Below, in pieces: positions 1 through 64,000 of a stretch of 64,000 nt of DNA (position 1 is the stretch's first letter; every line of letters begins with the position of its first letter). Source of the DNA: Virgibacillus natechei. Its GTDB lineage: Bacteria > Bacillota > Bacilli > Bacillales > Amphibacillaceae. The position numbers were made by a program, and so were the translations under genes. Where the stretch lies: assembly GCF_026013645.1 (NCBI RefSeq), contig NZ_CP110224.1, positions 62,001 to 126,000 of the forward strand. Reading direction: 5' to 3'. The notes below the pieces were generated by a model, which saw only the letters and a program-made list of their open reading frames with translations, was not told the origin of the DNA and ran no database searches.

Positions 1-120
1 ACTGAGGACGAAGCTGCATTATTAATCGCAGAAATTAATGACGAAAATGCCACTGCTACTGCTGATAGTGTGGATATGTTCGGAACAGGAGGCGGAAATA
101 ATGGAACGAATACAAATTAA
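1..120 (+). CDS. Phage portal protein, C-terminal end (partial)
   Basis: An open frame runs in from the left edge and stops at TAA 118-120, giving 39 residues that are acidic and end in a Gly/Asn/Thr-rich tail. It has no recognisable domain. The call is positional: in this class of siphovirus the gene just before the minor head protein region encodes the portal ring through which DNA is packaged, and flexible Gly/Asn-rich C-termini are common there. The next gene starts inside its last 20 bases, as expected in a packed head operon. Confidence 0.5.
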   Translation, partial: TEDEAALLIAEINDENATATADSVDMFGTGGGNNGTNTN

Positions 121-340
121 GAAGCGTAAAGATGCAAAAGGAAACTTATCTAATACAGGAAATTATGATTTTTGCATTGATGGTGAAGAACAAGACATGA
201 AATGGGTTAGAAGTGTGAATGTGCGATTAGATGCGGGGGGTAATCCCGAGGTACAAATAGTAGCGCATCCTAGATATTTGGAATTAGACATAGATGGAGA
301 AATTGAGATAATCACCGATAGATTCTTGGATGATGACTAA
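101..340 (+). CDS. Small phage protein, unknown function
   Basis: 79 residues. I chose the ATG at 101 because an AGGAGGCGG ribosome site lies just upstream; an earlier in-frame ATG at 38 has none and would add 21 residues inside the portal reading frame. The product starts with a basic stretch and ends very acidic (DRFLDDD), with predicted beta strands and no membrane segment. The stop codon overlaps the ATG of the next gene by one base, so translation is probably coupled. I do not recognise the family. Confidence 0.6.
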   Translation: MERIQIKKRKDAKGNLSNTGNYDFCIDGEEQDMKWVRSVNVRLDAGGNPEVQIVAHPRYLELDIDGEIEIITDRFLDDD

Positions 341-1440
341 TGGATAAGCGCAAACTACAGAATCTATCCAAGCCTACTGTAGATGTTTACAACGGTATAG
401 AGGAACAACTACTTATTAACATAGCCGAACGTATAGCAAGGCATAATTCATTGCTTGACGGTGATATCGAAGCGTGGCAGACGCAAGTGTTAAGTGAATT
501 AAACTCATTGAGTGATGATAATGTGAAATTCCTTGCTAGTCAGACGGATAAAACAAAAGATGAGATTGTCAAAATGCTAGATAAAGCAGGTTATGGGTCA
601 CTAACAGAAAACGAGGAAATATTGCAAGAAGGTGTTAAAGCAGGACGATTGGATGAGCCACCTAAATTACGTGAGAGTTCAGCGTTAGCTGGGATACTAG
701 CAACATATGAAGCCCAAGCAACTGACAAGATGAATCTAGTTAACTCAACTCTATTAGATCAGTCACAGCAGGCTTATAGAGATATTGTTAACCGTACAAC
801 TGGACAAGTATTAGCGGGTGTGTCAACTGGGCAAGAGGCATTAAGGCAGACAGCTAGCGAGTGGGCAGAACAAGGTGTACCTGCATTAATCGATAGAGGC
901 GGAAGACGTTGGAGCACAGAGGCTTATGTGTCAGCGGTGACGCGTTCTACGAGTAATAATATAGCTAACGAAATGCAACTGGAACGCATGGAAGAATACG
1001 GATCGGATTTAATCGAAATATCGAGCCATTCAGGCGCACGCAAAAATTGTTTCCCATATCAAGGTAAAGTTTTTTCAAGGAGTGGAGAGCATGGCAATTA
1101 TCCACCACTTAGTAGCACATCATATGGCGAACCTAGCGGGATAGCGGGCGTAAATTGTGGCCATGTATTTCATGTTTTTATTGAAGGCATATCAGAACGA
1201 ACTTACGAACAAGGTGACAAAAAAGAAAACGATAAAGTATATGAAGAAAGTCAAAAACAACGCTATCTTGAACGACAGATCAGACATGCCAAACGTGAAG
1301 AACGCATGATGGAATCGCTTGGTGATGATGAAGGTGTCAAGGCAGCGCACAGGAAAGTATTAGATAGGCAGAAAAACCAGAGGGAATTCCTTAAATCAAG
1401 CGGGCGCACGCGCAGGTATGATCGGGAAGCTATTCACTAG
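340..1440 (+). CDS. Phage minor head protein (Phage_min_cap2 / SPP1 gp7-like)
   Basis: 366 residues. The C-terminal half carries the family signature: STEAYVSAVTRS, then SSHSGARKNCFPYQGKVF, then a Gly/Pro segment and GVNCGHVFHVFIEG, with Cys and His spaced as in phage minor capsid protein 2. Such proteins sit inside the head at the portal vertex and help ejection or assembly. The last 80 residues are strongly charged and helical (KREERMMES), likely coiled coil. Position between the portal end and the scaffold gene supports the call. Confidence 0.85.
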   Translation: MDKRKLQNLSKPTVDVYNGIEEQLLINIAERIARHNSLLDGDIEAWQTQVLSELNSLSDDNVKFLASQTDKTKDEIVKMLDKAGYGSLTENEEILQEGVKAGRLDEPPKLRESSALAGILATYEAQATDKMNLVNSTLLDQSQQAYRDIVNRTTGQVLAGVSTGQEALRQTASEWAEQGVPALIDRGGRRWSTEAYVSAVTRSTSNNIANEMQLERMEEYGSDLIEISSHSGARKNCFPYQGKVFSRSGEHGNYPPLSSTSYGEPSGIAGVNCGHVFHVFIEGISERTYEQGDKKENDKVYEESQKQRYLERQIRHAKREERMMESLGDDEGVKAAHRKVLDRQKNQREFLKSSGRTRRYDREAIH

Positions 1441-1452
1441 GAGGTCAGTCTT

Positions 1453-1545
1453 ATGAATTTAATGTTTTTGATAGGCTTGCTAATGACTGTTTTCGTTACA
1501 ATACCCATTGTTGGAATGTTTATTTATATTAAAAAGAAATACTAG
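1453..1545 (+). CDS. 30-residue single-pass membrane peptide of the prophage
   Basis: ATG 1453 to TAG 1543-1545, preceded by GGAGG at 1440-1444. The peptide is one hydrophobic helix (about residues 3-26) followed by a basic IKKKY tail, so it should insert with the C-terminus inside. Small membrane peptides of unknown role are common between head genes in Bacillus prophages. It is supported by the ribosome site and spacing only. Confidence 0.5.
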   Translation: MNLMFLIGLLMTVFVTIPIVGMFIYIKKKY

Positions 1546-1558
1546 GGGTGATGTATTA

Positions 1559-1696
1559 ATGGCAACTAAAAAAGAACTAGAAAGCGAAATAAACGGATTG
1601 AAAGAAGAAATCAAAGGGTTGCATCATAATTTCTTTGCTCTTGCTGAGAAAGTGCACAAATTAGAGAAGAAAGAGAAAACGGAGTATTTCGGTTGA
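1559..1696 (+). CDS. Small coiled-coil phage protein
   Basis: 45 residues, rich in Lys and Glu with heptad-like spacing (ELESEINGLKEEIKGL), so a short coiled coil is expected. I placed the start at ATG 1559, which has AGGGGTG seven bases upstream; a longer frame beginning at 1508 would overlap the preceding membrane peptide and lacks a ribosome site. Function unknown; it may be an assembly cofactor for the neighbouring scaffold. Confidence 0.55.
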   Translation: MATKKELESEINGLKEEIKGLHHNFFALAEKVHKLEKKEKTEYFG

Positions 1697-1791
1697 ATCA
1701 GTTAATCCCGTTATGGGAGAAAGGTTTGAGTGATCCGCTATGTGCATATCTGACTAGAAAAGTTAAATTCGTCTTTAAGCATAGACGTTAA
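1693..1791 (+). CDS. Possible 32-residue phage ORF with TTG start
   Basis: A TTG at 1693 overlaps the TGA of the previous gene (TTGA coupling) and has GGAG at 1681-1684. The frame runs 32 codons to TAA 1789-1791 and ends in a basic tail (KHRR). Size, overlap and ribosome site make it plausible; there is no family match I can recognise. The rest of the gap up to 1898 holds only A/T-rich sequence and the ribosome site of the scaffold gene. Confidence 0.3.
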   Translation: MNQLIPLWEKGLSDPLCAYLTRKVKFVFKHRR

Positions 1792-1898
1792 ACAAGCTTT
1801 TTTATTACGCCCATTTTAAAGGCTTGGGGTAAAACTAAGCGTAACCTTAACGCATGAGGTGTAACATGCTAAAAAACATCAATAAGGAGCGAATATAA

Positions 1899-2477
1899 AT
1901 GCCATTAAAAGATTTATTAGGCGAAGAATTGTATAACCAAGTAATCGAAAAAGCAGGTGATGAGAAAGTAGCTGTTGTTTCTGATGGTTCTTATTTACCT
2001 AAAGAGAAATTTGATGAGAAAAACCAAGAGGCAAAGGACTATAAGAAACAAGTAGAGGAACGCGATGAACAGATAAGCAATTTAAGCGAAAAAGCTAAAG
2101 GTAGCGAGGATTTAACCAAACAGATTGATGATTTAAAAGAACAGAACAAAAAGCAGTCAGAGGATTATGAGTCTCAGATTAAACAACAAGCATTCGACCA
2201 TACTTTAAAAGATGAATTGACCGCTGCCAAGGTAAAAAATCCAAAAGCGGTTAAAGCTCTGTTGGATACCGATACTATTAAGCTAGATGGCGAGAAATTG
2301 CTAGGATTAGAGGAACAGTTGAAGGGCATTCAGGAAAGTGACCCATATATGTTCGAGGAAGAAGAAAGCAATGAACCGCCAAAGCCTAGTTTCTCAACAG
2401 GACAGCACAATAAGGGCGGGGGCGGAGAACCTGCTAGCTTGCAAGAAGCACTATCACAACACTTTTCACAAAAATAA
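1899..2477 (+). CDS. Phage scaffolding protein (Phage_GP20 family)
   Basis: 192 residues with the typical layout of GP20 scaffolds: a short N-terminal region (KDLLGEEL), a long Lys/Glu/Gln-rich coiled coil at about residues 45-110, and a conserved helical C-terminal part (HTLKDELTAAKVKNPKAVKALLD) before an acidic, Gly-rich tail. It directs capsid shell assembly and is absent from the mature virion. AAGGAG lies upstream of the ATG. It sits directly before the major capsid gene, the usual place. Confidence 0.88.
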   Translation: MPLKDLLGEELYNQVIEKAGDEKVAVVSDGSYLPKEKFDEKNQEAKDYKKQVEERDEQISNLSEKAKGSEDLTKQIDDLKEQNKKQSEDYESQIKQQAFDHTLKDELTAAKVKNPKAVKALLDTDTIKLDGEKLLGLEEQLKGIQESDPYMFEEEESNEPPKPSFSTGQHNKGGGGEPASLQEALSQHFSQK

Positions 2478-2496
2478 AAAATGGAGATGATTATGT

Positions 2497-3459
2497 ATGC
2501 CAGTAACATTAGAACAAGCAAAAGTCGGCATGGCCGACAAAATAGATCAATTTGTAGTAGATGAGTTTCGCCGAAGCTCTTTTCTGTTAGACCAACTAAC
2601 TTTTGATGATGCGGTGTCACCAGGAACGGGCGGATCAACCCTTACGTATGGGTACACGCGTCTAAAAACACCGTCAACAGGACAATTCCGTAACATCAAT
2701 GAAGAATATGAAGCGAATCAAGCAGACCGTGAAAATAAGTTTGTCAACCTTAAAATCTTTGGTGGTTCATTCCAAATTGACCGTGTCATCCAAGATACAA
2801 GTGGTCAAATTAATGAAATGAATTTCCAATTACAGCAAAAGGTAAAAGGAGCGTCGAACCTTTTCCATAACACGGTCATTAATGGTGATTCTGGAGCAGA
2901 CGCTAAGTCTTTTGATGGACTGTCCAAAGCCGTTAATGGCACTTCTACTGATTTGGAAACAGATATTAACATTTCTGATAATACTAGCATGGAGAATAAC
3001 AAACAGGCATTCATTGATGAAATTGACGGATTCCTGTCCGAATTGGACGGACGGCCAACCATGCTAATGGGTAACAACAAACTGATTACGAAAATTAAAT
3101 CAGCAGCCCGCCGTGTTGGTTATTTCACGCAAGCAGAAGATGCATTCGGTCGAACAATTGATATGTATGACGGAATACCATTGGTTGACCTGGGTTATTT
3201 CTACGATGGTAGTAACTCAGTTCCTATTATAGGAGTAGATAATGGGTCAACTGATTTATATGCTGTTAACCTCGGTTTGGATGGGTTTCACGGAGTATCT
3301 CCACAAGGTAATGGAGTTATCAAGACTTATCTTCCAGACTTCGATCGCCCAGGAGCCGTTAAGAATGGGGATGTTGAAATGGTCGCAGCGGTAGCTCTTA
3401 AAGCAACGCGGAAGGCAGGTCGTTTGAGCGGAATTCAAATCGCAGGAGTTGATGCATAA
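2497..3459 (+). CDS. Phage major capsid protein
   Basis: 320 residues, the usual size for an HK97-fold shell protein without a prohead protease delta domain. It starts with a helical N-arm, followed by beta-rich segments (GGSTLTYGYTRL, FGGSFQIDRVIQ) and an alpha domain with IDGFLSELDGRPTMLMGN, a stretch typical of Bacillus and Listeria phage capsid proteins. The scaffold gene lies immediately upstream with GGAGATGATT between them. Its stop overlaps the next ATG by one base. Confidence 0.88.
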   Translation: MPVTLEQAKVGMADKIDQFVVDEFRRSSFLLDQLTFDDAVSPGTGGSTLTYGYTRLKTPSTGQFRNINEEYEANQADRENKFVNLKIFGGSFQIDRVIQDTSGQINEMNFQLQQKVKGASNLFHNTVINGDSGADAKSFDGLSKAVNGTSTDLETDINISDNTSMENNKQAFIDEIDGFLSELDGRPTMLMGNNKLITKIKSAARRVGYFTQAEDAFGRTIDMYDGIPLVDLGYFYDGSNSVPIIGVDNGSTDLYAVNLGLDGFHGVSPQGNGVIKTYLPDFDRPGAVKNGDVEMVAAVALKATRKAGRLSGIQIAGVDA

Positions 3460-3749
3460 TGCCTTACAATATGAAAAACGTTCCGGCTAATACTGGAAGA
3501 ATACTAGGAGAGGACGGCGAGGTTTATAACCTTGTCGATCTCCTTCAAAACGTAGGTGGTGGGAATATGGATCCCAATGACTTTTATAACAAAGAAGAAG
3601 TAGATGGTCTTCTAACGGATAAAGCTGATAGTTCTTATGTCGATACAGAATTGGGAAAGAAGGCAAACGCATCGTCTTTATCCAATAAAGCAGATCAATC
3701 CATCGTTGATGACTTGATTGCTAGAATCGAAGCGTTAGAAGGTGATTGA
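3459..3749 (+). CDS. Head fibre / head decoration-like protein
   Basis: 96 residues. The centre contains repeating YNKEEVDGLLTDKAD and SYVDTELGKKANASSLSNKAD segments, the alternating pattern found in phage head fibre and tail-fibre shafts that form trimeric coiled coils, and the C-terminus is helical (DDLIARIEALEGD). The position right after the capsid gene favours a capsid-attached fibre rather than a tail fibre. The last eight bases overlap the following gene. Confidence 0.6.
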   Translation: MPYNMKNVPANTGRILGEDGEVYNLVDLLQNVGGGNMDPNDFYNKEEVDGLLTDKADSSYVDTELGKKANASSLSNKADQSIVDDLIARIEALEGD

Positions 3750-4119
3750 TATCCCTTACATCGACAAACAATACTACGATGACGATTATCAAGGAAAACC
3801 GATTGAAGATGTGGCAGAATTCGAACGTACAGCAAAAAGAGCAAGCGACAATATAGACGAGTTAACAAGCTACTCTATAAAAAACAATCTGCCAGACGTA
3901 CAAATGGATCTAGTTAAAAAAGCAACCGCGGCAATGATCGAGCATTATGCTTTAAACGGTGGCTATGAAGCTAGTAATCAACCTGGAATGGGTAACGTTA
4001 GTATAGGTTCATTTAGCTACAATGCAGGTGATAGCGCAAGTGGTGAAGTTCCTTCTAACGTGGTCGGTTATCTGAAATATAGTGGATTACTTTATAAGGG
4101 GATTGGTACGTATGGTTAA
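3742..4119 (+). CDS. Head-tail connector protein (HK97 gp6 / SPP1 gp15-like)
   Basis: 125 residues beginning with GTG 3742. It is mostly helical at the N-terminus (EFERTAKRASDNIDEL, LVKKATAAMIEHYAL) with a Gly/Ser-rich loop and a C-terminal YLKYSGLLYKG segment, the arrangement of connector adaptors that dock under the portal. Gene order after the capsid and before the two minor capsid genes is the standard one. The family assignment rests on layout, size and order more than on a single motif. Confidence 0.65.
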   Translation: MIDIPYIDKQYYDDDYQGKPIEDVAEFERTAKRASDNIDELTSYSIKNNLPDVQMDLVKKATAAMIEHYALNGGYEASNQPGMGNVSIGSFSYNAGDSASGEVPSNVVGYLKYSGLLYKGIGTYG

Positions 4120-4444
4120 GAGTATTCCAAGTCAGTTGTTAATCCACACCATTGAATATGAAGCATTCGCAGGTAATGACGGTTGGGATGATACCTGGGC
4201 TGAACCTATCACAATTAAAAACGTTCGTGTTGAGCCAACTAGCAGGTTGCAACGATCTAACAATTCAGAGGGCGCACAGATTAGTCACGTGGTATTTGTG
4301 GACAGGGTTAATTCGTCTCATTTTCCCGTTTTCACTATACAATCAAGAGTGATATTCGAAGGTGTATCACGTGAGGTTATTGACGTGAAGCCTTTTTATA
4401 CATTTGATACGGTGCCGCATCATTATGAAATTGAATTAGGGTGA
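4112..4444 (+). CDS. Minor capsid / head-closure protein (Minor_capsid_1 type)
   Basis: 110 residues. I use the ATG at 4112, eight bases inside the end of the connector gene and with GGGG upstream; an ATG at 4082 would add ten residues within the connector frame. The protein is beta-rich (YEAFAGNDGWDDTWAEPITIKNVRVEP, then VVFVDRVNSSHFPVF), matching the minor capsid protein that usually precedes Minor_capsid_2. It probably plugs the portal-connector channel after packaging. Confidence 0.75.
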   Translation: MVKSIPSQLLIHTIEYEAFAGNDGWDDTWAEPITIKNVRVEPTSRLQRSNNSEGAQISHVVFVDRVNSSHFPVFTIQSRVIFEGVSREVIDVKPFYTFDTVPHHYEIELG

Positions 4445-4448
4445 TTAC

Positions 4449-4793
4449 ATGCTTAGCGTGAAGGTTAACTTAGGTAATATAGGTGAAACAGTAAGTAAAG
4501 CTACCGAATATGGTCAATTCGTGCTAGATGAGGTCATATTAAAAGACAGCAACTACTATATTCCTGAGCACCAAGGATATTTAAGGGATAGTGGCGTAAT
4601 TCACTCTAAGATTGGTGAGGGAGAATTAAGATGGAGCGAACCATATGCAAGACGACTTTATTACAACCCGCAATACGATTTTAGTACGGATCGCAATCCA
4701 CAGGCCAGAGGGATGTGGTACGAGTACAGTAAATCACAAAACAGAAAAGACTGGTTGAAACAGGCTGAAAATGCTGTTAAATCAAGGTTGTAA
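4449..4793 (+). CDS. Minor capsid protein 2 (tail completion-like)
   Basis: 114 residues with the recognisable core of this family: an N-terminal helix, YIPEHQGYLRDSGVIHS, then WSEPYARRLYYNP and GMWYEYSKSQNRKDWL near the C-terminus. Members act at the head-tail joint. It begins four bases after the preceding gene ends. In related phages the next gene is Minor_capsid_3; here a homing endonuclease cassette has been inserted in between. Confidence 0.8.
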   Translation: MLSVKVNLGNIGETVSKATEYGQFVLDEVILKDSNYYIPEHQGYLRDSGVIHSKIGEGELRWSEPYARRLYYNPQYDFSTDRNPQARGMWYEYSKSQNRKDWLKQAENAVKSRL

Positions 4794-4794
4794 A

Positions 4795-4803
4795 TGTTAT
4801 AAT
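4795..4803 (+). promoter_or_regulatory. Extended -10 promoter for the HNH cassette
   Basis: TGTTATAAT gives a TGN extension plus a perfect TATAAT at 4798-4803, directly after the minor capsid 2 stop codon. No good -35 box is seen 17 bases upstream, which extended -10 promoters tolerate. It would start transcription near 4810, just before the structured leader of the endonuclease gene. Confidence 0.5.
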
Positions 4804-4808
4804 ATAAG

Positions 4809-4860
4809 TACAGGCTAGGATGTATACACCGAAAAGGGAGTACCCACTCCCTTGCCTGTA
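4809..4860 (+). promoter_or_regulatory. Structured leader upstream of the HNH gene
   Basis: An outer stem TACAGGC (4809-4815) pairs with GCCTGTA (4854-4860) and encloses an 8-bp inner hairpin, AAGGGAGT (4834-4841) with ACTCCCTT (4846-4853). No T-run follows, so it is not an obvious terminator. It may delay or shut off endonuclease translation when read from the late phage operon. Confidence 0.4.
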
Positions 4861-4895
4861 AATATATAAATGGGGTAACTGTGGGAGGTTACGAT

Positions 4896-5777
4896 ATGAG
4901 TAGAACCAAAGACTTAACGGGAATGAAATTCAACCGATTGACTGTGGTTAATTTCTCTCATTCTAACAAATTTAAGAAAAAAGTTTGGGACTGTGTTTGC
5001 GATTGCGGCAACCATGCGCAAGCGGTAAGTTCCCAACTCACAAACGGATATACGAAAAGTTGCGGATGTTTGCAAAAAGAGAAAGCCAGAAAAAGTATAC
5101 GAAATATAATTCCGAAAGAAAACTTTATTGATTTGGCAGGCGAAAAATTCAACCGATTGACTGTTGTTTCGTTTGTCGGAGAAGAAGGAACACACAGGCT
5201 CTGGCGTTGTAAGTGTGAATGTGGCAACGAGAGAACTATAAGAGAATACGCTTTTAAAAATGGAAGAACAAAATCTTGTGGTTGTTATAATAGACAAAGA
5301 TCAAGTGAATATAACACAAAACATGGACAGTCGTATAAAAACAAGAAATTCACACCAGAGTACCAAGCGTGGGCGAATATGGTAAAGCGTTGTACAAACC
5401 ACAATGCTACAGGATATGAATATTGGGGCGGTAGAGGAATAACCATATGTGATAGATGGGAGCTGTTTGAAAACTTCTTTGCAGATATGGGCAGTAAACC
5501 AACAGAAAATCATTCCTTGGATAGAATTGATAACGAAAAGGATTATTCGCCTGACAATTGCAAGTGGTCTGATAAAACAGAACAAGTTATAAACAGAAGA
5601 ATACCGAAAAACAATTCAACAGGTGCAAAAGGGGTGTATTGGCATAAAACAGCCAATAAGTATCATGCAAGAATTGGCGTTAATGGTAAAACCATAAATT
5701 TAGGGTCACACAGAAACTTTGAAGAAGCTGTTAAGGCGAGGGTGGAAGCAGAAGAGAAATACTGGAAGTCATCCTAA
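4896..5777 (+). CDS. HNH homing endonuclease with C-terminal AP2 DNA-binding domain
   Basis: 293 residues from ATG 4896 (GGGAGG at 4883-4888). Two similar N-terminal modules (KFNRLTVV, then a CxC..CG segment and SCGC) look like zinc-binding DNA-recognition repeats. The middle holds an HNH-type core with SLDRIDNEKDYSPDNCKW. The end (GAKGVYWHKTANKYHARI onwards) matches an AP2 domain. HNH-AP2 proteins are free-standing homing endonucleases of phages. It has its own promoter and terminator and interrupts an otherwise tight head-gene operon, so it is a mobile passenger rather than a structural gene. Confidence 0.88.
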   Translation: MSRTKDLTGMKFNRLTVVNFSHSNKFKKKVWDCVCDCGNHAQAVSSQLTNGYTKSCGCLQKEKARKSIRNIIPKENFIDLAGEKFNRLTVVSFVGEEGTHRLWRCKCECGNERTIREYAFKNGRTKSCGCYNRQRSSEYNTKHGQSYKNKKFTPEYQAWANMVKRCTNHNATGYEYWGGRGITICDRWELFENFFADMGSKPTENHSLDRIDNEKDYSPDNCKWSDKTEQVINRRIPKNNSTGAKGVYWHKTANKYHARIGVNGKTINLGSHRNFEEAVKARVEAEEKYWKSS

Positions 5778-5790
5778 TGGGTGGCTTTTT
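5768..5790 (+). terminator. Intrinsic terminator overlapping the HNH stop codon
   Basis: A seven-pair stem (5768-5774 with 5779-5785, loop TAAT) is followed by TTTTT at 5786-5790. It ends the endonuclease transcript, although late phage transcription must read through or around it. Confidence 0.5.
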
Positions 5791-5807
5791 ATTATGCCTT
5801 AAAGAAG

Positions 5808-6215
5808 GTGATAGCAATAGACTTTTTAGAAATACTCAAAACGTATATAGAAGACTTATCATTCACACCTTCTACTATTCATATTGGGTTGTACAACGAA
5901 AACAACAACTCGATCGCCATACGTCCGATGCCTAGTAATATTGATGATCGGTACATGGAGTACGGCAAAGTGTACCCTTTCCAGTTTCAATTATTAGTAC
6001 ATCACAGAGAAAATTTGTTTGCGTACAGCATAACAGAGCAATTAATGAGCCAATTAGATAACCTATCAAGCGGAGCGATTACATCGAGTAATCGCTCTTT
6101 TAGTTTGATTTCTTTTCAGTGTACGAATACGCCTAATTTTGTGCAAAAAACAAGCTACGGCGTACTTTGGCAGACAGTTTTTACAGCTGAATTATATATA
6201 GGAGGTAATGCATGA
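5808..6215 (+). CDS. Minor capsid protein 3-like (tail terminator/completion)
   Basis: About 135 residues from GTG 5808; a GTG at 5781 would extend it by nine residues across the upstream terminator. Neither start has a well-spaced ribosome site: AAGAAGGTG lies so that ATA 5817 would be best placed. The sequence (DFLEILKTYIEDLSFTP, then the GLYNENNNSIAIRPMPS region) resembles Minor_capsid_3 proteins, which cap the tail tube at the head end. The odd start region may be a scar of the HNH insertion. Confidence 0.65.
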   Translation: MIAIDFLEILKTYIEDLSFTPSTIHIGLYNENNNSIAIRPMPSNIDDRYMEYGKVYPFQFQLLVHHRENLFAYSITEQLMSQLDNLSSGAITSSNRSFSLISFQCTNTPNFVQKTSYGVLWQTVFTAELYIGGNA

Positions 6216-6667
6216 TGAATACGGGATTTTTATTGCAATCCAAAAACAAATTAGAAATAAACACCAGTCCAAATAATGGTGAAGAGAATTATGCTCGTCT
6301 AGCAAAGGGCATATCGAGCATGGAGCCAGACCCGAACGAGGAAATTGATCAAGCTAGTTACTTGGATGGAGATGGTTTCGCAGAAAGTGACGTAACAGGC
6401 GCTCAACTAATCGTGTCGTGTGATGGTCATCGCTATTACGGTGACGAGGCGCAGGATTTCATTTACGGGCTGCAGATGGAATTAGGCCCAGCTAGACGGA
6501 CAACTTTTCGTTTAACACTGCCTGATGGCTCTAAATTTGAAGGGCCAGTTACAGTGGCTAACATTGTTGGCCCTGGTGGAGAAGCTAACACAAAAGGTGA
6601 GATTTCCTTTGAATTACACTTTAACGGAAAACCAACCTACGAACCTGCAGAAGTAGTTACAGAATAA
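6212..6667 (+). CDS. Major tail tube protein
   Basis: 151 residues. It opens with MMNTGFLLQSKNKLEIN and contains the acidic ISSMEPDPNEEIDQASYLDG stretch and a beta-rich C-terminal half ending in EISFELHFNGKPTYE, the pattern of small tail tube proteins of Bacillus and Listeria siphoviruses. Hexameric rings of it stack to form the tail. AGGAGGTAATGC lies directly upstream. The tail chaperones and tape measure follow in the expected order, and a terminator-like hairpin follows the stop. Confidence 0.8.
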   Translation: MMNTGFLLQSKNKLEINTSPNNGEENYARLAKGISSMEPDPNEEIDQASYLDGDGFAESDVTGAQLIVSCDGHRYYGDEAQDFIYGLQMELGPARRTTFRLTLPDGSKFEGPVTVANIVGPGGEANTKGEISFELHFNGKPTYEPAEVVTE

Positions 6668-6668
6668 G

Positions 6669-6694
6669 GAGTCGCTAAACGCGGCTCTTTTTTT
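6669..6694 (+). terminator. Terminator after the tail tube gene
   Basis: GAGTCGC (6669-6675) pairs with GCGGCTC (6681-6687, one G-T pair) and is followed by seven T residues. A partial terminator here would let the tail tube protein be made in excess of the downstream tail proteins, which fits the stoichiometry. Confidence 0.6.
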
Positions 6695-6709
6695 ATTAGG
6701 AGGGAAACC

Positions 6710-7096
6710 ATGAAAAAATTTGAAGTCAAAAAGAGTTATGAAGAAGTTGACATCGAAGGCGATATATACCGCATTGATTTGAGCGACAACAAACTAAAAG
6801 AACATATTTTAGAAGGTCATAATTTAAAAGAAAAAGCAGATGAAATACTCAATATGCCAAGTGGTTCATCGGTGGAACAGATCGAACAAGGTTTAGAAGA
6901 GGTAAAGGCTGTCACCAAGGACGCTACTGACAACTTGCTAGGAGAAGGTGCGTTTGACGTTATTTATCCCAAAACAGGCGAGTCTGTAAACGTTATGGCT
7001 GACACACTTTTTCAAGTGATTGATTACCTGAATGAAAAACGCGAAAAAGATAACGAAAGCAAGAAAGCGAAATACACAAAAAAGAAAAAGAAATAG
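6710..7096 (+). CDS. Tail assembly chaperone (gpG-like)
   Basis: 128 residues, acidic and helical, ending in a Lys-rich tail (KKAKYTKKKKK). AGGAGG precedes the ATG. It lies between the tail tube and the Gp15 gene, where phages encode the pair of chaperones that coat the tape measure during tail assembly. The TAG stop at 7094-7096 is separated from the in-frame ATG of the next gene by a single CCT codon, so both genes share one frame. Confidence 0.7.
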   Translation: MKKFEVKKSYEEVDIEGDIYRIDLSDNKLKEHILEGHNLKEKADEILNMPSGSSVEQIEQGLEEVKAVTKDATDNLLGEGAFDVIYPKTGESVNVMADTLFQVIDYLNEKREKDNESKKAKYTKKKKK

Positions 7097-7099
7097 CCT

Positions 7100-7705
7100 A
7101 TGTTACTTACTGAGTTTATAGAGGACAAATTCAAATATGGTAGATGCGTACTGCATGTAGATATGGCTTATGACAACATTCTAAGGCTGTTTGACTTGTT
7201 TAGGGATGATTCATTTAATCAATATGATCAGATTGACATAGGTCTTGAAATGCTTCTACACGACTACGACAAAATAGAAGATTTAGCACTAGATAAGAAA
7301 TACGAACTGTTTAAATTTATATTACTTGAATTTATTGACATTGATCTTGATAAACCACAGGAACAATCGGGAGAAAAACAAGAAAAAATATATGACTTTG
7401 ACATTGACGCGGATAGAATCTACGCGTCTTTTTTAATGGATTACAAAATCGATCTAATGGATCTACAGGGTGAATTGCATTGGAAGAAATTCTTTGCACT
7501 TTTTGAAGGATTAAGTAGCGAAACACCATTCCAAAAAGTTGTTGGTTATCGTACTGCAAAAGCTCCGAAAGAAACCAAACACAACAAAGAACAACGCAAC
7601 AACATTAAAAAGTTGAAACAAAAATACGCGTTGGAGCAAAAAGAACAAAACGCAGATGACGTATTTAACGACATGATCACGGCATTTGGTGGCACTCAAA
7701 GTTAG
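7100..7705 (+). CDS. Bacteriophage Gp15-family tail assembly protein
   Basis: 201 residues. The core YDFDIDADRIYASFLMDYKI followed by DLQGELHWKKFFALFEGL is the hallmark of the Gp15 family, which overlaps functionally with the T part of the gpG/gpGT tail chaperones. The C-terminal 45 residues are Lys/Gln-rich and helical. Its own ribosome site is weak (only A/G-rich sequence before the ATG), so it probably depends on coupling to the gene just upstream. Confidence 0.8.
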   Translation: MLLTEFIEDKFKYGRCVLHVDMAYDNILRLFDLFRDDSFNQYDQIDIGLEMLLHDYDKIEDLALDKKYELFKFILLEFIDIDLDKPQEQSGEKQEKIYDFDIDADRIYASFLMDYKIDLMDLQGELHWKKFFALFEGLSSETPFQKVVGYRTAKAPKETKHNKEQRNNIKKLKQKYALEQKEQNADDVFNDMITAFGGTQS

Positions 7706-7708
7706 GAG

Positions 7709-10072
7709 GTGATCACTATTTCAGACGGCTCAATAAAGATAGATACGAAGATAGATCAGTCAGGTATCGACAGTGGTGTAAAAACCATGCAATCCAAGCT
7801 AAACGGTACCGCATCTAAGTTAAAAGGCGCAGGTACTAAGATGTCAGCAGCGTTCACGGCTCCAATTGTCGGATTAGGAGCGGTGGCATTCGCGGCGGCG
7901 GACGACATGGAAAAAGCCTATAACAACATACGAGCGGGCACAGGCGCGACAGGAGATGAACTGGAAGAACTACAAGACAGTTTCCGCGATGTATTTAAGG
8001 ATGTGCCACAAAGCGCGGATGAAGTAAGTAATGTCATGGCAGACGTTAATACTGCAACGGGCGCAACTGGCGACACACTAAAGGAATTAACAACAGCTAC
8101 ATTAGACGCAGCAAGAGCTTACGACATAAACGCTGACACATTAACAGGGAACGCAATGGAAGCGTTGAATCGTTGGAACATTGAAGCCGAAGACGGTGTT
8201 CTTGCAATGGACAAGCTGGCAGTCGTTGCCGAAGATACAGGTACTGATATGGATAAATTAGCGGGTTTGATATCGCAGCATAAAGGCACACTTGAAGGCT
8301 ATGGCATGAGTTTCGAGGAATCGGCTGTATTTATGGGCGAGATGGAAAAAGCAGGTTTTGACGTTAACGGCGTTGTTCGTGAAATGCGGTCTAGTATGGA
8401 GCGTTTAGCCGAAGATGGGAAAGACCCTGCCGAAGCATTCGAAACACTTTCCAAAGAAATGATGGAAGCAGAAACACAGGCAGAAGCTACCGCAATTGCA
8501 CAAGAAGTATTCGGTTCTCGCTCGGCAGACGTCGCCGGAGCTGTTAGAGACGGGACATTTGATATTGAGGAAATGGCAGCAGGATTAGACGATGCAGGCG
8601 GAACGATAGAAGAAGTTGGCGAGGATACCATGACAATGGGTGACAAATTCTCGCAGCTTAAAAACACTGCACAAGAGGGATTAGAGCCACTAGGAGAGAT
8701 CCTCATGGAGTTGGCTGAACAAGCGATCCCACCACTAATGGATGGCATAGAGTTGTTAGTCGAGTGGTTTCGGGATTTATCACCAACCGCGCAAAAGCTA
8801 ATTGTTGTAATCGGAGGAATCGTTGCAGCAGTTGGCCCACTACTCGTTATGCTCGGCATGATGATACCTGCCATAACAGCCGTTATAGGAATAATTGCCA
8901 AAGTTGGCGCGGCTATTATGTTGCTTGCCAACCCTATAACTTGGATTGTTGCGGCAGTAGCGGGAATCGTTGCGTTAATTATTGTTTATTGGGATGAGAT
9001 ATGGGAAGTCACGAAAACCGTTTTCACAGCTATTGGTGAGTTCTTTGTTGAGGTTTGGGATCAATTTGTGGAATTATTCACAACAAGTCTAGAGTGGATA
9101 AAGGAGATATGGAATACCGCATGGACTTGGGTAAAAGAGACCACGGTAACTGTATTCAATGCAATAGCTGACTTTTTCAGCATGATTTGGGAAACCTACG
9201 TTACGATTATCACAACTTATATAGAAATTGTGCAAACTGTCATTTCCACAGTATGGAATTTTATTAAAGACACAACAGAAACTGTCTGGAATGCGATAAG
9301 CAACTTTTTCTCAAATATATGGGAAAGCATTAGTAATACGTTTACAACAGTCACGTCAGCAATAAGTAACATTATTTCAACTGTCTGGAATACTATTTCA
9401 AGCGTTACATCGTCTGTATGGAATGCCATAAGTGGCGCCATATCAGCAATAATAAGCGGAATTTCATCTACGATATCAAGCGTATTCAGCGGTATTCAGT
9501 CGGTCATTTCGACGATATGGAACACAATTTCTAGCATTACATCTTCTATATGGAACGGAATTACCAGTACAATAAGCGGAATCATAAACGGAATTAGTTC
9601 CACTGTGTCAAGCGTATTTAATACGATCAGCGACACAATTAGCGGAGTATGGGATACTGTTTCGAATAAAACGAGCGAAATATGGGATGGAATAGTTGAC
9701 GCTATAAAAGGCGCAATTAATGGCGTTATTGGTGCTATAAATGGAATGTTGAATGCGATAGGAGATATTAGCATTGATCTGCCGAGTATGCCAGATTGGG
9801 TTCCTGGCGACATTGGTGGCGGTTCAATAAGTTTTCCTAGCATACCGAATATACCTAGTCTGGATGTTGGTACTAACTTTGTAGCGCAAGACGGACTGGC
9901 TATGTTACACGCAGGTGAGGCAGTTGTGCCGAAAGAATATAACCCTGCTGCGGGTGGTAGCGGTGACGGTATCAAAGTAGGTAACATTATAATTGATGCC
10001 AAGAACGTGAAAGAGTTTAACGACGTTGTGGAAATTGTTAAAAACTTCAAGCAAACGGTGAGAAAGGGGTGA
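7709..10072 (+). CDS. Tail tape measure protein
   Basis: 787 residues. The N-terminal part (about 30-290) is a helical PhageMin_Tail-type region. Residues about 360-430 are strongly hydrophobic, likely the segment that helps DNA cross the host membrane. From 440 to 690 there is a repeating pattern of aromatic and Ser/Ile-rich units (WNTISSVTSSVWNAIS), and the C-terminus has FVAQDGLAMLHAGEAVVPKEY. Length sets tail length. GTG 7709 overlaps its own ribosome site; ATT 7718, eight bases after AGGAGG, gives the usual (M)SDGSIKIDT start and is probably the real one. Confidence 0.9.
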   Translation: MITISDGSIKIDTKIDQSGIDSGVKTMQSKLNGTASKLKGAGTKMSAAFTAPIVGLGAVAFAAADDMEKAYNNIRAGTGATGDELEELQDSFRDVFKDVPQSADEVSNVMADVNTATGATGDTLKELTTATLDAARAYDINADTLTGNAMEALNRWNIEAEDGVLAMDKLAVVAEDTGTDMDKLAGLISQHKGTLEGYGMSFEESAVFMGEMEKAGFDVNGVVREMRSSMERLAEDGKDPAEAFETLSKEMMEAETQAEATAIAQEVFGSRSADVAGAVRDGTFDIEEMAAGLDDAGGTIEEVGEDTMTMGDKFSQLKNTAQEGLEPLGEILMELAEQAIPPLMDGIELLVEWFRDLSPTAQKLIVVIGGIVAAVGPLLVMLGMMIPAITAVIGIIAKVGAAIMLLANPITWIVAAVAGIVALIIVYWDEIWEVTKTVFTAIGEFFVEVWDQFVELFTTSLEWIKEIWNTAWTWVKETTVTVFNAIADFFSMIWETYVTIITTYIEIVQTVISTVWNFIKDTTETVWNAISNFFSNIWESISNTFTTVTSAISNIISTVWNTISSVTSSVWNAISGAISAIISGISSTISSVFSGIQSVISTIWNTISSITSSIWNGITSTISGIINGISSTVSSVFNTISDTISGVWDTVSNKTSEIWDGIVDAIKGAINGVIGAINGMLNAIGDISIDLPSMPDWVPGDIGGGSISFPSIPNIPSLDVGTNFVAQDGLAMLHAGEAVVPKEYNPAAGGSGDGIKVGNIIIDAKNVKEFNDVVEIVKNFKQTVRKG

Positions 10073-10076
10073 GAGA

Positions 10077-11774
10077 GTGGCTGTTATAAGATTTGAACCG
10101 GAGTTAATCCACGTTAGACAAGGAAATGTAGTCCAGTATGAAGGTGAACCTATAGTGACTGGTGCTGATCCGACATACAGGAGCGAAATGTGGTTTGATG
10201 TAGATGAAATTTTAAAAGTCATTAACTCATCTACAGAAAGTATAGAGGCCTACTTTTCTATGGTTGTTAGAGTAGAAGGGCGTTTTGTTTTTGGGGTTTT
10301 ATACGATCCGCCCGATCCGCAAAACATACTATCTTATTACCCTACACAAGTAAGTCATGATGCGGAGTCCACAGGGGTGCACGAGATACCCTTTAACAGT
10401 TTTTGGACTCGTGAAACACTAGGAGAAAGAGCGTCATTAAGAGAAGCTATAGACCAAGGTGTTGTGGGTTTTAATGTGTATAGCGGGATTCATTATCCCG
10501 AGTCAGAAGCGATTGACGTTGCGATTGAAATAGAAGGGGATTGGGATAACCAAACCCCCTCAATTACTTATCCGATAGGTGGTGTCATGCGTAACATCAA
10601 TGAACCTATAGAATTGTTATGGGTGCATAATTCCCCGCTTTTGCAAACAGAGTATCATATCAGATATCGCGAAAAAGGGACGTCAGATTGGATGACTGTA
10701 TCGGGTTCATCTGGGTCAAAAACATATAGAATACCTGCTAATTCGTTGAATATTGGTGAATATGAATGGCAGGTCAGAACGATTAGTGAGTACGGATTTG
10801 AAAGTTCATGGTCAAGCATGGGCGTTTTTGGTGTAGGTGATCTAACTCCAGACCCAGTAATAATAGAACCAGGCGATGTAGTGCCTGTATCTGATTTGAA
10901 AGTTGTTTGGGAATCTGAAAATCAAGAGGAATATCAAATTGAGTTAGTATCTCCAAATGGCGTGGTTTGGACAAGCGGTTGGTCTAATTCAGACACGGAG
11001 GATAGTGTTGATGGGATACTCCAAAATGGAATTCCATACACAATTCAATTACGCGTTCGAGCAGTAGATAATCTGTGGTCGGCTTGGGTCAGTCATTCGT
11101 TTACAGTTGATTACACAGAACCTGCTAAGCCTGAATTTACATTTGTTAATGATAACGAAAAGTCTACCATAACAGTTTACATTGACAATCCAACGCCAAC
11201 CGGAACAGACCCAGACGTTATAAGTCAGAATTTATACAGGCGCACAGGAAACACTGATTGGATCAAGATAGCAGATTCTTTAAATGCTAATGACTACTTT
11301 GTCGATTATACACCTGCCAGTGATACGGTTTATGAATATTATGTGAACATTCGTGGAGATAACGAGACGAATGCCGATAGTGATGTTTTTAATGCTTTAG
11401 TAAAGGTTAAGCGTGCGATACTATCTATTGCAAATGAATTAAATAAATCGATTCGGCTGGAAAGAGTTAGGACAAGATCCGGAGGCAATAACTACAATGC
11501 TACAACACGGATCTTTGCGGGTAGAAGGCTTCCAGTAACAGAATTCGGTGAATCAGTAGAGGGCACCCTTGATATAGAATGTCTAGTAAATCAAGATGAA
11601 TTTGATTTACTGCTAAATCTAATAGAAAGAAATGAGACTATGCTTTACCGTGATGGGAGAGGGAGAAAGAAATACGTGACCATTTCAAACATATCCATTA
11701 ATGATGAATTTATAAACCGTTATTCGGTCGAATTACCTTTATCAGAAGTAGATTACAACGAGGCGATAGTATGA
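10077..11774 (+). CDS. Distal tail / baseplate protein with fibronectin type III-like domains
   Basis: 565 residues from GTG 10077 (AAAGGGG upstream). The N-terminal 160 residues form an unrecognised beta-rich domain; residues about 160-440 look like three FN3-type beta sandwiches (EYHIRYREKGTSDWMTV, GEYEWQVRTISEYGFES, YEYYVNIRGDNE). The last 120 residues (NELNKSIRLERVRTRSGG onward) resemble a Dit-like tail domain. FN3 and Dit-like modules in phage tails bind cell-surface carbohydrate and join tail to baseplate. It overlaps the next gene by four bases. Confidence 0.7.
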   Translation: MAVIRFEPELIHVRQGNVVQYEGEPIVTGADPTYRSEMWFDVDEILKVINSSTESIEAYFSMVVRVEGRFVFGVLYDPPDPQNILSYYPTQVSHDAESTGVHEIPFNSFWTRETLGERASLREAIDQGVVGFNVYSGIHYPESEAIDVAIEIEGDWDNQTPSITYPIGGVMRNINEPIELLWVHNSPLLQTEYHIRYREKGTSDWMTVSGSSGSKTYRIPANSLNIGEYEWQVRTISEYGFESSWSSMGVFGVGDLTPDPVIIEPGDVVPVSDLKVVWESENQEEYQIELVSPNGVVWTSGWSNSDTEDSVDGILQNGIPYTIQLRVRAVDNLWSAWVSHSFTVDYTEPAKPEFTFVNDNEKSTITVYIDNPTPTGTDPDVISQNLYRRTGNTDWIKIADSLNANDYFVDYTPASDTVYEYYVNIRGDNETNADSDVFNALVKVKRAILSIANELNKSIRLERVRTRSGGNNYNATTRIFAGRRLPVTEFGESVEGTLDIECLVNQDEFDLLLNLIERNETMLYRDGRGRKKYVTISNISINDEFINRYSVELPLSEVDYNEAIV

Positions 11775-12994
11775 TAGATCTTAGCAGAGATGGGTATGCG
11801 CACGATCAAGTTAGAAACATGCTTCACATGCGGAAGGGTTCAAGAAAAGTACGGTTCCGATATTTTTTGCTAGATCAAAACGAAAATGAAATATTAGAGT
11901 TAGATAATGTTGAAGGCGGATCCGTTGAAATGGCTTCATTATCTGATTTAAAACGGTCAGCCAAATTTAGTATGAAGGAACCAGAGGGTTACGACATCGA
12001 CTATAACAGTGATCGAATACAGGTATTTGTGGAATTTAAAATGCCAACTGAATATGAGCAGAATATAGTTGATGACGATGAGTGGTACTTTATATCACCA
12101 GGATTCTACACCGACCAAACCCGAAAGATGGTCATGACGAAAAAAGAAGGCGGTTGGGTATCGTTTTCTTTGGGCATTTTCCTGCTATCGTCACCAACTC
12201 AGGTAGAAGAAGGTAAGTCAGTGTACCGTGATATAGAGGCTTATGATAAATTGTTAATACTACAAGAAGATAAAGTGACAGATAGGTATACTATCAGCGC
12301 AGGAACAAGCTATTATGATGCTATGGTTGATATTTTAGAAAGTGCTGGCGCGGATAAAATTAACATCGAAAATGACGATAAGGTGATTAATAACGATAAA
12401 GAGTGGGATCCCGGTACTGAAAAGTTGCGTATTCTAAACGACCTAGTAAGTGATTTGAACTTTACACAATTATGGGTCGATGAATACGGATACTTCAGAA
12501 CATCGGGCTATCAGTCACCACAGAATGCGCCAACAGACTATATCTATGAAGATGATGAACTGTCGGTAACGCTAGAAGGCATGGAAGAGGAATTGGATTT
12601 GTTCGATCTGCCAAATGTTTTTAATGTTGTTGTGGCTAATCCTGATACAGAGGAAGAATTTACATCCATTGTCGAAAACACGAATCCTAATCATCCGCGT
12701 TCGATACCTCGTTTAGGTAGGCGCGTAGTTAGGTTTGAGGAAAAGGACGATATAGCAGATCAAGATTCGTTGGATGGACACGTTGAGAGGTTAGCTTCTA
12801 ATGCATCTCAAATATACGGAAAAGTAAAGTTTGATACGGCTATTATGCCATTCCATAGCTATTCTAATGTGATTAGAGTTCGTAACTCTGTATTAGGCAT
12901 TGATCATAAATTCGCTGAAACGAGTTGGAGTATTGATTTGGAGGCAGGTTCCGATATGTCGCATGAAATGCGCAGGGTGGTGAGTCTTGTATAA
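11771..12994 (+). CDS. Tail hub / tail-associated protein (Tal-like)
   Basis: 407 residues, no signal peptide, beta-rich with conserved-looking segments VEGGSVEMASLSDLKRSAKF, DIEAYDKLLILQEDKV, YTISAGTSYYDAMVDIL and LRILNDLVSDLNFTQLWVDE. These are the kind of sequences found in the gp27-like hub proteins that form the tail tip of Gram-positive siphoviruses. No peptidase motif is evident. ATGA overlaps link it to both neighbours, consistent with one baseplate operon. Confidence 0.65.
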   Translation: MIDLSRDGYAHDQVRNMLHMRKGSRKVRFRYFLLDQNENEILELDNVEGGSVEMASLSDLKRSAKFSMKEPEGYDIDYNSDRIQVFVEFKMPTEYEQNIVDDDEWYFISPGFYTDQTRKMVMTKKEGGWVSFSLGIFLLSSPTQVEEGKSVYRDIEAYDKLLILQEDKVTDRYTISAGTSYYDAMVDILESAGADKINIENDDKVINNDKEWDPGTEKLRILNDLVSDLNFTQLWVDEYGYFRTSGYQSPQNAPTDYIYEDDELSVTLEGMEEELDLFDLPNVFNVVVANPDTEEEFTSIVENTNPNHPRSIPRLGRRVVRFEEKDDIADQDSLDGHVERLASNASQIYGKVKFDTAIMPFHSYSNVIRVRNSVLGIDHKFAETSWSIDLEAGSDMSHEMRRVVSLV

Positions 12995-13260
12995 TGTTAA
13001 ACTCTACTGAATTTAGGGATTTAATCCGCGATATAGTCCAGGAAGAAATGGGTAATCAGGCGCGATTTAAAATAGGAACAATTGCAAGTGCACACGAAAA
13101 GCCAACAGTCACTTTTGCAGGGGAAAGTCAACCAAGCGGAAAAGGGTATAGTTTTTTAGAAAGCTACACCCCTTCGGTTGGTGACCGAGTTTTGCTAACA
13201 AGAACAAAAGGCACGTATGTAATATTAGGTAAGTTGGTATCTACAGTTGCTATGGGATAG
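12994..13260 (+). CDS. Small baseplate protein with OB-fold-like C-terminus
   Basis: 88 residues. The second half (RFKIGTIASAHEKPTVTF, then YTPSVGDRVLL and GTYVILGKLV) has the strand pattern of small OB-fold tail spike bases and XkdR-like proteins. The N-terminal 20 residues are helical. It starts on the last base of the hub gene, so coupled translation is likely. Function is inferred from place and fold pattern. Confidence 0.5.
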   Translation: MLNSTEFRDLIRDIVQEEMGNQARFKIGTIASAHEKPTVTFAGESQPSGKGYSFLESYTPSVGDRVLLTRTKGTYVILGKLVSTVAMG

Positions 13261-13270
13261 GAGGGGTAAT

Positions 13271-13396
13271 ATGAATAATGTGTCAACAGAACCAATCAAG
13301 CGCACCGTGTTAATTCAGTTATTTCACGTATCCTCTAATTACTCGTTTATAAGTCCTGTTCAGTCTCTAGAAAAGGCAGAGGAGCGTAAAGGATGA
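13271..13396 (+). CDS. 41-residue phage protein, unknown
   Basis: ATG 13271 follows GAGGGG with good spacing, and the TGA at 13394-13396 overlaps the ATG of the next gene (ATGA). The peptide is short, without membrane segment or known motif. Support comes from the ribosome site, the fit to the operon and the coupling overlap. Confidence 0.5.
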   Translation: MNNVSTEPIKRTVLIQLFHVSSNYSFISPVQSLEKAEERKG

Positions 13397-13701
13397 ATCA
13401 AATTACATTAAAGCGTGGCGATACCGGAATAGGGCTGCGCGCTACATTATCGAATGAAGCAGGGAACGTGGATTTAACAGATGCCAACGTTCTCTTTTTT
13501 ATGGGCAAACACGAGATCAAAGCAGGTATTCATGATGCGGAAGGTGGTGTAGTGAATGTCACATTCAATCGTAATCACACAAGTAAAACAGGCATATTTA
13601 GAGCTGAATTTGAAGTGACTTATTCAGATGGCAGAGTAGAGGCATACCCAAATGATGATTATGTTCAGATTAGAATCATGAAGGATTTAGGAGGGAATTA
13701 G
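13393..13701 (+). CDS. BppU-type upper baseplate protein
   Basis: 102 residues with the BppU N-terminal pattern: ITLKRGDTGIGLRATLSNE, DLTDANVLFFMG, and GIFRAEFEVTYSDGRVE-YPN-DYVQIRI. In lactococcal phages this domain links receptor-binding proteins to the baseplate core; here only that domain is present. It fits between the hub region and the likely receptor-binding protein. Confidence 0.8.
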   Translation: MNQITLKRGDTGIGLRATLSNEAGNVDLTDANVLFFMGKHEIKAGIHDAEGGVVNVTFNRNHTSKTGIFRAEFEVTYSDGRVEAYPNDDYVQIRIMKDLGGN

Positions 13702-13702
13702 C

Positions 13703-14464
13703 ATGGCGGACTTAAATGTTGAGTTAAAACGCGCATTAGATGGGCCTGCTCCACAACATAAGGTTGCAGGTCAAGAGGAATTAGAAGTTACCGAGGGTTC
13801 TGATGGGCATTTACACGTAAAAGACTCAGAATTATTAAACAAGCTAAATGAGTTAGACAATATCAAGGAAACGCAAGGGCAGATAATCGACGTTTTACGA
13901 AGCACAAATGAAAGTTTGCTAGAAACAAATGAAAAGCTAAGTAGTGTTATTGAGGATGGTAGGTTACAAAGTGATACTCAACTAACTGGGAGTAATGTTG
14001 AGGATGGTATTCCAGTTCAAGTGGAGAAAGATTTTATAGAAATCACCGTCTCTGCTCAGGATATACCTGCTGAGTCAGATAAGGTTTTTGATGTGTATTC
14101 CAATCCAGGGGAAATTTGGACATTGCAACGTTTTGGGTATGATTGTGGCAGAGATACTGATGCGACAGGAGGTCATGCAGTTTGGGTTTATCACGGTGAA
14201 GGGAGCAGTACTGAAAGGTTTATTTTGAGTATAGGCAGAGATAATAATAACTTTTTGCGAGGTGCGATTCCAGGGAGAAGAGAAGGTTCTTATGCGGGAG
14301 AAACAAATCCCGATAGTAACTATGAATTAGTAGAAACTTTGAGGGGAACGACAGTTTTAAGTGATAAATTACCTATACGAATCAGGTATAGAAATTACGG
14401 AGATAAGCCCATGCCCAACGCATTATTTAAACTATTTTTCTTAGTTGAGAAGGTGGGAGAGTAG
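13703..14464 (+). CDS. Probable tail fibre / receptor-binding protein
   Basis: 253 residues. The N-terminal third is helical (LLNKLNELDNIKETQGQIID, NESLLETNEKLSSVIEDG), suggesting a trimeric stalk, and residues about 110-253 form a beta-rich domain with several aromatic and Gly-rich turns. It follows the BppU gene and ends the baseplate block, the usual position of the adsorption protein. I find no enzymatic motif. Confidence 0.55.
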   Translation: MADLNVELKRALDGPAPQHKVAGQEELEVTEGSDGHLHVKDSELLNKLNELDNIKETQGQIIDVLRSTNESLLETNEKLSSVIEDGRLQSDTQLTGSNVEDGIPVQVEKDFIEITVSAQDIPAESDKVFDVYSNPGEIWTLQRFGYDCGRDTDATGGHAVWVYHGEGSSTERFILSIGRDNNNFLRGAIPGRREGSYAGETNPDSNYELVETLRGTTVLSDKLPIRIRYRNYGDKPMPNALFKLFFLVEKVGE

Positions 14465-14596
14465 ATGACTACAAAAAGTAAAGAAATAGGCGACACTTGG
14501 GAAGATGAATTAGGTAATAAATATAAAGTGATTGATAAGCTTGACACGGTTGTCATTTCCGAATCAGTCGGGGAATTGACAGAGGAACGGGAATAG
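14465..14596 (+). CDS. 43-residue acidic phage protein
   Basis: ATG 14465 follows the stop of the previous gene at once and has GGGAG at 14455-14459. The peptide (MTTKSKEIGDTWEDELGNKY onward) ends at TAG 14594-14596 and has no motif I recognise. The 89 bases to the next gene stay open in another frame (DYSTNATSIVEELKEG), so a frameshifted longer ancestor is possible. Confidence 0.4.
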   Translation: MTTKSKEIGDTWEDELGNKYKVIDKLDTVVISESVGELTEERE

Positions 14597-14685
14597 ATTA
14601 CTCAACTAACGCAACGTCTATAGTTGAGGAATTAAAAGAAGGATTTTGTCCTCTTTTGTCGAATAGGTAGATAGGAGGGGATAAA

Positions 14686-14910
14686 ATGACACTAGATCCG
14701 AAGCCAGAAAAATATGAAGTAAAAAAGAAAACTTGGGAAGACCTTAACAATTCACTCAATTTTTACTTTACAAAGGGGCAATTTGATCGTCCGTATTTCA
14801 TTGTGAATTTTAATGAATACGAAATGTCAAAGGAAGAAATTATTGAAGAGGCTGAAACTAAAGGGTATAAAGTAACAGAGCATAAAAACGACCTGTTGAG
14901 GTTCGAATAA
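14686..14910 (+). CDS. Small phage protein, unknown
   Basis: 74 residues with AGGAGGGG upstream of ATG 14686. Mixed alpha/beta composition with aromatic residues in the middle (NFYFTKGQFDRPYFIVNFNEY) and an acidic helix (KEEIIEEAETKGY). It is the last gene before a strong terminator, at the end of the tail block and before the lysis cassette. No family recognised. Confidence 0.6.
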   Translation: MTLDPKPEKYEVKKKTWEDLNNSLNFYFTKGQFDRPYFIVNFNEYEMSKEEIIEEAETKGYKVTEHKNDLLRFE

Positions 14911-14920
14911 ATAATAATTA

Positions 14921-14950
14921 AAAAAGCATCTCACACGAGGTGCTTTTTAT
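14921..14950 (+). terminator. Strong intrinsic terminator ending the tail operon
   Basis: A 12-pair stem (AAAAAGCATCTC with GAGGTGCTTTTT, one T-G pair) with loop ACAC lies at 14921-14948. The 3' arm supplies a T-run. It separates structural genes from the lysis genes. Confidence 0.85.
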
Positions 14951-14960
14951 ATGGGGGGAA

Positions 14961-15011
14961 CAGGGCTATTGTAGTAGCCCCTGCCACGTCCACGGAGTCA
15001 TGTGGGCGTGG
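14961..15011 (+). promoter_or_regulatory. Two tandem hairpins in the leader of the lysis genes
   Basis: First hairpin 14961-14983: CAGGG-C-CTA type stem with TAGCCCCTG, eight pairs with one bulge. Second hairpin 14984-15011: CCACG-T-CCAC pairs with GTGG-G-CGTGG around an eight-base loop, nine pairs. Neither has a T-run, so they look like a structured 5' leader rather than terminators. They lie about 50 bases before the XhlA-like gene. Confidence 0.5.
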
Positions 15012-15057
15012 TATTTATATTTATACGAGATATGTCTGAATGTTTAAGGGGGTCAGT

Positions 15058-15345
15058 ATGGCAGACCAAGAGGTGGAGGACATGAAAGAATTCATGGAAG
15101 TGCTCACAGATGTCAAAGTCAGCATGGCAGAACTAAACGGAAAGATCGATCAACTCACGGATATGAAGGAAACGCTAGCTGAGACGAAAAAGACAGCAGA
15201 TGATGCGAGTTATCGATCTTTAGAAAACGAGAAAGACATCCAAGATATACAGTCTAATAACAGAAAAACTACAGTAGCACTCATAACAGTTGTGGGTGCT
15301 TTTGTGTTTCAAATTTTATTCTTTTTACTGACATTTAATTTTTAG
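15058..15345 (+). CDS. XhlA-like lysis protein (coiled coil plus one membrane helix)
   Basis: 95 residues from ATG 15058, which has AAGGGGG upstream; an ATG at 15040 overlaps that site. The N-terminal 65 residues are charged and coiled-coil forming, and residues about 72-93 form one hydrophobic helix (TTVALITVVGAFVFQILFFL). This is the layout of XhlA of Bacillus prophage PBSX, which works with a holin and an amidase in host lysis. The holin and lysin genes follow. Confidence 0.75.
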   Translation: MADQEVEDMKEFMEVLTDVKVSMAELNGKIDQLTDMKETLAETKKTADDASYRSLENEKDIQDIQSNNRKTTVALITVVGAFVFQILFFLLTFNF

Positions 15346-15358
15346 AGGAGGTTTTTAT

Positions 15359-15610
15359 ATGAAGCAAAAACTAAACAAAATAAATAACAAATGGGTGCGC
15401 CTGGCTGTATTTATCATTGTAGCAATTAACTCTGCTGCAATGATTTTTAATGTGCAGTTATTGCCGTTTGACAATGATCAGATTGTAGCCGGAGCATCGG
15501 TTGTGGCAATGGTTTTATCTGAAGTCTGGAATCATTACCAGAACAACAATTACACCTCAGAAGCAAAACGCGCTCAAAAATATTTAGATGCTGAAAAGGA
15601 GACTAAATAA
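15359..15610 (+). CDS. Phage holin (phage_holin_1 / SPP1 holin type)
   Basis: 83 residues with two hydrophobic segments, about 12-31 (VRLAVFIIVAINSAAMIFNV) and 40-56 (IVAGASVVAMVLSEVW), then the conserved-looking WNHYQNNNYT and a charged tail. GAGGAGG precedes the ATG. Holins of this type form membrane lesions that time lysis and let the amidase reach the wall. It overlaps the lysin gene by one base. Confidence 0.85.
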   Translation: MKQKLNKINNKWVRLAVFIIVAINSAAMIFNVQLLPFDNDQIVAGASVVAMVLSEVWNHYQNNNYTSEAKRAQKYLDAEKETK

Positions 15611-16593
15611 TGGTCAAAACACAAGACGTAAGAAACCAAATGCCAGGTGGAAACAGCAAGCGAAATGTATCACAAATTAAAAACATTGCAAGGCATCACA
15701 GCGCCACTACAGCAGGCACGGCGCAATCATTTGCCGACTATCATGTTAATCATCATGGATGGGGTACAAGCGGCTATCATGAGGTTATATTGCGCGATGG
15801 TACTGTACAGATAGCTTATGATGATAATGTGGTAACAAATGGTGTTGGTGGTCACAATACACCGACTTATCACATTTGTGTGGTTGGGAGTGGCTCATTT
15901 ACGGACAAGCAAGAAGAAGCATTCGAGGAGCGCGCTAGGGATGCAATGAGCCGTTTTGGCCTATCTGCTAGTGACGTGTTAGGTCATAATGAATTTTCTA
16001 ACACAGGCGGATATAGTCACAGCTCCAATGCTTGCCCTGGCATTAACATGAATACAGTGCGCGGTTGGTTAGGCGATCCTTCACCAAAACAAAAAGTAAA
16101 ATCGTCCACAACAACCTGGTATCTATCAAGTGGAGATCGAGGATCAGAAGTTAAAGACATGCAGCAAGACCTAATCAACTTGGGTTATGATTTAGGGAGT
16201 TACGGTGCTGACGGTGTGTATGGAAACGACACTAAAAAAGCAGTAACGCAATATCAGCGTGATAATAACCTGCAGGTTGACGGAATTTACGGAGTTGAAA
16301 GTCGTGGGGCTATGTCATCCGCTAGGTCTGTTGGATCGTCTAGCAACCTACCTAATGAGACTTATTGGGTTAAGTCGCCGATATTTAACGGTAGCGGTGT
16401 AAGGGCAGTGCAAGAAGCACTAGCAAGTATTTACTTTTATCCAGAAAAGGGTGCTAAAAATAATGGCGTAGATGGTTGGTACGGAAATAAAACAGCAGAT
16501 GCAGTAAGGCGTTACCAGTCAACTAAATCTAACCTTGTGACTGATGGAGATTATGGCCCGAAGACAAAAGCGGAATTGGAAAAAGATATTTAA
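15610..16593 (+). CDS. Phage lysin: N-acetylmuramoyl-L-alanine amidase with two peptidoglycan-binding domains
   Basis: 327 residues. An Amidase_2 domain spans about residues 20-150, with zinc ligands in IARHHSAT and LGHNEF..ACPG and a catalytic region around HNTPTYHICVVG. Two PG_binding_1 domains follow (about 175-235 and 255-325), the second with FYPEKGAKNNGVDGWYG and DAVRRYQ. There is no signal peptide, so release needs the adjacent holin. The second binding repeat closely resembles those of the two large amidases encoded near 45-55 kb. Confidence 0.92.
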   Translation: MVKTQDVRNQMPGGNSKRNVSQIKNIARHHSATTAGTAQSFADYHVNHHGWGTSGYHEVILRDGTVQIAYDDNVVTNGVGGHNTPTYHICVVGSGSFTDKQEEAFEERARDAMSRFGLSASDVLGHNEFSNTGGYSHSSNACPGINMNTVRGWLGDPSPKQKVKSSTTTWYLSSGDRGSEVKDMQQDLINLGYDLGSYGADGVYGNDTKKAVTQYQRDNNLQVDGIYGVESRGAMSSARSVGSSSNLPNETYWVKSPIFNGSGVRAVQEALASIYFYPEKGAKNNGVDGWYGNKTADAVRRYQSTKSNLVTDGDYGPKTKAELEKDI

Positions 16594-16624
16594 ATAAAAT
16601 AACAGTACATTGATTATTCTATAA

Positions 16625-16658
16625 AAGCCTACCTCACGGAAATGGGGTAGGCTTAATA
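16625..16658. terminator. Bidirectional terminator between lysin and leftward genes
   Basis: AAGCCTACC (16625-16633) pairs perfectly with GGTAGGCTT (16646-16654). It lies between the rightward lysin gene and the leftward small-gene block and is A/T-flanked on both sides. Confidence 0.7.
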
Positions 16659-16662
16659 TTAT

Positions 16663-16776
16663 TTATTCTTCCAACACTTTTATGATCCCGCTTCCGCAAT
16701 AGGGGCATTTCAATATTGCACTTTCTTCATCCTCTATTATCTTTTCTTTACAGTTCATACATTGAGCTAATGCCAT
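16663..16776 (-). CDS. 37-residue zinc-ribbon protein of the prophage
   Basis: The reverse-strand frame begins directly at the stop of the gene upstream (stop 16777-16779, start 16776), so translation is coupled, with GAGGTGG upstream. It encodes two CxxC knuckles, CMNC and CPYC, separated by 17 residues, typical of tiny zinc ribbons. Role unknown; it lies at the end of the RHH-linked leftward operon. Confidence 0.65.
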   Translation of the reverse strand: MALAQCMNCKEKIIEDEESAILKCPYCGSGIIKVLEE

Positions 16777-17004
16777 TTATGCCACCTCATATCCTATGAT
16801 ATCCATATCCTCATCATCTGAATAAATTGGTTCTATCTCAAATTCTTCCTCACTTGCTACCATGTTATATTCCCCTGTACATATCCAACAGTTATTAAAT
16901 TTTTCTCCATTCCATCCGTGCAAAGCATATACGGTTCCGTCAATTTCCACTAAATCAATATCCTTATCGTTCCACCAAGTTCCAACATTTTTAAAGTTTG
17001 TCAT
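16777..17004 (-). CDS. Small acidic prophage protein
   Basis: 75 residues with AGGAGG upstream of the ATG. Trp- and acid-rich, with an N-terminal strand-turn region (VGTWWNDKDIDLVEIDGTVY) and a C-terminal acidic stretch (YSDDEDMDIIGYEVA). No domain recognised. It is transcribed leftward with the gene upstream; a GAGGGGC/GCCTCTC hairpin at 17031-17048 separates the two and may set their relative expression. Confidence 0.6.
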   Translation of the reverse strand: MTNFKNVGTWWNDKDIDLVEIDGTVYALHGWNGEKFNNCWICTGEYNMVASEEEFEIEPIYSDDEDMDIIGYEVA

Positions 17005-17050
17005 TTTAATTTCCTCCTAATTTTTATTTGAGAGGCCGAAGCCCCTCGTT

Positions 17051-17413
17051 TTATATCTTATCTACACTTACAGGCTTATCCCAATCCTCTACCATTTCCT
17101 GCTCATCTTCTATTAGATCCCAGTTCTCAACAACTTCCCATTCAACTTCATATTCGTTGCCTTCTCGGTCGATTCCGTGAGCTTTGTAAATTGGCGTTTC
17201 GTCAGCAAGACCATCGATGTATGCTTGTTGCGTAAGTGCTATTTCTGTTGTAACGACTTCCTGAGTTCGTTCTGCTAATTTATCACCGCCGTTATTAGCA
17301 GCGCCTGTGCTTGTTGCTCTTGTTCCCGTTACCCCTCTAATCGCCCCGTGTTGTTTTTTTGCTCCCTCGAATTCTCTTATGCTTTCTAAACTGTTTGCGA
17401 AAATGTCTTCCAT
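17051..17413 (-). CDS. Prophage protein, unknown, behind operator 1
   Basis: 120 residues with AAAGGAGG upstream. It has a basic, Gly-rich N-terminal half (GAIRGVTGTRATSTGAANNG) and a very acidic C-terminus with several Trp (EWEVVENWDLIEDEQEMVEDW). No known domain. It is the first gene after a promoter whose spacer contains the palindrome described at 17459-17487, so it is probably under control of the neighbouring RHH protein. Confidence 0.6.
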   Translation of the reverse strand: MEDIFANSLESIREFEGAKKQHGAIRGVTGTRATSTGAANNGGDKLAERTQEVVTTEIALTQQAYIDGLADETPIYKAHGIDREGNEYEVEWEVVENWDLIEDEQEMVEDWDKPVSVDKI

Positions 17414-17458
17414 TTTATTTCCTCCTTTAATTTGTGTTTCCTAACTTTCTATACTCTT

Positions 17459-17487
17459 AGTGTATCATGTCTTGTCATGACATGCAA
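17459..17487 (-). promoter_or_regulatory. Promoter with palindromic operator 1 (leftward)
   Basis: On the minus strand: -35 TTGCAT (17482-17487), 17-base spacer, -10 TACACT (17459-17464). The spacer holds TCATG-N6-CATGA (17465-17480). The same arrangement occurs at 18068-18096, so the palindrome is likely a repressor site. Confidence 0.7.
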
Positions 17488-17492
17488 GTGTT

Positions 17493-17636
17493 TTATTTAT
17501 TTTCTTTTATATATTTTTCAATCCACAATCTTATGAGCGCTGATGGATTCTGGGCATTTGATTTTGCTATGTCTTGAAACTCTTTCCTTAAAGACTCAGG
17601 TATTCTTGCTTGAACATGTACGCTTTTTTCGGTCAT
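17493..17636 (-). CDS. Ribbon-helix-helix (Arc/CopG-type) regulator
   Basis: 47 residues, start at 17636. The sequence begins MTEKSVHVQARIPESLRKEF, with alternating residues forming the beta strand, then helix and turn QNPSALIRLWIEKYIKENK, the classic RHH pattern of small dimeric repressors. Two nearby leftward promoters carry the same palindrome between their -35 and -10 boxes. It probably shares a transcript with the gene just upstream (17676-18035) and would then repress itself and its neighbour. Confidence 0.75.
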   Translation of the reverse strand: MTEKSVHVQARIPESLRKEFQDIAKSNAQNPSALIRLWIEKYIKENK

Positions 17637-17675
17637 GATGATCAATCCTTTCTTTTTTTACAAGGGAGGTAAACA

Positions 17676-18035
17676 TTATGCTCCTTTTAGTACATCGTTT
17701 CTTTTTTGTTGCAAATAAACTTTAGCTTTACCTATTTTGATTTGCATTGCCTTGGTAGCTCCCTCGATATTTTGCGGAGTTGCCTTTGCCATAAGTACAT
17801 CAACGTCGATGACTGGTGTGTTTTTGTTATGCTCTTTAGCTTTTAAAGATAACTCTTTATATTGCTCCAACGCACTTTTGAAATTATCAAGCTGTAACTG
17901 GTAACGGTCTGTTTGGCCTTTAGCTTCTTTCCAAGCCATCTTAAGTGCTTCACTTAGATACTCACTAACTTTCCCACCATGATTATTTTGACCCCATTTT
18001 GCGATTTCCCAAGCTCTCTTCATAATGTTTTTCAT
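17676..18035 (-). CDS. Prophage protein, unknown, behind operator 2
   Basis: 119 residues, GGGAGG upstream of the ATG at 18035. It is basic and helical, with aromatic residues near the N-terminus (RAWEIAKWGQNNHGGKVSEY) and KMAWKEAKGQ; the C-terminal half is Lys-rich. The look is that of a small DNA- or RNA-associated protein, but no family is recognised. It is the first gene behind a near-consensus promoter with the RHH-type palindrome and lies 39 bases before the RHH gene. Confidence 0.6.
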   Translation of the reverse strand: MKNIMKRAWEIAKWGQNNHGGKVSEYLSEALKMAWKEAKGQTDRYQLQLDNFKSALEQYKELSLKAKEHNKNTPVIDVDVLMAKATPQNIEGATKAMQIKIGKAKVYLQQKRNDVLKGA

Positions 18036-18067
18036 TTTTATTTCCTCCCTTGTTTGACTGTAAATAA

Positions 18068-18096
18068 ATTATATCATGGTTTGTCATGACGGTCAA
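18068..18096 (-). promoter_or_regulatory. Promoter with palindromic operator 2 (leftward)
   Basis: Minus strand: -35 TTGACC (18091-18096), 17-base spacer, perfect -10 TATAAT (18068-18073). The spacer contains TCATG-N6-CATGA (18074-18089), the same palindrome at the same distance from the -10 box as in the promoter at 17459-17487. Confidence 0.8.
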
Positions 18097-18147
18097 GGGA
18101 TAAGCGAAAACTTTTTAAATTTATTTTCAAACAAAAGAAAAAGACCG

Positions 18148-18276
18148 CTATTGCGATCTATAATGCCTTGATGTTTTCTTACTATTTAATTTACCGCATA
18201 CAATGCAGCGATCATCATATATACTAAACCTGTGTTTTTTAAATACTTTGCAGTCAATGATCCATCTAAATTTCAT
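18148..18276 (-). CDS. 42-residue Cys-containing prophage protein
   Basis: Start 18276 with a perfect GGAGGT eight bases upstream, stop at 18148-18150. The peptide is basic (MKFRWIIDCKVFKKHRFSIY) and contains DDRCIVCGK, a single CxxC knuckle, plus an isolated Cys9. It is the last gene before attR. Two direct repeats lie just upstream. Function unknown. Confidence 0.55.
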   Translation of the reverse strand: MKFRWIIDCKVFKKHRFSIYDDRCIVCGKLNSKKTSRHYRSQ

Positions 18277-18287
18277 ACTTTACCTCC

Positions 18288-18309
18288 ATTGGTCACCACA
18301 TTGGTCACC
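18288..18309. repeat. Two direct 10-bp repeats near attR
   Basis: ATTGGTCACC occurs at 18288-18297 and 18300-18309, a 12-base period, immediately upstream of the ribosome site of the leftward 42-residue gene. They could be an operator for that gene or arm-type sites for the integrase, since attR is 115 bases away. Confidence 0.5.
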
Positions 18310-18423
18310 GATTAGTCGAAATGAATTGAAACAAACTAAAACTAAAACACACTATTATATAGAAGGAACGCATTTATATAGTGTTTCCATTATCGATTGA
18401 AACATGATAAAATGATTCTTATC

Positions 18424-18468
18424 GGTTTCCTAAACCATGCGTCGCAGGTTCGAATCCTGCCGGGGCCA
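18424..18468 (+). other. attR: 3' half of tRNA-Arg(CCT)
   Basis: The sequence reads as a tRNA from the anticodon loop onward: loop TTCCTAA with anticodon CCT (18429-18431), 3' anticodon strand ACCAT, T-arm GCAGG-TTCGAAT-CCTGC, then acceptor strand CGGGGCC and discriminator A. There is no matching GGCCCCG 5' half upstream, so this is the duplicated end left by prophage integration. Core homology starts around 18424. The intact tRNA and integrase should lie at the other end, left of the window. Confidence 0.85.
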
Positions 18469-18645
18469 CTTTCAATGCATGTTACCTACCTTGATTTTAG
18501 AAAACTTGGCATTGGCCAAGCCCCTAGGCGAATGTTCTAGCCCGCACTTATGCAGTAGGAAAATCTAAACGCTCCTATCTGCCAAGAAATAATTCATTTC
18601 CTTATTTAATCCCATAGATTTACAACAAGAGAGGATGTACTGATT

Positions 18646-19881
18646 ATGAGTCTTACGAAAAAAATTCTTATCGCCCTTATTTTAGGGGGTATTGTTGGTA
18701 TAGGTTTTACCTTTGCACCGTCAGAAGTATTTTCGCCTATTGACACGTATGCATTAACGCCGGTTGGGCAAATATTTTTAAACCTGATCATGATGATTGT
18801 TGTACCGATTGTGTTTGTATCTATCGTCTTAGGTACAGCTGGTTTAGGTGATCCAACAAAGCTTGGAAAAATCGGGTTGCAGACGATTGGTTTTTATTTA
18901 GTTACCACTGCAGCAGCATTAGTTATTGGGCTTGGGGTGGCTTATGTGCTTCAACCTGGTACGGAGGGAACATTTGATGTAGAAAACGCGAATTTTGAAG
19001 CAGAATCCACCCCACCGGTCATGGAGACGCTGATCAATATTATTCCGGATAACCCAATTGAAGCACTTGCCACCGGGGATATGTTGCAGATTATTGCCTT
19101 TGCTATATTCATTGGAATAGCACTTGCCTTTCTGGGTGAGAAAACGGCTGGAATTTATCGGTTGTTTGAACAGGTGAATGAGATTTTGATTTGGCTGGTT
19201 AATGTTATAATGAAAACAGCACCATACGGGGCGTTTGCTCTGATTGCATCAGCGATTGGTAGTGCTGGTTTGGATGCAGTTGGGTCCATGGCGATGTATA
19301 TGGTTGCGGTGGTATTAGCATTAATTATACATGCGGCTGTTACGTATAGTTTGGCAATTTGGGGAATTGGAAAGGCAAGCCCAATTAAATTTTATAAAGG
19401 GTTTTTCCCTGCCATGTCAGTAGGATTTAGTACGTCCAGCTCCAGTGCTACGCTACCTATTTCCATGAAAACGGCTCAGGAAAGTTTGGGAGTCAAAAAG
19501 TCTATTAGCAGCTTTGTCCAGCCATTAGGTGCAACTATTAATATGGATGGAACCGCTATTATGCAGGCTGTTGCAACTGTGTTTATTTCTCAAGTCTATG
19601 GTATTCCATTAGGTTTCACTGAAATTATCATCATTATATTAACTGCAACACTCGCAAGCGTAGGAACAGCAGGAGTTCCGAGTGTAGGATTAATCATGCT
19701 TGCTATGGTATTGCAGCAAATTGGCTTACCGGTAGAGGGGATTGCATTAATTATCGGTGTTGACCGCTTACTGGATATGCTTCGTACATCCTTAAATATT
19801 ACAGGGGATGCAACAGCCGCATATATCATCTCGGAAAGTGATAAGCGTAAGGAAGCGAAAACAGCTCAATCCACAAAATAA
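18646..19881 (+). CDS. Dicarboxylate/amino acid:cation symporter (DAACS, GltT/DctA-like)
   Basis: 411 residues, the family's usual size, with eight membrane helices and two re-entrant loops. The signature VGFSTSSSSATLPIS (about 262-276) and LGATINMDGTAI are the first re-entrant loop and helix 7 binding motif; GVDRLLDMLRTSLNITGDAT is the helix 8 substrate-binding motif with conserved Asp, Arg and Asn. It imports glutamate, aspartate or C4-dicarboxylates with Na+ or H+. The Arg in the helix 8 DMLRT motif leans towards acidic amino acids or dicarboxylates without deciding between them. It is the first gene beyond the prophage. Confidence 0.88.
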   Translation: MSLTKKILIALILGGIVGIGFTFAPSEVFSPIDTYALTPVGQIFLNLIMMIVVPIVFVSIVLGTAGLGDPTKLGKIGLQTIGFYLVTTAAALVIGLGVAYVLQPGTEGTFDVENANFEAESTPPVMETLINIIPDNPIEALATGDMLQIIAFAIFIGIALAFLGEKTAGIYRLFEQVNEILIWLVNVIMKTAPYGAFALIASAIGSAGLDAVGSMAMYMVAVVLALIIHAAVTYSLAIWGIGKASPIKFYKGFFPAMSVGFSTSSSSATLPISMKTAQESLGVKKSISSFVQPLGATINMDGTAIMQAVATVFISQVYGIPLGFTEIIIIILTATLASVGTAGVPSVGLIMLAMVLQQIGLPVEGIALIIGVDRLLDMLRTSLNITGDATAAYIISESDKRKEAKTAQSTK

Positions 19882-19930
19882 TTAGAAAGAGCCCGCACTT
19901 ATGCAAACAGGAAATTCTTCCTTGCTAAAC

Positions 19931-19965
19931 AAAGACCGCCTTTATCGATAAAGGCGGTCTTTGTT
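19931..19965 (+). terminator. Intrinsic terminator after the symporter gene
   Basis: A perfect 32-base inverted repeat, AAAGACCGCCTTTA with TAAAGGCGGTCTTT around a small ATCG-centred loop, lies at 19931-19962. It is symmetrical and may act in both directions. Confidence 0.85.
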
Positions 19966-20128
19966 AATAGTTAGGCTTTTAACAATCGTCAGTCGGTTAT
20001 CACCTAAATATAAATTGGCTAGTTTTATCAGTATTTGTCCTATGCTACTCGAGCGAATCACTTTAAAAATGTCACTAAATGTTCTAAAATGGAAAATACG
20101 TTACCAAAATGTTTAAAAAATTTGTTTT

Positions 20129-20142
20129 TGTAATCGATTGCA
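20129..20142 (+). promoter_or_regulatory. Possible cre (CcpA) site upstream of acsA
   Basis: TGTAATCGATTGCA matches the cre consensus TGWNANCGNTNWCA at all but one fixed position. It lies 23 bases before the acsA start. In B. subtilis acsA is repressed by CcpA, so a site here makes sense. Confidence 0.45.
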
Positions 20143-20164
20143 ATTTTATAAAAGAGGTGATTGG

Positions 20165-21880
20165 ATGGAACTACAAAAAATTTCCGCAAGACAAGGGAAT
20201 CATAATTTGCAAAACTATGAGAAAATGCGTGAGACGTTTAACTGGGAGGATATACAAAAGAACTTCAGCTGGAATGAAACGGGCAAAGTAAATATGGCGC
20301 ATGAAGCGGTAGACCGCCATGCGCAGAATCCTGATAAAAAGAATCAAGTTGCTTTATCCTATTCTGCTCCGGACCGGGAAGAGGATATAACATTTGAGCA
20401 ACTTTCCATTTCCAGTAATCGATTCGCAAACGTATTGAAAAAATACAATGTAAAAAAAGGGGATCGTATTTTCTTATTTATGCCGAGAATTCCAGAGTTC
20501 TATGCGGCTTTTTTTGGGATATTAAAAACTGGTGCGATTGCAGGACCCTTGTTTGAAGCCTTTATGGAACAGGCCATTCGTGATCGCCTTCAGGATAGTG
20601 AAGCCAGTGTGCTTATTACGACCCCAGACTTATTAGGCAGAGTGCCGCAAGAGGATCTACCGGATCTTGAAAAAATCATCCTCGTTGGCGATCACAATGA
20701 AAATTCGGATACGTATATAGATTATCAGGAGGAAATGAAATCGGCATCGCCAGATTTTGCGATCGAATGGGTTGAATTAGAGGATGGCATGCTGATTCAT
20801 TATACATCTGGTTCTACTGGGAAGCCTAAGGGTGTTTATCATGTACACAATGCGATGATTCAGCAATATGCTACCGCTGATTGGGTGCTTGATCTTAAAG
20901 AAGGCGATGTCTATTGGTGTACCGCAGATCCTGGTTGGGTTACCGGGACAAGCTACGGCATATTTGCCCCATGGCTAAAAGGGGTTACGAATGTTGTCCG
21001 CGGTGGTCGTTTTACACCGGAGGACTGGTATGGCACACTCGACAAATATAACGTAAACGTATGGTATACAGCACCGACAGCATTAAGGAAGCTTTTAAGT
21101 GCCGGTGAAGAGGCTGTGAAAAAGCATGACTTATCATCCTTAAGACATATGCTGAGTGTTGGTGAACCGTTGAATCCAGAAGTTGTTACATGGGGATTAG
21201 ATGCATTTGGTTTGCGTATCCATGATACATGGTGGATGACGGAAACGGGTGCACAACTTATTGTGAACCTTCCGTCAGAAGAGATTCGTCCAGGATCAAT
21301 GGGTAAACCGATTCCTGGAATAGAAGCTTCCATTGTTGATAATGAAGGAAATGAAGTCCCACCAAATCAAATGGGGAACTTGGCCATTAAAGAGGGATGG
21401 CCGGCGATGATGCGTGCCGTTTGGAATAACCCAAGCAAGTTTGAAAGCTATTTTATAAATGGCTGGTATGTATCAGGAGACAGTGCCTATAAAGATGAAG
21501 ATGGTTACTTCTGGTTCCAGGGTCGTTTGGACGATGTGATTAACACTTCGGGTGAACGCGTTGGTCCGTTTGAAGTAGAAAGTAAGTTAATTGAACACCA
21601 GGCTGTTGCAGAAGCAGGTGTGATTGGAAAACCACACCCAGAGCGCGGAGAAATTGTTAAAGCATTTATTACATTAAATGAAGGCCATGAGAAATCCGAT
21701 GAACTGTTAGAAGAGGTTCGCCAATTCGTAAAAACAGGACTAAGTGCACATGCTGCACCACGAGAGATGGAATTTACGGATAGCATTCCCAAAACACGTA
21801 GTGGTAAAATCATGCGCCGCCTCCTGAAGTCATGGGAGTTAGGCTTACCTACAGGAGATACATCGACGTTAGAGGAATAG
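20165..21880 (+). CDS. acsA: Acetyl-CoA synthetase
   Basis: 571 residues from ATG 20165 (AGAGGTGA upstream), nearly the same length as B. subtilis AcsA. It activates acetate with ATP to acetyl-AMP and then acetyl-CoA. Visible motifs: the P-loop-like YTSGSTGKPKGV at about 216, WCTADPGWVTGTSYGIFAPW, DTWWMTETG, GRLDDVINTSGERVGPFEVE, and PKTRSGKIMRR with the acetylatable Lys near 548. The N-terminus (GNHNLQNYEKMRETFNWED) also matches AcsA. It lets the cell use external or overflow acetate and is probably under catabolite control. Confidence 0.95.
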   Translation: MELQKISARQGNHNLQNYEKMRETFNWEDIQKNFSWNETGKVNMAHEAVDRHAQNPDKKNQVALSYSAPDREEDITFEQLSISSNRFANVLKKYNVKKGDRIFLFMPRIPEFYAAFFGILKTGAIAGPLFEAFMEQAIRDRLQDSEASVLITTPDLLGRVPQEDLPDLEKIILVGDHNENSDTYIDYQEEMKSASPDFAIEWVELEDGMLIHYTSGSTGKPKGVYHVHNAMIQQYATADWVLDLKEGDVYWCTADPGWVTGTSYGIFAPWLKGVTNVVRGGRFTPEDWYGTLDKYNVNVWYTAPTALRKLLSAGEEAVKKHDLSSLRHMLSVGEPLNPEVVTWGLDAFGLRIHDTWWMTETGAQLIVNLPSEEIRPGSMGKPIPGIEASIVDNEGNEVPPNQMGNLAIKEGWPAMMRAVWNNPSKFESYFINGWYVSGDSAYKDEDGYFWFQGRLDDVINTSGERVGPFEVESKLIEHQAVAEAGVIGKPHPERGEIVKAFITLNEGHEKSDELLEEVRQFVKTGLSAHAAPREMEFTDSIPKTRSGKIMRRLLKSWELGLPTGDTSTLEE

Positions 21881-22021
21881 GGAGTATAAAACTTTGATTT
21901 TCGTCATCTTATTGGCTGGCGGAGGTCGAAGTTTTTCTTTATGCAGATCGGAAACGATAAAATATTCTTACTGCATACATGCAGCTAGAAGTAGCTTAAG
22001 AATGGAGAGGAAAAAACAAGC

Positions 22022-22546
22022 ATGAATTATGTTGATGAGGCAGATGATCCTGTTCATATATATCCAAGAACATCCATTCTGATGCAGCCTGGTGACATCA
22101 TTTATTCGCATAAAACGGGGTTGTCTTCATTTATCGTTGGACATGAAGGGATCGTTGGCGAGGATTTTAAAATTTACCATGTAAATAGCAGAGGCAGATA
22201 CGGCCACTCCGATAGTATGCCCATCTACCTCAGCAGACATAAAAAAGGGGAGAAGCTAACCATATTAAGAAATAAAGATGCCGAGATTGCTAGACAGGCT
22301 GCCAAATGGGCAAAAAGAAATATTGAAAATGTGACAAGGTATACGTATTCGAGAAACCTGGCAGATGTAGAAAGGAACTATTGCTCTAAATTCGTTTGGC
22401 AGGCTTATTTTTATGGAAGTGAAGGGGAAATTGACCTCACTGATCGGGGGAGTGAGGTCAATGTAAAGCGCTATATAACACCAACGCATATTTATCGGAA
22501 TTTGGTGGTGATTGGGCACTTTACGAACAACTTGTATCATCGGTGA
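22022..22546 (+). CDS. YiiX/YebB-type NlpC/P60-superfamily hydrolase
   Basis: 174 residues, no signal peptide. It begins the domain with MQPGDIIYSHKTG and a conserved His in VGHEGIVG, and the catalytic Cys probably lies in NYCSKFVWQAY; this His-first, Cys-late order is that of the permuted papain-like YiiX family. These are thiol peptidases or amidases acting on wall peptides or lipids; substrate unknown. GGAGAGG precedes the ATG. It is a single gene between acsA and the convergent hmp gene. Confidence 0.7.
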   Translation: MNYVDEADDPVHIYPRTSILMQPGDIIYSHKTGLSSFIVGHEGIVGEDFKIYHVNSRGRYGHSDSMPIYLSRHKKGEKLTILRNKDAEIARQAAKWAKRNIENVTRYTYSRNLADVERNYCSKFVWQAYFYGSEGEIDLTDRGSEVNVKRYITPTHIYRNLVVIGHFTNNLYHR

Positions 22547-22637
22547 AAATTGTACAATTCGACGTGAGAGCTGGACCGTAAACACATAACATCTCAATCA
22601 CTTTTTTAAAAGATAAGAAAGCATATCATCTTATTCC

Positions 22638-23867
22638 TTATGCTGTAATATCTTCCGCCGGACCGAAAATTTCAAAGTGGAGGTCCGTATCTGCTACATG
22701 ATAGTTTCTTAAGTTTTGGTAAACGGTACGCATGAACCCTTTTGGCCCACAGAAGTAAAAAGCAGCGTCATGTGTTGGAAGAATGTTTGCTAGCCATTCG
22801 TAATCAATATGTCCTTCTTTATCATAAACGTCTTCTGCAGATGGACTGTCATATACGGTATAGCTTGTAACTTGATCATGGGTTTGTGTAATTTCCTGTA
22901 CACGTTCTTTCATCGCATGGATATTACCGGATTTCGCGGCATGAATAAAGACTACTTCACGATTTGGCTGTTCTTTAATCACTGTTTCAAGCATACTAAT
23001 CATCGGTGTTAGTCCCACACCACCACTCATTAAAATTAATGGCCTTGTATCTTCTTGATCAAGAACGAAGTCCCCAGATGGTGCGCTAATCGGTAGAATG
23101 CTTCCTTCTTCCATTTTTGCATGCAAGAAATTAGATACGATACCTGCAGGATTATCACCCATTGGATCTTCGCGTTTTACGCTGATTCGATACATGTCTT
23201 CTCCAGGTGCGCAAGATAGGCTATATTGACGTAAATGCGTATAAGGTTGCCCCTCAATAGTAGCTTTTACGGTAATATATTGGCCTGGTTGATAGGCAGG
23301 AAAGGCTTTCCCATCTTCGGGTTCTAAATAAAATGAGGTAATAACATCACTCTCTACTACCTTTTTCATTACTTTAAAGTTACGGAAATCAATCCACCCG
23401 CCGGGACTATTTTGAACCGCTTTATACATTTCTTTTTCAACGTTGATAAATACATCCGCGATAACACCATAAGCCTTTTCCCAAGCATTGATGATGTCAT
23501 CAGTAGCAGCATCTCCCAGCACATCTTTGATCCCTAATAATAAATATTTTCCAACGATCGGATAATGTTCTGGCTTAATATTCAGGCTTTTATGCTTCTG
23601 AGCAATTTGTTTCACTACCGGTAAAATTTCTTCCAGGTTATCAATATGCAGGGCTGCTGCGTACACCGTGTTTGCAAGCGCTTTCGGTTGATCCCCTTTT
23701 CGCTGATTTGTCAGGTTAAAAATGTTTTTTAATTCCGGATGATCTTCAAGCATGAGTTCATAAAATCGTTTTGTTATTGCATTCCCATGTTCTTGCAAAA
23801 CTGGTACAGTTGCTTTTACAATGTCTCTCGTTTCTTTGTCTAATCCTACAGTAGTTTCAGTTGTCAT
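22638..23867 (-). CDS. hmp: Flavohemoglobin, nitric oxide dioxygenase
   Basis: 409 residues in the normal three-domain layout. The globin domain (1-140) has the proximal His at about 92 in AQKHKSLNIKPEHYPIVGKY. The FAD domain carries LRQYSLS, and the NAD(P)H domain carries SGGVGLTPMISMLE and FYFCGPKGFM. It oxidises NO to nitrate using O2 and NAD(P)H. It is transcribed away from the nsrR-type regulator gene, with a palindromic operator between them, so induction by NO through loss of repression is expected. Confidence 0.95.
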   Translation of the reverse strand: MTTETTVGLDKETRDIVKATVPVLQEHGNAITKRFYELMLEDHPELKNIFNLTNQRKGDQPKALANTVYAAALHIDNLEEILPVVKQIAQKHKSLNIKPEHYPIVGKYLLLGIKDVLGDAATDDIINAWEKAYGVIADVFINVEKEMYKAVQNSPGGWIDFRNFKVMKKVVESDVITSFYLEPEDGKAFPAYQPGQYITVKATIEGQPYTHLRQYSLSCAPGEDMYRISVKREDPMGDNPAGIVSNFLHAKMEEGSILPISAPSGDFVLDQEDTRPLILMSGGVGLTPMISMLETVIKEQPNREVVFIHAAKSGNIHAMKERVQEITQTHDQVTSYTVYDSPSAEDVYDKEGHIDYEWLANILPTHDAAFYFCGPKGFMRTVYQNLRNYHVADTDLHFEIFGPAEDITA

Positions 23868-23892
23868 AACAATGCACTCCCTTAAAGTAATT

Positions 23893-23917
23893 AAACATGT
23901 ATTTCGTATACATGTTT
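23893..23917. promoter_or_regulatory. Probable NsrR operator in the hmp/nsrR intergenic region
   Basis: AAACATGTAT (23893-23902) and ATACATGTTT (23908-23917) form a perfect inverted repeat with a five-base spacer. It lies 26 bases upstream of the hmp start, overlapping where the hmp promoter should be, and fits the A/T-rich 10-bp half-site palindromes bound by Rrf2-type repressors. Confidence 0.75.
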
Positions 23918-24006
23918 ATTGTATATGAAATGTAACAACTGTATCAATAGTATAAACGAGTTCTGTGTTACAATATTGTGAATAGATGTGTACAAGGAGA
24001 ATTTAA

Positions 24007-24444
24007 ATGCAATTAAAAAAATATACCGATTACGCATTACGCGTACTCATTTTAACTGGAATGAAACAAGATGGAGCGTTAGCGAGTATAAAGGAGATTT
24101 CTGAAGTATATAATATTTCCCAGCATCACGTAGGGAAAATTGTTTTTGAGCTAAATAAAATGGAACTTTTGGAAACAATCAGAGGAAGGAATGGGGGCAT
24201 TCGACTGGCAAAACCAGCTGAGGAAATCAATGTCGGCCTCATTGTAAGACAGCTTGAAAATGACTTTGCTTTATTGGAGTGTTTTGACCATGGCACCAAT
24301 CACTGTGTCATATCTCCAGGCTGTACGTTGAAACATGCACTAAATAAGGCGCTTCATGCATTTTTCCAGGTGCTTGATCAGTATACGATAAAAGACTTAG
24401 TAGCGAATGAAAGTGAATTGCGTGAACTGATGGGAATGAAATAA
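24007..24444 (+). CDS. nsrR: Rrf2-family nitric oxide-sensing repressor NsrR
   Basis: 145 residues with an N-terminal winged helix (YTDYALRVLIL, ISQHHVGKIVFELNKMELL, RGRNGGIRLAKP) and three Cys at positions 92, 100 and 106 in ECFDHGTNHC..GC, the same numbering as the [4Fe-4S] ligands of B. subtilis NsrR; Asp8, the fourth ligand in a homologue, is also present. NO destroys the cluster and releases DNA. Its divergent partner is hmp, the best-known NsrR target. Confidence 0.93.
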   Translation: MQLKKYTDYALRVLILTGMKQDGALASIKEISEVYNISQHHVGKIVFELNKMELLETIRGRNGGIRLAKPAEEINVGLIVRQLENDFALLECFDHGTNHCVISPGCTLKHALNKALHAFFQVLDQYTIKDLVANESELRELMGMK

Positions 24445-24510
24445 TAAGTTTCGATCCTGTACAAATGGGAATACTCATTATGTAGACGTATTAAAAGGAG
24501 CGGATTATTT

Positions 24511-25026
24511 ATGGGTAAGAAAATAGCAACCGTCATCACAGATTTATTCGAGGATGTTGAATATACAGATCCAGTCAAGGCTTTTAAGGATGATGGACAT
24601 GAGGTTATTACAATTGAAAAGGAAAAAGGAAAAGATGTAACAGGAAAAAGTGACGACACAAAAGTTACCATTGATCAGGGGATCGATGACGTAAATCCGA
24701 GTGATTTTGACGCATTATTTATTCCAGGTGGTTTCTCACCGGATCAATTACGTGCAGACGACCGGTTTGTAAAATTTGCCAAGCATTTCATGGATGAGAA
24801 GAAACCTGTCTTCGCTATTTGCCATGGACCACAATTATTAATCACAGCAAAAACGTTAGAAGGCCGTGATGCAACTGGATTTAAATCCATTCAGGTTGAC
24901 ATGGAATATGCTGGTGCGAAAGTAGTTGATAAAGAGGTCGTTGTTTGTCAGAACCAATTGGTAACAAGTCGTCAGCCAGATGACATTCCAGCATTTAATC
25001 GTGAATCGGTTAACCTACTCAAATAA
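24511..25026 (+). CDS. DJ-1/PfpI family protein (YraA/YfkM-like, general stress protein 18 type)
   Basis: 171 residues covering one full PfpI domain. The nucleophile elbow AICHGPQLL places Cys at 104 and His at 105, and an acidic residue near Glu14-Glu17 (DLFEDVEYTDP) would complete the site. IPGGFSPDQLR is also typical. Members are proteases, deglycases or glyoxalase-like stress proteins; the exact activity cannot be read. AAAGGAG precedes the ATG and a strong terminator follows the stop. Confidence 0.88.
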   Translation: MGKKIATVITDLFEDVEYTDPVKAFKDDGHEVITIEKEKGKDVTGKSDDTKVTIDQGIDDVNPSDFDALFIPGGFSPDQLRADDRFVKFAKHFMDEKKPVFAICHGPQLLITAKTLEGRDATGFKSIQVDMEYAGAKVVDKEVVVCQNQLVTSRQPDDIPAFNRESVNLLK

Positions 25027-25030
25027 GTAT

Positions 25031-25069
25031 AAAACCCCCTAATCGCAAGTTAGCGGTTAGGGGGTTTTT
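25031..25069 (+). terminator. Intrinsic terminator after the PfpI gene
   Basis: AAAACCCCCTAA (25031-25042) pairs with TTAGGGGGTTTT (25057-25068); the inner bases CGC and GCG extend the stem. A T-run follows. Confidence 0.9.
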
Positions 25070-25189
25070 CTAATTGCATAGGAAACTATAGAATTTAAAT
25101 GCTGGGGGATAACTTATATGCTGGAATATCCACGTCCAGCTCCAGCGCCCAGCAACTATCAAACTTCACACTCCTCCACTACGATAAAG

Positions 25190-25530
25190 AAGACTTACTG
25201 ATTGCCAAGCCGGAGGCGTAGGCAGAAGTAAAGTCGCACTTATGCCCTGTGGGTGAAAAGAAGACTTACTGATTGCCAAGCCGGAGGCGTAGGCAGAAGT
25301 AAAGTCGCACTTATGCCCTGTGGGTGAAAAGAAGACTTACTGATTGCCAAGCCGGAGGCGTAGGCAGAAGTAAAGTCGCACTTATGCCCTGTGGGTGAAA
25401 AGAAGACTTACTGATTGCCAAGCCGGAGGCGTAGGCAGAAGTAAAGTCGCACTTATGCCCTGTAGGTGAAAAGAAGACTTGCCGATTGGCTCCGCCAGAG
25501 GCTTAGTCGCACTTATACCCTTGCGGTGAA
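25190..25530. repeat. 71-bp tandem repeat block (four copies plus a degenerate fifth)
   Basis: Units start at 25190, 25261, 25332 and 25403 with AAGACTTACTGATTGCCAAG and end in CCTGTGGGTGAAAA; the four are almost identical. A fifth starts at 25474 and diverges after about ten bases but recovers GTCGCACTTATRCCC. Each unit carries the core GCACTTATGC, also found singly at 18540-18553 and 19891-19904. No reading frame makes sense of it, and it lies between a terminator and the convergent yaaH gene. Confidence 0.9.
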
Positions 25531-25805
25531 AGTCAACATCTACTCCCTTCGTTTAAGGAAGGCCGACTAAAACCGGGCTTGCGCTCAGGCGTCGGCATAC
25601 CCCTATGAAGGGGCATGTTTCCTTTTCGCTTTCCAAGCATAAGATTCACTTTGACTTTCGCCACTACTGGCGATAAGTCAAGTTCATCTAATCTCATTGC
25701 GGGGTGGAAGTTCAACTAAAACCGCCACTTTGCGTGGCAACGTTGAACCACCCGCGATGCGCGGGCGCAGTTTGTACGTTGCTAAACGGGCGCTTGCGCT
25801 TTTGT
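25531..25805. other. Non-coding, hairpin-rich spacer
   Basis: No credible gene. The stretch holds several short GC-rich inverted repeats on an A/T-rich background, for example CCCGCGATGCGCGGG near 25751, GGGCGCTTGCGC near 25789 and CCCCTATGAAGGGG near 25600, and two similar ACTAAAACCG blocks at about 25567 and 25715. It resembles decayed intergenic repeat elements rather than a functional RNA gene. Confidence 0.5.
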
Positions 25806-25808
25806 TCT

Positions 25809-27098
25809 CTATTCAAGTTTTGTAATGTTAAATTGATCCTGTAGTAATAGCCAGTTCTGCGGAAAGGCCAGACCCAGCTTCCAATAAGCAATTCCAAGCA
25901 GGTCCAATTCACGAATCAAATCGAACTTTGCCTGGATCGACCTAGCATCTTCAAACCATACCTCATGTCGGTTTCCTTGTGCATCTGTATATAAATAAAA
26001 TGGTGCGTGTGCTGTCTGGTCAAATTCAATTGCTACGTTTTGTTCACGGGCTCTTGTTATCGCTTGTTGTGGACTGATGGCTTCAGCTAGTTCTCCCCCT
26101 TCTTCAAATGGTAGCGTCCAATCATATCCATATAAGTTTTGGCCGAGTAAGATTTTTTCAGAAGGCATTACGGATAGGGCAAACTCTACTACTTCACGAA
26201 CCTGGTCGATGGGGGAGACAGCCATTGCGGGGCCACCACCATACCCCCATTCATACGTCATTAATACGACAAAATCAGCAATTTCCCCGTGAGCTGCGTA
26301 GTCATGGGCTTCATACCATGCCCCTTCTTGTTCAGGATCGGTTTTAGGTGCTAATGCAGTAGACATTAATAAGCCTGCATTAGCTATACGTTGTTTGGCG
26401 GTTCGCAGGAAATTATTATATGCTTCTCTATCGTCTGGCGGTAAAAATTCAAAATCGAAATGTATATCTGTAAACCCAGCCGTCGTTGCTGTATTAATCA
26501 CACTGTCTATCAATGTGTTTTGAACAGCTTGAACCGTTAAAATGATATGGCCTAATTCAGCACTGAACGCGCCCTCTTCCAAATTAGTGACAACAAGCAT
26601 GAGAGACGCATTATTGTTATTTGCAATTTGTGGCAGGTTACCAAGCGGAGGTGCTGTTAGCGTTCCATCACGATTAACATTGTAGCTGAAAAGCGCAAGA
26701 TAGGTTAAATAGGGTGCATTTTTCGATGTGGCGTTTTCCAGTGTTTCCGAAACGGCATCGCCCATCGGTTCAACATAGGCATTCGTTGTAATAGCCCTTG
26801 TTGGTCTAGGTGGGATATATAATCGGTATCCAACCGGCAGTATATTACCTACAGGGAAATTATTTAGTTGTGCTAATTCCTGATAGGACATATCAAACTG
26901 CTGTGCAATTGAATAAAGACTGTCATTAGGTTGAACGAAATAAAATTGGCCAACAATAGGGACGACAATTGTCTGCCCGATAACAAGATTATCAGGGGCA
27001 GTTAGCTCATTTGCATCTGTCAGTGCAGTCGTCGTTGTATTGTACGTATTGGCTATCGCAGTTAACGTATCTCCCTGTTGCACAACATGTATTTGCAA
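25809..27098 (-). CDS. yaaH: Spore cortex hydrolase with two LysM domains and a GH18 domain (YaaH/SleL type)
   Basis: 429 residues. Two LysM repeats lie at the N-terminus (VQQGDTLTAIANTYN and VQPNDSLYSIAQQFD) and bind peptidoglycan. The rest is a GH18 barrel with the acid triad in FTDIHFDFEF (DxxxDxE), EWGYGGGPAMAVSP and a C-terminal WFEDARSIQAKFDLI. SleL-type enzymes cut cortical fragments during spore germination. There is no classic signal peptide, as usual for spore-loaded LysM proteins. In B. subtilis yaaH is also next to yaaI and tadA. Confidence 0.88.
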   Translation of the reverse strand: MQIHVVQQGDTLTAIANTYNTTTTALTDANELTAPDNLVIGQTIVVPIVGQFYFVQPNDSLYSIAQQFDMSYQELAQLNNFPVGNILPVGYRLYIPPRPTRAITTNAYVEPMGDAVSETLENATSKNAPYLTYLALFSYNVNRDGTLTAPPLGNLPQIANNNNASLMLVVTNLEEGAFSAELGHIILTVQAVQNTLIDSVINTATTAGFTDIHFDFEFLPPDDREAYNNFLRTAKQRIANAGLLMSTALAPKTDPEQEGAWYEAHDYAAHGEIADFVVLMTYEWGYGGGPAMAVSPIDQVREVVEFALSVMPSEKILLGQNLYGYDWTLPFEEGGELAEAISPQQAITRAREQNVAIEFDQTAHAPFYLYTDAQGNRHEVWFEDARSIQAKFDLIRELDLLGIAYWKLGLAFPQNWLLLQDQFNITKLE

Positions 27099-27163
27099 AA
27101 AATCTCCTCCTTTATGTGACGTGTTACTATCACTTTATGAGGAGAAGTAATAAGATATAACTG

Positions 27164-28250
<1,087 letters not shown>

Positions 28251-28362
28251 AGGCTAATCCTTCTCAATCTAGAAAGAATATGTACAGCTTCAAAATAGCG
28301 ATGAACTGTACATATTTAATGGTCATTTGTTCAATTTTAAAGATAATACAATGAATTAATAC

Positions 28363-29496
28363 TTACCTTTTATTTTGCATACCATGGTGAATTTTAATAA
28401 CTTTATCTTCCGTAAGGCCAGTGGATTCCACCACAAATTCAACACCCATGCCTTTTGCCAAAAGTCTGTGGGCAACTTCACCTAATCTTTCCTCAGCCAT
28501 TTCCTCGGCTTTTTCCTCAGCCCTTTCCTCAGCCCTTTCCTCAGCCCTTTCCTCAGCCCTTTCTTCTACTTCCTTAGCCTTTTGTTCAGCTTCCTCTACT
28601 TGTCGCTGTGCCCATAATTGGACATCCCGTCGTCCTGCTTCGTCATCCATAATCTGTTTGAAGCGGGATTCATATGCAAGCCTTTGTTCCTGAGTAGTGC
28701 TCAATTCTTCCCAGTGCTCGAAAGCTTTATACAATGTCTCGTCATTCATGGCAATAGCCTCCAGTTCCTTATAAATATCATCGTAAACTTTCTTGTTTTT
28801 ATGATCAACCATGCCAAGCATCAAAAGCCATCTTGCTAACACGCTGCTCCATGGATTTAGATCGTCATTTTTCCAGGCCTTTATTAACTTGCCCATCTCA
28901 ATAAAATGAAATTCCATCACATTCGTCAGTTTGAATAGGTCTTCATCTTCATACAGATGATAGGACGTATGAAAACGTTCTGTTTGATCAAAGAGCTTGT
29001 AGTTAAGAATATTTATTGCGATTACGGGATTCAGCTCCGTATATCCCATACCCTTTTCAAGTGGCTCTGAGTATACTTTGGACCAATAGTAGATAGAACG
29101 TTTGATCATGTTGTGTTGATCCGAAAATTGAATTTCGACGTTGATACGCTCATTCGCATCCGTAATGACTAACAAATCCAATCTTGACTGTTTATCATCA
29201 ACATATTCTCCGCCTAACTCTATATTCGTAAATAAAATATCTTTAATGGAGTTCCTACCTGTTGTTTGCAAGATCGCATTCAAAAATACAACCGTAATAT
29301 CTTTGTTTTTTTCATTTCCAAAGAGTTGCTTGAAGGCGAAATCCACCTTTAAGTCCATCAGTTGTTCTAGCGGTATGCGTTTTAGTAACTGTGATCTTTT
29401 GCGTTTTTGCTTGGAGTATTCAGTTCGGTCTTCTCTTACTTGAGTAACTGTAGTATAATCAGTGGTTTTTTTATCATGTGGTCCAGCCAGTGTCAT
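28363..29496 (-). CDS. Rpn-family recombination-promoting nuclease / PD-(D/E)XK transposase-like protein
   Basis: 377 residues. VDFAFKQLFGNEKNKDITVV opens the domain, and GGEYVDDKQSRLDLLVIT followed by INVEIQF supplies the D...ExQ catalytic pattern of PD-(D/E)XK nucleases. A linker (about 305-340) is built from repeated ERAE/EKAE units encoded by a 12-bp tandem repeat. The C-terminal part ends in LLAKGMGVEFVVESTGLTED. Rpn proteins nick DNA and promote RecA-independent recombination. A second, intron-split copy lies at 38193-41893. It breaks the tadA-scr synteny. Confidence 0.85.
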   Translation of the reverse strand: MTLAGPHDKKTTDYTTVTQVREDRTEYSKQKRKRSQLLKRIPLEQLMDLKVDFAFKQLFGNEKNKDITVVFLNAILQTTGRNSIKDILFTNIELGGEYVDDKQSRLDLLVITDANERINVEIQFSDQHNMIKRSIYYWSKVYSEPLEKGMGYTELNPVIAINILNYKLFDQTERFHTSYHLYEDEDLFKLTNVMEFHFIEMGKLIKAWKNDDLNPWSSVLARWLLMLGMVDHKNKKVYDDIYKELEAIAMNDETLYKAFEHWEELSTTQEQRLAYESRFKQIMDDEAGRRDVQLWAQRQVEEAEQKAKEVEERAEERAEERAEERAEEKAEEMAEERLGEVAHRLLAKGMGVEFVVESTGLTEDKVIKIHHGMQNKR

Positions 29497-29725
29497 TCCA
29501 ACACTTCCTTTGGTTATGTGAAGACTTACCGAGGTGTCTAACTAATTGTATTATATCAAAATTCAGACATATTAACAAGCGCTTCACCTTGTTAATCTCA
29601 AATGTTGATTTACCCAAGAGGACGGTAGGCTGGGGGCAAATTCGAGCCTATCTAGGGTAATCGTAAAAGCCGAGTCGAGTTTTAAATCACTATCGTCAAA
29701 ATTATTTGATGAAGGCTGCTTATTC

Positions 29726-30469
29726 CTACCCTTTCACCAACTTAGCCATATAAGACATCGCCTCACCCAAAGGTGCATTTTCCCAGTATTCCCAGGTTTC
29801 ATAATCCATCGCTCCACCTGGCTGTATATCGACTAGCTTTAGCCCCGTAGTTTCCAGTAACAGCTGTAAATCTTTGGGAGAGTAACATTTCAAGGATTGT
29901 GTTATCTGCTTATTATCGGAATCAAACCATGTATCAAGCATTCGAGAGCCAGCAAAATCATAATTATATTTTCTAGAAGCAGAACCGAACTTCATTTCCT
30001 GCCCTGCATTACTCGACCAGTACCACGGAGTATAAATATCAATTAACGCACAGCCATCTGAATTCAGCCACTCACTGATTCGCTTTAGTAACCGTCTCTG
30101 GTCCTGATCCCCTCCAATCCCAAATCCATCTAAATAACAAACTACATCATACGTTTCAGAGAGTTCAAGTTGATAAAAATCATCACATACAGTTGAAAGC
30201 TTCCCTTTTAGTACGTACTCTTGCTGTAATTTTCTCATATGCTTCACTAATGTAGGCACTAATTCCACTGCTGTAACATTATATCCCCTCTTGGCAGCTG
30301 TTACCGAAAATTCGCCCGAACCGGCACCTAACTCTAAAATGGAACGGAATGGCCGATCAGCAAAAGTTTCTACCTTATTTAGTTTTTCTTCATGGTTTGC
30401 CTCTATCCCTGAACCATTACCTTTCATTAGTTGAAATTGCTTTTCGTAAAATTGATGAATCCATTCCAT
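29726..30469 (-). CDS. Class I SAM-dependent methyltransferase, substrate unknown
   Basis: 247 residues. Motif I is ILELGAGSGEFSVTAAKRG, motif II VTAVELV, and motif IV near DVVCYLDGFGIGGD, all in Rossmann order. The C-terminal half contains Trp/Tyr-rich stretches (YTPWYWSSNAGQEMKFGSAS) that would line a small-molecule pocket. It could methylate a small molecule or ubiquinone-like substrate; nothing in the context decides. It is a single gene between the Rpn gene and the SRP RNA gene. Confidence 0.75.
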   Translation of the reverse strand: MEWIHQFYEKQFQLMKGNGSGIEANHEEKLNKVETFADRPFRSILELGAGSGEFSVTAAKRGYNVTAVELVPTLVKHMRKLQQEYVLKGKLSTVCDDFYQLELSETYDVVCYLDGFGIGGDQDQRRLLKRISEWLNSDGCALIDIYTPWYWSSNAGQEMKFGSASRKYNYDFAGSRMLDTWFDSDNKQITQSLKCYSPKDLQLLLETTGLKLVDIQPGGAMDYETWEYWENAPLGEAMSYMAKLVKG

Positions 30470-30646
30470 GCTGATCGCTCTCCTTCTTTATATTTCCATA
30501 TTTCATAGAGAGTTCAGACCAATGAATTATAAAATAACATAGACTCTCCCGGTGTTTAAAAAGTAAAAATATTCATACTCCATATTAAATGCTATTTCGC
30601 AAGTAGAGTCAACATTTCATTTCCATAAATTTGCACCTAAACATCA

Positions 30647-30675
30647 TTGCATTTTCTCCTTAAAATAGTTATAAT
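30647..30675 (+). promoter_or_regulatory. SigA promoter of the SRP RNA gene
   Basis: -35 TTGCAT (30647-30652), a 17-base spacer and a perfect -10 TATAAT (30670-30675). The RNA should start about 30682, which agrees with the start of the SRP RNA homology. Confidence 0.85.
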
Positions 30676-30681
30676 TGATAT

Positions 30682-30954
30682 TGTCGTGCTAAGCGGGGAG
30701 GTAGCGGTGCCCTGTACTCGCAATCCGCTATAGCGAGGTCGAATTCCCACCCGAGGTGAGGCGTCTTTATGGTCTGCCTTAAGGGAGTGGTGTTGACACT
30801 TAGGTCCTGCGCAACAGGAACCCATGAATTCTGTCAGGTCCGGAAGGAAGCAGCAGTAAGTGGTGCTTTCTGTGTGCCGCGGGGAAGCCTGGGTAGAGCC
30901 ATGAACTTAAGTAACGCATAGGGACGTCACATCAACGGTGGGTGCACGGCATAC
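30682..30954 (+). ncRNA. scr: Signal recognition particle RNA, large Bacillus type
   Basis: About 272 nt, the size of B. subtilis scRNA. Recognised stretches are GGGGAGGTAGCGGTGCCCTG near the 5' end, the highly conserved domain IV sequence GTCAGGTCCGGAAGGAAGCA around 30835-30854 that binds Ffh, and the closing strand with GTAACGC and GTGCACGG. It carries the Alu-like domain typical of Bacillus. It lies between tadA and dnaX as in B. subtilis. The exact 3' end is estimated. Confidence 0.95.
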
Positions 30955-30965
30955 ATAATGGAAGG

Positions 30966-31001
30966 AACCCTTGTCAATGTCGAATTGGCAAGGGTTTTTC
31001 T
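30966..31001 (+). terminator. Terminator of the SRP RNA gene
   Basis: AACCCTTGTCAA (30966-30977) pairs with TTGGCAAGGGTT (30985-30996, one T-G pair) and is followed by TTTTC. Confidence 0.85.
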
Positions 31002-31243
31002 GTGTTTGTAACTCTCATGCACCGTGTCAAATACACTCCGCTTTTTCGCATATCTAATCCATTTTTATTTTTTCCAGTAAAGAGACATTTATAAATGATA
31101 AAATGTAAATAAAAAGGTATATGTTGTCAATATAATTCAAGGATTGTTTTTTATAACAGGGAAAGAATAGAGGTTGTGAGTAGTTACAAATCGAAATTTG
31201 ATTTTGTAATTCACTTAACAAAAAATTGAGGAGTGTTTTACCG

Positions 31244-31444
31244 ATGGCAGATAACAATAACAACAACCGTAATAACAACCGTAATAACAACCGTAACAAC
31301 AATCGTAACAATAACGATAATAACAATGAAGTAAACAACGTCGAGTTCGCTAACGAATTTCTTGATGATAATCAAGATAACAATAATAACAACAACGATA
31401 ACAACAATAATAATCGCAACCGTAACCGTAATCGCAATAGATAG
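31244..31444 (+). CDS. Asn/Arg-rich low-complexity small protein
   Basis: 66 residues from ATG 31244 (GAGGAG upstream). Two blocks of poly-Asn interrupted by Arg or Asp flank a short ordinary segment, EVNNVEFANEFLDD. More than half the residues are Asn. It has no signal peptide and a strong terminator of its own. Such proteins occur among spore and coat components of bacilli, and the central VEFANEF faintly recalls gamma-type SASPs, but that is only a suggestion. The repeated AAC/AAT codons make it prone to slippage and length change. Confidence 0.65.
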   Translation: MADNNNNNRNNNRNNNRNNNRNNNDNNNEVNNVEFANEFLDDNQDNNNNNNDNNNNNRNRNRNRNR

Positions 31445-31463
31445 TCGTAAAACTGAAATAGTT

Positions 31464-31508
31464 AAAGAGCCTGTATTTAGACTGAATCTAGATACAGGTT
31501 CTTTTTTT
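31464..31508 (+). terminator. Terminator after the Asn-rich gene
   Basis: AAAGAGCCTGTAT (from 31464) pairs with ATACAGGTTCTTT, with an inner TAGA/TCTA extension, and ends in seven T residues. From here to 31667 no gene is visible. Confidence 0.8.
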
Positions 31509-31667
31509 GGCAAATAGGGAAAATGCTCACTGGCTAAACCCGTCACGTCCTGGAGCTGTGCGTAAATGCTCGCCCCACCGAAAACATTTGTGCGTCGTGA
31601 GTGCGGGATTCGGCAATTCGCCTAAAAGTTACTCCAAATCCATAAGAATTTCTAACGTCGCTAAGTT

Positions 31668-32801
31668 TTACTTAAACATTTCTATTTCAAGTGCAGGTCT
31701 TTTACCAATACGATCCTTATATATTTTGTAAGTTCCGACATATTCTTTTGAAACATAGGGTGATGTCATGGCTAAAAGGAGTGCACCATAATTAAGGTCA
31801 AATCGCAACTCGTCTCCTACTTTTAAATTTGCTTTCTTCATGTTAAGAACAGTGTGGTCACTGCTTGATCCAATAATATCAATATCTAATCTTGGTGTAA
31901 GCCCTGATACGAGGATATCTTGAGATCCTACTCCCATAATAGCCCTTTTCATTTGTCCGATATCTTGAAATTGAGGGCGCTTGCCAAATGCATCCTGACC
32001 TATTTCTCCATAGGGAACGGATGGTTTTGATTTTAATTCAATGATCTCTGAAACCAATGTAAAAGCATCTGTATATAAACCAGGTATCACCATTCGATTT
32101 AGTGTTTCACGTCCCAAATAGATAGACTCACCAAGTCTTAGGTTATTGATTTTCTCCGTGTCAGAGGTGGACATGAACCAATTGTAATTAGCTGAGTTAC
32201 CTCCTGATACAAAGGAAAGAGGTAACCTGAATTTTTCCTCCATGGTTTCCGCCAGTGAAGATAATTGGCGTATGTTTTCTCCACTTGGTTTTACACCACC
32301 AAAGCAAGCAAAGTTCGCGCCTATACCAACAATTTCAATCCCGGATAGGTTCAATACTTCTTTAATGAATTCCTCAAGTGTGTCGGGCATAATACCTTCG
32401 CGTAGGTCTCCCATCTCTATCATAAGGATAATTTTATGGCGGATATTGGAATCAATAGCTTTTGCTGAAAGTTTTTTAATGACGGCTAATTCTGTATTCA
32501 TGCTGATGTCAACGTGTTTAATAACAGAGCTTACCTCACTAATAGCTGGTGACCGTAGTAGAACAAATTGTGCGGTGATACCTGCTTCGCGCATTCTCTT
32601 TATATTTTTCAATTTGGAATCTGCAAGCGTATGGATGCCTTGATTTACAAGAGCGTTAGCAACAGCAGGTTCTCCACAAACTGTTTTCGTAACGGCCATG
32701 ATCCCGATACCTTTTGAGTCATATAATCGGACTAAATTTTTTGCATTATGTGCGATTTTTGCAAGGTTGATTTCAATTCTAGGTGTACCAAGTTGGCTCA
32801 A
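31668..32801 (-). CDS. PLP-dependent amino acid racemase (alanine/ornithine racemase-like)
   Basis: 377 residues. The N-terminal barrel has the PLP Lys in MAVTKTVCGEP (about Lys39) and IEINLAKIAHNAKNLV, as in alanine racemase N-domain proteins such as ornithine racemase and YhfX. Further pocket segments are IEMGDLREGI, GIGANFACFGGVKPS and SFVSGGNSANY. The substrate is probably an acidic or basic amino acid or an N-acyl derivative. Its ATG overlaps the stop of the DUF1611 gene (ATGA), so the two are co-translated and likely act on the same pathway. Confidence 0.8.
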   Translation of the reverse strand: MSQLGTPRIEINLAKIAHNAKNLVRLYDSKGIGIMAVTKTVCGEPAVANALVNQGIHTLADSKLKNIKRMREAGITAQFVLLRSPAISEVSSVIKHVDISMNTELAVIKKLSAKAIDSNIRHKIILMIEMGDLREGIMPDTLEEFIKEVLNLSGIEIVGIGANFACFGGVKPSGENIRQLSSLAETMEEKFRLPLSFVSGGNSANYNWFMSTSDTEKINNLRLGESIYLGRETLNRMVIPGLYTDAFTLVSEIIELKSKPSVPYGEIGQDAFGKRPQFQDIGQMKRAIMGVGSQDILVSGLTPRLDIDIIGSSSDHTVLNMKKANLKVGDELRFDLNYGALLLAMTSPYVSKEYVGTYKIYKDRIGKRPALEIEMFK

Positions 32802-33889
32802 TTAACAAGCACTTTCTTCTGTTTGCCTTTAAGTTCGGGGTAGCTTTTGAAAATGCTATCTATTAACTTATCGCATCCATGGGTGAGAACATCCGTTGAT
32901 GGCAAATTCAATTGTGTTTCATTTTGTTTGATTTCTTCTTCAACCTCTTTATCCGTCATATCTTCATGGTTGATCGTAGTGGCGATGACCTTTGATATTT
33001 TTGAGTAGGCCTCAATAAGCTCTATTTCACCTTTTAAGGTTGGCATTTCCATAAAATTAAAATCGCCAAGGAATTTACGTTTTGGAGCGTGCTGAACAAT
33101 AACCGCCCCAGGCCTCGATCCTCTTATAATTGCATTGGAGCTAATATAGGCAGGGTGACTTAATGCGCCTTGTCCTTCAACAATGATAATGTCGGGATTT
33201 TCCGTATCATGCGCTTTCATAATTTCATTCTCTATTTCACCTGTAATGAATTGGGAAGGAAGTGCGTCTACCGCAATACCGTATTTTGCACCTTGGATTA
33301 ATCCAGTTTGCCCTGTTGTTATAAAGGCAGTCTTTATACCTTTTTTGTTTAAAGCTTCTTCTAGCAGAACGGATGTGGTTCGTTTGCCGATGGCGCTGTC
33401 TGTTCCAAGTATTGTTATGACAGGGGTTTCGATGTGTAGGATTCGCCCTGTGAAAAGATGCATATCTTTTTTGTGGGGAGGCTTTCTTACGTCCGTAATC
33501 GTAACGTTAAATTGTTTGGAGTGCTTTACAAACTCTTCATCATCTGTAAAGAATTCATGGAGTGTGTTTACAATATTCATTCCGTTTTCCATGGCACGTA
33601 AGACGATGTTTCTTTCATCACTTTTCAGAAAGGCTTCAGATGGGGCTATCCCATATATAAATTGGGCAGGTGTTGTGGGTAAATTCTTAAGCGCATGATC
33701 GAGACTTGCGAATACAGGAATACCGTTTTTCTCTCCACTTAGTAATTCACCTGTATCCATGCCAACCTTCGTACTGTCAATGACACCTTGAATTTGATAT
33801 TTTCTCGAACTTCTAACCAGTCCGTTAGCTGTCTTTCCGTCCATTTTCCCGAAGTTGTTTTCACAATAAATAATTGCAGTTTCTTTCAT
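32798..33889 (-). CDS. DUF1611 / DgcN-like protein (D-glutamate N-acetyltransferase family)
   Basis: 363 residues from ATG 33889, which has GGAGGTAAGG upstream; an in-frame ATG at 33904 overlaps that site. The N-terminal half is a Rossmann-like domain; the second half starts with a P-loop-like GTDSAIGKRTTS and contains GQTGLIQGAKYGIAVDALP, IIVEGQGALSHPAY and the HGCDK segment. DgcN proteins, as I recall, N-acetylate D-glutamate so that a dedicated racemase can use it. Pairing with a PLP racemase gene fits D-amino acid catabolism, but the partner here is not the DgcA type. Confidence 0.7.
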   Translation of the reverse strand: MKETAIIYCENNFGKMDGKTANGLVRSSRKYQIQGVIDSTKVGMDTGELLSGEKNGIPVFASLDHALKNLPTTPAQFIYGIAPSEAFLKSDERNIVLRAMENGMNIVNTLHEFFTDDEEFVKHSKQFNVTITDVRKPPHKKDMHLFTGRILHIETPVITILGTDSAIGKRTTSVLLEEALNKKGIKTAFITTGQTGLIQGAKYGIAVDALPSQFITGEIENEIMKAHDTENPDIIIVEGQGALSHPAYISSNAIIRGSRPGAVIVQHAPKRKFLGDFNFMEMPTLKGEIELIEAYSKISKVIATTINHEDMTDKEVEEEIKQNETQLNLPSTDVLTHGCDKLIDSIFKSYPELKGKQKKVLVN

Positions 33890-33962
33890 CGACCTTACCT
33901 CCATTAGTGTTCATGTTTCTATTATTATGGGTATAAAGTAAAAAAATTCCATTTAGATACAT

Positions 33963-34038
33963 AAAAAACACCTTTGTAATATTTTCGAGGGCTGGTAGGC
34001 GATTGCCAAGACGCTGAAAAAGTCCAAGGTGTTCTTTT
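33963..34038 (-). promoter_or_regulatory. Leader stem-loop ending in a T-run before the DUF1611 operon
   Basis: Read on the minus strand, AAAAGAACACCTTGG (34038-34024) pairs with CAAAGGTGTTTTTT (33976-33963) around a structured 47-base loop that contains GGCAATCGCC. The 3' arm ends in six T residues, as in an attenuator. It lies between a possible promoter at 34068-34076 and the DUF1611 gene start. A MITE-like element with terminal inverted repeats is the alternative reading. Confidence 0.45.
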
Positions 34039-34067
34039 GCTGTATCCAGTTTTACTCCCTATCACCC

Positions 34068-34076
34068 AGTATAGCA
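34068..34076 (-). promoter_or_regulatory. Possible extended -10 promoter for the DUF1611 operon
   Basis: Minus strand TGCTATACT (TGN plus TATACT, 34076-34068) with a weak TTTTCA-like -35 box 17 bases upstream. It would give a leader of about 170 bases that includes the stem-loop at 33963-34038. Most of 33905-34368 is otherwise non-coding. Confidence 0.4.
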
Positions 34077-34306
34077 TAGTTTAACGAATTTGAAAAAATT
34101 TGGTGATAATTAGCAAGAAAATTAATATTTAGATATCTTTAAAAAAGGTGCAATTATTCCATTGATTAGAATTGCTGCTCAGCAAATAATGATCGATCCA
34201 ATAACGATAATGTTCTATTAGAAACAGCTCTGTTTAGAATCTACAATCGAATAAACTCCCAAAAAGGGCATTACCTCGAACTTTCATAAATGTTTTACCC
34301 TCAAGG

Positions 34307-34336
34307 TTCACATTTACCCCTTAAATCGGGTATAAT
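34307..34336 (+). promoter_or_regulatory. Promoter of the dnaX operon
   Basis: -35 TTCACA (34307-34312), 18-base spacer, perfect TATAAT (34331-34336). It lies 33 bases before the dnaX start. Confidence 0.7.
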
Positions 34337-34368
34337 TGCAAGAGAGATCCTAAAGGGGAAAATATACT

Positions 34369-36072
34369 ATGAGTTATCAAGCGTTATACCGCGTCTGGCG
34401 GCCAAGAAACTTTGCTGACGTTGTGGGACAAACACATATTACACGTACACTTCAGAATGCGATTTCGCAGGAGAAGTTTTCACATGCGTACCTTTTTTCT
34501 GGCCCGAGGGGGACCGGGAAAACAAGTGCCGCGAAGATTTTCGCGAAAACAATCAACTGTGAGCATTCGCCTGTGAATGAGCCATGCAATGAATGTGATG
34601 CATGTCGTGGCATTCAAGATGGTTCAATTTCAGATGTCATTGAAATTGATGCCGCATCTAACACGAGCGTTGAGGATATTCGTGATATCCGTGATAAAGT
34701 AAAATATGCTTCAAGCTCAGTTCCATATAAAGTATATATTATTGATGAAGTGCACATGATCTCAACGAGTGCATTCAATGCGCTGTTAAAAACGCTTGAG
34801 GAACCACCGAATCATGTTGTATTTATTTTAGCAACAACAGAACCGCATAAAATTCCACTAACGATTCTTTCCAGGTGTCAGCGCTTTGACTTTAAGCCGA
34901 TTTCCAATCAATCGATTGTTGATCGTATGCATACAATCCTTGAAGCAGAGGACATTTCCGTTTCATCTGATGCAATGGAAACTGTTGCTTTAACTGCAGA
35001 AGGTGGGATGCGTGATGCATTAAGTATTCTCGATCAGGCTATTTCGTACAGTGAGGAAACCGTTGAATTAGATGACGTGTTAGCTGTAACCGGCGGCGTT
35101 TCTCAGGAAATCCTGACAGATATGGTAAAAGCAATGCATGAAAAGGATGTGCAGCACGCTCTCGGGCGCTTAGATACATTAATCCAAAGCGGAAAAGATC
35201 CAGGACGTTTCGTGTATGATCTGATATACTTTATGCGTGATCTATTATTATATAAAAGCTCACCATCCTTGGAGGGACTATTGGAGCGAGCAAGAGTGGG
35301 TGAAAGTTTCCAAGCGCTGACTGAATCTGTATCGATAGACTGGATACAAGATGCGATTATGCAATTAAATCAGTGTCAGCAGGAAATTAAATGGACGAAT
35401 AGCCCGAAAGTATTTATTGAAATTGCACTATTAACCATTACAAATCGGTATCATGAACAAGAACAGACAGCTAGTAGTATTGATTCCGAGGCGGTTACAA
35501 GGTTAACGAATAAAATGGCACAATTGGAAAAAGAACTAACCATGTTAAAAGAAAAGCCTGTTGAGCATGCGCAGCCAGCACCCCAACAACGGGAACAACG
35601 AAAACCACAATCCAGAGGGGCGAAAAACAGTTATAAAATACCCATTGAACGAATTCGAGATGTACTGAGACAAGCTGAAAAGGCGGAACTTAAAAATGTA
35701 CAGTCACAATGGGCGAACTTTTTAAGCAAGTTAAAGACGACAAATGCACCTGCACATGCTACCATTCAGGATAGTAAACCAGTTGCTGCATCTAATCAAG
35801 CACTTGTCGTGTCCTTTAAATATGAAATACATTGTTCCTTGTTTCTAGATAACCAGGAAACAATTGAATCCGTACTCGTAAGTGTGATGGATAAAAGTGT
35901 AACCATCATTGCAATCCCAGAAAAAGATTGGACTCAGTTACGCACGGAATATATCAATAATCAAGAGAAGACAGAATCGAACCCTCAGGAAGAGGAAGAA
36001 GTGCAAGCAGATCCGTTTGTGGAAGAAGCAAGAAAGCTTGTGGGAGACGATCTACTGGAAATACATGATTAA
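34369..36072 (+). CDS. dnaX: DNA polymerase III subunit gamma/tau
   Basis: 567 residues. The AAA+ clamp loader domain shows Walker A GPRGTGKTSAAK (about 45-56), a zinc knuckle with Cys64, 73, 76 and 79, Walker B IIDEVHM (125-130) and sensor ATTEPHKIP. Residues about 370-430 form a charged linker (QQREQRKPQ) before a C-terminal tau-like region. It loads the beta clamp on DNA. It starts the dnaX-ebfC-recR-yaaL block, in the order seen across Bacillus. Confidence 0.97.
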   Translation: MSYQALYRVWRPRNFADVVGQTHITRTLQNAISQEKFSHAYLFSGPRGTGKTSAAKIFAKTINCEHSPVNEPCNECDACRGIQDGSISDVIEIDAASNTSVEDIRDIRDKVKYASSSVPYKVYIIDEVHMISTSAFNALLKTLEEPPNHVVFILATTEPHKIPLTILSRCQRFDFKPISNQSIVDRMHTILEAEDISVSSDAMETVALTAEGGMRDALSILDQAISYSEETVELDDVLAVTGGVSQEILTDMVKAMHEKDVQHALGRLDTLIQSGKDPGRFVYDLIYFMRDLLLYKSSPSLEGLLERARVGESFQALTESVSIDWIQDAIMQLNQCQQEIKWTNSPKVFIEIALLTITNRYHEQEQTASSIDSEAVTRLTNKMAQLEKELTMLKEKPVEHAQPAPQQREQRKPQSRGAKNSYKIPIERIRDVLRQAEKAELKNVQSQWANFLSKLKTTNAPAHATIQDSKPVAASNQALVVSFKYEIHCSLFLDNQETIESVLVSVMDKSVTIIAIPEKDWTQLRTEYINNQEKTESNPQEEEEVQADPFVEEARKLVGDDLLEIHD

Positions 36073-36126
36073 ATGAACCCATGTATCTGGAGAAAATAAG
36101 CAAATTACGTAAAGGAGGTATTTTCC

Positions 36127-36441
36127 ATGAAGGGAAATATGAATAATATGATGAAGCAAATGCAAAAGATGCAAAAGCAAATGACGAAGGCACAAGAAGA
36201 ACTGCATGAGTTAAGTTTCGAGGCGTCTGCAGGTGGCGGAATGGTTACCGTGACTGCAAACGGGAAAAAGGAAATTATCGATGTTCAAATTAAGGAAGAA
36301 GTCGTCGATTCTGATGATGTCGAAATGTTACAAGACCTTGTTCTTGCAGCAACGAATGATGTGCTTAAACAAATTGAGGACAAAACAAATGACACAATGG
36401 GACAATTCACGAAAGGGCTAAACATGCCGGGAATGTTCTAG
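36127..36441 (+). CDS. ebfC: Nucleoid-associated protein EbfC/YaaK
   Basis: 104 residues: a Met/Lys/Gln-rich N-terminal helix ([21 protein letters not shown]), the conserved [20 protein letters not shown] and a C-terminal helix ending in GLNMPGMF. It forms a tweezer-shaped dimer that binds DNA. AAAGGAGG lies upstream. It sits between dnaX and recR as in most bacteria. Confidence 0.95.
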
Positions 36442-36454
36442 GAGGCGCAACCTG

Positions 36455-37051
36455 ATGTATTATCCAGAACCGATTTCTAAACTGATTGACAGTTTTACAA
36501 AATTGCCGGGGATCGGACCGAAAACGGCAGTCCGTCTGGCTTTTTTTGTATTAAATATGAAAGATGATGATGTCATGGATTTTGCGAAAAACTTGGTAAG
36601 TGCAAAGCGGGAGCTAACACATTGCTCCACGTGCGGCCATATTACCGATCAGGATCCATGCGCCATTTGCCAGGACACGTCACGTGATCAATCCATTATT
36701 TGTGTCGTGCAGGATCCAAAAGACGTCATTGCGATGGAAAAGATGAAAGAATTCCATGGAAAATACCATGTTCTTCACGGTGCTATATCTCCTATGGATG
36801 GAATTGGCCCGGAAGACATCAATGTTCCTGATTTGATTACTCGTTTAAAAGATGAAGAAGTGAAAGAACTGATCTTAGCAACAAACCCAAACATTGAAGG
36901 GGAAGCTACAGCTATGTATATTTCACGTCTTGTTAGACCATCCGGGATTAAAACGACACGAATTGCACATGGTCTACCCGTTGGTGGAGATTTAGAGTAT
37001 GCGGATGAAGTAACATTATCAAAGGCATTAGAGGGTAGAAGAGATCTATAG
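36455..37051 (+). CDS. recR: Recombination mediator RecR
   Basis: 198 residues. Layout: helix-hairpin-helix [16 protein letters not shown], a Cys4 zinc finger ([16 protein letters not shown]), the Toprim domain ([19 protein letters not shown], and the [16 protein letters not shown] signature) and the C-terminal [21 protein letters not shown] motif, here [16 protein letters not shown]. With RecO and RecF it loads RecA on gapped DNA. GGAGG precedes the ATG. Confidence 0.97.
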
Positions 37052-37067
37052 GAGTTAGGTGAAGGAC

Positions 37068-37280
37068 ATGGGGAAAATAAACAAAAAAGATGTGGACGGG
37101 GAATTGTTAGATGCCATTTTTACGTTGGAACGTGAATGGAAGCAAATCGAGTCGATTGTAGAGAAAAGCATTGAACCCTCACACAGCAGCCACCAGATGG
37201 AAGCACTGGCACAGGCTAAGTATTTATTTTTACTGCGTGAAGCAAGGCATCGAAAGGTTAGCGCGCTACAGCGGGTGTGA
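37068..37280 (+). CDS. yaaL: YaaL family protein (DUF2508)
   Basis: 70 residues from ATG 37068; GTG 37059 is an alternative start three residues earlier. The sequence EWKQIESIVEKSIEPS followed by ALAQAKYLFLLREARHRK matches YaaL of B. subtilis, a small helical protein of unknown role. In B. subtilis bofA follows directly; here a terminator and about 21.4 kb of inserted DNA separate them. Confidence 0.88.
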   Translation: MGKINKKDVDGELLDAIFTLEREWKQIESIVEKSIEPSHSSHQMEALAQAKYLFLLREARHRKVSALQRV

Positions 37281-37306
37281 TTGATAGATTAATAGATAGG
37301 ACAGCT

Positions 37307-37344
37307 AAGGCAAGGGGTGTAGGATTACTTTCCCTTGTCTTTTT
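37307..37344 (+). terminator. Terminator ending the dnaX-yaaL operon
   Basis: AAGGCAAGGG (37307-37316) pairs with CCCTTGTCTT (37332-37341, one G-T pair), followed by TTT. It marks the left border of the accessory island. Confidence 0.7.
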
Positions 37345-37496
37345 CACTTTACTTAATGTGGTGGTAATCTCAAGTGAAATTTTCTTTTGGAAGTGACATT
37401 CTTTTTGGAGTGGTGATCAATGTTAGTATGATAATATCTTTGCTCTAAATTTACCGATTGAGGATAACACCATAATAGAAAGGGGCATAACCTATT

Positions 37497-37943
37497 ATGA
37501 AAAAATGGCTGATGATTTTGATTCCTATCATTGTTATTGGACTTGGTGCGTTTCTTATTGTTAACTTCATGAATTCCACAACTTTTGAAGAGGAAATTTC
37601 AGATTTGGCTGATGAGTTTGGAGAAATCAGTGAAATTATTGTTTATGAGCATAGCGGAAATCAAGTAAGTGATGAAAGTGTAGTATTAGATGAACAAGAA
37701 GAAATTTATCACTTCCTCGATGCCCCATCAGGCATGGAGTTGAAACATGTATCCAGTCAACCTGTTGATTGGGTATATAGTTTAGTAGTCTTTAGGGAGG
37801 AATCTCAGACTCGACAAGTTTTCTTCATTGCTGAAAATGAAATAGGAATGGGTGGTAATTATTATGAGGTAAACGGTCAAAATGAGCTTATAGAATATAT
37901 TGACAATGCTGATCTTGATTGGAGAGACCCTTCTAATAACTAA
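37497..37943 (+). CDS. Membrane-anchored protein, unknown
   Basis: 148 residues. One N-terminal hydrophobic helix (about 4-25, LMILIPIIVIGLGAFLIV) with Lys before it acts as a signal anchor; there is no lipobox. The rest is an acidic extracellular domain with alternating strands (EISEIIVYEHSGNQVSDE, VYSLVVFREESQTRQVFFI). AAGGGGC lies near the start. Its own promoter region and a following terminator make it a single-gene unit at the left end of the island. No family recognised. Confidence 0.65.
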   Translation: MKKWLMILIPIIVIGLGAFLIVNFMNSTTFEEEISDLADEFGEISEIIVYEHSGNQVSDESVVLDEQEEIYHFLDAPSGMELKHVSSQPVDWVYSLVVFREESQTRQVFFIAENEIGMGGNYYEVNGQNELIEYIDNADLDWRDPSNN

Positions 37944-37977
37944 CTTATTAATGATAAATATGAAAAAACTCTGTGAC

Positions 37978-38020
37978 AGGCCTTCCTTTACCAGATGTAT
38001 GATAATGGAAGGCCTCTTAA
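37978..38020 (+). terminator. Hairpin after the membrane-anchored protein gene
   Basis: AGGCCTTCC (37978-37986) pairs perfectly with GGAAGGCCT (38007-38015) around a 20-base loop. The T content after it is modest (CTTAATAG), so it may be a weak terminator or the edge of an element. Confidence 0.55.
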
Positions 38021-38068
38021 TAGATATTACAATTCAATCCATCCAGTTTTCCGTTTGAAAACGTTGTA

Positions 38069-38188
38069 CTATCCAGTCAACCCCCTCTGTTGCAGCGTCG
38101 CCCTTAACTCTTTTAAATCTTGGTAATCTCTGCGTAACCATTTATCATCCATGGAAACTTCCTCCAACTCAGCATAAATGTCATATAG
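38069..38188 (-). pseudogene. Remnant of another Rpn-type nuclease gene
   Basis: The reverse-strand frame from 38188 reads LYDIYAELEEVSMDDKWLRR, then continues 20 codons to a TAG at 38069-38071. This matches IYDDIYAELEEIAMKDESLR inside the neighbouring Rpn copy. Both ends of the gene are missing, so it is a decayed fragment lying immediately beyond the stop of the intron-split copy. Confidence 0.7.
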
Positions 38189-39170
38189 ACAATTATTTTT
38201 CCAAATCTCGCTGTATTCCCATCACTCTATCCCTGGGCAAACCAGTAGATTCGGCAACAAGTTCAACTTCGATCCCATGTAATAAGAGTCGGCGGGCAGT
38301 TGCTTTTTTTGACTTCATTACTGCTTCCTTTTTTATTTGACTTATTTTTTTCTCTTTTTGCCTTATTTCTTCCTTACCACGTTCTATCTCTTGTGCAAGC
38401 AAATCCATATCACGTTGGAAAGATTCCTCATCCATAATACGTTTCAAACGCGATTCATAAGCAAGTTTTTGTTCCTGCGTCATGCTTAACTCTTCCCAAT
38501 TCTGGAAGGCTTCACGCAATGATTCGTCTTTCATGGCTATCTCCTCCAGTTCCGCATAAATGTCGTCATAGATTTTCTTGTTCCTGTGATCAACCATGCC
38601 AAGCATCAAGAGCCATCTGGCCAAAACACTATTCCATGGATCCAATTTGTCGTCTTTCCAAGCTTGTATTAATTTCCCCATTTCTATAAAGTGGTATTCC
38701 ATCATATCCGTCAGCTCAAATTGCTCTTCATCCTCGTACAAATGATAGGAGGTATGGAAGCGCTCTGTTTGTTTAAAAAGGTCAAAATTAAGAATGTTAA
38801 TCGCAATGACCGGGCGCAATTGTTTATAGGACATCCCTTTTCCAAGCGGGTTTAGATAGGCCCTGGACCAGTAGAAGATAGAGCGGTTAATCATATCGTA
38901 TTTATTCCCAAATTGCATTTCTACATTAATCCATTCATCAGCATCCGTAACCACCATTAAATCTAATCTTGACTCCTTATCATCAACATATTCCCCACCT
39001 AATTCCGTATTCGCAAATGAAATATCTTTGATCCGGCTTCTGCCTGTTTTTTGAAGAATTGCGTTTAAAAATACGACCGTGATGGCTTTATTCTTTTCAT
39101 TCCCAAAGAGTTGTTTAAATGATGACAATAGGTAAAGCTTTGAAGTTATCTCCGCTTTTTCCCCTGTCCC

Positions 39171-39205
39171 ACACCGTGCGTGCGACTTTCATCGCACACG
39201 GCGTT
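39171..39205 (-). ncRNA. Group II intron domain V
   Basis: Minus strand: AACGCCGTGTGCGA pairs with the arm GTCGCACGCACGGTGT around a GAAA-type loop, a 35-base hairpin with the CGC triad and two-base bulge region of catalytic domain V. It is the most conserved part of the intron and lies 42 bases from the 3' end. Confidence 0.85.
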
Positions 39206-39224
39206 CCATCTTTTAATTGTTTTT

Positions 39225-41024
39225 TTAACTGATAGATTCTAAGTTACACATCTTACGATAAATGTTAATTTTTACTAAGTCCCCACTACCAACTTTTTGT
39301 TCTTCTATATACTTTTTAATAGTTGCTTTATTGGTGGCATGAATGAGTACGTGTAAGGATTTATGGATGATTCTTAAATTCTTAAATACATCAAGCCCAC
39401 CAAGCTTTACTGGCAAATAGTGATGACAATGAACCAGTTCGGCTGGAAGAAACCTTCCAGTAATTTCGCATTTCCCACTTCTCATACTATATCTGCTAAT
39501 ACGATTATCAATATATTCTATATTCCTTGTGGAAATATTTGATTTCATTAGTTTGATAATCTCCTGATATACATCAATATTAATGTTCTTATGTATACCT
39601 GCTCTTCCTTTTTCGGTATATGGCGTTTGCCACTGAGAAAAACTCCGTAATATCTGGTGTTTAATATCTGCCAAAGGATAGAGGTATACTCCATTAACTT
39701 TATAGGCCTTGATTGATGTCTTATAATACCTAGAGTATGTGGGAGGGGGTCTATTAGGGTAATCATATACTCCAATTTGTTTAAAGCGATTGTATAAACT
39801 TCTGCTTAGGCAATATGCAATTTCTCGAAATTCTTTACACACATGTGTAGCTGCCTTGCTATAATTATGGATGCCTAAAACCCAACTGTTAAAAAGCATT
39901 GCATTATTGGCAGTTGGTATTTTTTGAAGTTGCTTGATTCTTTTTAAACCTTCCGCTTTATAAGCTTCTTTTTTCTTTTTACTCAGACGTGAGTGAACGA
40001 CTCGTTTATTACCTTTTTGTACAGCTCTAATTGTAAACCCTAAGAATTCCGAACTTCGTTTTCTTAAATTAACAATTTGAGACTTTTCCTCGGAAATGTT
40101 TAACTTTAAGCGTTCGTTTATATAAAGTTCAACCGCATGGTACCATTTTTGGGCAGTTTTCCAATCTCTACATAGTATTTTGAAATCATCTGCATATCTG
40201 ACGATATATCCTTCTTTTAAACCCGTCTTTTTAAGAGCCTTAAATTTCCCGCTAATATTTGCATATTCATGATGGGTTTCAAAACATTCCCATTGACCCG
40301 AAACCCATTTGTCCACATCATGTAAAACAATATTTGATAGTAAAGGGGAGAGAATACCTCCCTGCGGGGTGCCCTTCGAAGGCACACCTTCGCCAGCTAT
40401 TTCCGCTTTCAACATTTTGCTTATAATTCGTAGAATTTTTCTATCCTGAACACCAAAATTCCATAGTTGCTTTAATAATAAACTATGGTTCACATTATCA
40501 AAGAAACCTTTAATATCAATATCAACTACATAATGTAAGTTGCTTCGATTAATTAAACGATTCATTCTTGCAATAGCATCATGTGTAGAGCGGAGTGGTC
40601 TAAATCCATAAGAATGTTTAAAAAATTGAGCTTCACATATAGGTTCAAGAAATTGTTTAATAGATTGTTGTATAATTCTGTCACTCATACTTGGTATACC
40701 TAAAGGGCGTTTATCTCCATTTGCTTTCGGAATATATACTCTACGCACCTTCATAGGTTGGTAATTTGCAACCCTTTTTTGAATTAAATTTACAAGCTGC
40801 TCTTCCGACATGGACTTAAAGTCGTTAATTGTACGACCGTCTGTCCCCGCTGTTTTCGAACCCTTGTTATTCTTAATTGTACGATATGCTAATAAAATAT
40901 TCTCTCTTGAAGTTATCTTGTCATATAATCTATTAAATGAGTTCCCAGCTTTCGCCTGTTCATACAATTCATCAAAACAGTTTGTTAGACCGTAATATTC
41001 CCAATATCGTAATTGCGTTTGCAT
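39225..41024 (-). CDS. ltrA: Group II intron-encoded reverse transcriptase/maturase
   Basis: 599 residues. Reverse transcriptase blocks run from RRVYIPKANGDKRPLGIPS through YVVDIDIKGFFDNVNH, GTPQGGILSPLLSNI and the catalytic VRYADDFKILC. A maturase X domain follows (about 370-470), then an HNH-type endonuclease tail with CEITGRF, ELVHCHHYLPVKLGG and NLRIIHKSLHVLIH. All catalytic residues are present, so it looks active. It helps splicing, cuts the target strand and copies intron RNA into DNA. It lies in intron domain IV, as usual. Confidence 0.95.
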   Translation of the reverse strand: MQTQLRYWEYYGLTNCFDELYEQAKAGNSFNRLYDKITSRENILLAYRTIKNNKGSKTAGTDGRTINDFKSMSEEQLVNLIQKRVANYQPMKVRRVYIPKANGDKRPLGIPSMSDRIIQQSIKQFLEPICEAQFFKHSYGFRPLRSTHDAIARMNRLINRSNLHYVVDIDIKGFFDNVNHSLLLKQLWNFGVQDRKILRIISKMLKAEIAGEGVPSKGTPQGGILSPLLSNIVLHDVDKWVSGQWECFETHHEYANISGKFKALKKTGLKEGYIVRYADDFKILCRDWKTAQKWYHAVELYINERLKLNISEEKSQIVNLRKRSSEFLGFTIRAVQKGNKRVVHSRLSKKKKEAYKAEGLKRIKQLQKIPTANNAMLFNSWVLGIHNYSKAATHVCKEFREIAYCLSRSLYNRFKQIGVYDYPNRPPPTYSRYYKTSIKAYKVNGVYLYPLADIKHQILRSFSQWQTPYTEKGRAGIHKNINIDVYQEIIKLMKSNISTRNIEYIDNRISRYSMRSGKCEITGRFLPAELVHCHHYLPVKLGGLDVFKNLRIIHKSLHVLIHATNKATIKKYIEEQKVGSGDLVKINIYRKMCNLESIS

Positions 41025-41999
41025 AATGGACCATCCCCTTTCTTAGAGATGATTTCCCATCTTCTGACCAGACCCCTGCAATTCACTTTTAGAATACCAA
41101 TCGAACAATAAAAGACTTGGGGTTGTTCCTCCACCTCCATTACAGAAGTTTCAACGGTCGTACCCCTACTCTTGTAAAGACAAATACATTTCGGCGTTTC
41201 ACCTTATAGTAACCGCTTGGCTGACAGACCTTTTAAGCGTCCCTTACTTTCCTTGTTCCTTTTATTTTAGCTTTCCATTATATCCTTAGGTGTTTCCTCT
41301 GAGCCTGTGAATTTAGCAGCACCTTTGTTTGCTGGATGAATTTCATAACTACGATTCTTACTTTTCATCAACTCACCTAGCTTATTACTAGCAGTAGTTT
41401 TCATCTACTGTAATCGTCTAGACCCGTACATTCGGAAATTCGTCAGTCTTTAATTAGTCATTCTCACCATAGATGTTTTATAGCCACCCGGCTTATTACT
41501 AACCATACCTTCTTCAGACTCAATGGCTTTAGGTCAGCTTCAGCCGACTTTACCTAGCTTCACACCATCAATCTCTGTCCAGATTAAACGCATGTAGGAG
41601 TATCAGTGTAGATGTTTTGAAAAACATGGTTTTCGCATTCCATCCATCAAATAAAAAGTTAGATTAAAAAGAATTTTTTAACCCCTGTATTTCCTAGTTT
41701 AATTCCTAGTTATAACAGAACAAGTCACACCATAATCAACTTTTTAATCCATCAGTTTTTCTAATGGTATGCGTTTGAGTAATTTTGTCCTCTCTCCCTG
41801 TTTCTTCTTGATATAATCATTGGGGTCTTCTTTTACCGTGAAAATTATAGCGTCATGTGTAGGTTTTTGATAGTGCAGTTTAGCTAGTGCCATTTTAACA
41901 CATCCCTTGCGCATTGTGAGGACTTACTGAGGTGTATATCTAATTAAATTATAACACATTTCTGATAAGGGAACGAAGGTTCTGGAAAAGACCCCTCTT

Positions 42000-42695
42000 C
42001 TACGAATCACCCAAAATCTCTCTTGTTTTATCAAGGATCTCATCATCTTTCAAACGAAACTTGAATTCCACTCTACGGGAATCTGTCGCACTATAGTCCC
42101 CCTCTTCATCTGTGCGTACAGCAGAATAGGACTTGCTGTTTACGGTCAACTTTTCTTTGACATGGTTTTGAATATTTTCATATGGAAAATCCTCACCCAG
42201 AATATAGTCAGCGACACTATACGCCCTGTCCTGTGCGAGCCTCAAGTTGTATAAATAGCCACCATCACGATCCGTGTGGCCTTCAATAATGATTTCAGCA
42301 ATATATTCTTCGTACCCACTTTGCAAGAGGATATCTAGGTACTTTGGAACAAACTCATCCAAAAACGTAAAGGAATCTGGCTTTAATTCGTCATCACCAT
42401 ACTCAAATAATATTTCCGTGTTAAAAATAATCGCACCTGTTTTATCGTCCACCTCAACCCCCATAGCAGAGCCACTGAATTCCTCTTTTAATTCACTAAC
42501 CAGGTTTGCCCGCACGCCCATGATTTGGTCGAGCGTTTCCTCCATCTCCTCTATCTGCAATGATTTAATAACCATCATGAAAATAAAAATTAACATGAAA
42601 CACAGCAAAATGGTCGTAAGCAAATCCGTGAACGATGGCCAGAATTGACCTTCGTCCTGGTCTTGTTTAAATAATCGTTGGTATTTAGTATTCAT
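42000..42695 (-). CDS. zorB: ZorB-like MotB/OmpA-domain protein
   Basis: 231 residues. A single membrane helix at about 24-44 (LLTTILLCFMLIFIFMM) follows FWPSFTD, with Asp24 in the position of the ion-binding Asp of MotB. The C-terminal OmpA-like domain has IIIEGHTDRDGG (about 135-146), YNLRLAQDRAYSVADYIL and DSRRVEFKFR, which bind peptidoglycan. With its partner it should form an ion-driven membrane motor. It overlaps the upstream gene by 11 bases. No Zorya effector gene lies next to it. Confidence 0.8.
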   Translation of the reverse strand: MNTKYQRLFKQDQDEGQFWPSFTDLLTTILLCFMLIFIFMMVIKSLQIEEMEETLDQIMGVRANLVSELKEEFSGSAMGVEVDDKTGAIIFNTEILFEYGDDELKPDSFTFLDEFVPKYLDILLQSGYEEYIAEIIIEGHTDRDGGYLYNLRLAQDRAYSVADYILGEDFPYENIQNHVKEKLTVNSKSYSAVRTDEEGDYSATDSRRVEFKFRLKDDEILDKTREILGDS

Positions 42696-44508
42696 TTTGA
42701 TCCAACCCTATACCATTAACCCTTTTTCGTGCTTGGGAACCAATGGAATTTTGCTGCTGATTGAGTGCTTGAATTTCCCGGGCGAGCTCCTGTAATGTTT
42801 GTTGGATAAAGCGACCATTGCTTTGATGGGTTGCTTCGGTTATCCGACGTAATTCCTTAAATTCGTTTCGCATCCCTTCATTTGTTTCATTCACGTATTG
42901 TCCAAATCCTTGAGCTACCTTATCCAGTTTGTTTCCAAGGTTTCCTTCCAGCGTGGCAACATAATTGGTGAGTGTATCCTTTAGAACGCCTACACTTGCC
43001 TCAAGCTGATTCTCCCGCTGATTGAATGTGTGATTCATTTGAGCAATCGTCCCGTTCATCTCATTGATGAGCTGGTTATTTTTCATCCCTACCTGTTCAT
43101 AGGTTCTGGAAGCCTCCTGTATATGCTTCTCAAATGCCATTGATTCAGAGGAATGGGCTTTTAGATGGTTATTAAATGTTCGATTAAATTCCTTCAATTC
43201 ATTAAAACGATCGGATAACAGATGCTTATATTCGGCCTGTGTTTGATTGATAACGTCAAGGGCATCAGGAAGCTTGCCAATTGAATCACCCATTTTATCA
43301 AAATCCCCCGAAAGCTCACTCAAATATGTCATGATTCCTGCGAGTTTTCCAGTAAGATCGTCCCCAAAAATCTGTTTGAACTCCTTATTATGTGCCTCCA
43401 TCCGATCCACAAGGTCACTGCTTTTTCCATGTATTTTCTCAAATGCAGCTTGTATGGATTCTTGCCCTTCCACAATGGAGGAGGTGAATTGTTTGATATC
43501 CACCACCGAATCCTCGAATTGATTTAGAGTCTCCAGTTGCGTATTTGAGACTTCCTTCACTTTTTCATAAGTATTTTCAAAAGCCTGCGTCATTCGCTCA
43601 TTTCGTCCGTCCATCTTTTTGAAATAGGAAAATAGACTATCAAAGTTCTTATTTAGCTTTGTTGTACCTTCTCCAAATCCGTCCGTCACTTCCTTCATAC
43701 TTCGGAAAAGCTCCTGAAATTCCCCTAGGTTATCAGAAAGTCCCTCATTAAATGCAGCCAAGTCCTTAGCCGATTGCTGGAGCCCTGTCGTATATTCCTG
43801 AAATCCCGTAAACGCAGATTCTATTCCCTGTAGAGATTGCTGATTCGTTTCCTGCAGGCTGAGAATGGATTGATTAATTGTTTCCGACACCTCAATCATC
43901 CGGCTGAGTCCATTTTGCTCCGTTCCTTCCAGATTGGATTCGGTCATCAGCATAATATCTGTCAGCATCAATTCCGTGTTGAGCATTCTAATGAGAACCG
44001 TCATGATCAACGAGAAACTCATACCCACTATACTTGTGTAAAAAGCAACATCAATCCCTGACAGAACGCCAGCTACTCCTGCAACTAAATCACTATCGTC
44101 TAAATTAATACTATTTAAGGATGATGTCAGCCCAATAAACGTCCCCAATACACCAATCAGGATAAAAACAGAGACCGTCATCTGGATCATTTTAATTAGA
44201 CTGACAACAGGCACATTGAAAACACGCCAACTCGAAAACTTCTCCTGCACGAAGGTTTCCGCCTTTACCGCTTCTTGTTTCTTTTCAAATTGTTCCTTAA
44301 AAGAAGATAGTGGATCGATATCCATTCGATTTGTGTCTTTTAAGTAATTCCTTATTTTTTTCAATTTATTAAATAGGACAATATGAACCAGAATCGCGAT
44401 CACGAAAGCGGTAAATAAAAAGATAAAAATGCCCTCAATCATTGGATTGGCCAACATCGCCTCCGCTTTTTGCTCACTTGTAAACATCTCCAGAATTGAT
44501 TGCACCAT
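42685..44508 (-). CDS. zorA: ZorA-like MotA/TolQ/ExbB channel protein with long coiled-coil tail
   Basis: 607 residues. Three membrane helices at about 24-46, 107-130 and 152-176; helix 2 contains GVLGTFIGLTSSL and helix 3 AFYTSIVGMSFSL, the proton-channel motifs of MotA/ExbB. Residues about 200-590 are a long cytoplasmic coiled-coil rod, the hallmark of ZorA, whose tail relays phage sensing. The gene precedes zorB with an overlap. ZorC, ZorD, ZorE or other effectors are absent within several kilobases on either side. Confidence 0.8.
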   Translation of the reverse strand: MVQSILEMFTSEQKAEAMLANPMIEGIFIFLFTAFVIAILVHIVLFNKLKKIRNYLKDTNRMDIDPLSSFKEQFEKKQEAVKAETFVQEKFSSWRVFNVPVVSLIKMIQMTVSVFILIGVLGTFIGLTSSLNSINLDDSDLVAGVAGVLSGIDVAFYTSIVGMSFSLIMTVLIRMLNTELMLTDIMLMTESNLEGTEQNGLSRMIEVSETINQSILSLQETNQQSLQGIESAFTGFQEYTTGLQQSAKDLAAFNEGLSDNLGEFQELFRSMKEVTDGFGEGTTKLNKNFDSLFSYFKKMDGRNERMTQAFENTYEKVKEVSNTQLETLNQFEDSVVDIKQFTSSIVEGQESIQAAFEKIHGKSSDLVDRMEAHNKEFKQIFGDDLTGKLAGIMTYLSELSGDFDKMGDSIGKLPDALDVINQTQAEYKHLLSDRFNELKEFNRTFNNHLKAHSSESMAFEKHIQEASRTYEQVGMKNNQLINEMNGTIAQMNHTFNQRENQLEASVGVLKDTLTNYVATLEGNLGNKLDKVAQGFGQYVNETNEGMRNEFKELRRITEATHQSNGRFIQQTLQELAREIQALNQQQNSIGSQARKRVNGIGLDQNEY

Positions 44509-45103
44509 TCGTTTTCCCCCTACCGGAAAGCTTTTTTTACAGCGTTACACATCGTATACGGAGGTAACCAGATTTGCAGCCCTCTCTTACTATTGCTATT
44601 CGGGGGTTGGACGATTCATGTGTACAAGGTGGATAGATATTGAATAATATCGGTGGAAGGTTATTTGGAAAGCGGATATTATAAAAAATCAGGATCTTTG
44701 CTTTATCATTGCTGTTAATTTAGTGATCTATTCTTATAGTTACTTTGTAGAGTTTGAGTTTGCAATAGACATGTTAAGCGGTAGGTAGTTGATGTTCCAC
44801 TGCCTCTAGAAATTTAATATTCACTTTATCTAGTAAGAGCTGTTACTTTCCTAATAAGGAGGTGAAAGGTGTTAAAAGACAAAAGCCAAAAAATGAAGGA
44901 TTTTAACTAACTCTAAAAATTTACGAAAAATTAAAAGGGAGGATATATAAATCCAATGACATTATTGGCATTCATTTTCTGTAATGTTCCTGCTCAGGCA
45001 CATCAACTACAAAATGATTATTCTATTTTCCTTCTATAATTTCCTCAGAGGTTTGTACAAGCATGAACGGATTACAGAAAAAATTAAAAAAAGAGCGAAC
45101 CTA
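44509..45103. other. Non-coding spacer between zorA and the amidase module
   Basis: About 600 bases, A/T-rich. The only candidate coding item is a 13-codon ORF at 44869-44910 (GTG start, AAGGAGGTGAAAG upstream, peptide MLKDKSQKMKDFN), which could be a leader peptide or chance. No RNA gene or transposase remnant is recognised. Confidence 0.5.
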
Positions 45104-45136
45104 TTTGATTTTATTCATTCAACTTCTCTTTCTTAG
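45104..45136 (+). promoter_or_regulatory. Island promoter motif upstream of amidase 1
   Basis: TTGA (45104-45107), 17 bases, CTCTTT (45125-45130). TTGATTTTA at the -35 position and the CTCTTT box match five other sites in this island. It lies about 70 bases before the amidase start. Confidence 0.55.
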
Positions 45137-45202
45137 GATGTGAGACATCAAACGAGTAAGACGGTTTGAGGCTGAAACATAAAATAAAAGGAGATGAATG
45201 GT

Positions 45203-47437
45203 TTGGTACAACTACAAAACACATTAAGACCAGGCGATGAAGGGCAGGCGGTAAGAGATCTTCAGCAAGCACTGGTAGAACACAATTTTTATCCAGACAT
45301 CGATTCACCGAATAATGGCGTCGATGGCATCTATGGACCGGATACAGAAGACGCTGTACGCCGGTTTCAGATTATAAACGGTCTACAAGTAGATGGTATC
45401 GCGGGCTCTGAAACGCGTAATGCATTAGGTATTGGTGGCGGTTCCGGTGGAGGAACTGGAGGGGGCTCTGGCACTACACTACGAACAGGTCATTCAGGAG
45501 AGCGTGTGCGAGGATTGCAGCAGGCGCTAGTTGATGCTGGGTACTATCCGAATATTAATGCTTCTAACAATGGGATCGACGGTATCTACGGCGCAAATAC
45601 TCAAGACGCGGTTCGGCGTTATCAAATTATGCATGGTTTACAAGTGGACGGGATTGCCGGGCCAGAAACATTAGCGTCACTTGGTTTAAGTGGCGGTTCC
45701 GGACAGGTATTGCGTCTGGGCGACGAAGGTGAAGCCGTACGCCAGTTACAACAGGCCCTTGTAGACAACAACTTCTACCCTGACATTAACGCACCAAATA
45801 ATGGGGTGGACGGCATCTATGGTCCCAATACTGAAGACGCGGTACGCCGTTACCAAACGATAAACGGCTTAATGGTTGATGGCATTGCAGGTCCAGATAC
45901 CCTTTCATCGTTAGGTATTAGCGATGGCGGATCAGGAGGAGGCGGTAATGACGGTGGCTCAGGAAATCCAGGTAATCTTCGCAGAGGCGACCAGGGTGAA
46001 GCTGTTCGTGTTTTGCAACAAGCCTTAGTTGATAACAATTTCTATCCAAACATTAACGCCGCGAATAATGGTGTGGATGGACACTACGGCGCTAATACAG
46101 AAGATGCTGTTCGTCGCTTCCAAATCATAAATGGTTTAACGGTCGACGGGATAGCTGGATCCGAAACGCTGAATGCTTTAAGTATTAGTGCAGGCACAGG
46201 TGACCCCGGTGACGGATCAGGAGGAGGCGGTGGCCCTGCTACTGGCGGTGATATTTCTGGTATGAAAAAGGTTGAACGCCTTGTTCCTCGTTCCAACTAT
46301 AACCGCCCAGAGTATGCAATGAATCCAGACTATATTACGATTCATGAAACAGCAAACACAGCACCGAGCGCGACTGCTTCTATGCATGCAAGCTTTGTTC
46401 GCAATTCGTCCACACAAGTTTCATGGCACTTTACTGTTGATGATTCCGACACATACTATCAACATCTGCCGCTAAACGAAAGTGGATTCCATGCAGGTGA
46501 TGGCAGTGGGGATGGAAACCGAAATAGCATTGGCATTGAACTGTGCGTAAATACTGGTGGGGACTTTTCTAGAACTAGGCAGACAGCTGCAGCACTTGTT
46601 AGACAGTTAATGCATGACTTAAACATTCCGATTGAAAATGTCGTCACGCATAATCACTGGAGCGGTAAACTGTGCCCAGCAAATCTCTTAAATATCTTTG
46701 ATGAATTCAAAGATCAGGTGATGAATTCAACAGTCCACGACGACGGGAACCCAGGGGAGCTCCCAGAAGATGGGGGAGTGATTGAATATGGAACCTTTAA
46801 ATATACTTCTCCTTTTATTGATTTAGAGTCAGAGCATCGTATGCGAGAAGAGGGGTATACATTTGGTTTTAATGTGGTCGCAGACGTTGAGCTAGGACCC
46901 GTTTCAGGAGAAATGTCCGTCACGATTGGGTTCGGTGACCCTGATGACTCTCTATTTGATGTAGGAGAGACTTGGAGATTGACTGAGAATGAGTTGGGAA
47001 CAGAGATAACCGCAGCAATTACAGACATTGCAGAGTTTTTTGGAGTTCCTGGTTCGTCTGAATACAATCAAGCCAGAGATACCCTTAATGACATCCTTAG
47101 TGAAGATATAAACGACATTGTGGAAGTGCGTGTGCAACCACCATCAAACCCGCAATTTAGCTCTTCTTGGCCATTTTTCACCTTTGATTTGTTTACCATA
47201 GAGGTAATGCGAAAACTTGAAGACGATGGCGTCTTTGTAGTAGAAAAAATGGTTATTCAAGATGTGGATTGGAACAATGACGATAATTTTAAAAGGTATG
47301 CCACAGTCGTTGTTCTTGTTCTACTAGCTGCAATTCTATTAAAAGGTAGCTGGTTAGCAGTATTTATTGGGAATGTTTTAAGACAAATTGCTGGCTGGTT
47401 TGGTCGAAACTTACCAGGGATGCCGGCCCCGATTTAA
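45203..47437 (+). CDS. Large peptidoglycan amidase with four PG-binding repeats and C-terminal membrane segment
   Basis: 744 residues from TTG 45203 (AAAGGAG nine bases upstream; ATG 45194 abuts that site). Four PG_binding_1 repeats of about 75-85 residues (each with NFYPDI-like, NNGVDGIYG and DAVRRFQ) are separated by Gly/Ser linkers. An Amidase_2 domain (about 355-505) has IHETAN, SWHFTVDD, GFHAGDGSGDGNRNS and HNHWSGKLCP with the zinc His and Cys. A 180-residue unique domain follows, then a hydrophobic helix near 695-720. No N-terminal signal peptide is present, so export by the Sec route is unlikely. Confidence 0.88.
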   Translation: MVQLQNTLRPGDEGQAVRDLQQALVEHNFYPDIDSPNNGVDGIYGPDTEDAVRRFQIINGLQVDGIAGSETRNALGIGGGSGGGTGGGSGTTLRTGHSGERVRGLQQALVDAGYYPNINASNNGIDGIYGANTQDAVRRYQIMHGLQVDGIAGPETLASLGLSGGSGQVLRLGDEGEAVRQLQQALVDNNFYPDINAPNNGVDGIYGPNTEDAVRRYQTINGLMVDGIAGPDTLSSLGISDGGSGGGGNDGGSGNPGNLRRGDQGEAVRVLQQALVDNNFYPNINAANNGVDGHYGANTEDAVRRFQIINGLTVDGIAGSETLNALSISAGTGDPGDGSGGGGGPATGGDISGMKKVERLVPRSNYNRPEYAMNPDYITIHETANTAPSATASMHASFVRNSSTQVSWHFTVDDSDTYYQHLPLNESGFHAGDGSGDGNRNSIGIELCVNTGGDFSRTRQTAAALVRQLMHDLNIPIENVVTHNHWSGKLCPANLLNIFDEFKDQVMNSTVHDDGNPGELPEDGGVIEYGTFKYTSPFIDLESEHRMREEGYTFGFNVVADVELGPVSGEMSVTIGFGDPDDSLFDVGETWRLTENELGTEITAAITDIAEFFGVPGSSEYNQARDTLNDILSEDINDIVEVRVQPPSNPQFSSSWPFFTFDLFTIEVMRKLEDDGVFVVEKMVIQDVDWNNDDNFKRYATVVVLVLLAAILLKGSWLAVFIGNVLRQIAGWFGRNLPGMPAPI

Positions 47438-47443
47438 GCTCTT

Positions 47444-47480
47444 AAAAAAAGGAAGTTGGCAATTTGCAACTTCCTTTTTT
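47444..47480 (+). terminator. Terminator after amidase 1
   Basis: AAAAAAAGGAAGTTG pairs with CAACTTCCTTTTTT around GCAATTTG; a T-run follows. Confidence 0.9.
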
Positions 47481-47547
47481 CTTTTAAATTTATTTTAATT
47501 TTGATAGAATAAGGGTTCGTTAAACTGTGTAAGGAGGTTTAGATTTT

Positions 47548-48129
47548 ATGAAAAGCTACATAACGTTAGCAAGCTTGGTTGTATTAATCTTTGCAGGCTG
47601 CTCAAATGAAGGAACTGAAGAAACGAATAATTTAGACATAAAAGACGTTGAAGAAGCTAGGAGTGAAGAACCAGACTTGGCATTTCCTATTGAGCTAGCG
47701 AGGTTTGAAGTGGGGGAAGAGCTTCGTTTTGAAGAGATCTTATTTGACTTTGATGAAGCCACATTCGTAAACGGGTATTTTAAGGATTCCTTTCTTGAAG
47801 AAGATGTGGGAGACGAAGAATTGGATTTTATAGGGTTTGAAGTAGATGCTTCAGGTTTTGAGGAAAGTGGAAACGATATTCATTTTGAGTCAGACCAATT
47901 TGAGCTTACGATTAATAATGATGAATCTTATCCTCTCCGCGATGGCTTCAATTCCATGCCTGTCATTAGAGGGAATGAAGAGGTAGTTTTGTATTTCGAT
48001 GTGACGGACTTTATCGAATCGAATGAGTATGAAGAAATAGTCACAATAAAGTTACATATTGAAGCGCCGATTGATCCTAAAACGGATGAACGAATTGGCA
48101 AGGATGCATCGGTGGAAATTGAGGTTTAA
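47548..48129 (+). CDS. Lipoprotein, unknown, very acidic
   Basis: 193 residues. The N-terminal signal with lipobox IFAGC places the lipid-modified Cys at about 19. The mature part is strongly acidic (EEARSEEPDLAFP) and beta-rich, a telokin/DUF4352-like immunoglobulin pattern being possible (VGEELRFEEILFDFDEA, EEVVLYFDVTDF). AAGGAGG precedes the ATG. It follows amidase 1 and is followed by a membrane protein gene, probably on one transcript. Confidence 0.7.
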   Translation: MKSYITLASLVVLIFAGCSNEGTEETNNLDIKDVEEARSEEPDLAFPIELARFEVGEELRFEEILFDFDEATFVNGYFKDSFLEEDVGDEELDFIGFEVDASGFEESGNDIHFESDQFELTINNDESYPLRDGFNSMPVIRGNEEVVLYFDVTDFIESNEYEEIVTIKLHIEAPIDPKTDERIGKDASVEIEV

Positions 48130-48158
48130 CAATCGCTTATTGAGAGGAGGGACTCTAA

Positions 48159-48755
48159 TTGAATTCTGTCTTTCTTGTACAGGATAGTTGGGTGATCACG
48201 ATGCTTTCGGTTTATATCCTCGCACTGACCCTCTATCTATGTATAATTTATTTACAAAAAATCGATTTTTATTCTCTTAAGGGAGGAAAAGTTAAGAAGC
48301 CTCAAAATCGCCGGCCGGTTTCTCTACTATTTCAAGTCCATGTCATTCCCCTTCTAATTGGTGCGCTGCAATTCTTTAGCGAGGGTCTAGAAAACTGGTT
48401 GTCTACAGTGGTTCATTTCGTTGTTTTAAGTACTTATATTATTTTGTTCATCGCTATTGTTAAACATATTTTTTACATTTTGGCGTACAAACGAAACGCC
48501 TATACAGACGTTTGGTCCATCGATATTGGTCAGTCTAAGGTTTATTATATACTTGCTATTATCGTGTTTCCTTTTTCTTTTTTCTTTGAATGGAGTGTTC
48601 TTACGTGGCTTCCGCTTGTTTTTCTCATCTATGGATTTATAACTAAAGTTGGGGCTGAGGACGCCCTCAAGGCAAACGAGCAGCGTGCGTACATGGAGAG
48701 GTTAGAAGAAGAGAATAAGCAGCTCAGAAAACAGTTAAGTCAAAATGAAGACTGA
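48159..48755 (+). CDS. Multi-pass membrane protein with C-terminal coiled coil
   Basis: 198 residues from TTG 48159, with GAGGAGGG upstream. About five hydrophobic segments (around 12-32, 57-72, 84-105, 127-144, 147-163) and a charged, helical C-terminus (AYMERLEEENKQLRKQL). No family recognised. It lies downstream of the lipoprotein gene and shares a terminator with the convergent RsoA-like gene. Confidence 0.65.
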   Translation: MNSVFLVQDSWVITMLSVYILALTLYLCIIYLQKIDFYSLKGGKVKKPQNRRPVSLLFQVHVIPLLIGALQFFSEGLENWLSTVVHFVVLSTYIILFIAIVKHIFYILAYKRNAYTDVWSIDIGQSKVYYILAIIVFPFSFFFEWSVLTWLPLVFLIYGFITKVGAEDALKANEQRAYMERLEEENKQLRKQLSQNED

Positions 48756-48765
48756 ATTAGTTAAA

Positions 48766-48805
48766 AGAAACAAGCATCTACTAAAAAGCAGATGCTTGTT
48801 TCTTA
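48766..48805. terminator. Bidirectional terminator between membrane protein and RsoA-like gene 1
   Basis: AAGAAACAAGCATCT (48766-48780) pairs with AGATGCTTGTTTCTT (48791-48805), a perfect 15-bp stem with a ten-base loop. It serves two convergent transcripts. Confidence 0.9.
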
Positions 48806-49009
48806 TTTGTCAAAGTTAATTAACCCTAGAAATTCAATTAGCCCAGGAGCCTCTAAGTTTTGGATGACCGGCATCTTTTCGTAAAGCTTTAGTTTCAGTT
48901 CTTGTTCCAGTTCTTCTCGCTTTTGATAGTCGGTTTGGTTCAACGACTTTTTAATCTTAGGTTTAAACTTTGTAAGTAGTGTGTGGTAGTCGTAATCAAT
49001 GGTGTTCAT
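48803..49009 (-). CDS. RsoA-like sigma co-factor 1 (HTH_16-type)
   Basis: 68 residues. The pattern FKPKIKKSLNQTDYQKREELEQELKLKL followed by PGLIEFLGLI is shared with two other small proteins in this island and fits the small helix-turn-helix_16 proteins such as RsoA (YvrHa) of B. subtilis, which supplies a region-2-like half of a two-subunit sigma factor with SigO. It lies seven bases after the sigma-like gene, so the pair is co-transcribed. Confidence 0.7.
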   Translation of the reverse strand: MNTIDYDYHTLLTKFKPKIKKSLNQTDYQKREELEQELKLKLYEKMPVIQNLEAPGLIEFLGLINFDK

Positions 49010-49016
49010 GTTAATG

Positions 49017-49595
49017 TTATCCCTCCAATGCTGCTCGTAGTTGTTTTAGTGCACTTTTTCGGTGATAGGAGACCATTTGCTCAGAAAGGTTCAAGGCTTG
49101 AGCTATTTCTTTGTTCATCAAGCCACTTACAATTGAGTAAGTGAGTACATCTTTTTGTTCGGGTCGAAGTTTTTTAAATGCCTTCGCTACGCATTCATTC
49201 TCAATCAAATCTTCTAAAGGTACTGTTTTTTCAAGCGCTGACTCAAAAATTTCTTCTACGTCTCCGTCCTTTAATGCATCTTTGAGCGTGACGGTCTCGT
49301 CCTCGGAGTCGTTAATGGGCCTATCTAAAGACAGGGAAGCCCCTTCTTTTTTTGAGCGTTTATCATAATCTTGAGCAAAACCCTTGATTAAGTTGCTTAT
49401 ATAAAGGACTTTCTTTTTTTCTTTAAAGTACCGTTTGAATGCTCTATCTAATTTTTGAATATTAGTATCATAAGGGTCGTTAAGTGCTTGAATAAAGAGA
49501 CGATAGTTGTCGCTGTCTTTGTAAAAATTGACTAACAATGGATCGTCGCTCGTATTCTTGATTTTTTCAACTGTGTTCATTAGTTCTCTATTCAT
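49017..49595 (-). CDS. SigO-like sigma factor subunit 1
   Basis: 192 residues. A C-terminal region 4 helix-turn-helix is clear: LRPEQKDVLTYSIVSGLMNKEIAQALNLSEQMVSYHRKSALKQL. The N-terminal part lacks an intact region 2 core but has aromatic helices (RAFKRYFKEKKKVLYISNLI). That split agrees with SigO (YvrI)/RsoA of B. subtilis, where a separate small protein completes the sigma factor. The partner gene is immediately downstream. The promoter upstream carries the same motif as other island genes, suggesting self-activation. Confidence 0.75.
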   Translation of the reverse strand: MNRELMNTVEKIKNTSDDPLLVNFYKDSDNYRLFIQALNDPYDTNIQKLDRAFKRYFKEKKKVLYISNLIKGFAQDYDKRSKKEGASLSLDRPINDSEDETVTLKDALKDGDVEEIFESALEKTVPLEDLIENECVAKAFKKLRPEQKDVLTYSIVSGLMNKEIAQALNLSEQMVSYHRKSALKQLRAALEG

Positions 49596-49627
49596 TGATC
49601 CACACTCCAGATTACCGTTTTCCTATT

Positions 49628-49655
49628 AAAGAGACCAAAAGAAAGAAAAGATCAA
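49628..49655 (-). promoter_or_regulatory. Island promoter motif upstream of SigO-like gene 1
   Basis: Minus strand: TTGA (49655-49652), 18 bases, CTCTTT (49633-49628) followed by AATA. It lies 33 bases before the sigma gene start. Confidence 0.6.
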
Positions 49656-49727
49656 AATGCGAACATAAGTTCTTTAAATAAATTTATCACAGTATGCCAA
49701 CTCGAACAAGAAAAAACCAATAAGAAA

Positions 49728-50192
49728 TTATTGGTTTTTTTCTTGAGAGGGCTTACCTCCATCTTCTTGCCCTTTTCGTTGTTCAGCTTTTAGGGAATCG
49801 GCTGGGTCATACCGATCCTTTAATAGGTTCATCGTTTTTTTCATGACATTAGGCACATAGACGCCTGCATCGCGCAAGTTTTCCAGAATTGACACGGCTT
49901 CATTAATCAGATAGGCCCAAATGACCAGAGTTCGGAGCGGAATATCAAATAGAGGATCGTTTGTAGTAATGAGCAGATGGTCGATTGCATGAGCCATCAA
50001 GACCACGAGGATAACAGAGAATTTACGAAGAATCCCAGCCCATCCGAACCGACTCGATAAGCTTTGGTTTTTAATGGAGCGAATCATGCTGATACAATAG
50101 TCGATAATCATAAAGAGCACTAAATATTGAAAAAGCATGCCAAAACTCCCAAGCAGATGGTTTAGTTGAAAGAACGTTAAAAAGGAATCCAT
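49728..50192 (-). CDS. TcdE/phage_holin_4-family holin
   Basis: 154 residues. The family pattern is clear: GWAGILRKFSVILVVLMAHAIDHLL, then an RTLVIWAYLINEAVSILENL helix with the conserved NE..S..EN, then GVYVPNVMKK and a charged tail (AEQRKGQEDGGKPSQ). Three to four membrane helices. Members include phage holins and TcdE, which releases the leaderless toxins of C. difficile. Here it lies between two leaderless amidase genes and upstream of a sigma gene, with the shared motif in front. Confidence 0.88.
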   Translation of the reverse strand: MDSFLTFFQLNHLLGSFGMLFQYLVLFMIIDYCISMIRSIKNQSLSSRFGWAGILRKFSVILVVLMAHAIDHLLITTNDPLFDIPLRTLVIWAYLINEAVSILENLRDAGVYVPNVMKKTMNLLKDRYDPADSLKAEQRKGQEDGGKPSQEKNQ

Positions 50193-50226
50193 TAAACTGC
50201 CTCCTTAGATGTGGAAGTTTTTATCT

Positions 50227-50254
50227 AAAGAGAAATAGAGCTGAAAAAAATCAA
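50227..50254 (-). promoter_or_regulatory. Island promoter motif upstream of the holin gene
   Basis: Minus strand: TTGATTTTTTT (from 50254), CTCTTT (50232-50227) after 18 bases, followed by AGATAA. It lies 35 bases before the holin start. Between here and 50577 there is one 61-codon ORF (50374-50559) without a ribosome site, not called. Confidence 0.6.
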
Positions 50255-50577
50255 ATGAAAGGAGGGGAATGGTGTTTAGGAAGAATGTGGGTAATAGTTA
50301 TCACGTTTTTCAGGGCCTTAATCGGGCATTGGGAGCTTGACAGAGTGAATACAAGGGTGACATCCGAAAAGAATTGAAAGAACATAGTTGGGGGAATTTC
50401 ATCTTATGGCTTGATACATGTGAGAAAACGCTGGATGATTCGAAGAGAATAGAGAAGGTTGGAGAGTATCGCTCGTACATAGGGCAGTATGCAGAAATTT
50501 ATGTGCCACTATTGCTGGTGAAGGCTGTAATGCTGCAAAAGAAAGCTTTTGTTAAATGACAGGACTAAGGAGGAATA

Positions 50578-50727
50578 ATGAACCTTATAGCCTACAAAGA
50601 TTCGACTGGAACACCGACAAAATTTGATTTATTTTTCTTTAAATGCCTCCACTTACTGACTTTGAAACGTTCTAACTGGGTGGAAAAACAAATTCGACAG
50701 ATAAATAAAGATAAAACAGAGGAATAA
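50578..50727 (+). CDS. 49-residue protein, unknown
   Basis: ATG 50578 follows AAGGAGG with ideal spacing. The peptide (MNLIAYKDSTGTPTKFDLFF onward) is basic at the C-terminus (VEKQIRQINKDKTEE) with a hydrophobic middle (FFKCLHLLTL). No family recognised. The following 270 bases contain no other gene. Confidence 0.5.
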   Translation: MNLIAYKDSTGTPTKFDLFFFKCLHLLTLKRSNWVEKQIRQINKDKTEE

Positions 50728-50997
50728 GAATAAAACTATATATTAAGTTAGATTTAAAGGAGCTGGTTCAAGAAGGTTTTTAGAGTTAACTTCCTTTTTT
50801 ATTGCTGGAAAATCTGTCATGGTATATCTATTTGTAGAATTGATGCGAATGCTTTATCCTACCTAACTACTGAAATTACAAGTTAAAAAAACAGTATGAA
50901 GAACTATTTACACCTCACACTGCTTTTATTCTTCATTTGGTTTTTGTTTAGAATATAAAAGGTCGCGTTTAGGCACTAATTTGTCTTCCCTACATTT

Positions 50998-51213
50998 TTA
51001 ATTGTTTTCCTGTATAAATTCCCAAAACCCTGGACTGTACCTACATTCAAACATCTGAAGTTTTTCAATTTTGATAGCTAATTCCTGTTCTAAATTCTCA
51101 CGTTCCTGATAAGTCGTGTTTGTGATACTACTCTTTATTCTTGGGGTTAACTCCTTAATTATTTTCTTTACCTCCTCATTTTCCAATCGTTCTCTACAGT
51201 TTGAATCTTGCAC
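50998..51213 (-). CDS. Orphan RsoA-like protein (copy 3)
   Basis: 71 residues from GTG 51213, without a good ribosome site. TPRIKSSITNTTYQERENLEQELAIKI and SPGFWEFIQ match the core shared with the two other RsoA-like proteins nearby. No sigma-like partner gene sits next to it; a DUF4352 fragment lies just beyond. It is probably the relic of a third module, or a third subunit exchanging with the two sigma proteins. Confidence 0.55.
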   Translation of the reverse strand: MQDSNCRERLENEEVKKIIKELTPRIKSSITNTTYQERENLEQELAIKIEKLQMFECRYSPGFWEFIQENN

Positions 51214-51282
51214 TCGGAAGGCATTTTTTCTTTACACCTCTTCTAATAATTCTTCTCTCTCTCTTATTTCTATTTCCCTACT

Positions 51283-51600
51283 GGTATAGCTGGGGATCAA
51301 GTGAAATTTATACAAATGGATGCGACACTTCAGAATACAACTGATGATCCAATGCAATTCTTCTTTGCTTCCACAACGCTTCAACTGAACGGTGCGCAGT
51401 TAGTTGCGCAGGATATGTTTAGTGGAGAAGCCAATGGTAATTTTGATACACAGACACCGAGAAACACCACGTTAGTGTATATGCTGAGTGATGAGAATTT
51501 GACTGCGGAAGATATAAACGACCTGACTGTTCAGATCACGGGTGTTCCGATGAATCTGAAAAAGGAAGAAGAAACTGTACAGGTGCTTTCTTTGAGGTAG
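51283..51600 (+). pseudogene. C-terminal fragment of a DUF4352/telokin-like lipoprotein gene
   Basis: From GTG 51301 the frame encodes 99 residues (FIQMDATLQNTTDDPMQFFF, then a QMFSGEANGNFDTQTPRNTT-like stretch and a C-terminal strand pattern) typical of the DUF4352 immunoglobulin-like domain of secreted lipoproteins. It continues upstream in frame (GIAGDQ) without a start codon, signal peptide or ribosome site, so the 5' part is lost. Confidence 0.5.
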
Positions 51601-51637
51601 GAATTGAGCGATGAAATCAGGAATATTTAACAATGAA

Positions 51638-51670
51638 CCAAGGGACATAAGTACTTGTCCCTTGGTTTTT
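51638..51670. terminator. Terminator between DUF4352 fragment and RsoA-like gene 2
   Basis: CCAAGGGACA (51638-51647) pairs perfectly with TGTCCCTTGG (51656-51665), followed by TTTTT on the plus strand. Confidence 0.8.
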
Positions 51671-51715
51671 ACTCATCCTATAGAAATCCGGTATTGCTCG
51701 CTACCTGACATCACT

Positions 51716-51964
51716 TTATTCTTCTTCTCTATCCCCTTTGGATACATCCTGTACATTTAATTTTTTCTTTTGCTCTTCTTTAATAAAATCGTAAAATCCA
51801 GGCACATCCTCATATTTAACATTATCAGCAGATTTAATAATCTTTTCCATTAAATCTTGCTTGACATCCTCACGATATTTCTCGGGAATAGAATTAATAC
51901 TCTTTCTAATTTTTGGTTCAACTTTCTTTATAAGTTCTTGATGCAACTCTTCATATCTTCTCAA
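51716..51964 (-). CDS. RsoA-like sigma co-factor 2 (HTH_16-type)
   Basis: 82 residues. VEPKIRKSINSIPEKYREDVKQDLMEKI and VPGFYDFIKEEQ align with the RsoA-like protein at 48803-49009. The start overlaps the stop of the sigma-like gene by four bases (ATGA), so the two proteins should be made in equal amounts, as expected for two halves of one sigma factor. The C-terminus has an extra Lys/Asp-rich tail. Confidence 0.7.
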   Translation of the reverse strand: MRRYEELHQELIKKVEPKIRKSINSIPEKYREDVKQDLMEKIIKSADNVKYEDVPGFYDFIKEEQKKKLNVQDVSKGDREEE

Positions 51965-52554
51965 GATGCCACCTCCAGCTTGTTTTTTAAAGATTTTATT
52001 GCCCGTTTATGGATTCTGGAAATGTTTTGGTCACTATCACCGAAAACATCTGCAATTTCTTTATTTCCTAAACCCTCCGCATATAACAAGTTAAGAACCT
52101 TTAGCTGTTTAGTAGAAAGTGACAAGAGGGCTTTATAAAGGTTTTTGTCCGTTGTGCAGTCTAGAAGTCCCAAATGATTCTCTAATTTATCTTCCGGAGT
52201 GTGAATATTTTCATCTGTAGTTAAATCTATTAATCCAACGCTTTCGTCTTCTTCTGTCGTAAAATCATCTAAAATAAAAAGGTTTCGCTTATGGAACCTT
52301 GAATACCTTTCCTTCATCTCAATGGTGTAAAAACGAATTAATTTGGTCGTATAATTGAACAATTTTACTTTATAGAAATGTTCTTTAAATGCTTCATCCA
52401 AGTGTCTTTTGTTGGCAATGCCTTCCTCTTCATATGCAGAGATTAGAAGAGAGATATTTTTATCAGAACTAAAAAAGTGATGCATTACCGAGTTTTCCAA
52501 AATATAGAGATCACCAGGAAAATAGTCTTCAATATAATTACCTGTCATTTCCAT
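51961..52554 (-). CDS. SigO-like sigma factor subunit 2
   Basis: 197 residues from ATG 52554 (AAGGGGG eight bases upstream; GTG 52563 overlaps that site). The C-terminal region 4 helix-turn-helix is LSTKQLKVLNLLYAEGLGNKEIADVFGDSDQNISRIHKRAIKSL. The N-terminal part aligns loosely with sigma-like protein 1 (HLDEAFKEHFYKVKLFNYTTKL versus KLDRAFKRYFKEKKKVLYIS). It forms an operon with RsoA-like gene 2 and lies just downstream of a YvrJ homologue, the same gene company as sigO in B. subtilis. Confidence 0.75.
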   Translation of the reverse strand: MEMTGNYIEDYFPGDLYILENSVMHHFFSSDKNISLLISAYEEEGIANKRHLDEAFKEHFYKVKLFNYTTKLIRFYTIEMKERYSRFHKRNLFILDDFTTEEDESVGLIDLTTDENIHTPEDKLENHLGLLDCTTDKNLYKALLSLSTKQLKVLNLLYAEGLGNKEIADVFGDSDQNISRIHKRAIKSLKNKLEVAS

Positions 52555-52577
52555 TGTTAACACCCCCTTATATTATT

Positions 52578-52605
52578 AAAGAGACATATGTTTGCATAAA
52601 ATAAA
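52578..52605 (-). promoter_or_regulatory. Island promoter motif upstream of SigO-like gene 2
   Basis: Minus strand: TTTA (52605-52602) in place of TTGA, 18 bases, CTCTTT (52583-52578), then AATAATA. It lies 24 bases before the sigma gene start. Confidence 0.5.
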
Positions 52606-52620
52606 CTTCTTCAAGAAAAA

Positions 52621-52656
52621 AATAGAACATACATTCCTTAGAATGTGTGTTCTATT
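52621..52656 (-). terminator. Terminator after the YvrJ-like gene
   Basis: A 16-pair stem (52621-52636 with 52641-52656, one G-T pair, loop CTTA) is followed on the minus strand by seven T residues. It separates yvrJ from the sigma operon. Confidence 0.85.
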
Positions 52657-52712
52657 ATGTAGATTGACTATCTCGATGTCTATTTTTTCTTTGTTCCACT
52701 TTATGGTAATTA

Positions 52713-52883
52713 TTACTTATTCTTATCTTTTATTAATATTTTTTCAATTGTTCTTGCCATTGAATTAACCCTATCAGAAAGTTCTCCTATTTTCTGTTCA
52801 AATCGAACAAGCAAGTAGATAGATACGAGAATAGGAAACCCAAAATTACCTAATAACATTGCAATTTCATTCGCATGTTCCAT
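52713..52883 (-). CDS. YvrJ-family small membrane protein
   Basis: 56 residues, start 52883 with GGAGGGG upstream. One hydrophobic helix (LLGNFGFPILVSIYLLVRFE) followed by KIGELSDRVNSMARTIEKI is the YvrJ pattern. In B. subtilis yvrJ lies beside the sigO (yvrI) and rsoA (yvrHa) genes. It has its own island-type promoter motif and terminator. Role unknown; similar size and topology to holin-like or anchor peptides. Confidence 0.75.
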   Translation of the reverse strand: MEHANEIAMLLGNFGFPILVSIYLLVRFEQKIGELSDRVNSMARTIEKILIKDKNK

Positions 52884-52907
52884 ATGACCCCTCCTTTCCT
52901 ATTATCT

Positions 52908-52935
52908 AAAGAGGATTCGAGTTAATCCTATTCAA
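52908..52935 (-). promoter_or_regulatory. Island promoter motif upstream of yvrJ-like gene
   Basis: Minus strand: TTGA (52935-52932), 18 bases, CTCTTT (52913-52908), then AGATAA. It lies 25 bases before the gene start. The rest of 52936-53118 is A/T-rich without a visible gene. Confidence 0.6.
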
Positions 52936-53118
52936 CTATCAAATTTTTACATTGGAGTTGATTTTTACTTCATATATCCCTCTTTTATAGTCAACTGATG
53001 AAAAAGGGTGGTGAGGAAATGGACTTGATTTCTATGATTTCTAATTCGCAAACATATTGATAAGGATAGGGAGATCTGCCGAAGAAAAGAGGATTGCTTA
53101 AAAAATTTATCAAAATGG

Positions 53119-53150
53119 TTGATTTTTTAGTATACTTTTTCCTCTTTTAT
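53119..53150 (+). promoter_or_regulatory. Island promoter motif upstream of amidase 2
   Basis: TTGATTTTTT (from 53119), 19 bases after TTGA, CTCTTT (53142-53147), then TAT. It lies about 100 bases before the amidase start. Confidence 0.5.
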
Positions 53151-53250
53151 AAAGTGAAAGATGCTCCACCTATTAAGGAACGAGAGGATTCTTAATTCTT
53201 TCTATTTGAAACAGGTGGATATAAAAAATAGTATAAGGAGATGGACAATT

Positions 53251-55419
53251 ATGAGCACAGGAAGAGTTTTACGTTTAACAAGTCCTTACATGCAAGGAGA
53301 AGATGTTCGAGAGCTGCAACAAGCATTGGTAGATAATAACTTTTATCCGGATGTAAATGCTTCAGACTATGGAGTAGATGGAGTTTATGGTCCAGATACC
53401 GAAGATGCGGTACGCCGTTACCAAACTGTTCAAGGATTAGAAGTAGACGGTATAGCAGGCCAGGCAACATTGGCATCTCTCGGGGTTAGCAGTGGAGGAA
53501 CTGGCGGCACTGGAGGAAATGTATTACAACGAGGAGATTCTGGATCAGCAGTACGAGAGTTGCAACAAGCACTGGTAGATAATAATTTCTATCCGGATGT
53601 AAACGCCTCAGACAATGGAGTAGACGGGGTTTATGGTCCAGATACTGAGGATGCAGTACGCCGTTATCAAACCATTCAAGGACTAGAAGTAGATGGAATA
53701 GCAGGTCCAGCGACATTGGGATCACTTGGTTTAAGCAGCGGTGGAACAGGAGGCACCGGTGGCTCAGGAGGAAGTGTTTTGCAACGAGGAGATTCCGGTT
53801 CAGCAGTACGAGAGCTGCAACAAGCATTGGTAGATAATAATTTTTACCCGGATGTAAACGCCTCTGACAATGGGGTAGACGGAGTTTATGGTCCAGATAC
53901 CGAAGATGCGGTACGCCGTTATCAAACCATTGAAGGACTAGAAGTAGATGGCATCGCTGGCCCAGAGACATTGGGATCACTTGGTTTAAGCAGCGGTGGC
54001 ACAGGAGGAAACGTATTACAACGAGGAGATTCGGGTTCAGCAGTCCGAGAGTTGCAGCAAGCATTGGTAGATAATAATTTCTATCCGGATGTAAATGCCT
54101 CTGACAATGGAGTAGATGGAGTTTATGGTCCAGATACCGAAGATGCGGTACGCCGTTACCAAACCATAGAAGGGTTAGAAGTAGATGGAATCGCTGGCCC
54201 AGAGACGTTGGGATCACTTGGTTTAAGCAACAGCGGAGGAACCGGTGGAACTGGAGGCACTGGTGGCTCAGACGGTGGTTACAGTATTGGTGGTGACATG
54301 GGTCATCTAACTGTAGTAAATGATATTATTCCACGTTTTAATGGTAACCGTCCAAGTATTATCATGACTCCACAGTATATTACGATTCATGAGACGGCTA
54401 ATACGGATGTTGGAGCAAATGCTGCTATGCATGCTAATTATGTAAAACAACCAGGGACAGCAGTTTCGTGGCATTTTACGGTAGATGATGGAAATAGGAT
54501 TTATCAACATCTCCCAACGTATGAGACTGGGTATCATGCAGGAGATGGAAGTGGAGATGGAAATCGCAATAGTATTGGAATTGAACTATGTGTAAACAGT
54601 GATGGATACTTCTTGGAAACCAGACGAAATGCAGCGGCATTAGTTAAGAAATTAATGACGGACTTTGCAATTCCAATTTCTAATGTAGTTCCGCATAACC
54701 ATTGGAGTGGGAAAAACTGCCCTGCTAATTTACTAAGTGTCTTTGATGACTTTCTGGCTCAAGTTGAGAATTCCTCTTATGAGGAGCCTGAAGTATACAG
54801 CCCGGACTCCGTCTTTACAGATAAAAACCCTTTCTTATCACCGGATACCCCTGAATACGATTATGACATTACAGTAGGAGGACTAACCGGGACTCTGACC
54901 GGAACTCTGGTTTTAGACGGTGACGTTCCATGGACAATTGCAGAAGAAGGAGAGAATGGTGAAAGTAAAGTTCTGCATAGTCATGAGTTGGATGATGGCA
55001 TGGATAAGATGCTAAATATAATGAAAGAACACTATGGATTGAATGAATATGGGAGTATTCAGGAGGCGCGGACTGAAATTGAAGGGATACTTGGTGAAGT
55101 GATGGATCGTCTAGAGGAGGTGCGTATTGATTACTTTACTGATTTTGAAGCTACGTGGGATCCGCCTTTTCTTAACACAACTTATATAAAGATGGAAATT
55201 CTCTATTTTATTCCGGGTTCGGATGCAAAACTTTTGGAAACTGTTTCTTTAGATGAAATAGATTATGATAATAATAGGAATAGGGGTAGGCCGCAAACTG
55301 GGTTAGTTTTGGTGTTGGTTTTGCTCGCGGTATTCGCGCTTGTGGCATTAGGGTTAACGATGGGCAGTATTATAGCTGCAATTATAGCGTTGTTATTTGG
55401 TTCATCCGCAGCAAGCTAA
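53251..55419 (+). CDS. Large peptidoglycan amidase 2 with four near-identical PG-binding repeats
   Basis: 722 residues from ATG 53251 (AAGGAG upstream). Four repeats with RELQQALVDNNFYPDVNAS, GVDGVYGPDTEDAVRRYQ and GLEVDGIAG, at DNA spacing 255, 255 and 237 bp, joined by GGTGG linkers. Amidase_2 follows at about 365-515 (IHETAN, SWHFTVDDGN, YHAGDGSGDGNRNS, HNHWSGKNCP). A unique domain and a strongly hydrophobic C-terminus (GLVLVLVLLAVFALVALGL and IIAAIIALLFG) end the protein. No signal peptide. It is a paralogue of the amidase at 45203-47437. Confidence 0.9.
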   Translation: MSTGRVLRLTSPYMQGEDVRELQQALVDNNFYPDVNASDYGVDGVYGPDTEDAVRRYQTVQGLEVDGIAGQATLASLGVSSGGTGGTGGNVLQRGDSGSAVRELQQALVDNNFYPDVNASDNGVDGVYGPDTEDAVRRYQTIQGLEVDGIAGPATLGSLGLSSGGTGGTGGSGGSVLQRGDSGSAVRELQQALVDNNFYPDVNASDNGVDGVYGPDTEDAVRRYQTIEGLEVDGIAGPETLGSLGLSSGGTGGNVLQRGDSGSAVRELQQALVDNNFYPDVNASDNGVDGVYGPDTEDAVRRYQTIEGLEVDGIAGPETLGSLGLSNSGGTGGTGGTGGSDGGYSIGGDMGHLTVVNDIIPRFNGNRPSIIMTPQYITIHETANTDVGANAAMHANYVKQPGTAVSWHFTVDDGNRIYQHLPTYETGYHAGDGSGDGNRNSIGIELCVNSDGYFLETRRNAAALVKKLMTDFAIPISNVVPHNHWSGKNCPANLLSVFDDFLAQVENSSYEEPEVYSPDSVFTDKNPFLSPDTPEYDYDITVGGLTGTLTGTLVLDGDVPWTIAEEGENGESKVLHSHELDDGMDKMLNIMKEHYGLNEYGSIQEARTEIEGILGEVMDRLEEVRIDYFTDFEATWDPPFLNTTYIKMEILYFIPGSDAKLLETVSLDEIDYDNNRNRGRPQTGLVLVLVLLAVFALVALGLTMGSIIAAIIALLFGSSAAS

Positions 55420-55466
55420 GTAACCTGGTTAGAAGCTAATGAATTAGTCATCTCCCTTAATATTAT

Positions 55467-55493
55467 GGAGCTGTCTTCACCGAAGACAGCTCC
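55467..55493. terminator. Hairpin between amidase 2 and the convergent membrane protein gene
   Basis: GGAGCTGTCTTC (55467-55478) pairs perfectly with GAAGACAGCTCC (55482-55493), loop ACC. T-runs are weak on both sides but position suggests a shared transcription stop. Confidence 0.65.
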
Positions 55494-55521
55494 AGTAATG
55501 AAATCATCAATTAAATTATGT

Positions 55522-56070
55522 TTATTTAGTGTTTGGCAAATTAAATCTCCATGAATTAGCAAAATGGCCTAACCCACCTAGTAAAAACGAAATAAGGGCT
55601 AATAAATAATTAATATCTGAGGTCGCAAAATATAACAACCCTAAAAACACACCAATTACACCACAAAGTAAAGAAGCTTTTCTCCATATTTTATGGATAC
55701 TTTCTCCATCATTTAATAATAAAAAAGCGGCTATTAATAACGAAGAAGCTGAACTAAATTCGTTGAGTGATAAGATAATAATAAGGATGACAATGAGTCT
55801 ATGAAGGGAGGGTTCCTCCGGTAAAGTTTGCTCTGTAATCACCATGCAAAGGAATATACACACCACTGCCACAAAGGTTGCAAGTATAGGTACTAACTTT
55901 TTCTCTCTAATGAACAGGGTGCGTTTGTGTGCTTTTTTTAAAATCTGGATGTCTGGGATACTAGCACTTTTATATTTTATGACAATGAATATGCTTACTT
56001 GGACAAAAATGAGGCAAAACGCCAGGAGTCCTGCAGCTAATATAGCGTTCCCCCATAAAAGGTCAATCAT
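55522..56070 (-). CDS. Multi-pass membrane protein, unknown
   Basis: 182 residues with about six hydrophobic segments (around 8-32, 60-78, 88-104, 106-120, 132-150, 153-172) and a basic loop KKAHKRTLFIREKK. GGAGG precedes the ATG. No family recognised and no conserved polar residues in the helices that would suggest transport. It converges on amidase 2 and lacks the island promoter motif. Confidence 0.6.
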   Translation of the reverse strand: MIDLLWGNAILAAGLLAFCLIFVQVSIFIVIKYKSASIPDIQILKKAHKRTLFIREKKLVPILATFVAVVCIFLCMVITEQTLPEEPSLHRLIVILIIILSLNEFSSASSLLIAAFLLLNDGESIHKIWRKASLLCGVIGVFLGLLYFATSDINYLLALISFLLGGLGHFANSWRFNLPNTK

Positions 56071-56414
56071 GAATAGTCCTCCTTTTTGATTTTAATAGTT
56101 AATATATAATCTGAGTGACAACAAAGAAATCAGCTTTAATCATCCTAACATAAAATTATTTAATTATGTCGATTGCCTGTATCTATAAATCGAATATCGT
56201 TAATATCGTATTTTCTTTGAATAGGAAAATAAGTAAAGAAAATGCTGAAAAAGAGTATGATAATTGCTTGAAAAAGCAATTACTTTCCCAATATACAAAT
56301 TATTTATTCTATGATAAGTTTATTATAAGAAAGTTTAATAAATTACAAAAGTAGGATAGCTTAGGAAGACAATTAAAATAGTAGTTTATTAATAATGAAA
56401 AGAGAGGTTTATCA
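56071..56414. other. A/T-rich spacer without a supported gene
   Basis: One 62-codon ORF (56166-56354) has no ribosome site and unusual composition, so I do not call it. A ribosome site (AAGAGAGG) for the following gene lies at 56399-56406. Confidence 0.5.
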
Positions 56415-57393
56415 ATGAAACTAAAAGCCTTTATAGGAAGTATGTTGTTATGTATAATTATACTATTTGCCCCGATTATGGTGAACGCTGGCGTAAGTAC
56501 TCATATACTTCATCCGGGGGAATCAGGGGGGATGACGTATGGTGTACATCTTCACCAAGACCCTGCTAGTTTCTGAAACAACAGCTGGAAGAATTAAAGA
56601 TATTACCGAACCTGGAAATTATTTAGATGTAGATCCTTTTGCTTATGGTTTAAAAGGGCCATCAAGTATAGTTCCGTTGCCAGATGGGAGAATTTACGTC
56701 TGTGAAACTTCAGGGAATAGGATTGTTGATATAAGTATGGGTGGAGAAAGCTCAGATAATATACCTTTTATTGATGGTTTAAAAAGACCATATAGTTTAA
56801 CCTATTTAGATAATAATTTAGAAGTAGTAGAGCGTGAAAGTGTTAGCTCAAATAGAGTTTTAAAAATTAATCCAGACACTGGTTCTAAAAATGTGTTAAT
56901 AAAAAATATACCAGCAGTACCAATGCCTGGATTAGAAGGAATTCTTCCTCAGAGTGCCTTTCCTGATGACTGGGAATATGAGTGGAGTATGTTTAGTAGT
57001 TGTGCAGGCTGGAAAACGAAAATACGAGCCGAGGATGGGAACGAATTTAGTGTATCTAGTAGTTCTGCTTTGGGCCAAATTGTTAAGGATCCAGAGAGTG
57101 AATCAGATTATATGGATATAGTTAAAAATGGACATTTGATAGCTTCTGGATTGGATTGGAAAGGTGGTATGATTCAACATCCAACTAATAAAATGTTATA
57201 TGTTACTCAGCCACACAAAGGTACTATACTGGAAGTAGATCCTTTTGATAGTAGAGATTATAGATTTCAAGCCCCTATTATTCAGGGTTTAAACATGCCG
57301 ACCTGTGTGAGATTCAGTCCTGATGGCAATAGTTTGTATGTATGTTCAGCGCCTACAGGGTCTATTTGGAAACTTTCGGGTTTTCAAGCTTAA
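56415..57393 (+). pseudogene. Secreted beta-propeller (NHL/SMP-30-like) protein gene with a frameshift
   Basis: ATG 56415, with AGAGAGG upstream, opens a clear signal peptide (MKLKAFIGSMLLCIIILFAP, cleavage after VNA) and continues 53 codons to a TGA. The mature protein continues in the +1 frame from about 56545 with LLVSETTAGRIKDITEPGNY and repeats such as LPDGRIYVCETSGNRIVDIS and FSPDGNSLYVCSAPTGSIWKL, four to six propeller blades. One base is gained or lost near 56545-56570. Either a recent pseudogene or a sequence error. Confidence 0.75.
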
Positions 57394-57399
57394 AGGAAT

Positions 57400-57420
57400 G
57401 GAGGCTTTATTGCCTCCTTT
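57400..57420 (+). terminator. Terminator between propeller and MFS genes
   Basis: GGAGGC (57400-57405) pairs with GCCTCC (57412-57417), loop TTTATT, followed by TTTCTTCT. Confidence 0.7.
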
Positions 57421-57443
57421 CTTCTATATGGGGGTGTTTTAAT

Positions 57444-58673
57444 ATGGCATACACGCCAAAACTTATAACCGCACTACATAATAAGTCCTTTGCTTTGCTA
57501 TGGTCCGGACAGAGCATATCTTTTTTTGGGTTAGCGATCTATTCCACTACACTTCCTTTTCTAGTTTTTCATGCTGACGGGGGTGCAATTGAACTCGGAT
57601 TGACAAATACATTCTTTATTCTTCCACAGATTATCTTTCTATTAATGAGTGGCGTTTATGTTGATCGATGGCCGAGGCGAAGGGTACTGATAGTTTGTGA
57701 TATCATTCGCGGCGGAGCTGTACTTGGGATTTCATTGCTCATCATCACGGATGCGTTGGTGCTCACGCATATTTACATATTAACGGCCTTAATGGGGTTT
57801 ATTTCCACGTTTTACCGTCCGGCTGTTCGAGGAATAATTCCGCAGATTGTAAGAAAGGATCAGCTTATAGCTGCTAATTCGCTTCGATCTATTTCGGGGC
57901 AAGTAAGTGAAATGGTTGGACCTGTAGTTGGTGGGGCGCTTGTTGCTGCTATCGGGCTCTATATTGCTTATAGTATTAATGCGGTTACATTTTTATTATC
58001 CGCCCTGTTTATTTCTTTCGTATCGATTAAAACGAAAGATGAAAAGGGGATAAATGAGCCGAAACTCGCAACTTCTTTTTGGAATGACTTTAAAGATGGA
58101 TGGAATGCGATTCGTGAGCGAGCATGGCTGGGAGCGAGTATTTTAATTGGATCTTTATCAAATATTGGGATTGCCTCTTTTGATGTGATCATTTTGCCTG
58201 TTTATGCAGAGACTTCATATAATGGGGTGCAAACATATGGATGGTTTTTGGCTGCGATGGCTATAGGAGCATTATTATGTGCAACGATCATTGGGCGATT
58301 AGAGAGGATATCTTATCGTGGTATTTTATATTATGTTTTTATGGCATTGTCAGGGGTATGCGTTCTGCTTTTGTCATTAAGGCCAGTATTCCTTGTGTCT
58401 CTCTTTCTATTAGCCGTAATCGGATTCAGCTTAACGGCATTTATCATTATTTGGGATAGCGCTGTACAGGAATTAGTCGATGAGCATGTACTGGGGCGTG
58501 TTACTAGTTTTCAGATGTTTGGTGGGTTGGCCCTTTTGCCGATTGGTTACGGCTTATTTGGTTCTTTCATTGAAAACCTGGGAACTGTAATGGCAATGGG
58601 GATAGCGGGGGTAATAATTGTTCTTGTCTCTTTGCTTGGTTTGACTAATAAAAGGGTGCGGCAGCTTAACTAA
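57444..58673 (+). CDS. MFS efflux transporter (EntS/macrolide-efflux-like, MFS_3)
   Basis: 409 residues from ATG 57444 (GGGGGTG upstream). Twelve hydrophobic segments. It starts with FALLWSGQSISFFGLAIYSTTLPFLV, the usual opening of this subgroup, then SGVYVDRWPRRRVLIVCD (motif A) and a TALMGFISTFYRPAVRGIIP helix with PQIV..DQLIAANSL next to it, typical of MFS_3. Likely a drug or siderophore exporter; substrate unknown. It is the last gene of the island before bofA. Confidence 0.85.
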   Translation: MAYTPKLITALHNKSFALLWSGQSISFFGLAIYSTTLPFLVFHADGGAIELGLTNTFFILPQIIFLLMSGVYVDRWPRRRVLIVCDIIRGGAVLGISLLIITDALVLTHIYILTALMGFISTFYRPAVRGIIPQIVRKDQLIAANSLRSISGQVSEMVGPVVGGALVAAIGLYIAYSINAVTFLLSALFISFVSIKTKDEKGINEPKLATSFWNDFKDGWNAIRERAWLGASILIGSLSNIGIASFDVIILPVYAETSYNGVQTYGWFLAAMAIGALLCATIIGRLERISYRGILYYVFMALSGVCVLLLSLRPVFLVSLFLLAVIGFSLTAFIIIWDSAVQELVDEHVLGRVTSFQMFGGLALLPIGYGLFGSFIENLGTVMAMGIAGVIIVLVSLLGLTNKRVRQLN

Positions 58674-58758
58674 GGATGTTTTGGTTTTTTCCAGTTCTTT
58701 TTCCACGTTTTATATCATATGTACTAATAAGGGGACAAGGAAAAGGGGTTGATTTGAG

Positions 58759-59022
58759 TTGAGTTCTACGGTCGTTATTTCCATTATGATTGCATTAATT
58801 GTTTTATTATTAATTGTAGGTGCTCCGGTTAAGCCGATGCGTTTTATTGGACAAAGTACCGTTAAACTGGGGATAGGTATCTTGTTTTTGTTTTTCCTGA
58901 ATGTGTTTGGTGGAGCAATAGGGCTACATATTCCTATTAATCTGTTTACCGTAATCGTGTCAGGGTTTTTAGGTATATTTGGACTAGCCTCACTGACGGC
59001 AATTCATTTGTTTTTAATTTAA
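58759..59022 (+). CDS. bofA: Pro-sigma-K processing inhibitor BofA
   Basis: 87 residues from TTG 58759 (AAAGGGG upstream), the same length as B. subtilis BofA. It has hydrophobic segments around 5-22 and 36-54 and the conserved C-terminal FGGAIGLHIPINLFTVIVSGFLGIFG. It holds the SpoIVFB protease inactive in the forespore membrane until SigK is needed. In B. subtilis it directly follows yaaL; here it marks the right border of the island. Confidence 0.92.
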   Translation: MSSTVVISIMIALIVLLLIVGAPVKPMRFIGQSTVKLGIGILFLFFLNVFGGAIGLHIPINLFTVIVSGFLGIFGLASLTAIHLFLI

Positions 59023-59117
59023 GGTAGGTTGGATCAAAGCTAAAATAAAAGTTTCAAAGTTTCCTTGTATAAATTCCGTTAGATTGGGAGATACTAATTT
59101 CTAATGGAGGTGGGGAA

Positions 59118-59309
59118 ATGAAACAATCTAATTTCTTTGAGCGGTGCGGTATTTGTGAGGAAGAAAAGGCAAGGGGCATTCATTTGTATACCATGTTTAT
59201 TTGCAGTGAATGTGAGTATAATATGATTCATACCGAGCCCAGAGAAGAGAAGTATAACTACTATCTAAGAAAATTAAAAAATGTAAGCAAACCGAAATTA
59301 TATTCATAG
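59118..59309 (+). CDS. csfB: Anti-sigma-G factor Gin (CsfB)
   Basis: 63 residues with a zinc site of two CxxC pairs, Cys10/Cys13 (RCGICEEEKARGIHLY) and Cys29/Cys32 (ICSECEYNMI). The length and pattern match CsfB/Gin, which blocks SigG until engulfment ends and can also act on SigE. GGAGG precedes the ATG. It follows bofA as in B. subtilis, without rRNA genes between. A terminator at 59315-59344 ends the gene. Confidence 0.93.
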   Translation: MKQSNFFERCGICEEEKARGIHLYTMFICSECEYNMIHTEPREEKYNYYLRKLKNVSKPKLYS

Positions 59310-59314
59310 ATTAG

Positions 59315-59344
59315 AAAGTCTTTGCGCGTCAAAGGCTTTTTTTG
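59315..59344 (+). terminator. Terminator after csfB
   Basis: AAAGTCTTTG (59315-59324) pairs with CAAAGGCTTT (59330-59339, one T-G pair), followed by a T-run. Confidence 0.8.
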
Positions 59345-59392
59345 TTTTTAATGTGCTTTTCAATGGGGTGGACGAGGGGCCACCCGTTTCAC

Positions 59393-59908
59393 TCACATAT
59401 TCCTCCGGTACATGGCCTCCCGCTTTGAAATAACAGCGTCTCTATTCGGCATGCGATGCTTATTGATTAAGGCTTCATCACTCATGTCGCTTGAATTACC
59501 GAATGTGCAGCCTCTACCTTGAGAACGTTGGTGGCATCGTTTCATAAGCTCATCATCAATAATTGGCAGATTCATGCTTTCATAAGGTTTGTTTGCGCGA
59601 ATAGCAGTCAATTTCTCCGCAAACAACTGCAATGCAACTTCCCCATCTAAACCAAAAGCACGCAGCAGAGACTGTTCTTTTTCCAAACGTGTTATGGCGT
59701 TTTGCATGGCACGTTCCCCGCCTTTGAAATTACCCCGACGGTGATGGTATTGCGAAACGGCAATGGCGATGAACCCTTTCCAATACGATTTTCTTTCTTC
59801 AGGGGGGACCTTCTTCCATTCATCTTCCAAAATTTCATGACACTCGAAATAATCCCGTACACCTTGAAAATAAACAAGGAAATCAACATAGGCTTCTGGA
59901 TAACGCAC
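59393..59908 (-). CDS. DUF309 protein
   Basis: 171 residues from GTG 59908, with GGAGGGAG directly upstream; ATG codons farther upstream at 60004 and 59956 lack ribosome sites and lengthen the N-terminus beyond family size. YPEAYVDFLVYFQGVRDYFECHEILEDEWKK is the DUF309 core with the conserved H-E-x-L-E-x-x-W. A helical extension and a Cys/His-rich tail (KRCHQRSQGRGCTFG) follow. Function unknown. Confidence 0.8.
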   Translation of the reverse strand: MRYPEAYVDFLVYFQGVRDYFECHEILEDEWKKVPPEERKSYWKGFIAIAVSQYHHRRGNFKGGERAMQNAITRLEKEQSLLRAFGLDGEVALQLFAEKLTAIRANKPYESMNLPIIDDELMKRCHQRSQGRGCTFGNSSDMSDEALINKHRMPNRDAVISKREAMYRRNM

Positions 59909-60101
59909 ATGCTCCCTCCTCTCCAAACCGATGAACCCTATTGGCCATTGTATCATAGCTGCGCGGTAGGGGCGATTCCTTAGACCTTGTGTGGTCGTGT
60001 ACATAACAGTGATAACAGCAATTTTGAGGATGCGAGGAAAAGCACTACGTAACTTTGATATACTAAGATAAATAGAACCTATAAAGGGAGGTGGGATTCT
60101 G

Positions 60102-60791
60102 ATGATGGTAGAAGTTATTGTACAAAATCAAATAGAAGCTGTTCAAGCGGAAAAATGGGGTGCGGATCGGCTTGAGTTAGTATCCGCTATTAGTGAGGGT
60201 GGTTTGACACCAAGCTATGGCACGATAAAACAAGTCCTTCGCAGTGTTTCTATACCTGTACAGGTTATGATTCGCCCGCACAGCAAAGGCTTTTGGTATG
60301 ATGAAAATGATTTTGCTATTATTCAAGATGATATCAAGGCTGTTCTCGACCTAGGAGGTAAAGGGATTGTATTCGGTGCGCTTCTCGAAAATGGCACGAT
60401 CGATGAATATAGGTTAAAAGAGGTTATTGCCACTGCGCCGGAAATGGATATTACGTTTCACCGTGCATTTGATGAAATTCCTGACCAAAAGGCTGCATAC
60501 ACGAAGCTCGCGCGTTATTCCGATCATATAAAGCGAATCTTGACGTCTGGTGGGGAGCCAGATGCACAAGCTGGTAAAGAAAACCTTCGTGAACTGGTGA
60601 AACTTGCGAAAAATATCGAGGGGCCCGGAATATTGCCAGGAGGAGGACTCTCACGGTACAACATAAAGTCAATTCATCAAGCTATAGGTGCCAAGCAGTA
60701 TCATTTTGGAAAAGCGGTACGGGTAAATAATTTGTTCACGAACACGTTTGATCCGGAAAAAATGAATTCCATTAGCAACGCATTGATTTAG
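60102..60791 (+). CDS. cutC: CutC family protein
   Basis: 229 residues, a full TIM barrel. Conserved stretches: GADRLELVSAISEGGLTPSYG, VQVMIRPHSKGFWY, ITFHRAFDEIPDQ, ILTSGGEPDA and PGGGLSRYNI. CutC was linked to copper tolerance in E. coli; its real activity is unclear. GGGAGGTGGG precedes tandem ATGs. It is a single gene convergent with the exporter gene. Confidence 0.9.
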   Translation: MMVEVIVQNQIEAVQAEKWGADRLELVSAISEGGLTPSYGTIKQVLRSVSIPVQVMIRPHSKGFWYDENDFAIIQDDIKAVLDLGGKGIVFGALLENGTIDEYRLKEVIATAPEMDITFHRAFDEIPDQKAAYTKLARYSDHIKRILTSGGEPDAQAGKENLRELVKLAKNIEGPGILPGGGLSRYNIKSIHQAIGAKQYHFGKAVRVNNLFTNTFDPEKMNSISNALI

Positions 60792-60810
60792 GTGGGCAGA
60801 GACTTGTTTA

Positions 60811-60845
60811 AAAGGGGGACGAGGAACCTGTCCCCACGTCCCCTT
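60811..60845. repeat. Dispersed GGGGAC/GAACCTGTCCCC element
   Basis: GGGGGACGAGGAACCTGTCC lies between cutC and the exporter gene. A close relative, GAACCTGCCCCCCTGTCCCC, lies at 63058-63077 after the toxin gene. This G/C-rich intergenic element recurs in bacilli; no gene is involved. Confidence 0.5.
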
Positions 60846-62073
60846 ATCCGCTATACCACGCTCGCACTTTTTGATCAGACGGGAGCCACCATGCAAGCAA
60901 TCCGAGGATTGGCAGAAGGGACATGAGGCTCATGGTTGTGCCTAAACCAATCATGTCGATCATAACCCCGAGCGCAACGGATCCAATTGCTCCTATTCCG
61001 AAACCGAGTCCCACAATCAATCCGGACATGGTGCCAATTTTGCCGGGAATGAGCTCCTGGGCATAGACGACGGAGACTGAAAAACTAGACGTGATGACAA
61101 GTCCCAAGACCCCAAGCAATGGGATTGCGACAAATGGGCCGACGACAGGCAAAAGCAGAGCAAGCGGCGTTGCCAGTAAAAAGGAATATACAATCACATT
61201 CTTTTTACCAAATTGGTCTGCGATAGGCCCGCCCAAGAAAGTACCCACTGCACCCATTCCAAGGAAAGTAAAGATATAGATTTGAGCTTCTGCAATGGAA
61301 AGTCCATACCGATCGATGGCAAAAAATGCATAGAAGCTAGAAAGCGAACTTACATACCAGGAGCGTGCAAACACGATAAATACGAGTGTGACTAACGCCA
61401 ATTTAATTGCCTTCGAGACCTGTTGATCGCGTTTTTTTGGCTTGGCCTCTTTTATTGTAGGCGCCCCGGGTCCAACTTGCGCGGCATACCATTTCGCAAT
61501 ATAGATCAGAAACAGTACCGCCAATCCGGCTATCAATGTAAACCAAATCGCGCCGAATTGCCCCAGCGGAACGAGTACCAATGCAGTTATGACAGGGGCA
61601 AGCGCCTGGCCTGAATTGCCACCAACCTGATAGATGGATTGAGCCAACCCCCTGCGCGAGCCTGCAGCCAAATAAGCCACCCGTGACCCTTCTGGATGAA
61701 ATATTGCCGAACCCAACCCGATAAACACCACACTCAGTAAAATGAAAACAAAATTAGGTGCCAGAGCCAAACCTAACATACCAATCATGCTGCTGGCGAG
61801 TCCAATTGGTAAAGCAAATGGCACGGGCTTTTTATCGGCATATAACCCAACGACAGGCTGCATAACGGATGCAACCATATTCAATGCAAATGTTATGAAT
61901 CCAAGTTGTGTAAATGTCAGGCCGTGTGATTGCTCCAAAATAGGGAACATCGCTGGTATAACCGCTTGAAGCGTATCATTTAACAAATGACAAATACCGA
62001 GAATGACTAAAATAGGATAAACGGTATGATTGCTTGAATTTACTTTAATTTTACGCGTATTCGCCTTTGCCAA
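60844..62073 (-). CDS. MFS transporter, fosmidomycin-resistance (Fsr)-like
   Basis: 409 residues from TTG 62073, which has AAAGGGG eight to nine bases upstream; ATG 62094 or 62133 would add 7 or 20 residues without a ribosome site. Twelve membrane segments. YPILVILGICHLLNDTLQAV and AIFHPEGSRVAYLAAGSRRGLAQSIYQVGG are the Fsr signatures. Members export fosmidomycin and other drugs. Gene alone, leftward. Confidence 0.85.
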   Translation of the reverse strand: MAKANTRKIKVNSSNHTVYPILVILGICHLLNDTLQAVIPAMFPILEQSHGLTFTQLGFITFALNMVASVMQPVVGLYADKKPVPFALPIGLASSMIGMLGLALAPNFVFILLSVVFIGLGSAIFHPEGSRVAYLAAGSRRGLAQSIYQVGGNSGQALAPVITALVLVPLGQFGAIWFTLIAGLAVLFLIYIAKWYAAQVGPGAPTIKEAKPKKRDQQVSKAIKLALVTLVFIVFARSWYVSSLSSFYAFFAIDRYGLSIAEAQIYIFTFLGMGAVGTFLGGPIADQFGKKNVIVYSFLLATPLALLLPVVGPFVAIPLLGVLGLVITSSFSVSVVYAQELIPGKIGTMSGLIVGLGFGIGAIGSVALGVMIDMIGLGTTMSLMSLLPILGLLAWWLPSDQKVRAWYSG

Positions 62074-62347
62074 TATTACGATGCCCCTTTCCATCCCGAT
62101 GTAACAACTGACTTCCATCATAGCATTATACATGTGGCATTTCTAGAGGGATTTGGGCGGACCTGAGGTTAGCGCAGATGGATTCACTTAATGGCAATAT
62201 ATTCTGTTAAATATATTTACAAATTAGATAGTGATGGTATAATTAAAATAAAGGTTTAAAGAAATAAATTTTTTTAAATTAAAAGTATATATTTTATGGG
62301 GAGGGGCATATATTATGGTAGTGACAATACCAAAGGAGAGAGTTGAT

Positions 62348-62713
62348 ATGGCAGATATACATGGAAAGCCAGTCCGGCGTGTAAAAGTTTCTAAGCAAAG
62401 ACAAATCAGTATTCCAAGGGATTTTTATGATGCTTTGGATTTAGATGATGAAGCAATCGTAGAATATACAGGTAAGGAAATTGTTATCCGACCTGCTGTA
62501 TTTGAGGACGTTGATTTCTCTGAGGATATTCTAAAGGATTTAGTCAAACAGGGGTATTCCGGTGATGAGCTAATAGAGGAATTCAGTCGTATTAAATCAA
62601 AAATACCAAAGGCAATGGACTATATGAAGCGAGAAGCGATGGAGCAACCAATTGTCGCAGAGAGTCTGGACGATTATTTAGACGCTTTGGAGGACGGAGA
62701 AGAAAATGAGTGA
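62348..62713 (+). CDS. Antitoxin with AbrB/SpoVT-type DNA-binding domain
   Basis: 121 residues from ATG 62348 (AAAGGAGAG upstream; ATG 62315, also preceded by GGGGAGGGG, would add 11 residues). RRVKVSKQRQISIPRDFYDALDLDDEAIVEYTGKEIVIRP is a swapped-hairpin AbrB domain. The acidic, helical C-terminus (SLDDYLDALEDGEENE) would wrap the toxin. The gene overlaps the toxin gene by eight bases, the usual arrangement for stoichiometric control. Confidence 0.85.
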   Translation: MADIHGKPVRRVKVSKQRQISIPRDFYDALDLDDEAIVEYTGKEIVIRPAVFEDVDFSEDILKDLVKQGYSGDELIEEFSRIKSKIPKAMDYMKREAMEQPIVAESLDDYLDALEDGEENE

Positions 62714-63020
62714 GTTGTTGCCATATAAGATTGGGAAGCGAGCTGCAAAGGAATTTAAAAGAATACGTAAAACGGATCAAAAATTGTATCGGAAAATGAA
62801 TGAGGCTATTGAATTTATCCGCAAAAATCCCTTCTCAGGTAATGCCAAAACAGGAGACTTGAAAGGGTATTTTTGTATTGACGTGAGCCATATTGGAACC
62901 AATTATGAATTATGTTATACATTGGAAGAGGATGATACTGGCGACATGATTCTTATAGTCTTAATGGGGCCAAGAGAGAATTTTTATGAACAGTTGAAAC
63001 GGTATTTAGGGAAAACATGA
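62706..63020 (+). CDS. RelE/ParE-superfamily toxin
   Basis: 104 residues. KIGKRAAKEFKRIRKTDQKLYRKMNEAI is the first helix pair, NPFSGNAKTGDLKGYFCIDVSH the central sheet with the usual Gly-x-x-x-Ser/Asp turn, and ELCYTLEEDD then VLMGPRENFYEQLKRYL the C-terminal part, as in YafQ/RelE mRNA interferases. It starts inside the antitoxin gene. Basic surface residues are kept, so it looks functional. Confidence 0.82.
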   Translation: MSELLPYKIGKRAAKEFKRIRKTDQKLYRKMNEAIEFIRKNPFSGNAKTGDLKGYFCIDVSHIGTNYELCYTLEEDDTGDMILIVLMGPRENFYEQLKRYLGKT

Positions 63021-63114
63021 AAGGGGTTTCAAAAAGAGTGCATAAGGATAATCTAAGAACCTGCCCCCCTGTCCCCACCCGCATTTTGTCAAAATTGTCT
63101 AATTATGGAGTGTG

Positions 63115-63146
63115 AAAAAAGGGCTCCGCATAACGGAACCCTTTTG
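63115..63146. terminator. Bidirectional terminator between toxin and symporter genes
   Basis: AAAAAAGGGCTCCG (63115-63128 region) pairs with CGGAACCCTTTT (63133-63144, one mismatch). It lies between convergent genes. Confidence 0.75.
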
Positions 63147-63164
63147 TTCTGATTTTTAATCAGT

Positions 63165-64000
63165 TTATACGCCGATACCTAAATAGTTGGCGAGTAAAAT
63201 AATAATGATCATGATTGGTGCTACGAAACGAAGTAGAATCAACCACAAGTTTCCAAGCCATTGATTTTTAAAATCTGCAGTTTCAAACGCTTCGCTACGT
63301 TTCCAGCCCCAACCGACAAAGAGAACAACGATCAAACCGCCAATCGGCAGGAAGTAACTGTCCGTTAATAAGTCGACAAAGTCAAGGATCGTTTCGCCAA
63401 ATATCAGAACCTCACCGAGCGGGCCTCCCTGACTTAATGCCGATGGTACACCAACTAGTGTAATGAGTGCCCCAACAATGAGCGCTGCTTTCTTTCGGCT
63501 CATGTTAAACTGGCGAATCGCAAAGGAAACACTGACTTCAGCCAAGGAAATAGCGGAAGACAGACCGGCGATAAAGACAAGGAAGAAAAACAGGATCGCA
63601 AAGAATGTACCTGTACCAGCCATTTGGTTAAACACTTCAGGTAACACCGCGAAGATTAACGTTGGCCCTTGGTCTGGTTCAATTCCGCCAATCGTGAAAA
63701 TAGAAATAAAGATGATAACCCCCACTACGATCGCGAATAGCGTATCAAGTAGGACAATACTCGCAGCGGTTCCCGGCAAACGTTTGCCGGTTTGGCTCGA
63801 CAAGTAACCGCCATAGGTGACCATTATTCCCATCCCAAGAGATAAGGTGAAGAAAGCCTGCCCGATAGCTGCCAGATATAAATTCGGATCTCCCAAAGCA
63901 CTCCAATCAGGAATGAACAAAAATGCCAAGCCTTCAGCAGCGCCATCCAGCGATAAACTGTACCCAGCCAATACGATAAGAATGACGGCAAGCAACGGCA
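63165..64000 (-). CDS. Sodium-dependent transporter of the NSS (SNF) family, C-terminal part
   Basis: About 278 residues; the 5' part lies beyond the window. At least six hydrophobic segments are visible. DPNLYLAAIGQAFFTLSLGMGIMVTYGGYLS is the conserved TM6 to TM7 region with the Na+ and substrate site, and FFFLVFIAGLSSAISLAEV is TM8 with the Ser-Ser sodium ligands. NSS transporters import amino acids with Na+. The substrate cannot be read from this part. Confidence 0.88.
   Translation of the reverse strand, partial: PLLAVILIVLAGYSLSLDGAAEGLAFLFIPDWSALGDPNLYLAAIGQAFFTLSLGMGIMVTYGGYLSSQTGKRLPGTAASIVLLDTLFAIVVGVIIFISIFTIGGIEPDQGPTLIFAVLPEVFNQMAGTGTFFAILFFFLVFIAGLSSAISLAEVSVSFAIRQFNMSRKKAALIVGALITLVGVPSALSQGGPLGEVLIFGETILDFVDLLTDSYFLPIGGLIVVLFVGWGWKRSEAFETADFKNQWLGNLWLILLRFVAPIMIIIILLANYLGIGV

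What the first reader, a model, noticed from the sequence alone, without database searches (positions are those of the whole stretch)
45104..55419. Candidate self-regulated, holin-dependent wall-hydrolase release island
Seen: two amidases of over 700 residues with four PG-binding repeats each, no signal peptide and a C-terminal membrane segment; between them a TcdE-family holin gene, a YvrJ-like gene, and two operons encoding a SigO-like sigma protein with an RsoA-like small partner. No phage structural gene is present. Known: SigO/RsoA is a two-subunit sigma factor of B. subtilis, and TcdE-type holins release leaderless proteins such as C. difficile toxins, whose locus also has a dedicated sigma factor. 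Inference: the split sigma factors switch on holin and amidases so that the enzymes leave without Sec, for wall remodelling, controlled lysis or attack on neighbours. I know of no described system with this exact gene set.
Basis: partly seen in the sequence, partly recalled or inferred. Interest (0 to 1): 0.85.

Follow-up and report, generated by a model that had tools for sequence, protein, structure and literature searches.

The report
DNA-damage switch releasing wall-cutting enzymes
A small gene island in a bacillus-type bacterium appears to be switched on by DNA damage through a split transcription factor and then to make membrane-hole proteins and large cell-wall-cutting enzymes, much like a bacteriocin release system; the DNA-damage switch recurs beside this split factor in many related genera.

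Summary
Two leaderless amidases with four wall-binding repeats and a hydrophobic C-terminus, a TcdE-type holin, a YvrJ gene and two SigO/RsoA pairs are present. Both sigma operons carry LexA (SOS) boxes, one perfect, one near-consensus. Of 96 sigO genes examined across the order, 72 (32 of 41 genera) have a perfect GAACNNNNGTTC upstream, against 26 of 1434 other ORFs. A second motif, TTGA-N17-19-CTCTTT, stands before both amidases, the holin, yvrJ and sigO1: 7 of 74 genome copies lie in these 8 kb. The amidases' C-terminal domain is rare (8 of 397 genomes), also sits on a glycosidase-like scaffold, and has lipoprotein or membrane-protein genes downstream. Best reading: DNA damage induces SigO/RsoA, which switches on holin, YvrJ and wall-piercing, membrane-active lysins; the neighbours are candidate immunity genes. 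The logic resembles clostridial Bcn5/UviA/UviB with unrelated parts. Killing and immunity are inferred. YvrJ, not the TcdE holin, is the usual partner. Most SigO loci (58 of 94) have no identified cargo nearby.

The parts
45105..45131 (+). promoter-like motif TTGA-N17-CTCTTT before amidase A
45194..47437 (+). amidase A: 4 PG-binding repeats, Amidase_2, C-terminal domain (46709-47434) ending in a hydrophobic stretch; probable start TTG 45203
47548..48129 (+). lipoprotein (lipobox by reading), candidate immunity protein for amidase A
   Evidence: its only relatives in 102 loci lie directly downstream of the C-domain amidases of L073 and L104; a fourth lies downstream of L328's
48159..48755 (+). 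multi-pass membrane protein, function unknown
   Evidence: (no family over cut-off)
48803..49009 (-). RsoA-like 1
   Evidence: NF041489 55.4 bits (cut-off 100)
49017..49595 (-). SigO-like 1 (sigma region 4)
49628..49655 (-). promoter-like motif before sigO1
49661..49672 (.). perfect LexA/SOS box GAACATAAGTTC upstream of sigO1
49728..50192 (-). TcdE-family holin
50227..50254 (-). promoter-like motif before holin
50998..51213 (-). third, lone RsoA-like gene without a sigO partner
   Evidence: 67.9 bits, best of the three
51301..51600 (+). short ORF clustering with the lipoprotein L022:14005-14994; probable gene remnant
   Evidence: cluster c165
51716..51964 (-). RsoA-like 2
   Evidence: 36.3 bits
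51961..52563 (-). SigO-like 2
52577..52605 (-). variant promoter-like motif before sigO2
52625..52636 (.). near-consensus LexA box GAACATACATTC (1 mismatch)
   Evidence: compare the one-mismatch boxes near recA and lexA
52641..52652 (.). near-consensus LexA box GAATGTGTGTTC (1 mismatch)
   Evidence: compare
52713..52883 (-). YvrJ-family small protein with one hydrophobic segment, holin-like
52908..52935 (-). promoter-like motif before yvrJ
52958..52985 (+). promoter-like motif, 33 bp before a 13-codon ORF at 53019-53060 that looks like a yvrJ start
53086..53113 (-). promoter-like motif
53119..53147 (+). promoter-like motif before amidase B
53251..55419 (+). amidase B: 4 PG-binding repeats, Amidase_2, C-terminal domain homologous to that of A (54754-55416)
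55522..56070 (-). multi-pass membrane protein; a relative with a disrupted frame lies in the L022 island

Best explanation
A DNA-damage-triggered lysis/bacteriocin-type module. LexA represses the two sigO-rsoA operons. SOS induction makes the split sigma factor, which amplifies itself and transcribes holin, yvrJ and both amidases from a shared promoter type. Holin and/or YvrJ let the leaderless amidases out, by lysis of part of the population or by non-lytic passage. Outside, the PG-binding repeats and amidase domain attack walls and the hydrophobic C-terminal domain reaches and damages the membrane. The lipoprotein 47548-48129 and membrane proteins such as 55522-56070 protect producing kin. 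Shown: gene content, motifs, conservation of the SOS box at sigO, co-location, the C-domain on two scaffolds. Inferred: promoter use, export, killing, immunity.
For: SOS: 72 of 96 sigO ORFs have GAACNNNNGTTC between 300 bp upstream and 60 bp inside the ORF start, against 26 of 1434 other ORFs of 140 aa or more; 32 of 41 genera; nine other half-site words or spacings 0 to 1 of 96. Of six further named loci with SigO on contigs not in that set (L205, L207, L217, L223, L226, L234), five have it within 300 bp; L205's is at 308. sigO1 has a perfect box, sigO2 two one-mismatch boxes; the box 109 bp upstream of recA and one 376 bp upstream of lexA in this genome are also one-mismatch. Shared promoter: 7 of 74 genome matches in 8 kb, Poisson P about 2e-10, post hoc; the same motif lies before yvrJ or sigO in other genera, and before yvrJ and the amidase in L022/L168. 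The C-domain is in 8 of 397 genomes (9 genes): 8 of 9 beside SigO+RsoA, the ninth directly downstream of a TcdE-type holin (TIGR01593 99.6 bits) and a weakly sigma/ArpU-like gene. It sits on two wall-hydrolase scaffolds, Amidase_2 and Rv2525c-type glycosidase-like (L149, L327). Lipoproteins of one family lie downstream in four loci, three-segment membrane proteins of another in three, the latter across both scaffolds. In the fetched flanks of the 80 best phage amidase relatives no C-domain, RsoA or YvrJ was found.
Against: 58 of 94 SigO loci have no wall hydrolase cluster, S8 protease or oxdC within 3 kb. The six oxdC loci (the B. subtilis-type arrangement) have no SOS box. The lipoprotein and membrane-protein families also occur alone elsewhere: 104 and 22 of 397 genomes have a match, many weak; 20 such regions inspected hold no C-domain, RsoA or YvrJ, and only two PG-binding-repeat ORFs and one weak SigO match some kilobases away. 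Seven of the nine C-domain genes were seeds of the profile or already known from RsoA neighbourhoods. The AlphaFold model of the C-domain is poor (mean pLDDT 52.9) and no PDB match was significant, so membrane attack rests on hydropathy alone. The strict promoter motif is near sigO in only 16 of the 93 other SigO loci and was derived from the window. No expression or activity data.
Confidence: 0.58

Rival explanations
1. Altruistic or programmed lysis only: the SOS-controlled split sigma factor drives holin/YvrJ plus amidases to burst damaged cells (phage exclusion, DNA release). The C-terminal domain only anchors the enzyme to the cell's own membrane and the downstream genes are unrelated.
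For: SOS boxes at sigO. Simpler loci of the same family have yvrJ plus a small amidase without a hydrophobic tail: L095, L105, L110 in the first set, and 8 of the 80 named amidase loci (two of these, L199 and L194, are the contigs of L095 and L110; L207's ORF is cut short), a lysis cassette with no toxin-like part.
Against: The rare C-domain occurs on two hydrolase scaffolds and is followed by recurring lipoprotein/membrane-protein genes. L328 has four lipoprotein genes and two small membrane-protein genes around the amidase. Two large amidases are more than lysis needs.
Confidence: 0.24
2. One reading: a non-lytic, holin-dependent secretion route for wall-remodelling enzymes, controlled by SigO/RsoA alone.
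For: Leaderless enzymes, TcdE-family holin, self-directed motif; holin-dependent export of leaderless clostridial toxins is described (PMC9527704, section 6 and passages seen).
Against: SOS boxes point to damage-induced expression. A relative of this holin is in only 3 of 102 SigO loci. Two congeneric genomes show no full-length amidase match in the listed hits and no C-domain, unlike a housekeeping remodeller.
Confidence: 0.1
3. Prophage remnant: a leftover lysis region whose regulators happen to sit nearby.
For: Amidase domains and holin are closest to phage lysis families; a reverse transcriptase, a transposase and gene remnants lie around.
Against: The gene set recurs in several genera; in the fetched flanks of the 80 best phage amidase relatives no C-domain, RsoA or YvrJ was found, one has a weak SigO hit; no structural genes among the proteins scanned.
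Confidence: 0.08

Closest known systems
Bcn5 / UviA / UviB bacteriocin locus of Clostridium perfringens (pIP404)
   Same: Dedicated sigma factor, small holin, amidase and a leaderless murein-cutting protein with wall-binding domains and a hydrophobic C-terminus (PMC9527704 section 6). UV inducibility is recalled, not read.
   Different: UviA belongs to the one-piece TcdR group of sigma factors, UviB is a BhlA holin, Bcn5 an M14-type peptidase with SH3b domains; here SigO/RsoA, TcdE holin plus YvrJ, Amidase_2 with PG_binding_1 repeats and a different C-domain.
TcdR / TcdE release system of Clostridioides difficile
   Same: Dedicated sigma factor plus a TcdE-family holin beside large leaderless proteins (passages of PMC9527704 and PMC4885068).
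   Different: Cargo are wall hydrolases, not host-directed toxins; split sigma factor; SOS boxes on the sigma genes.
[quoted passage not shown]
   Same: Split sigma domains; yvrJ and sigO-rsoA are in its regulon (PMC8103513 passage).
   Different: Known cargo is oxdC-yvrL; the six oxdC loci examined have no SOS box, most other SigO loci do.
SOS-induced colicins and megacin A-216 (recalled, not read here)
   Same: LexA-controlled bacteriocin, lysis or holin gene and immunity gene.
   Different: No sequence relation was tested.

Membership tests
SigO-RsoA split sigma factors | Separate sigma-4-like (SigO) and sigma-2-like (RsoA) genes in one operon | tested here: met
   two adjacent pairs on the same strand
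SigO-RsoA split sigma factors | RsoA over the curated equivalog cut-off (100 bits) | tested here: not met
   67.9, 55.4, 36.3 bits; so relatives, not proven equivalents. Only 9 of 397 genomes pass
SigO-RsoA split sigma factors | yvrJ under the same promoter type | tested here: met
   sequence motif only
LexA/SOS regulon | Conserved LexA box upstream of the regulator gene | tested here: met
LexA/SOS regulon | Induction by DNA damage | not testable with these tools
   needs a reporter or RNA-seq
TcdE-type holins | TIGR01593 / PF05105 over cut-off | tested here: met
Bcn5-family bacteriocins | M14-like murein peptidase domain with SH3b domains | tested here: not met
   Amidase_2 or Rv2525c glycosidase-like with PG_binding_1 instead; so it works like, but is not, Bcn5
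Bcn5-family bacteriocins | No Sec signal peptide, hydrophobic C-terminal domain, sigma factor and holin alongside | tested here: met
Polymorphic toxin-immunity systems | Same C-domain on different N-terminal scaffolds, cognate protein gene downstream | tested here: inconclusive
   two scaffolds and two recurring downstream families, but one main C-domain type and no activity test
Prophage lysis cassette | Set within phage structural/replication genes, or found in phages | tested here: not met
   (proteins and flanks scanned, not every ORF)

The most novel reading that the evidence does not exclude
SigO-RsoA split sigma factors across this order of bacilli are mainly an SOS-controlled lysis or release switch acting through the holin-like YvrJ protein. 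In this island the switch drives a new class of two-stage bacteriocins: wall-piercing lysins with exchangeable membrane-active C-terminal domains and matching lipoprotein or membrane immunity genes. The B. subtilis oxalate decarboxylase regulon would be a derived exception.
Probability: 0.4. Interest if true: 0.88.

Novelty: new variant of a known kind. Interest (0 to 1): 0.74.

Why it matters
The two-subunit sigma factor of B. subtilis is, as far as I know, of unclear purpose beyond oxalate decarboxylase. A LexA box in front of its relatives in 32 of 41 genera examined gives a specific, easily tested trigger and links it to cell lysis and bacterial competition. It would also show that the clostridial recipe of sigma factor, holin and leaderless killer protein arose, or was rebuilt, with unrelated parts in bacilli, and offer a new set of anti-bacterial lysins with their own resistance genes.

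Tried and rejected
The C-terminal domain of amidase A found no protein at E <= 0.01 in the large protein database (1503 candidates); the Halobacillus version found only a protein 100% identical to it, named as Halobacillus litoralis. Its AlphaFold model (A2, 5 sequences) is too weak for fold matching (best E 0.0085, TM 0.13-0.18); the second structure job was not used. A first idea that the window motif marks all SigO promoters was rejected: 8 of 99 sigO upstream regions had a relaxed form; other lineages use variants such as TCACTTTA. That the TcdE holin is the core partner was rejected (3 of 102 loci; a single-sequence search, so distant holins may be missed). Counting 4 of 4 named hydrophobic-tail amidases beside SigO/RsoA/YvrJ as independent support was rejected, because three of these are the same contigs as the alignment seeds and the fourth (L168) is G003's contig, already seen. 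That orphan copies of the lipoprotein/membrane-protein families mark further islands was not borne out: 20 regions chosen from the hits hold no C-domain, RsoA or YvrJ; L371 and L366 have an ORF related to the amidases' repeats and L369 a weak SigO match, each kilobases away. No Rfam family in 44500-56500. The immediate neighbours of the 58 cargo-less SigO loci were listed but not scanned for families. Literature: searches for SigO+RsoA (6 papers), YvrI+YvrHa (2), YvrJ+holin (0), UviA+sigma factor+SOS+bacteriocin+lysis (0), LexA+YvrI (3, listing only), YvrJ (4), megacin+Bacillus megaterium+SOS (4) and two broader ones showed me no statement of SOS control of SigO, but most listed papers were seen as listings only; papers outside that library were not seen. 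Opened: PMC10028694, PMC8103513 and PMC4885068 (passages), PMC9527704 (passages and section 6).

Full report
What is there. The island 45.1-56.1 kb holds two large amidases, a TcdE-type holin, a YvrJ gene, two sigO-rsoA pairs, a third lone rsoA, a lipoprotein gene and two further membrane-protein genes. The amidases are leaderless by hydropathy and end in a hydrophobic stretch. The C-terminal domains of A and B are homologous (phmmer E = 8e-7; alignment).

Promoters. Reading the upstream regions side by side shows a common TTGA-N17-19-CTCTTT. Genome-wide there are 74 copies (the reversed control pattern 49); 7 lie within the 8 kb from amidase A to amidase B. From the rest of the genome 0.14 would be expected, P about 2e-10, though the pattern was derived from some of these sites. 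As an outside check, in the 12 of 80 named amidase loci that have SigO, RsoA and YvrJ, 8 copies fall in 38 kb of module and 41 in 1.34 Mb elsewhere, a 7-fold rate; some of these 12 are the same contigs as earlier loci. In the RsoA neighbourhoods the rate near sigO is 3-fold (20 in 335 kb against 25 in 1.26 Mb), in 16 of 93 loci only, so the motif as written is lineage-specific.

SOS boxes. The same upstream regions show GAACNNNNGTTC, the recalled Bacillus LexA box. RsoA (NF041489) was found in 133 of 397 genomes of the order. Of these 102 loci, 94 contain a sigO ORF over 140 aa (96 ORFs); 8 loci were dropped for lack of one. 72 of 96 have the perfect box, against 26 of 1434 other ORFs; 94 boxes in 1.78 Mb against 21 to 27 in five Markov-random sets. 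By genus 32 of 41; nine control patterns of other half-sites or spacings give 0 or 1 of 96. The six oxdC loci, the known B. subtilis arrangement, have none (one checked as oxalate decarboxylase family). In the window sigO1 has a perfect box (one of 26 sites in the genome). sigO2 has two one-mismatch boxes; in this genome the box 109 bp upstream of recA and one 376 bp upstream of lexA are also one-mismatch.

Partners. Clustering of 2174 genes from these loci, without preset families, gave SigO, RsoA and YvrJ as the core. Within 3 kb of sigO: YvrJ in 74 of 94 loci, a wall hydrolase cluster in 18 (16 with an SOS box), a subtilase in 12, oxdC in 6, none of the last three in 58. Thus YvrJ is the regular partner and wall hydrolases are one recurring cargo. 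Relatives of the window's TcdE-type holin are rare there (3 of 102).

C-terminal domain. A profile of five copies (A2) found the domain in 8 of 397 order genomes (9 genes) and in 2 of 159 family genomes, one of them in two short pieces. Eight of the nine genes lie beside SigO and RsoA. Five of these eight were seeds of the profile and two more (L104, L149) were known from RsoA neighbourhoods; the new one is G242, whose RsoA the first search had missed (L327; RsoA only 20 bits to NF041489). The ninth, also new (L328), lies in a row with a TcdE-type holin (99.6 bits to TIGR01593) and a gene with weak sigma and ArpU matches, with a perfect SOS-type box 1.4 kb upstream of the latter and no RsoA. 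In L149 and L327 the domain sits on PG_binding_1 plus an Rv2525c glycosidase-like domain, not Amidase_2. In the fetched flanks of the 80 best phage relatives of the amidase no copy of the domain, RsoA or YvrJ was found; one has a weak SigO match and 19 a holin relative.

Candidate immunity. The window lipoprotein has only two relatives (E <= 0.01) among 9621 ORFs of the 102 loci, and both lie directly downstream of a C-domain amidase (L073, L104). A fourth member lies downstream of L328's amidase, with three more lipoproteins of another family and two small membrane proteins. A membrane-protein family with three hydrophobic segments lies downstream in L126/L157 (three copies), L131/L156 and L327, that is, across both scaffolds. 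Amidase B and L149 have different membrane proteins downstream. Against this: both families occur elsewhere too (104 and 22 of 397 genomes, many weak matches), and 20 such regions hold no C-domain. So immunity is plausible, not shown.

How it most likely works. Shown: gene content, motifs, conservation, co-location. Inferred: DNA damage removes LexA; SigO/RsoA forms, feeds back on its own genes and turns on holin, YvrJ and amidases; the membrane proteins open a path; the amidases reach their own or neighbouring walls; the C-domain attacks membranes; lipoprotein and membrane proteins protect kin. The closest described logic is Bcn5/UviA/UviB (PMC9527704, section 6 read), whose authors raise the possibility that the wall-cutting part lets the bacteriocin reach the target membrane. 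The parts here are different, so it works like that system without being a member.

Limits. The C-domain model is poor. No expression or activity data exist here. Statements on print cover only the searches listed in Tried and rejected.

Noticed in passing
window 42000-44508 (-): A ZorB-like (227 bits to a PADLOC ZorB1 model) and ZorA-like pair next to a reverse transcriptase (39225-41024) and a PD-(D/E)XK transposase (38193-39128); other Zorya genes were not sought beyond the eight proteins scanned.
   Followed up: partly
L060, L067, L076, L078, L090, L097, L098, L103, L112: Another recurring SigO cargo: a subtilase without an obvious signal peptide by reading (Pfam S8 checked in L097 and L103), beside a small glutaredoxin-like gene (Pfam checked in L060).
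   Followed up: partly
L111, L117, L119: Compact sigO-rsoA-(PG-binding M15 peptidase)-(Amidase_3)-yvrJ cassette, a possible minimal SOS lysis operon; M15 checked in all three, Amidase_3 in L111.
   Followed up: partly
L226 (Planococcus sp. SK3692, record titled as a plasmid): SigO/RsoA/YvrJ plus amidase with two SOS boxes on a contig labelled as plasmid.
   Followed up: no
L328 9412-14239: Amidase with the C-domain in a row with a TcdE-type holin and a weakly sigma/ArpU-like gene, near an HTH gene, with an SOS-type box and many lipoprotein genes; no RsoA found.
   Followed up: partly
window 53019-53060: 13-codon ORF with a ribosome-binding site and a SigO-like motif upstream, resembling a truncated yvrJ start.
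   Followed up: no
G002:C1:3229671-3238374: Several large open frames (over 1000 aa) with matches to the PG-binding repeats in tandem in a congeneric genome; similar ones in G000 near 3.32 Mb.
   Followed up: no
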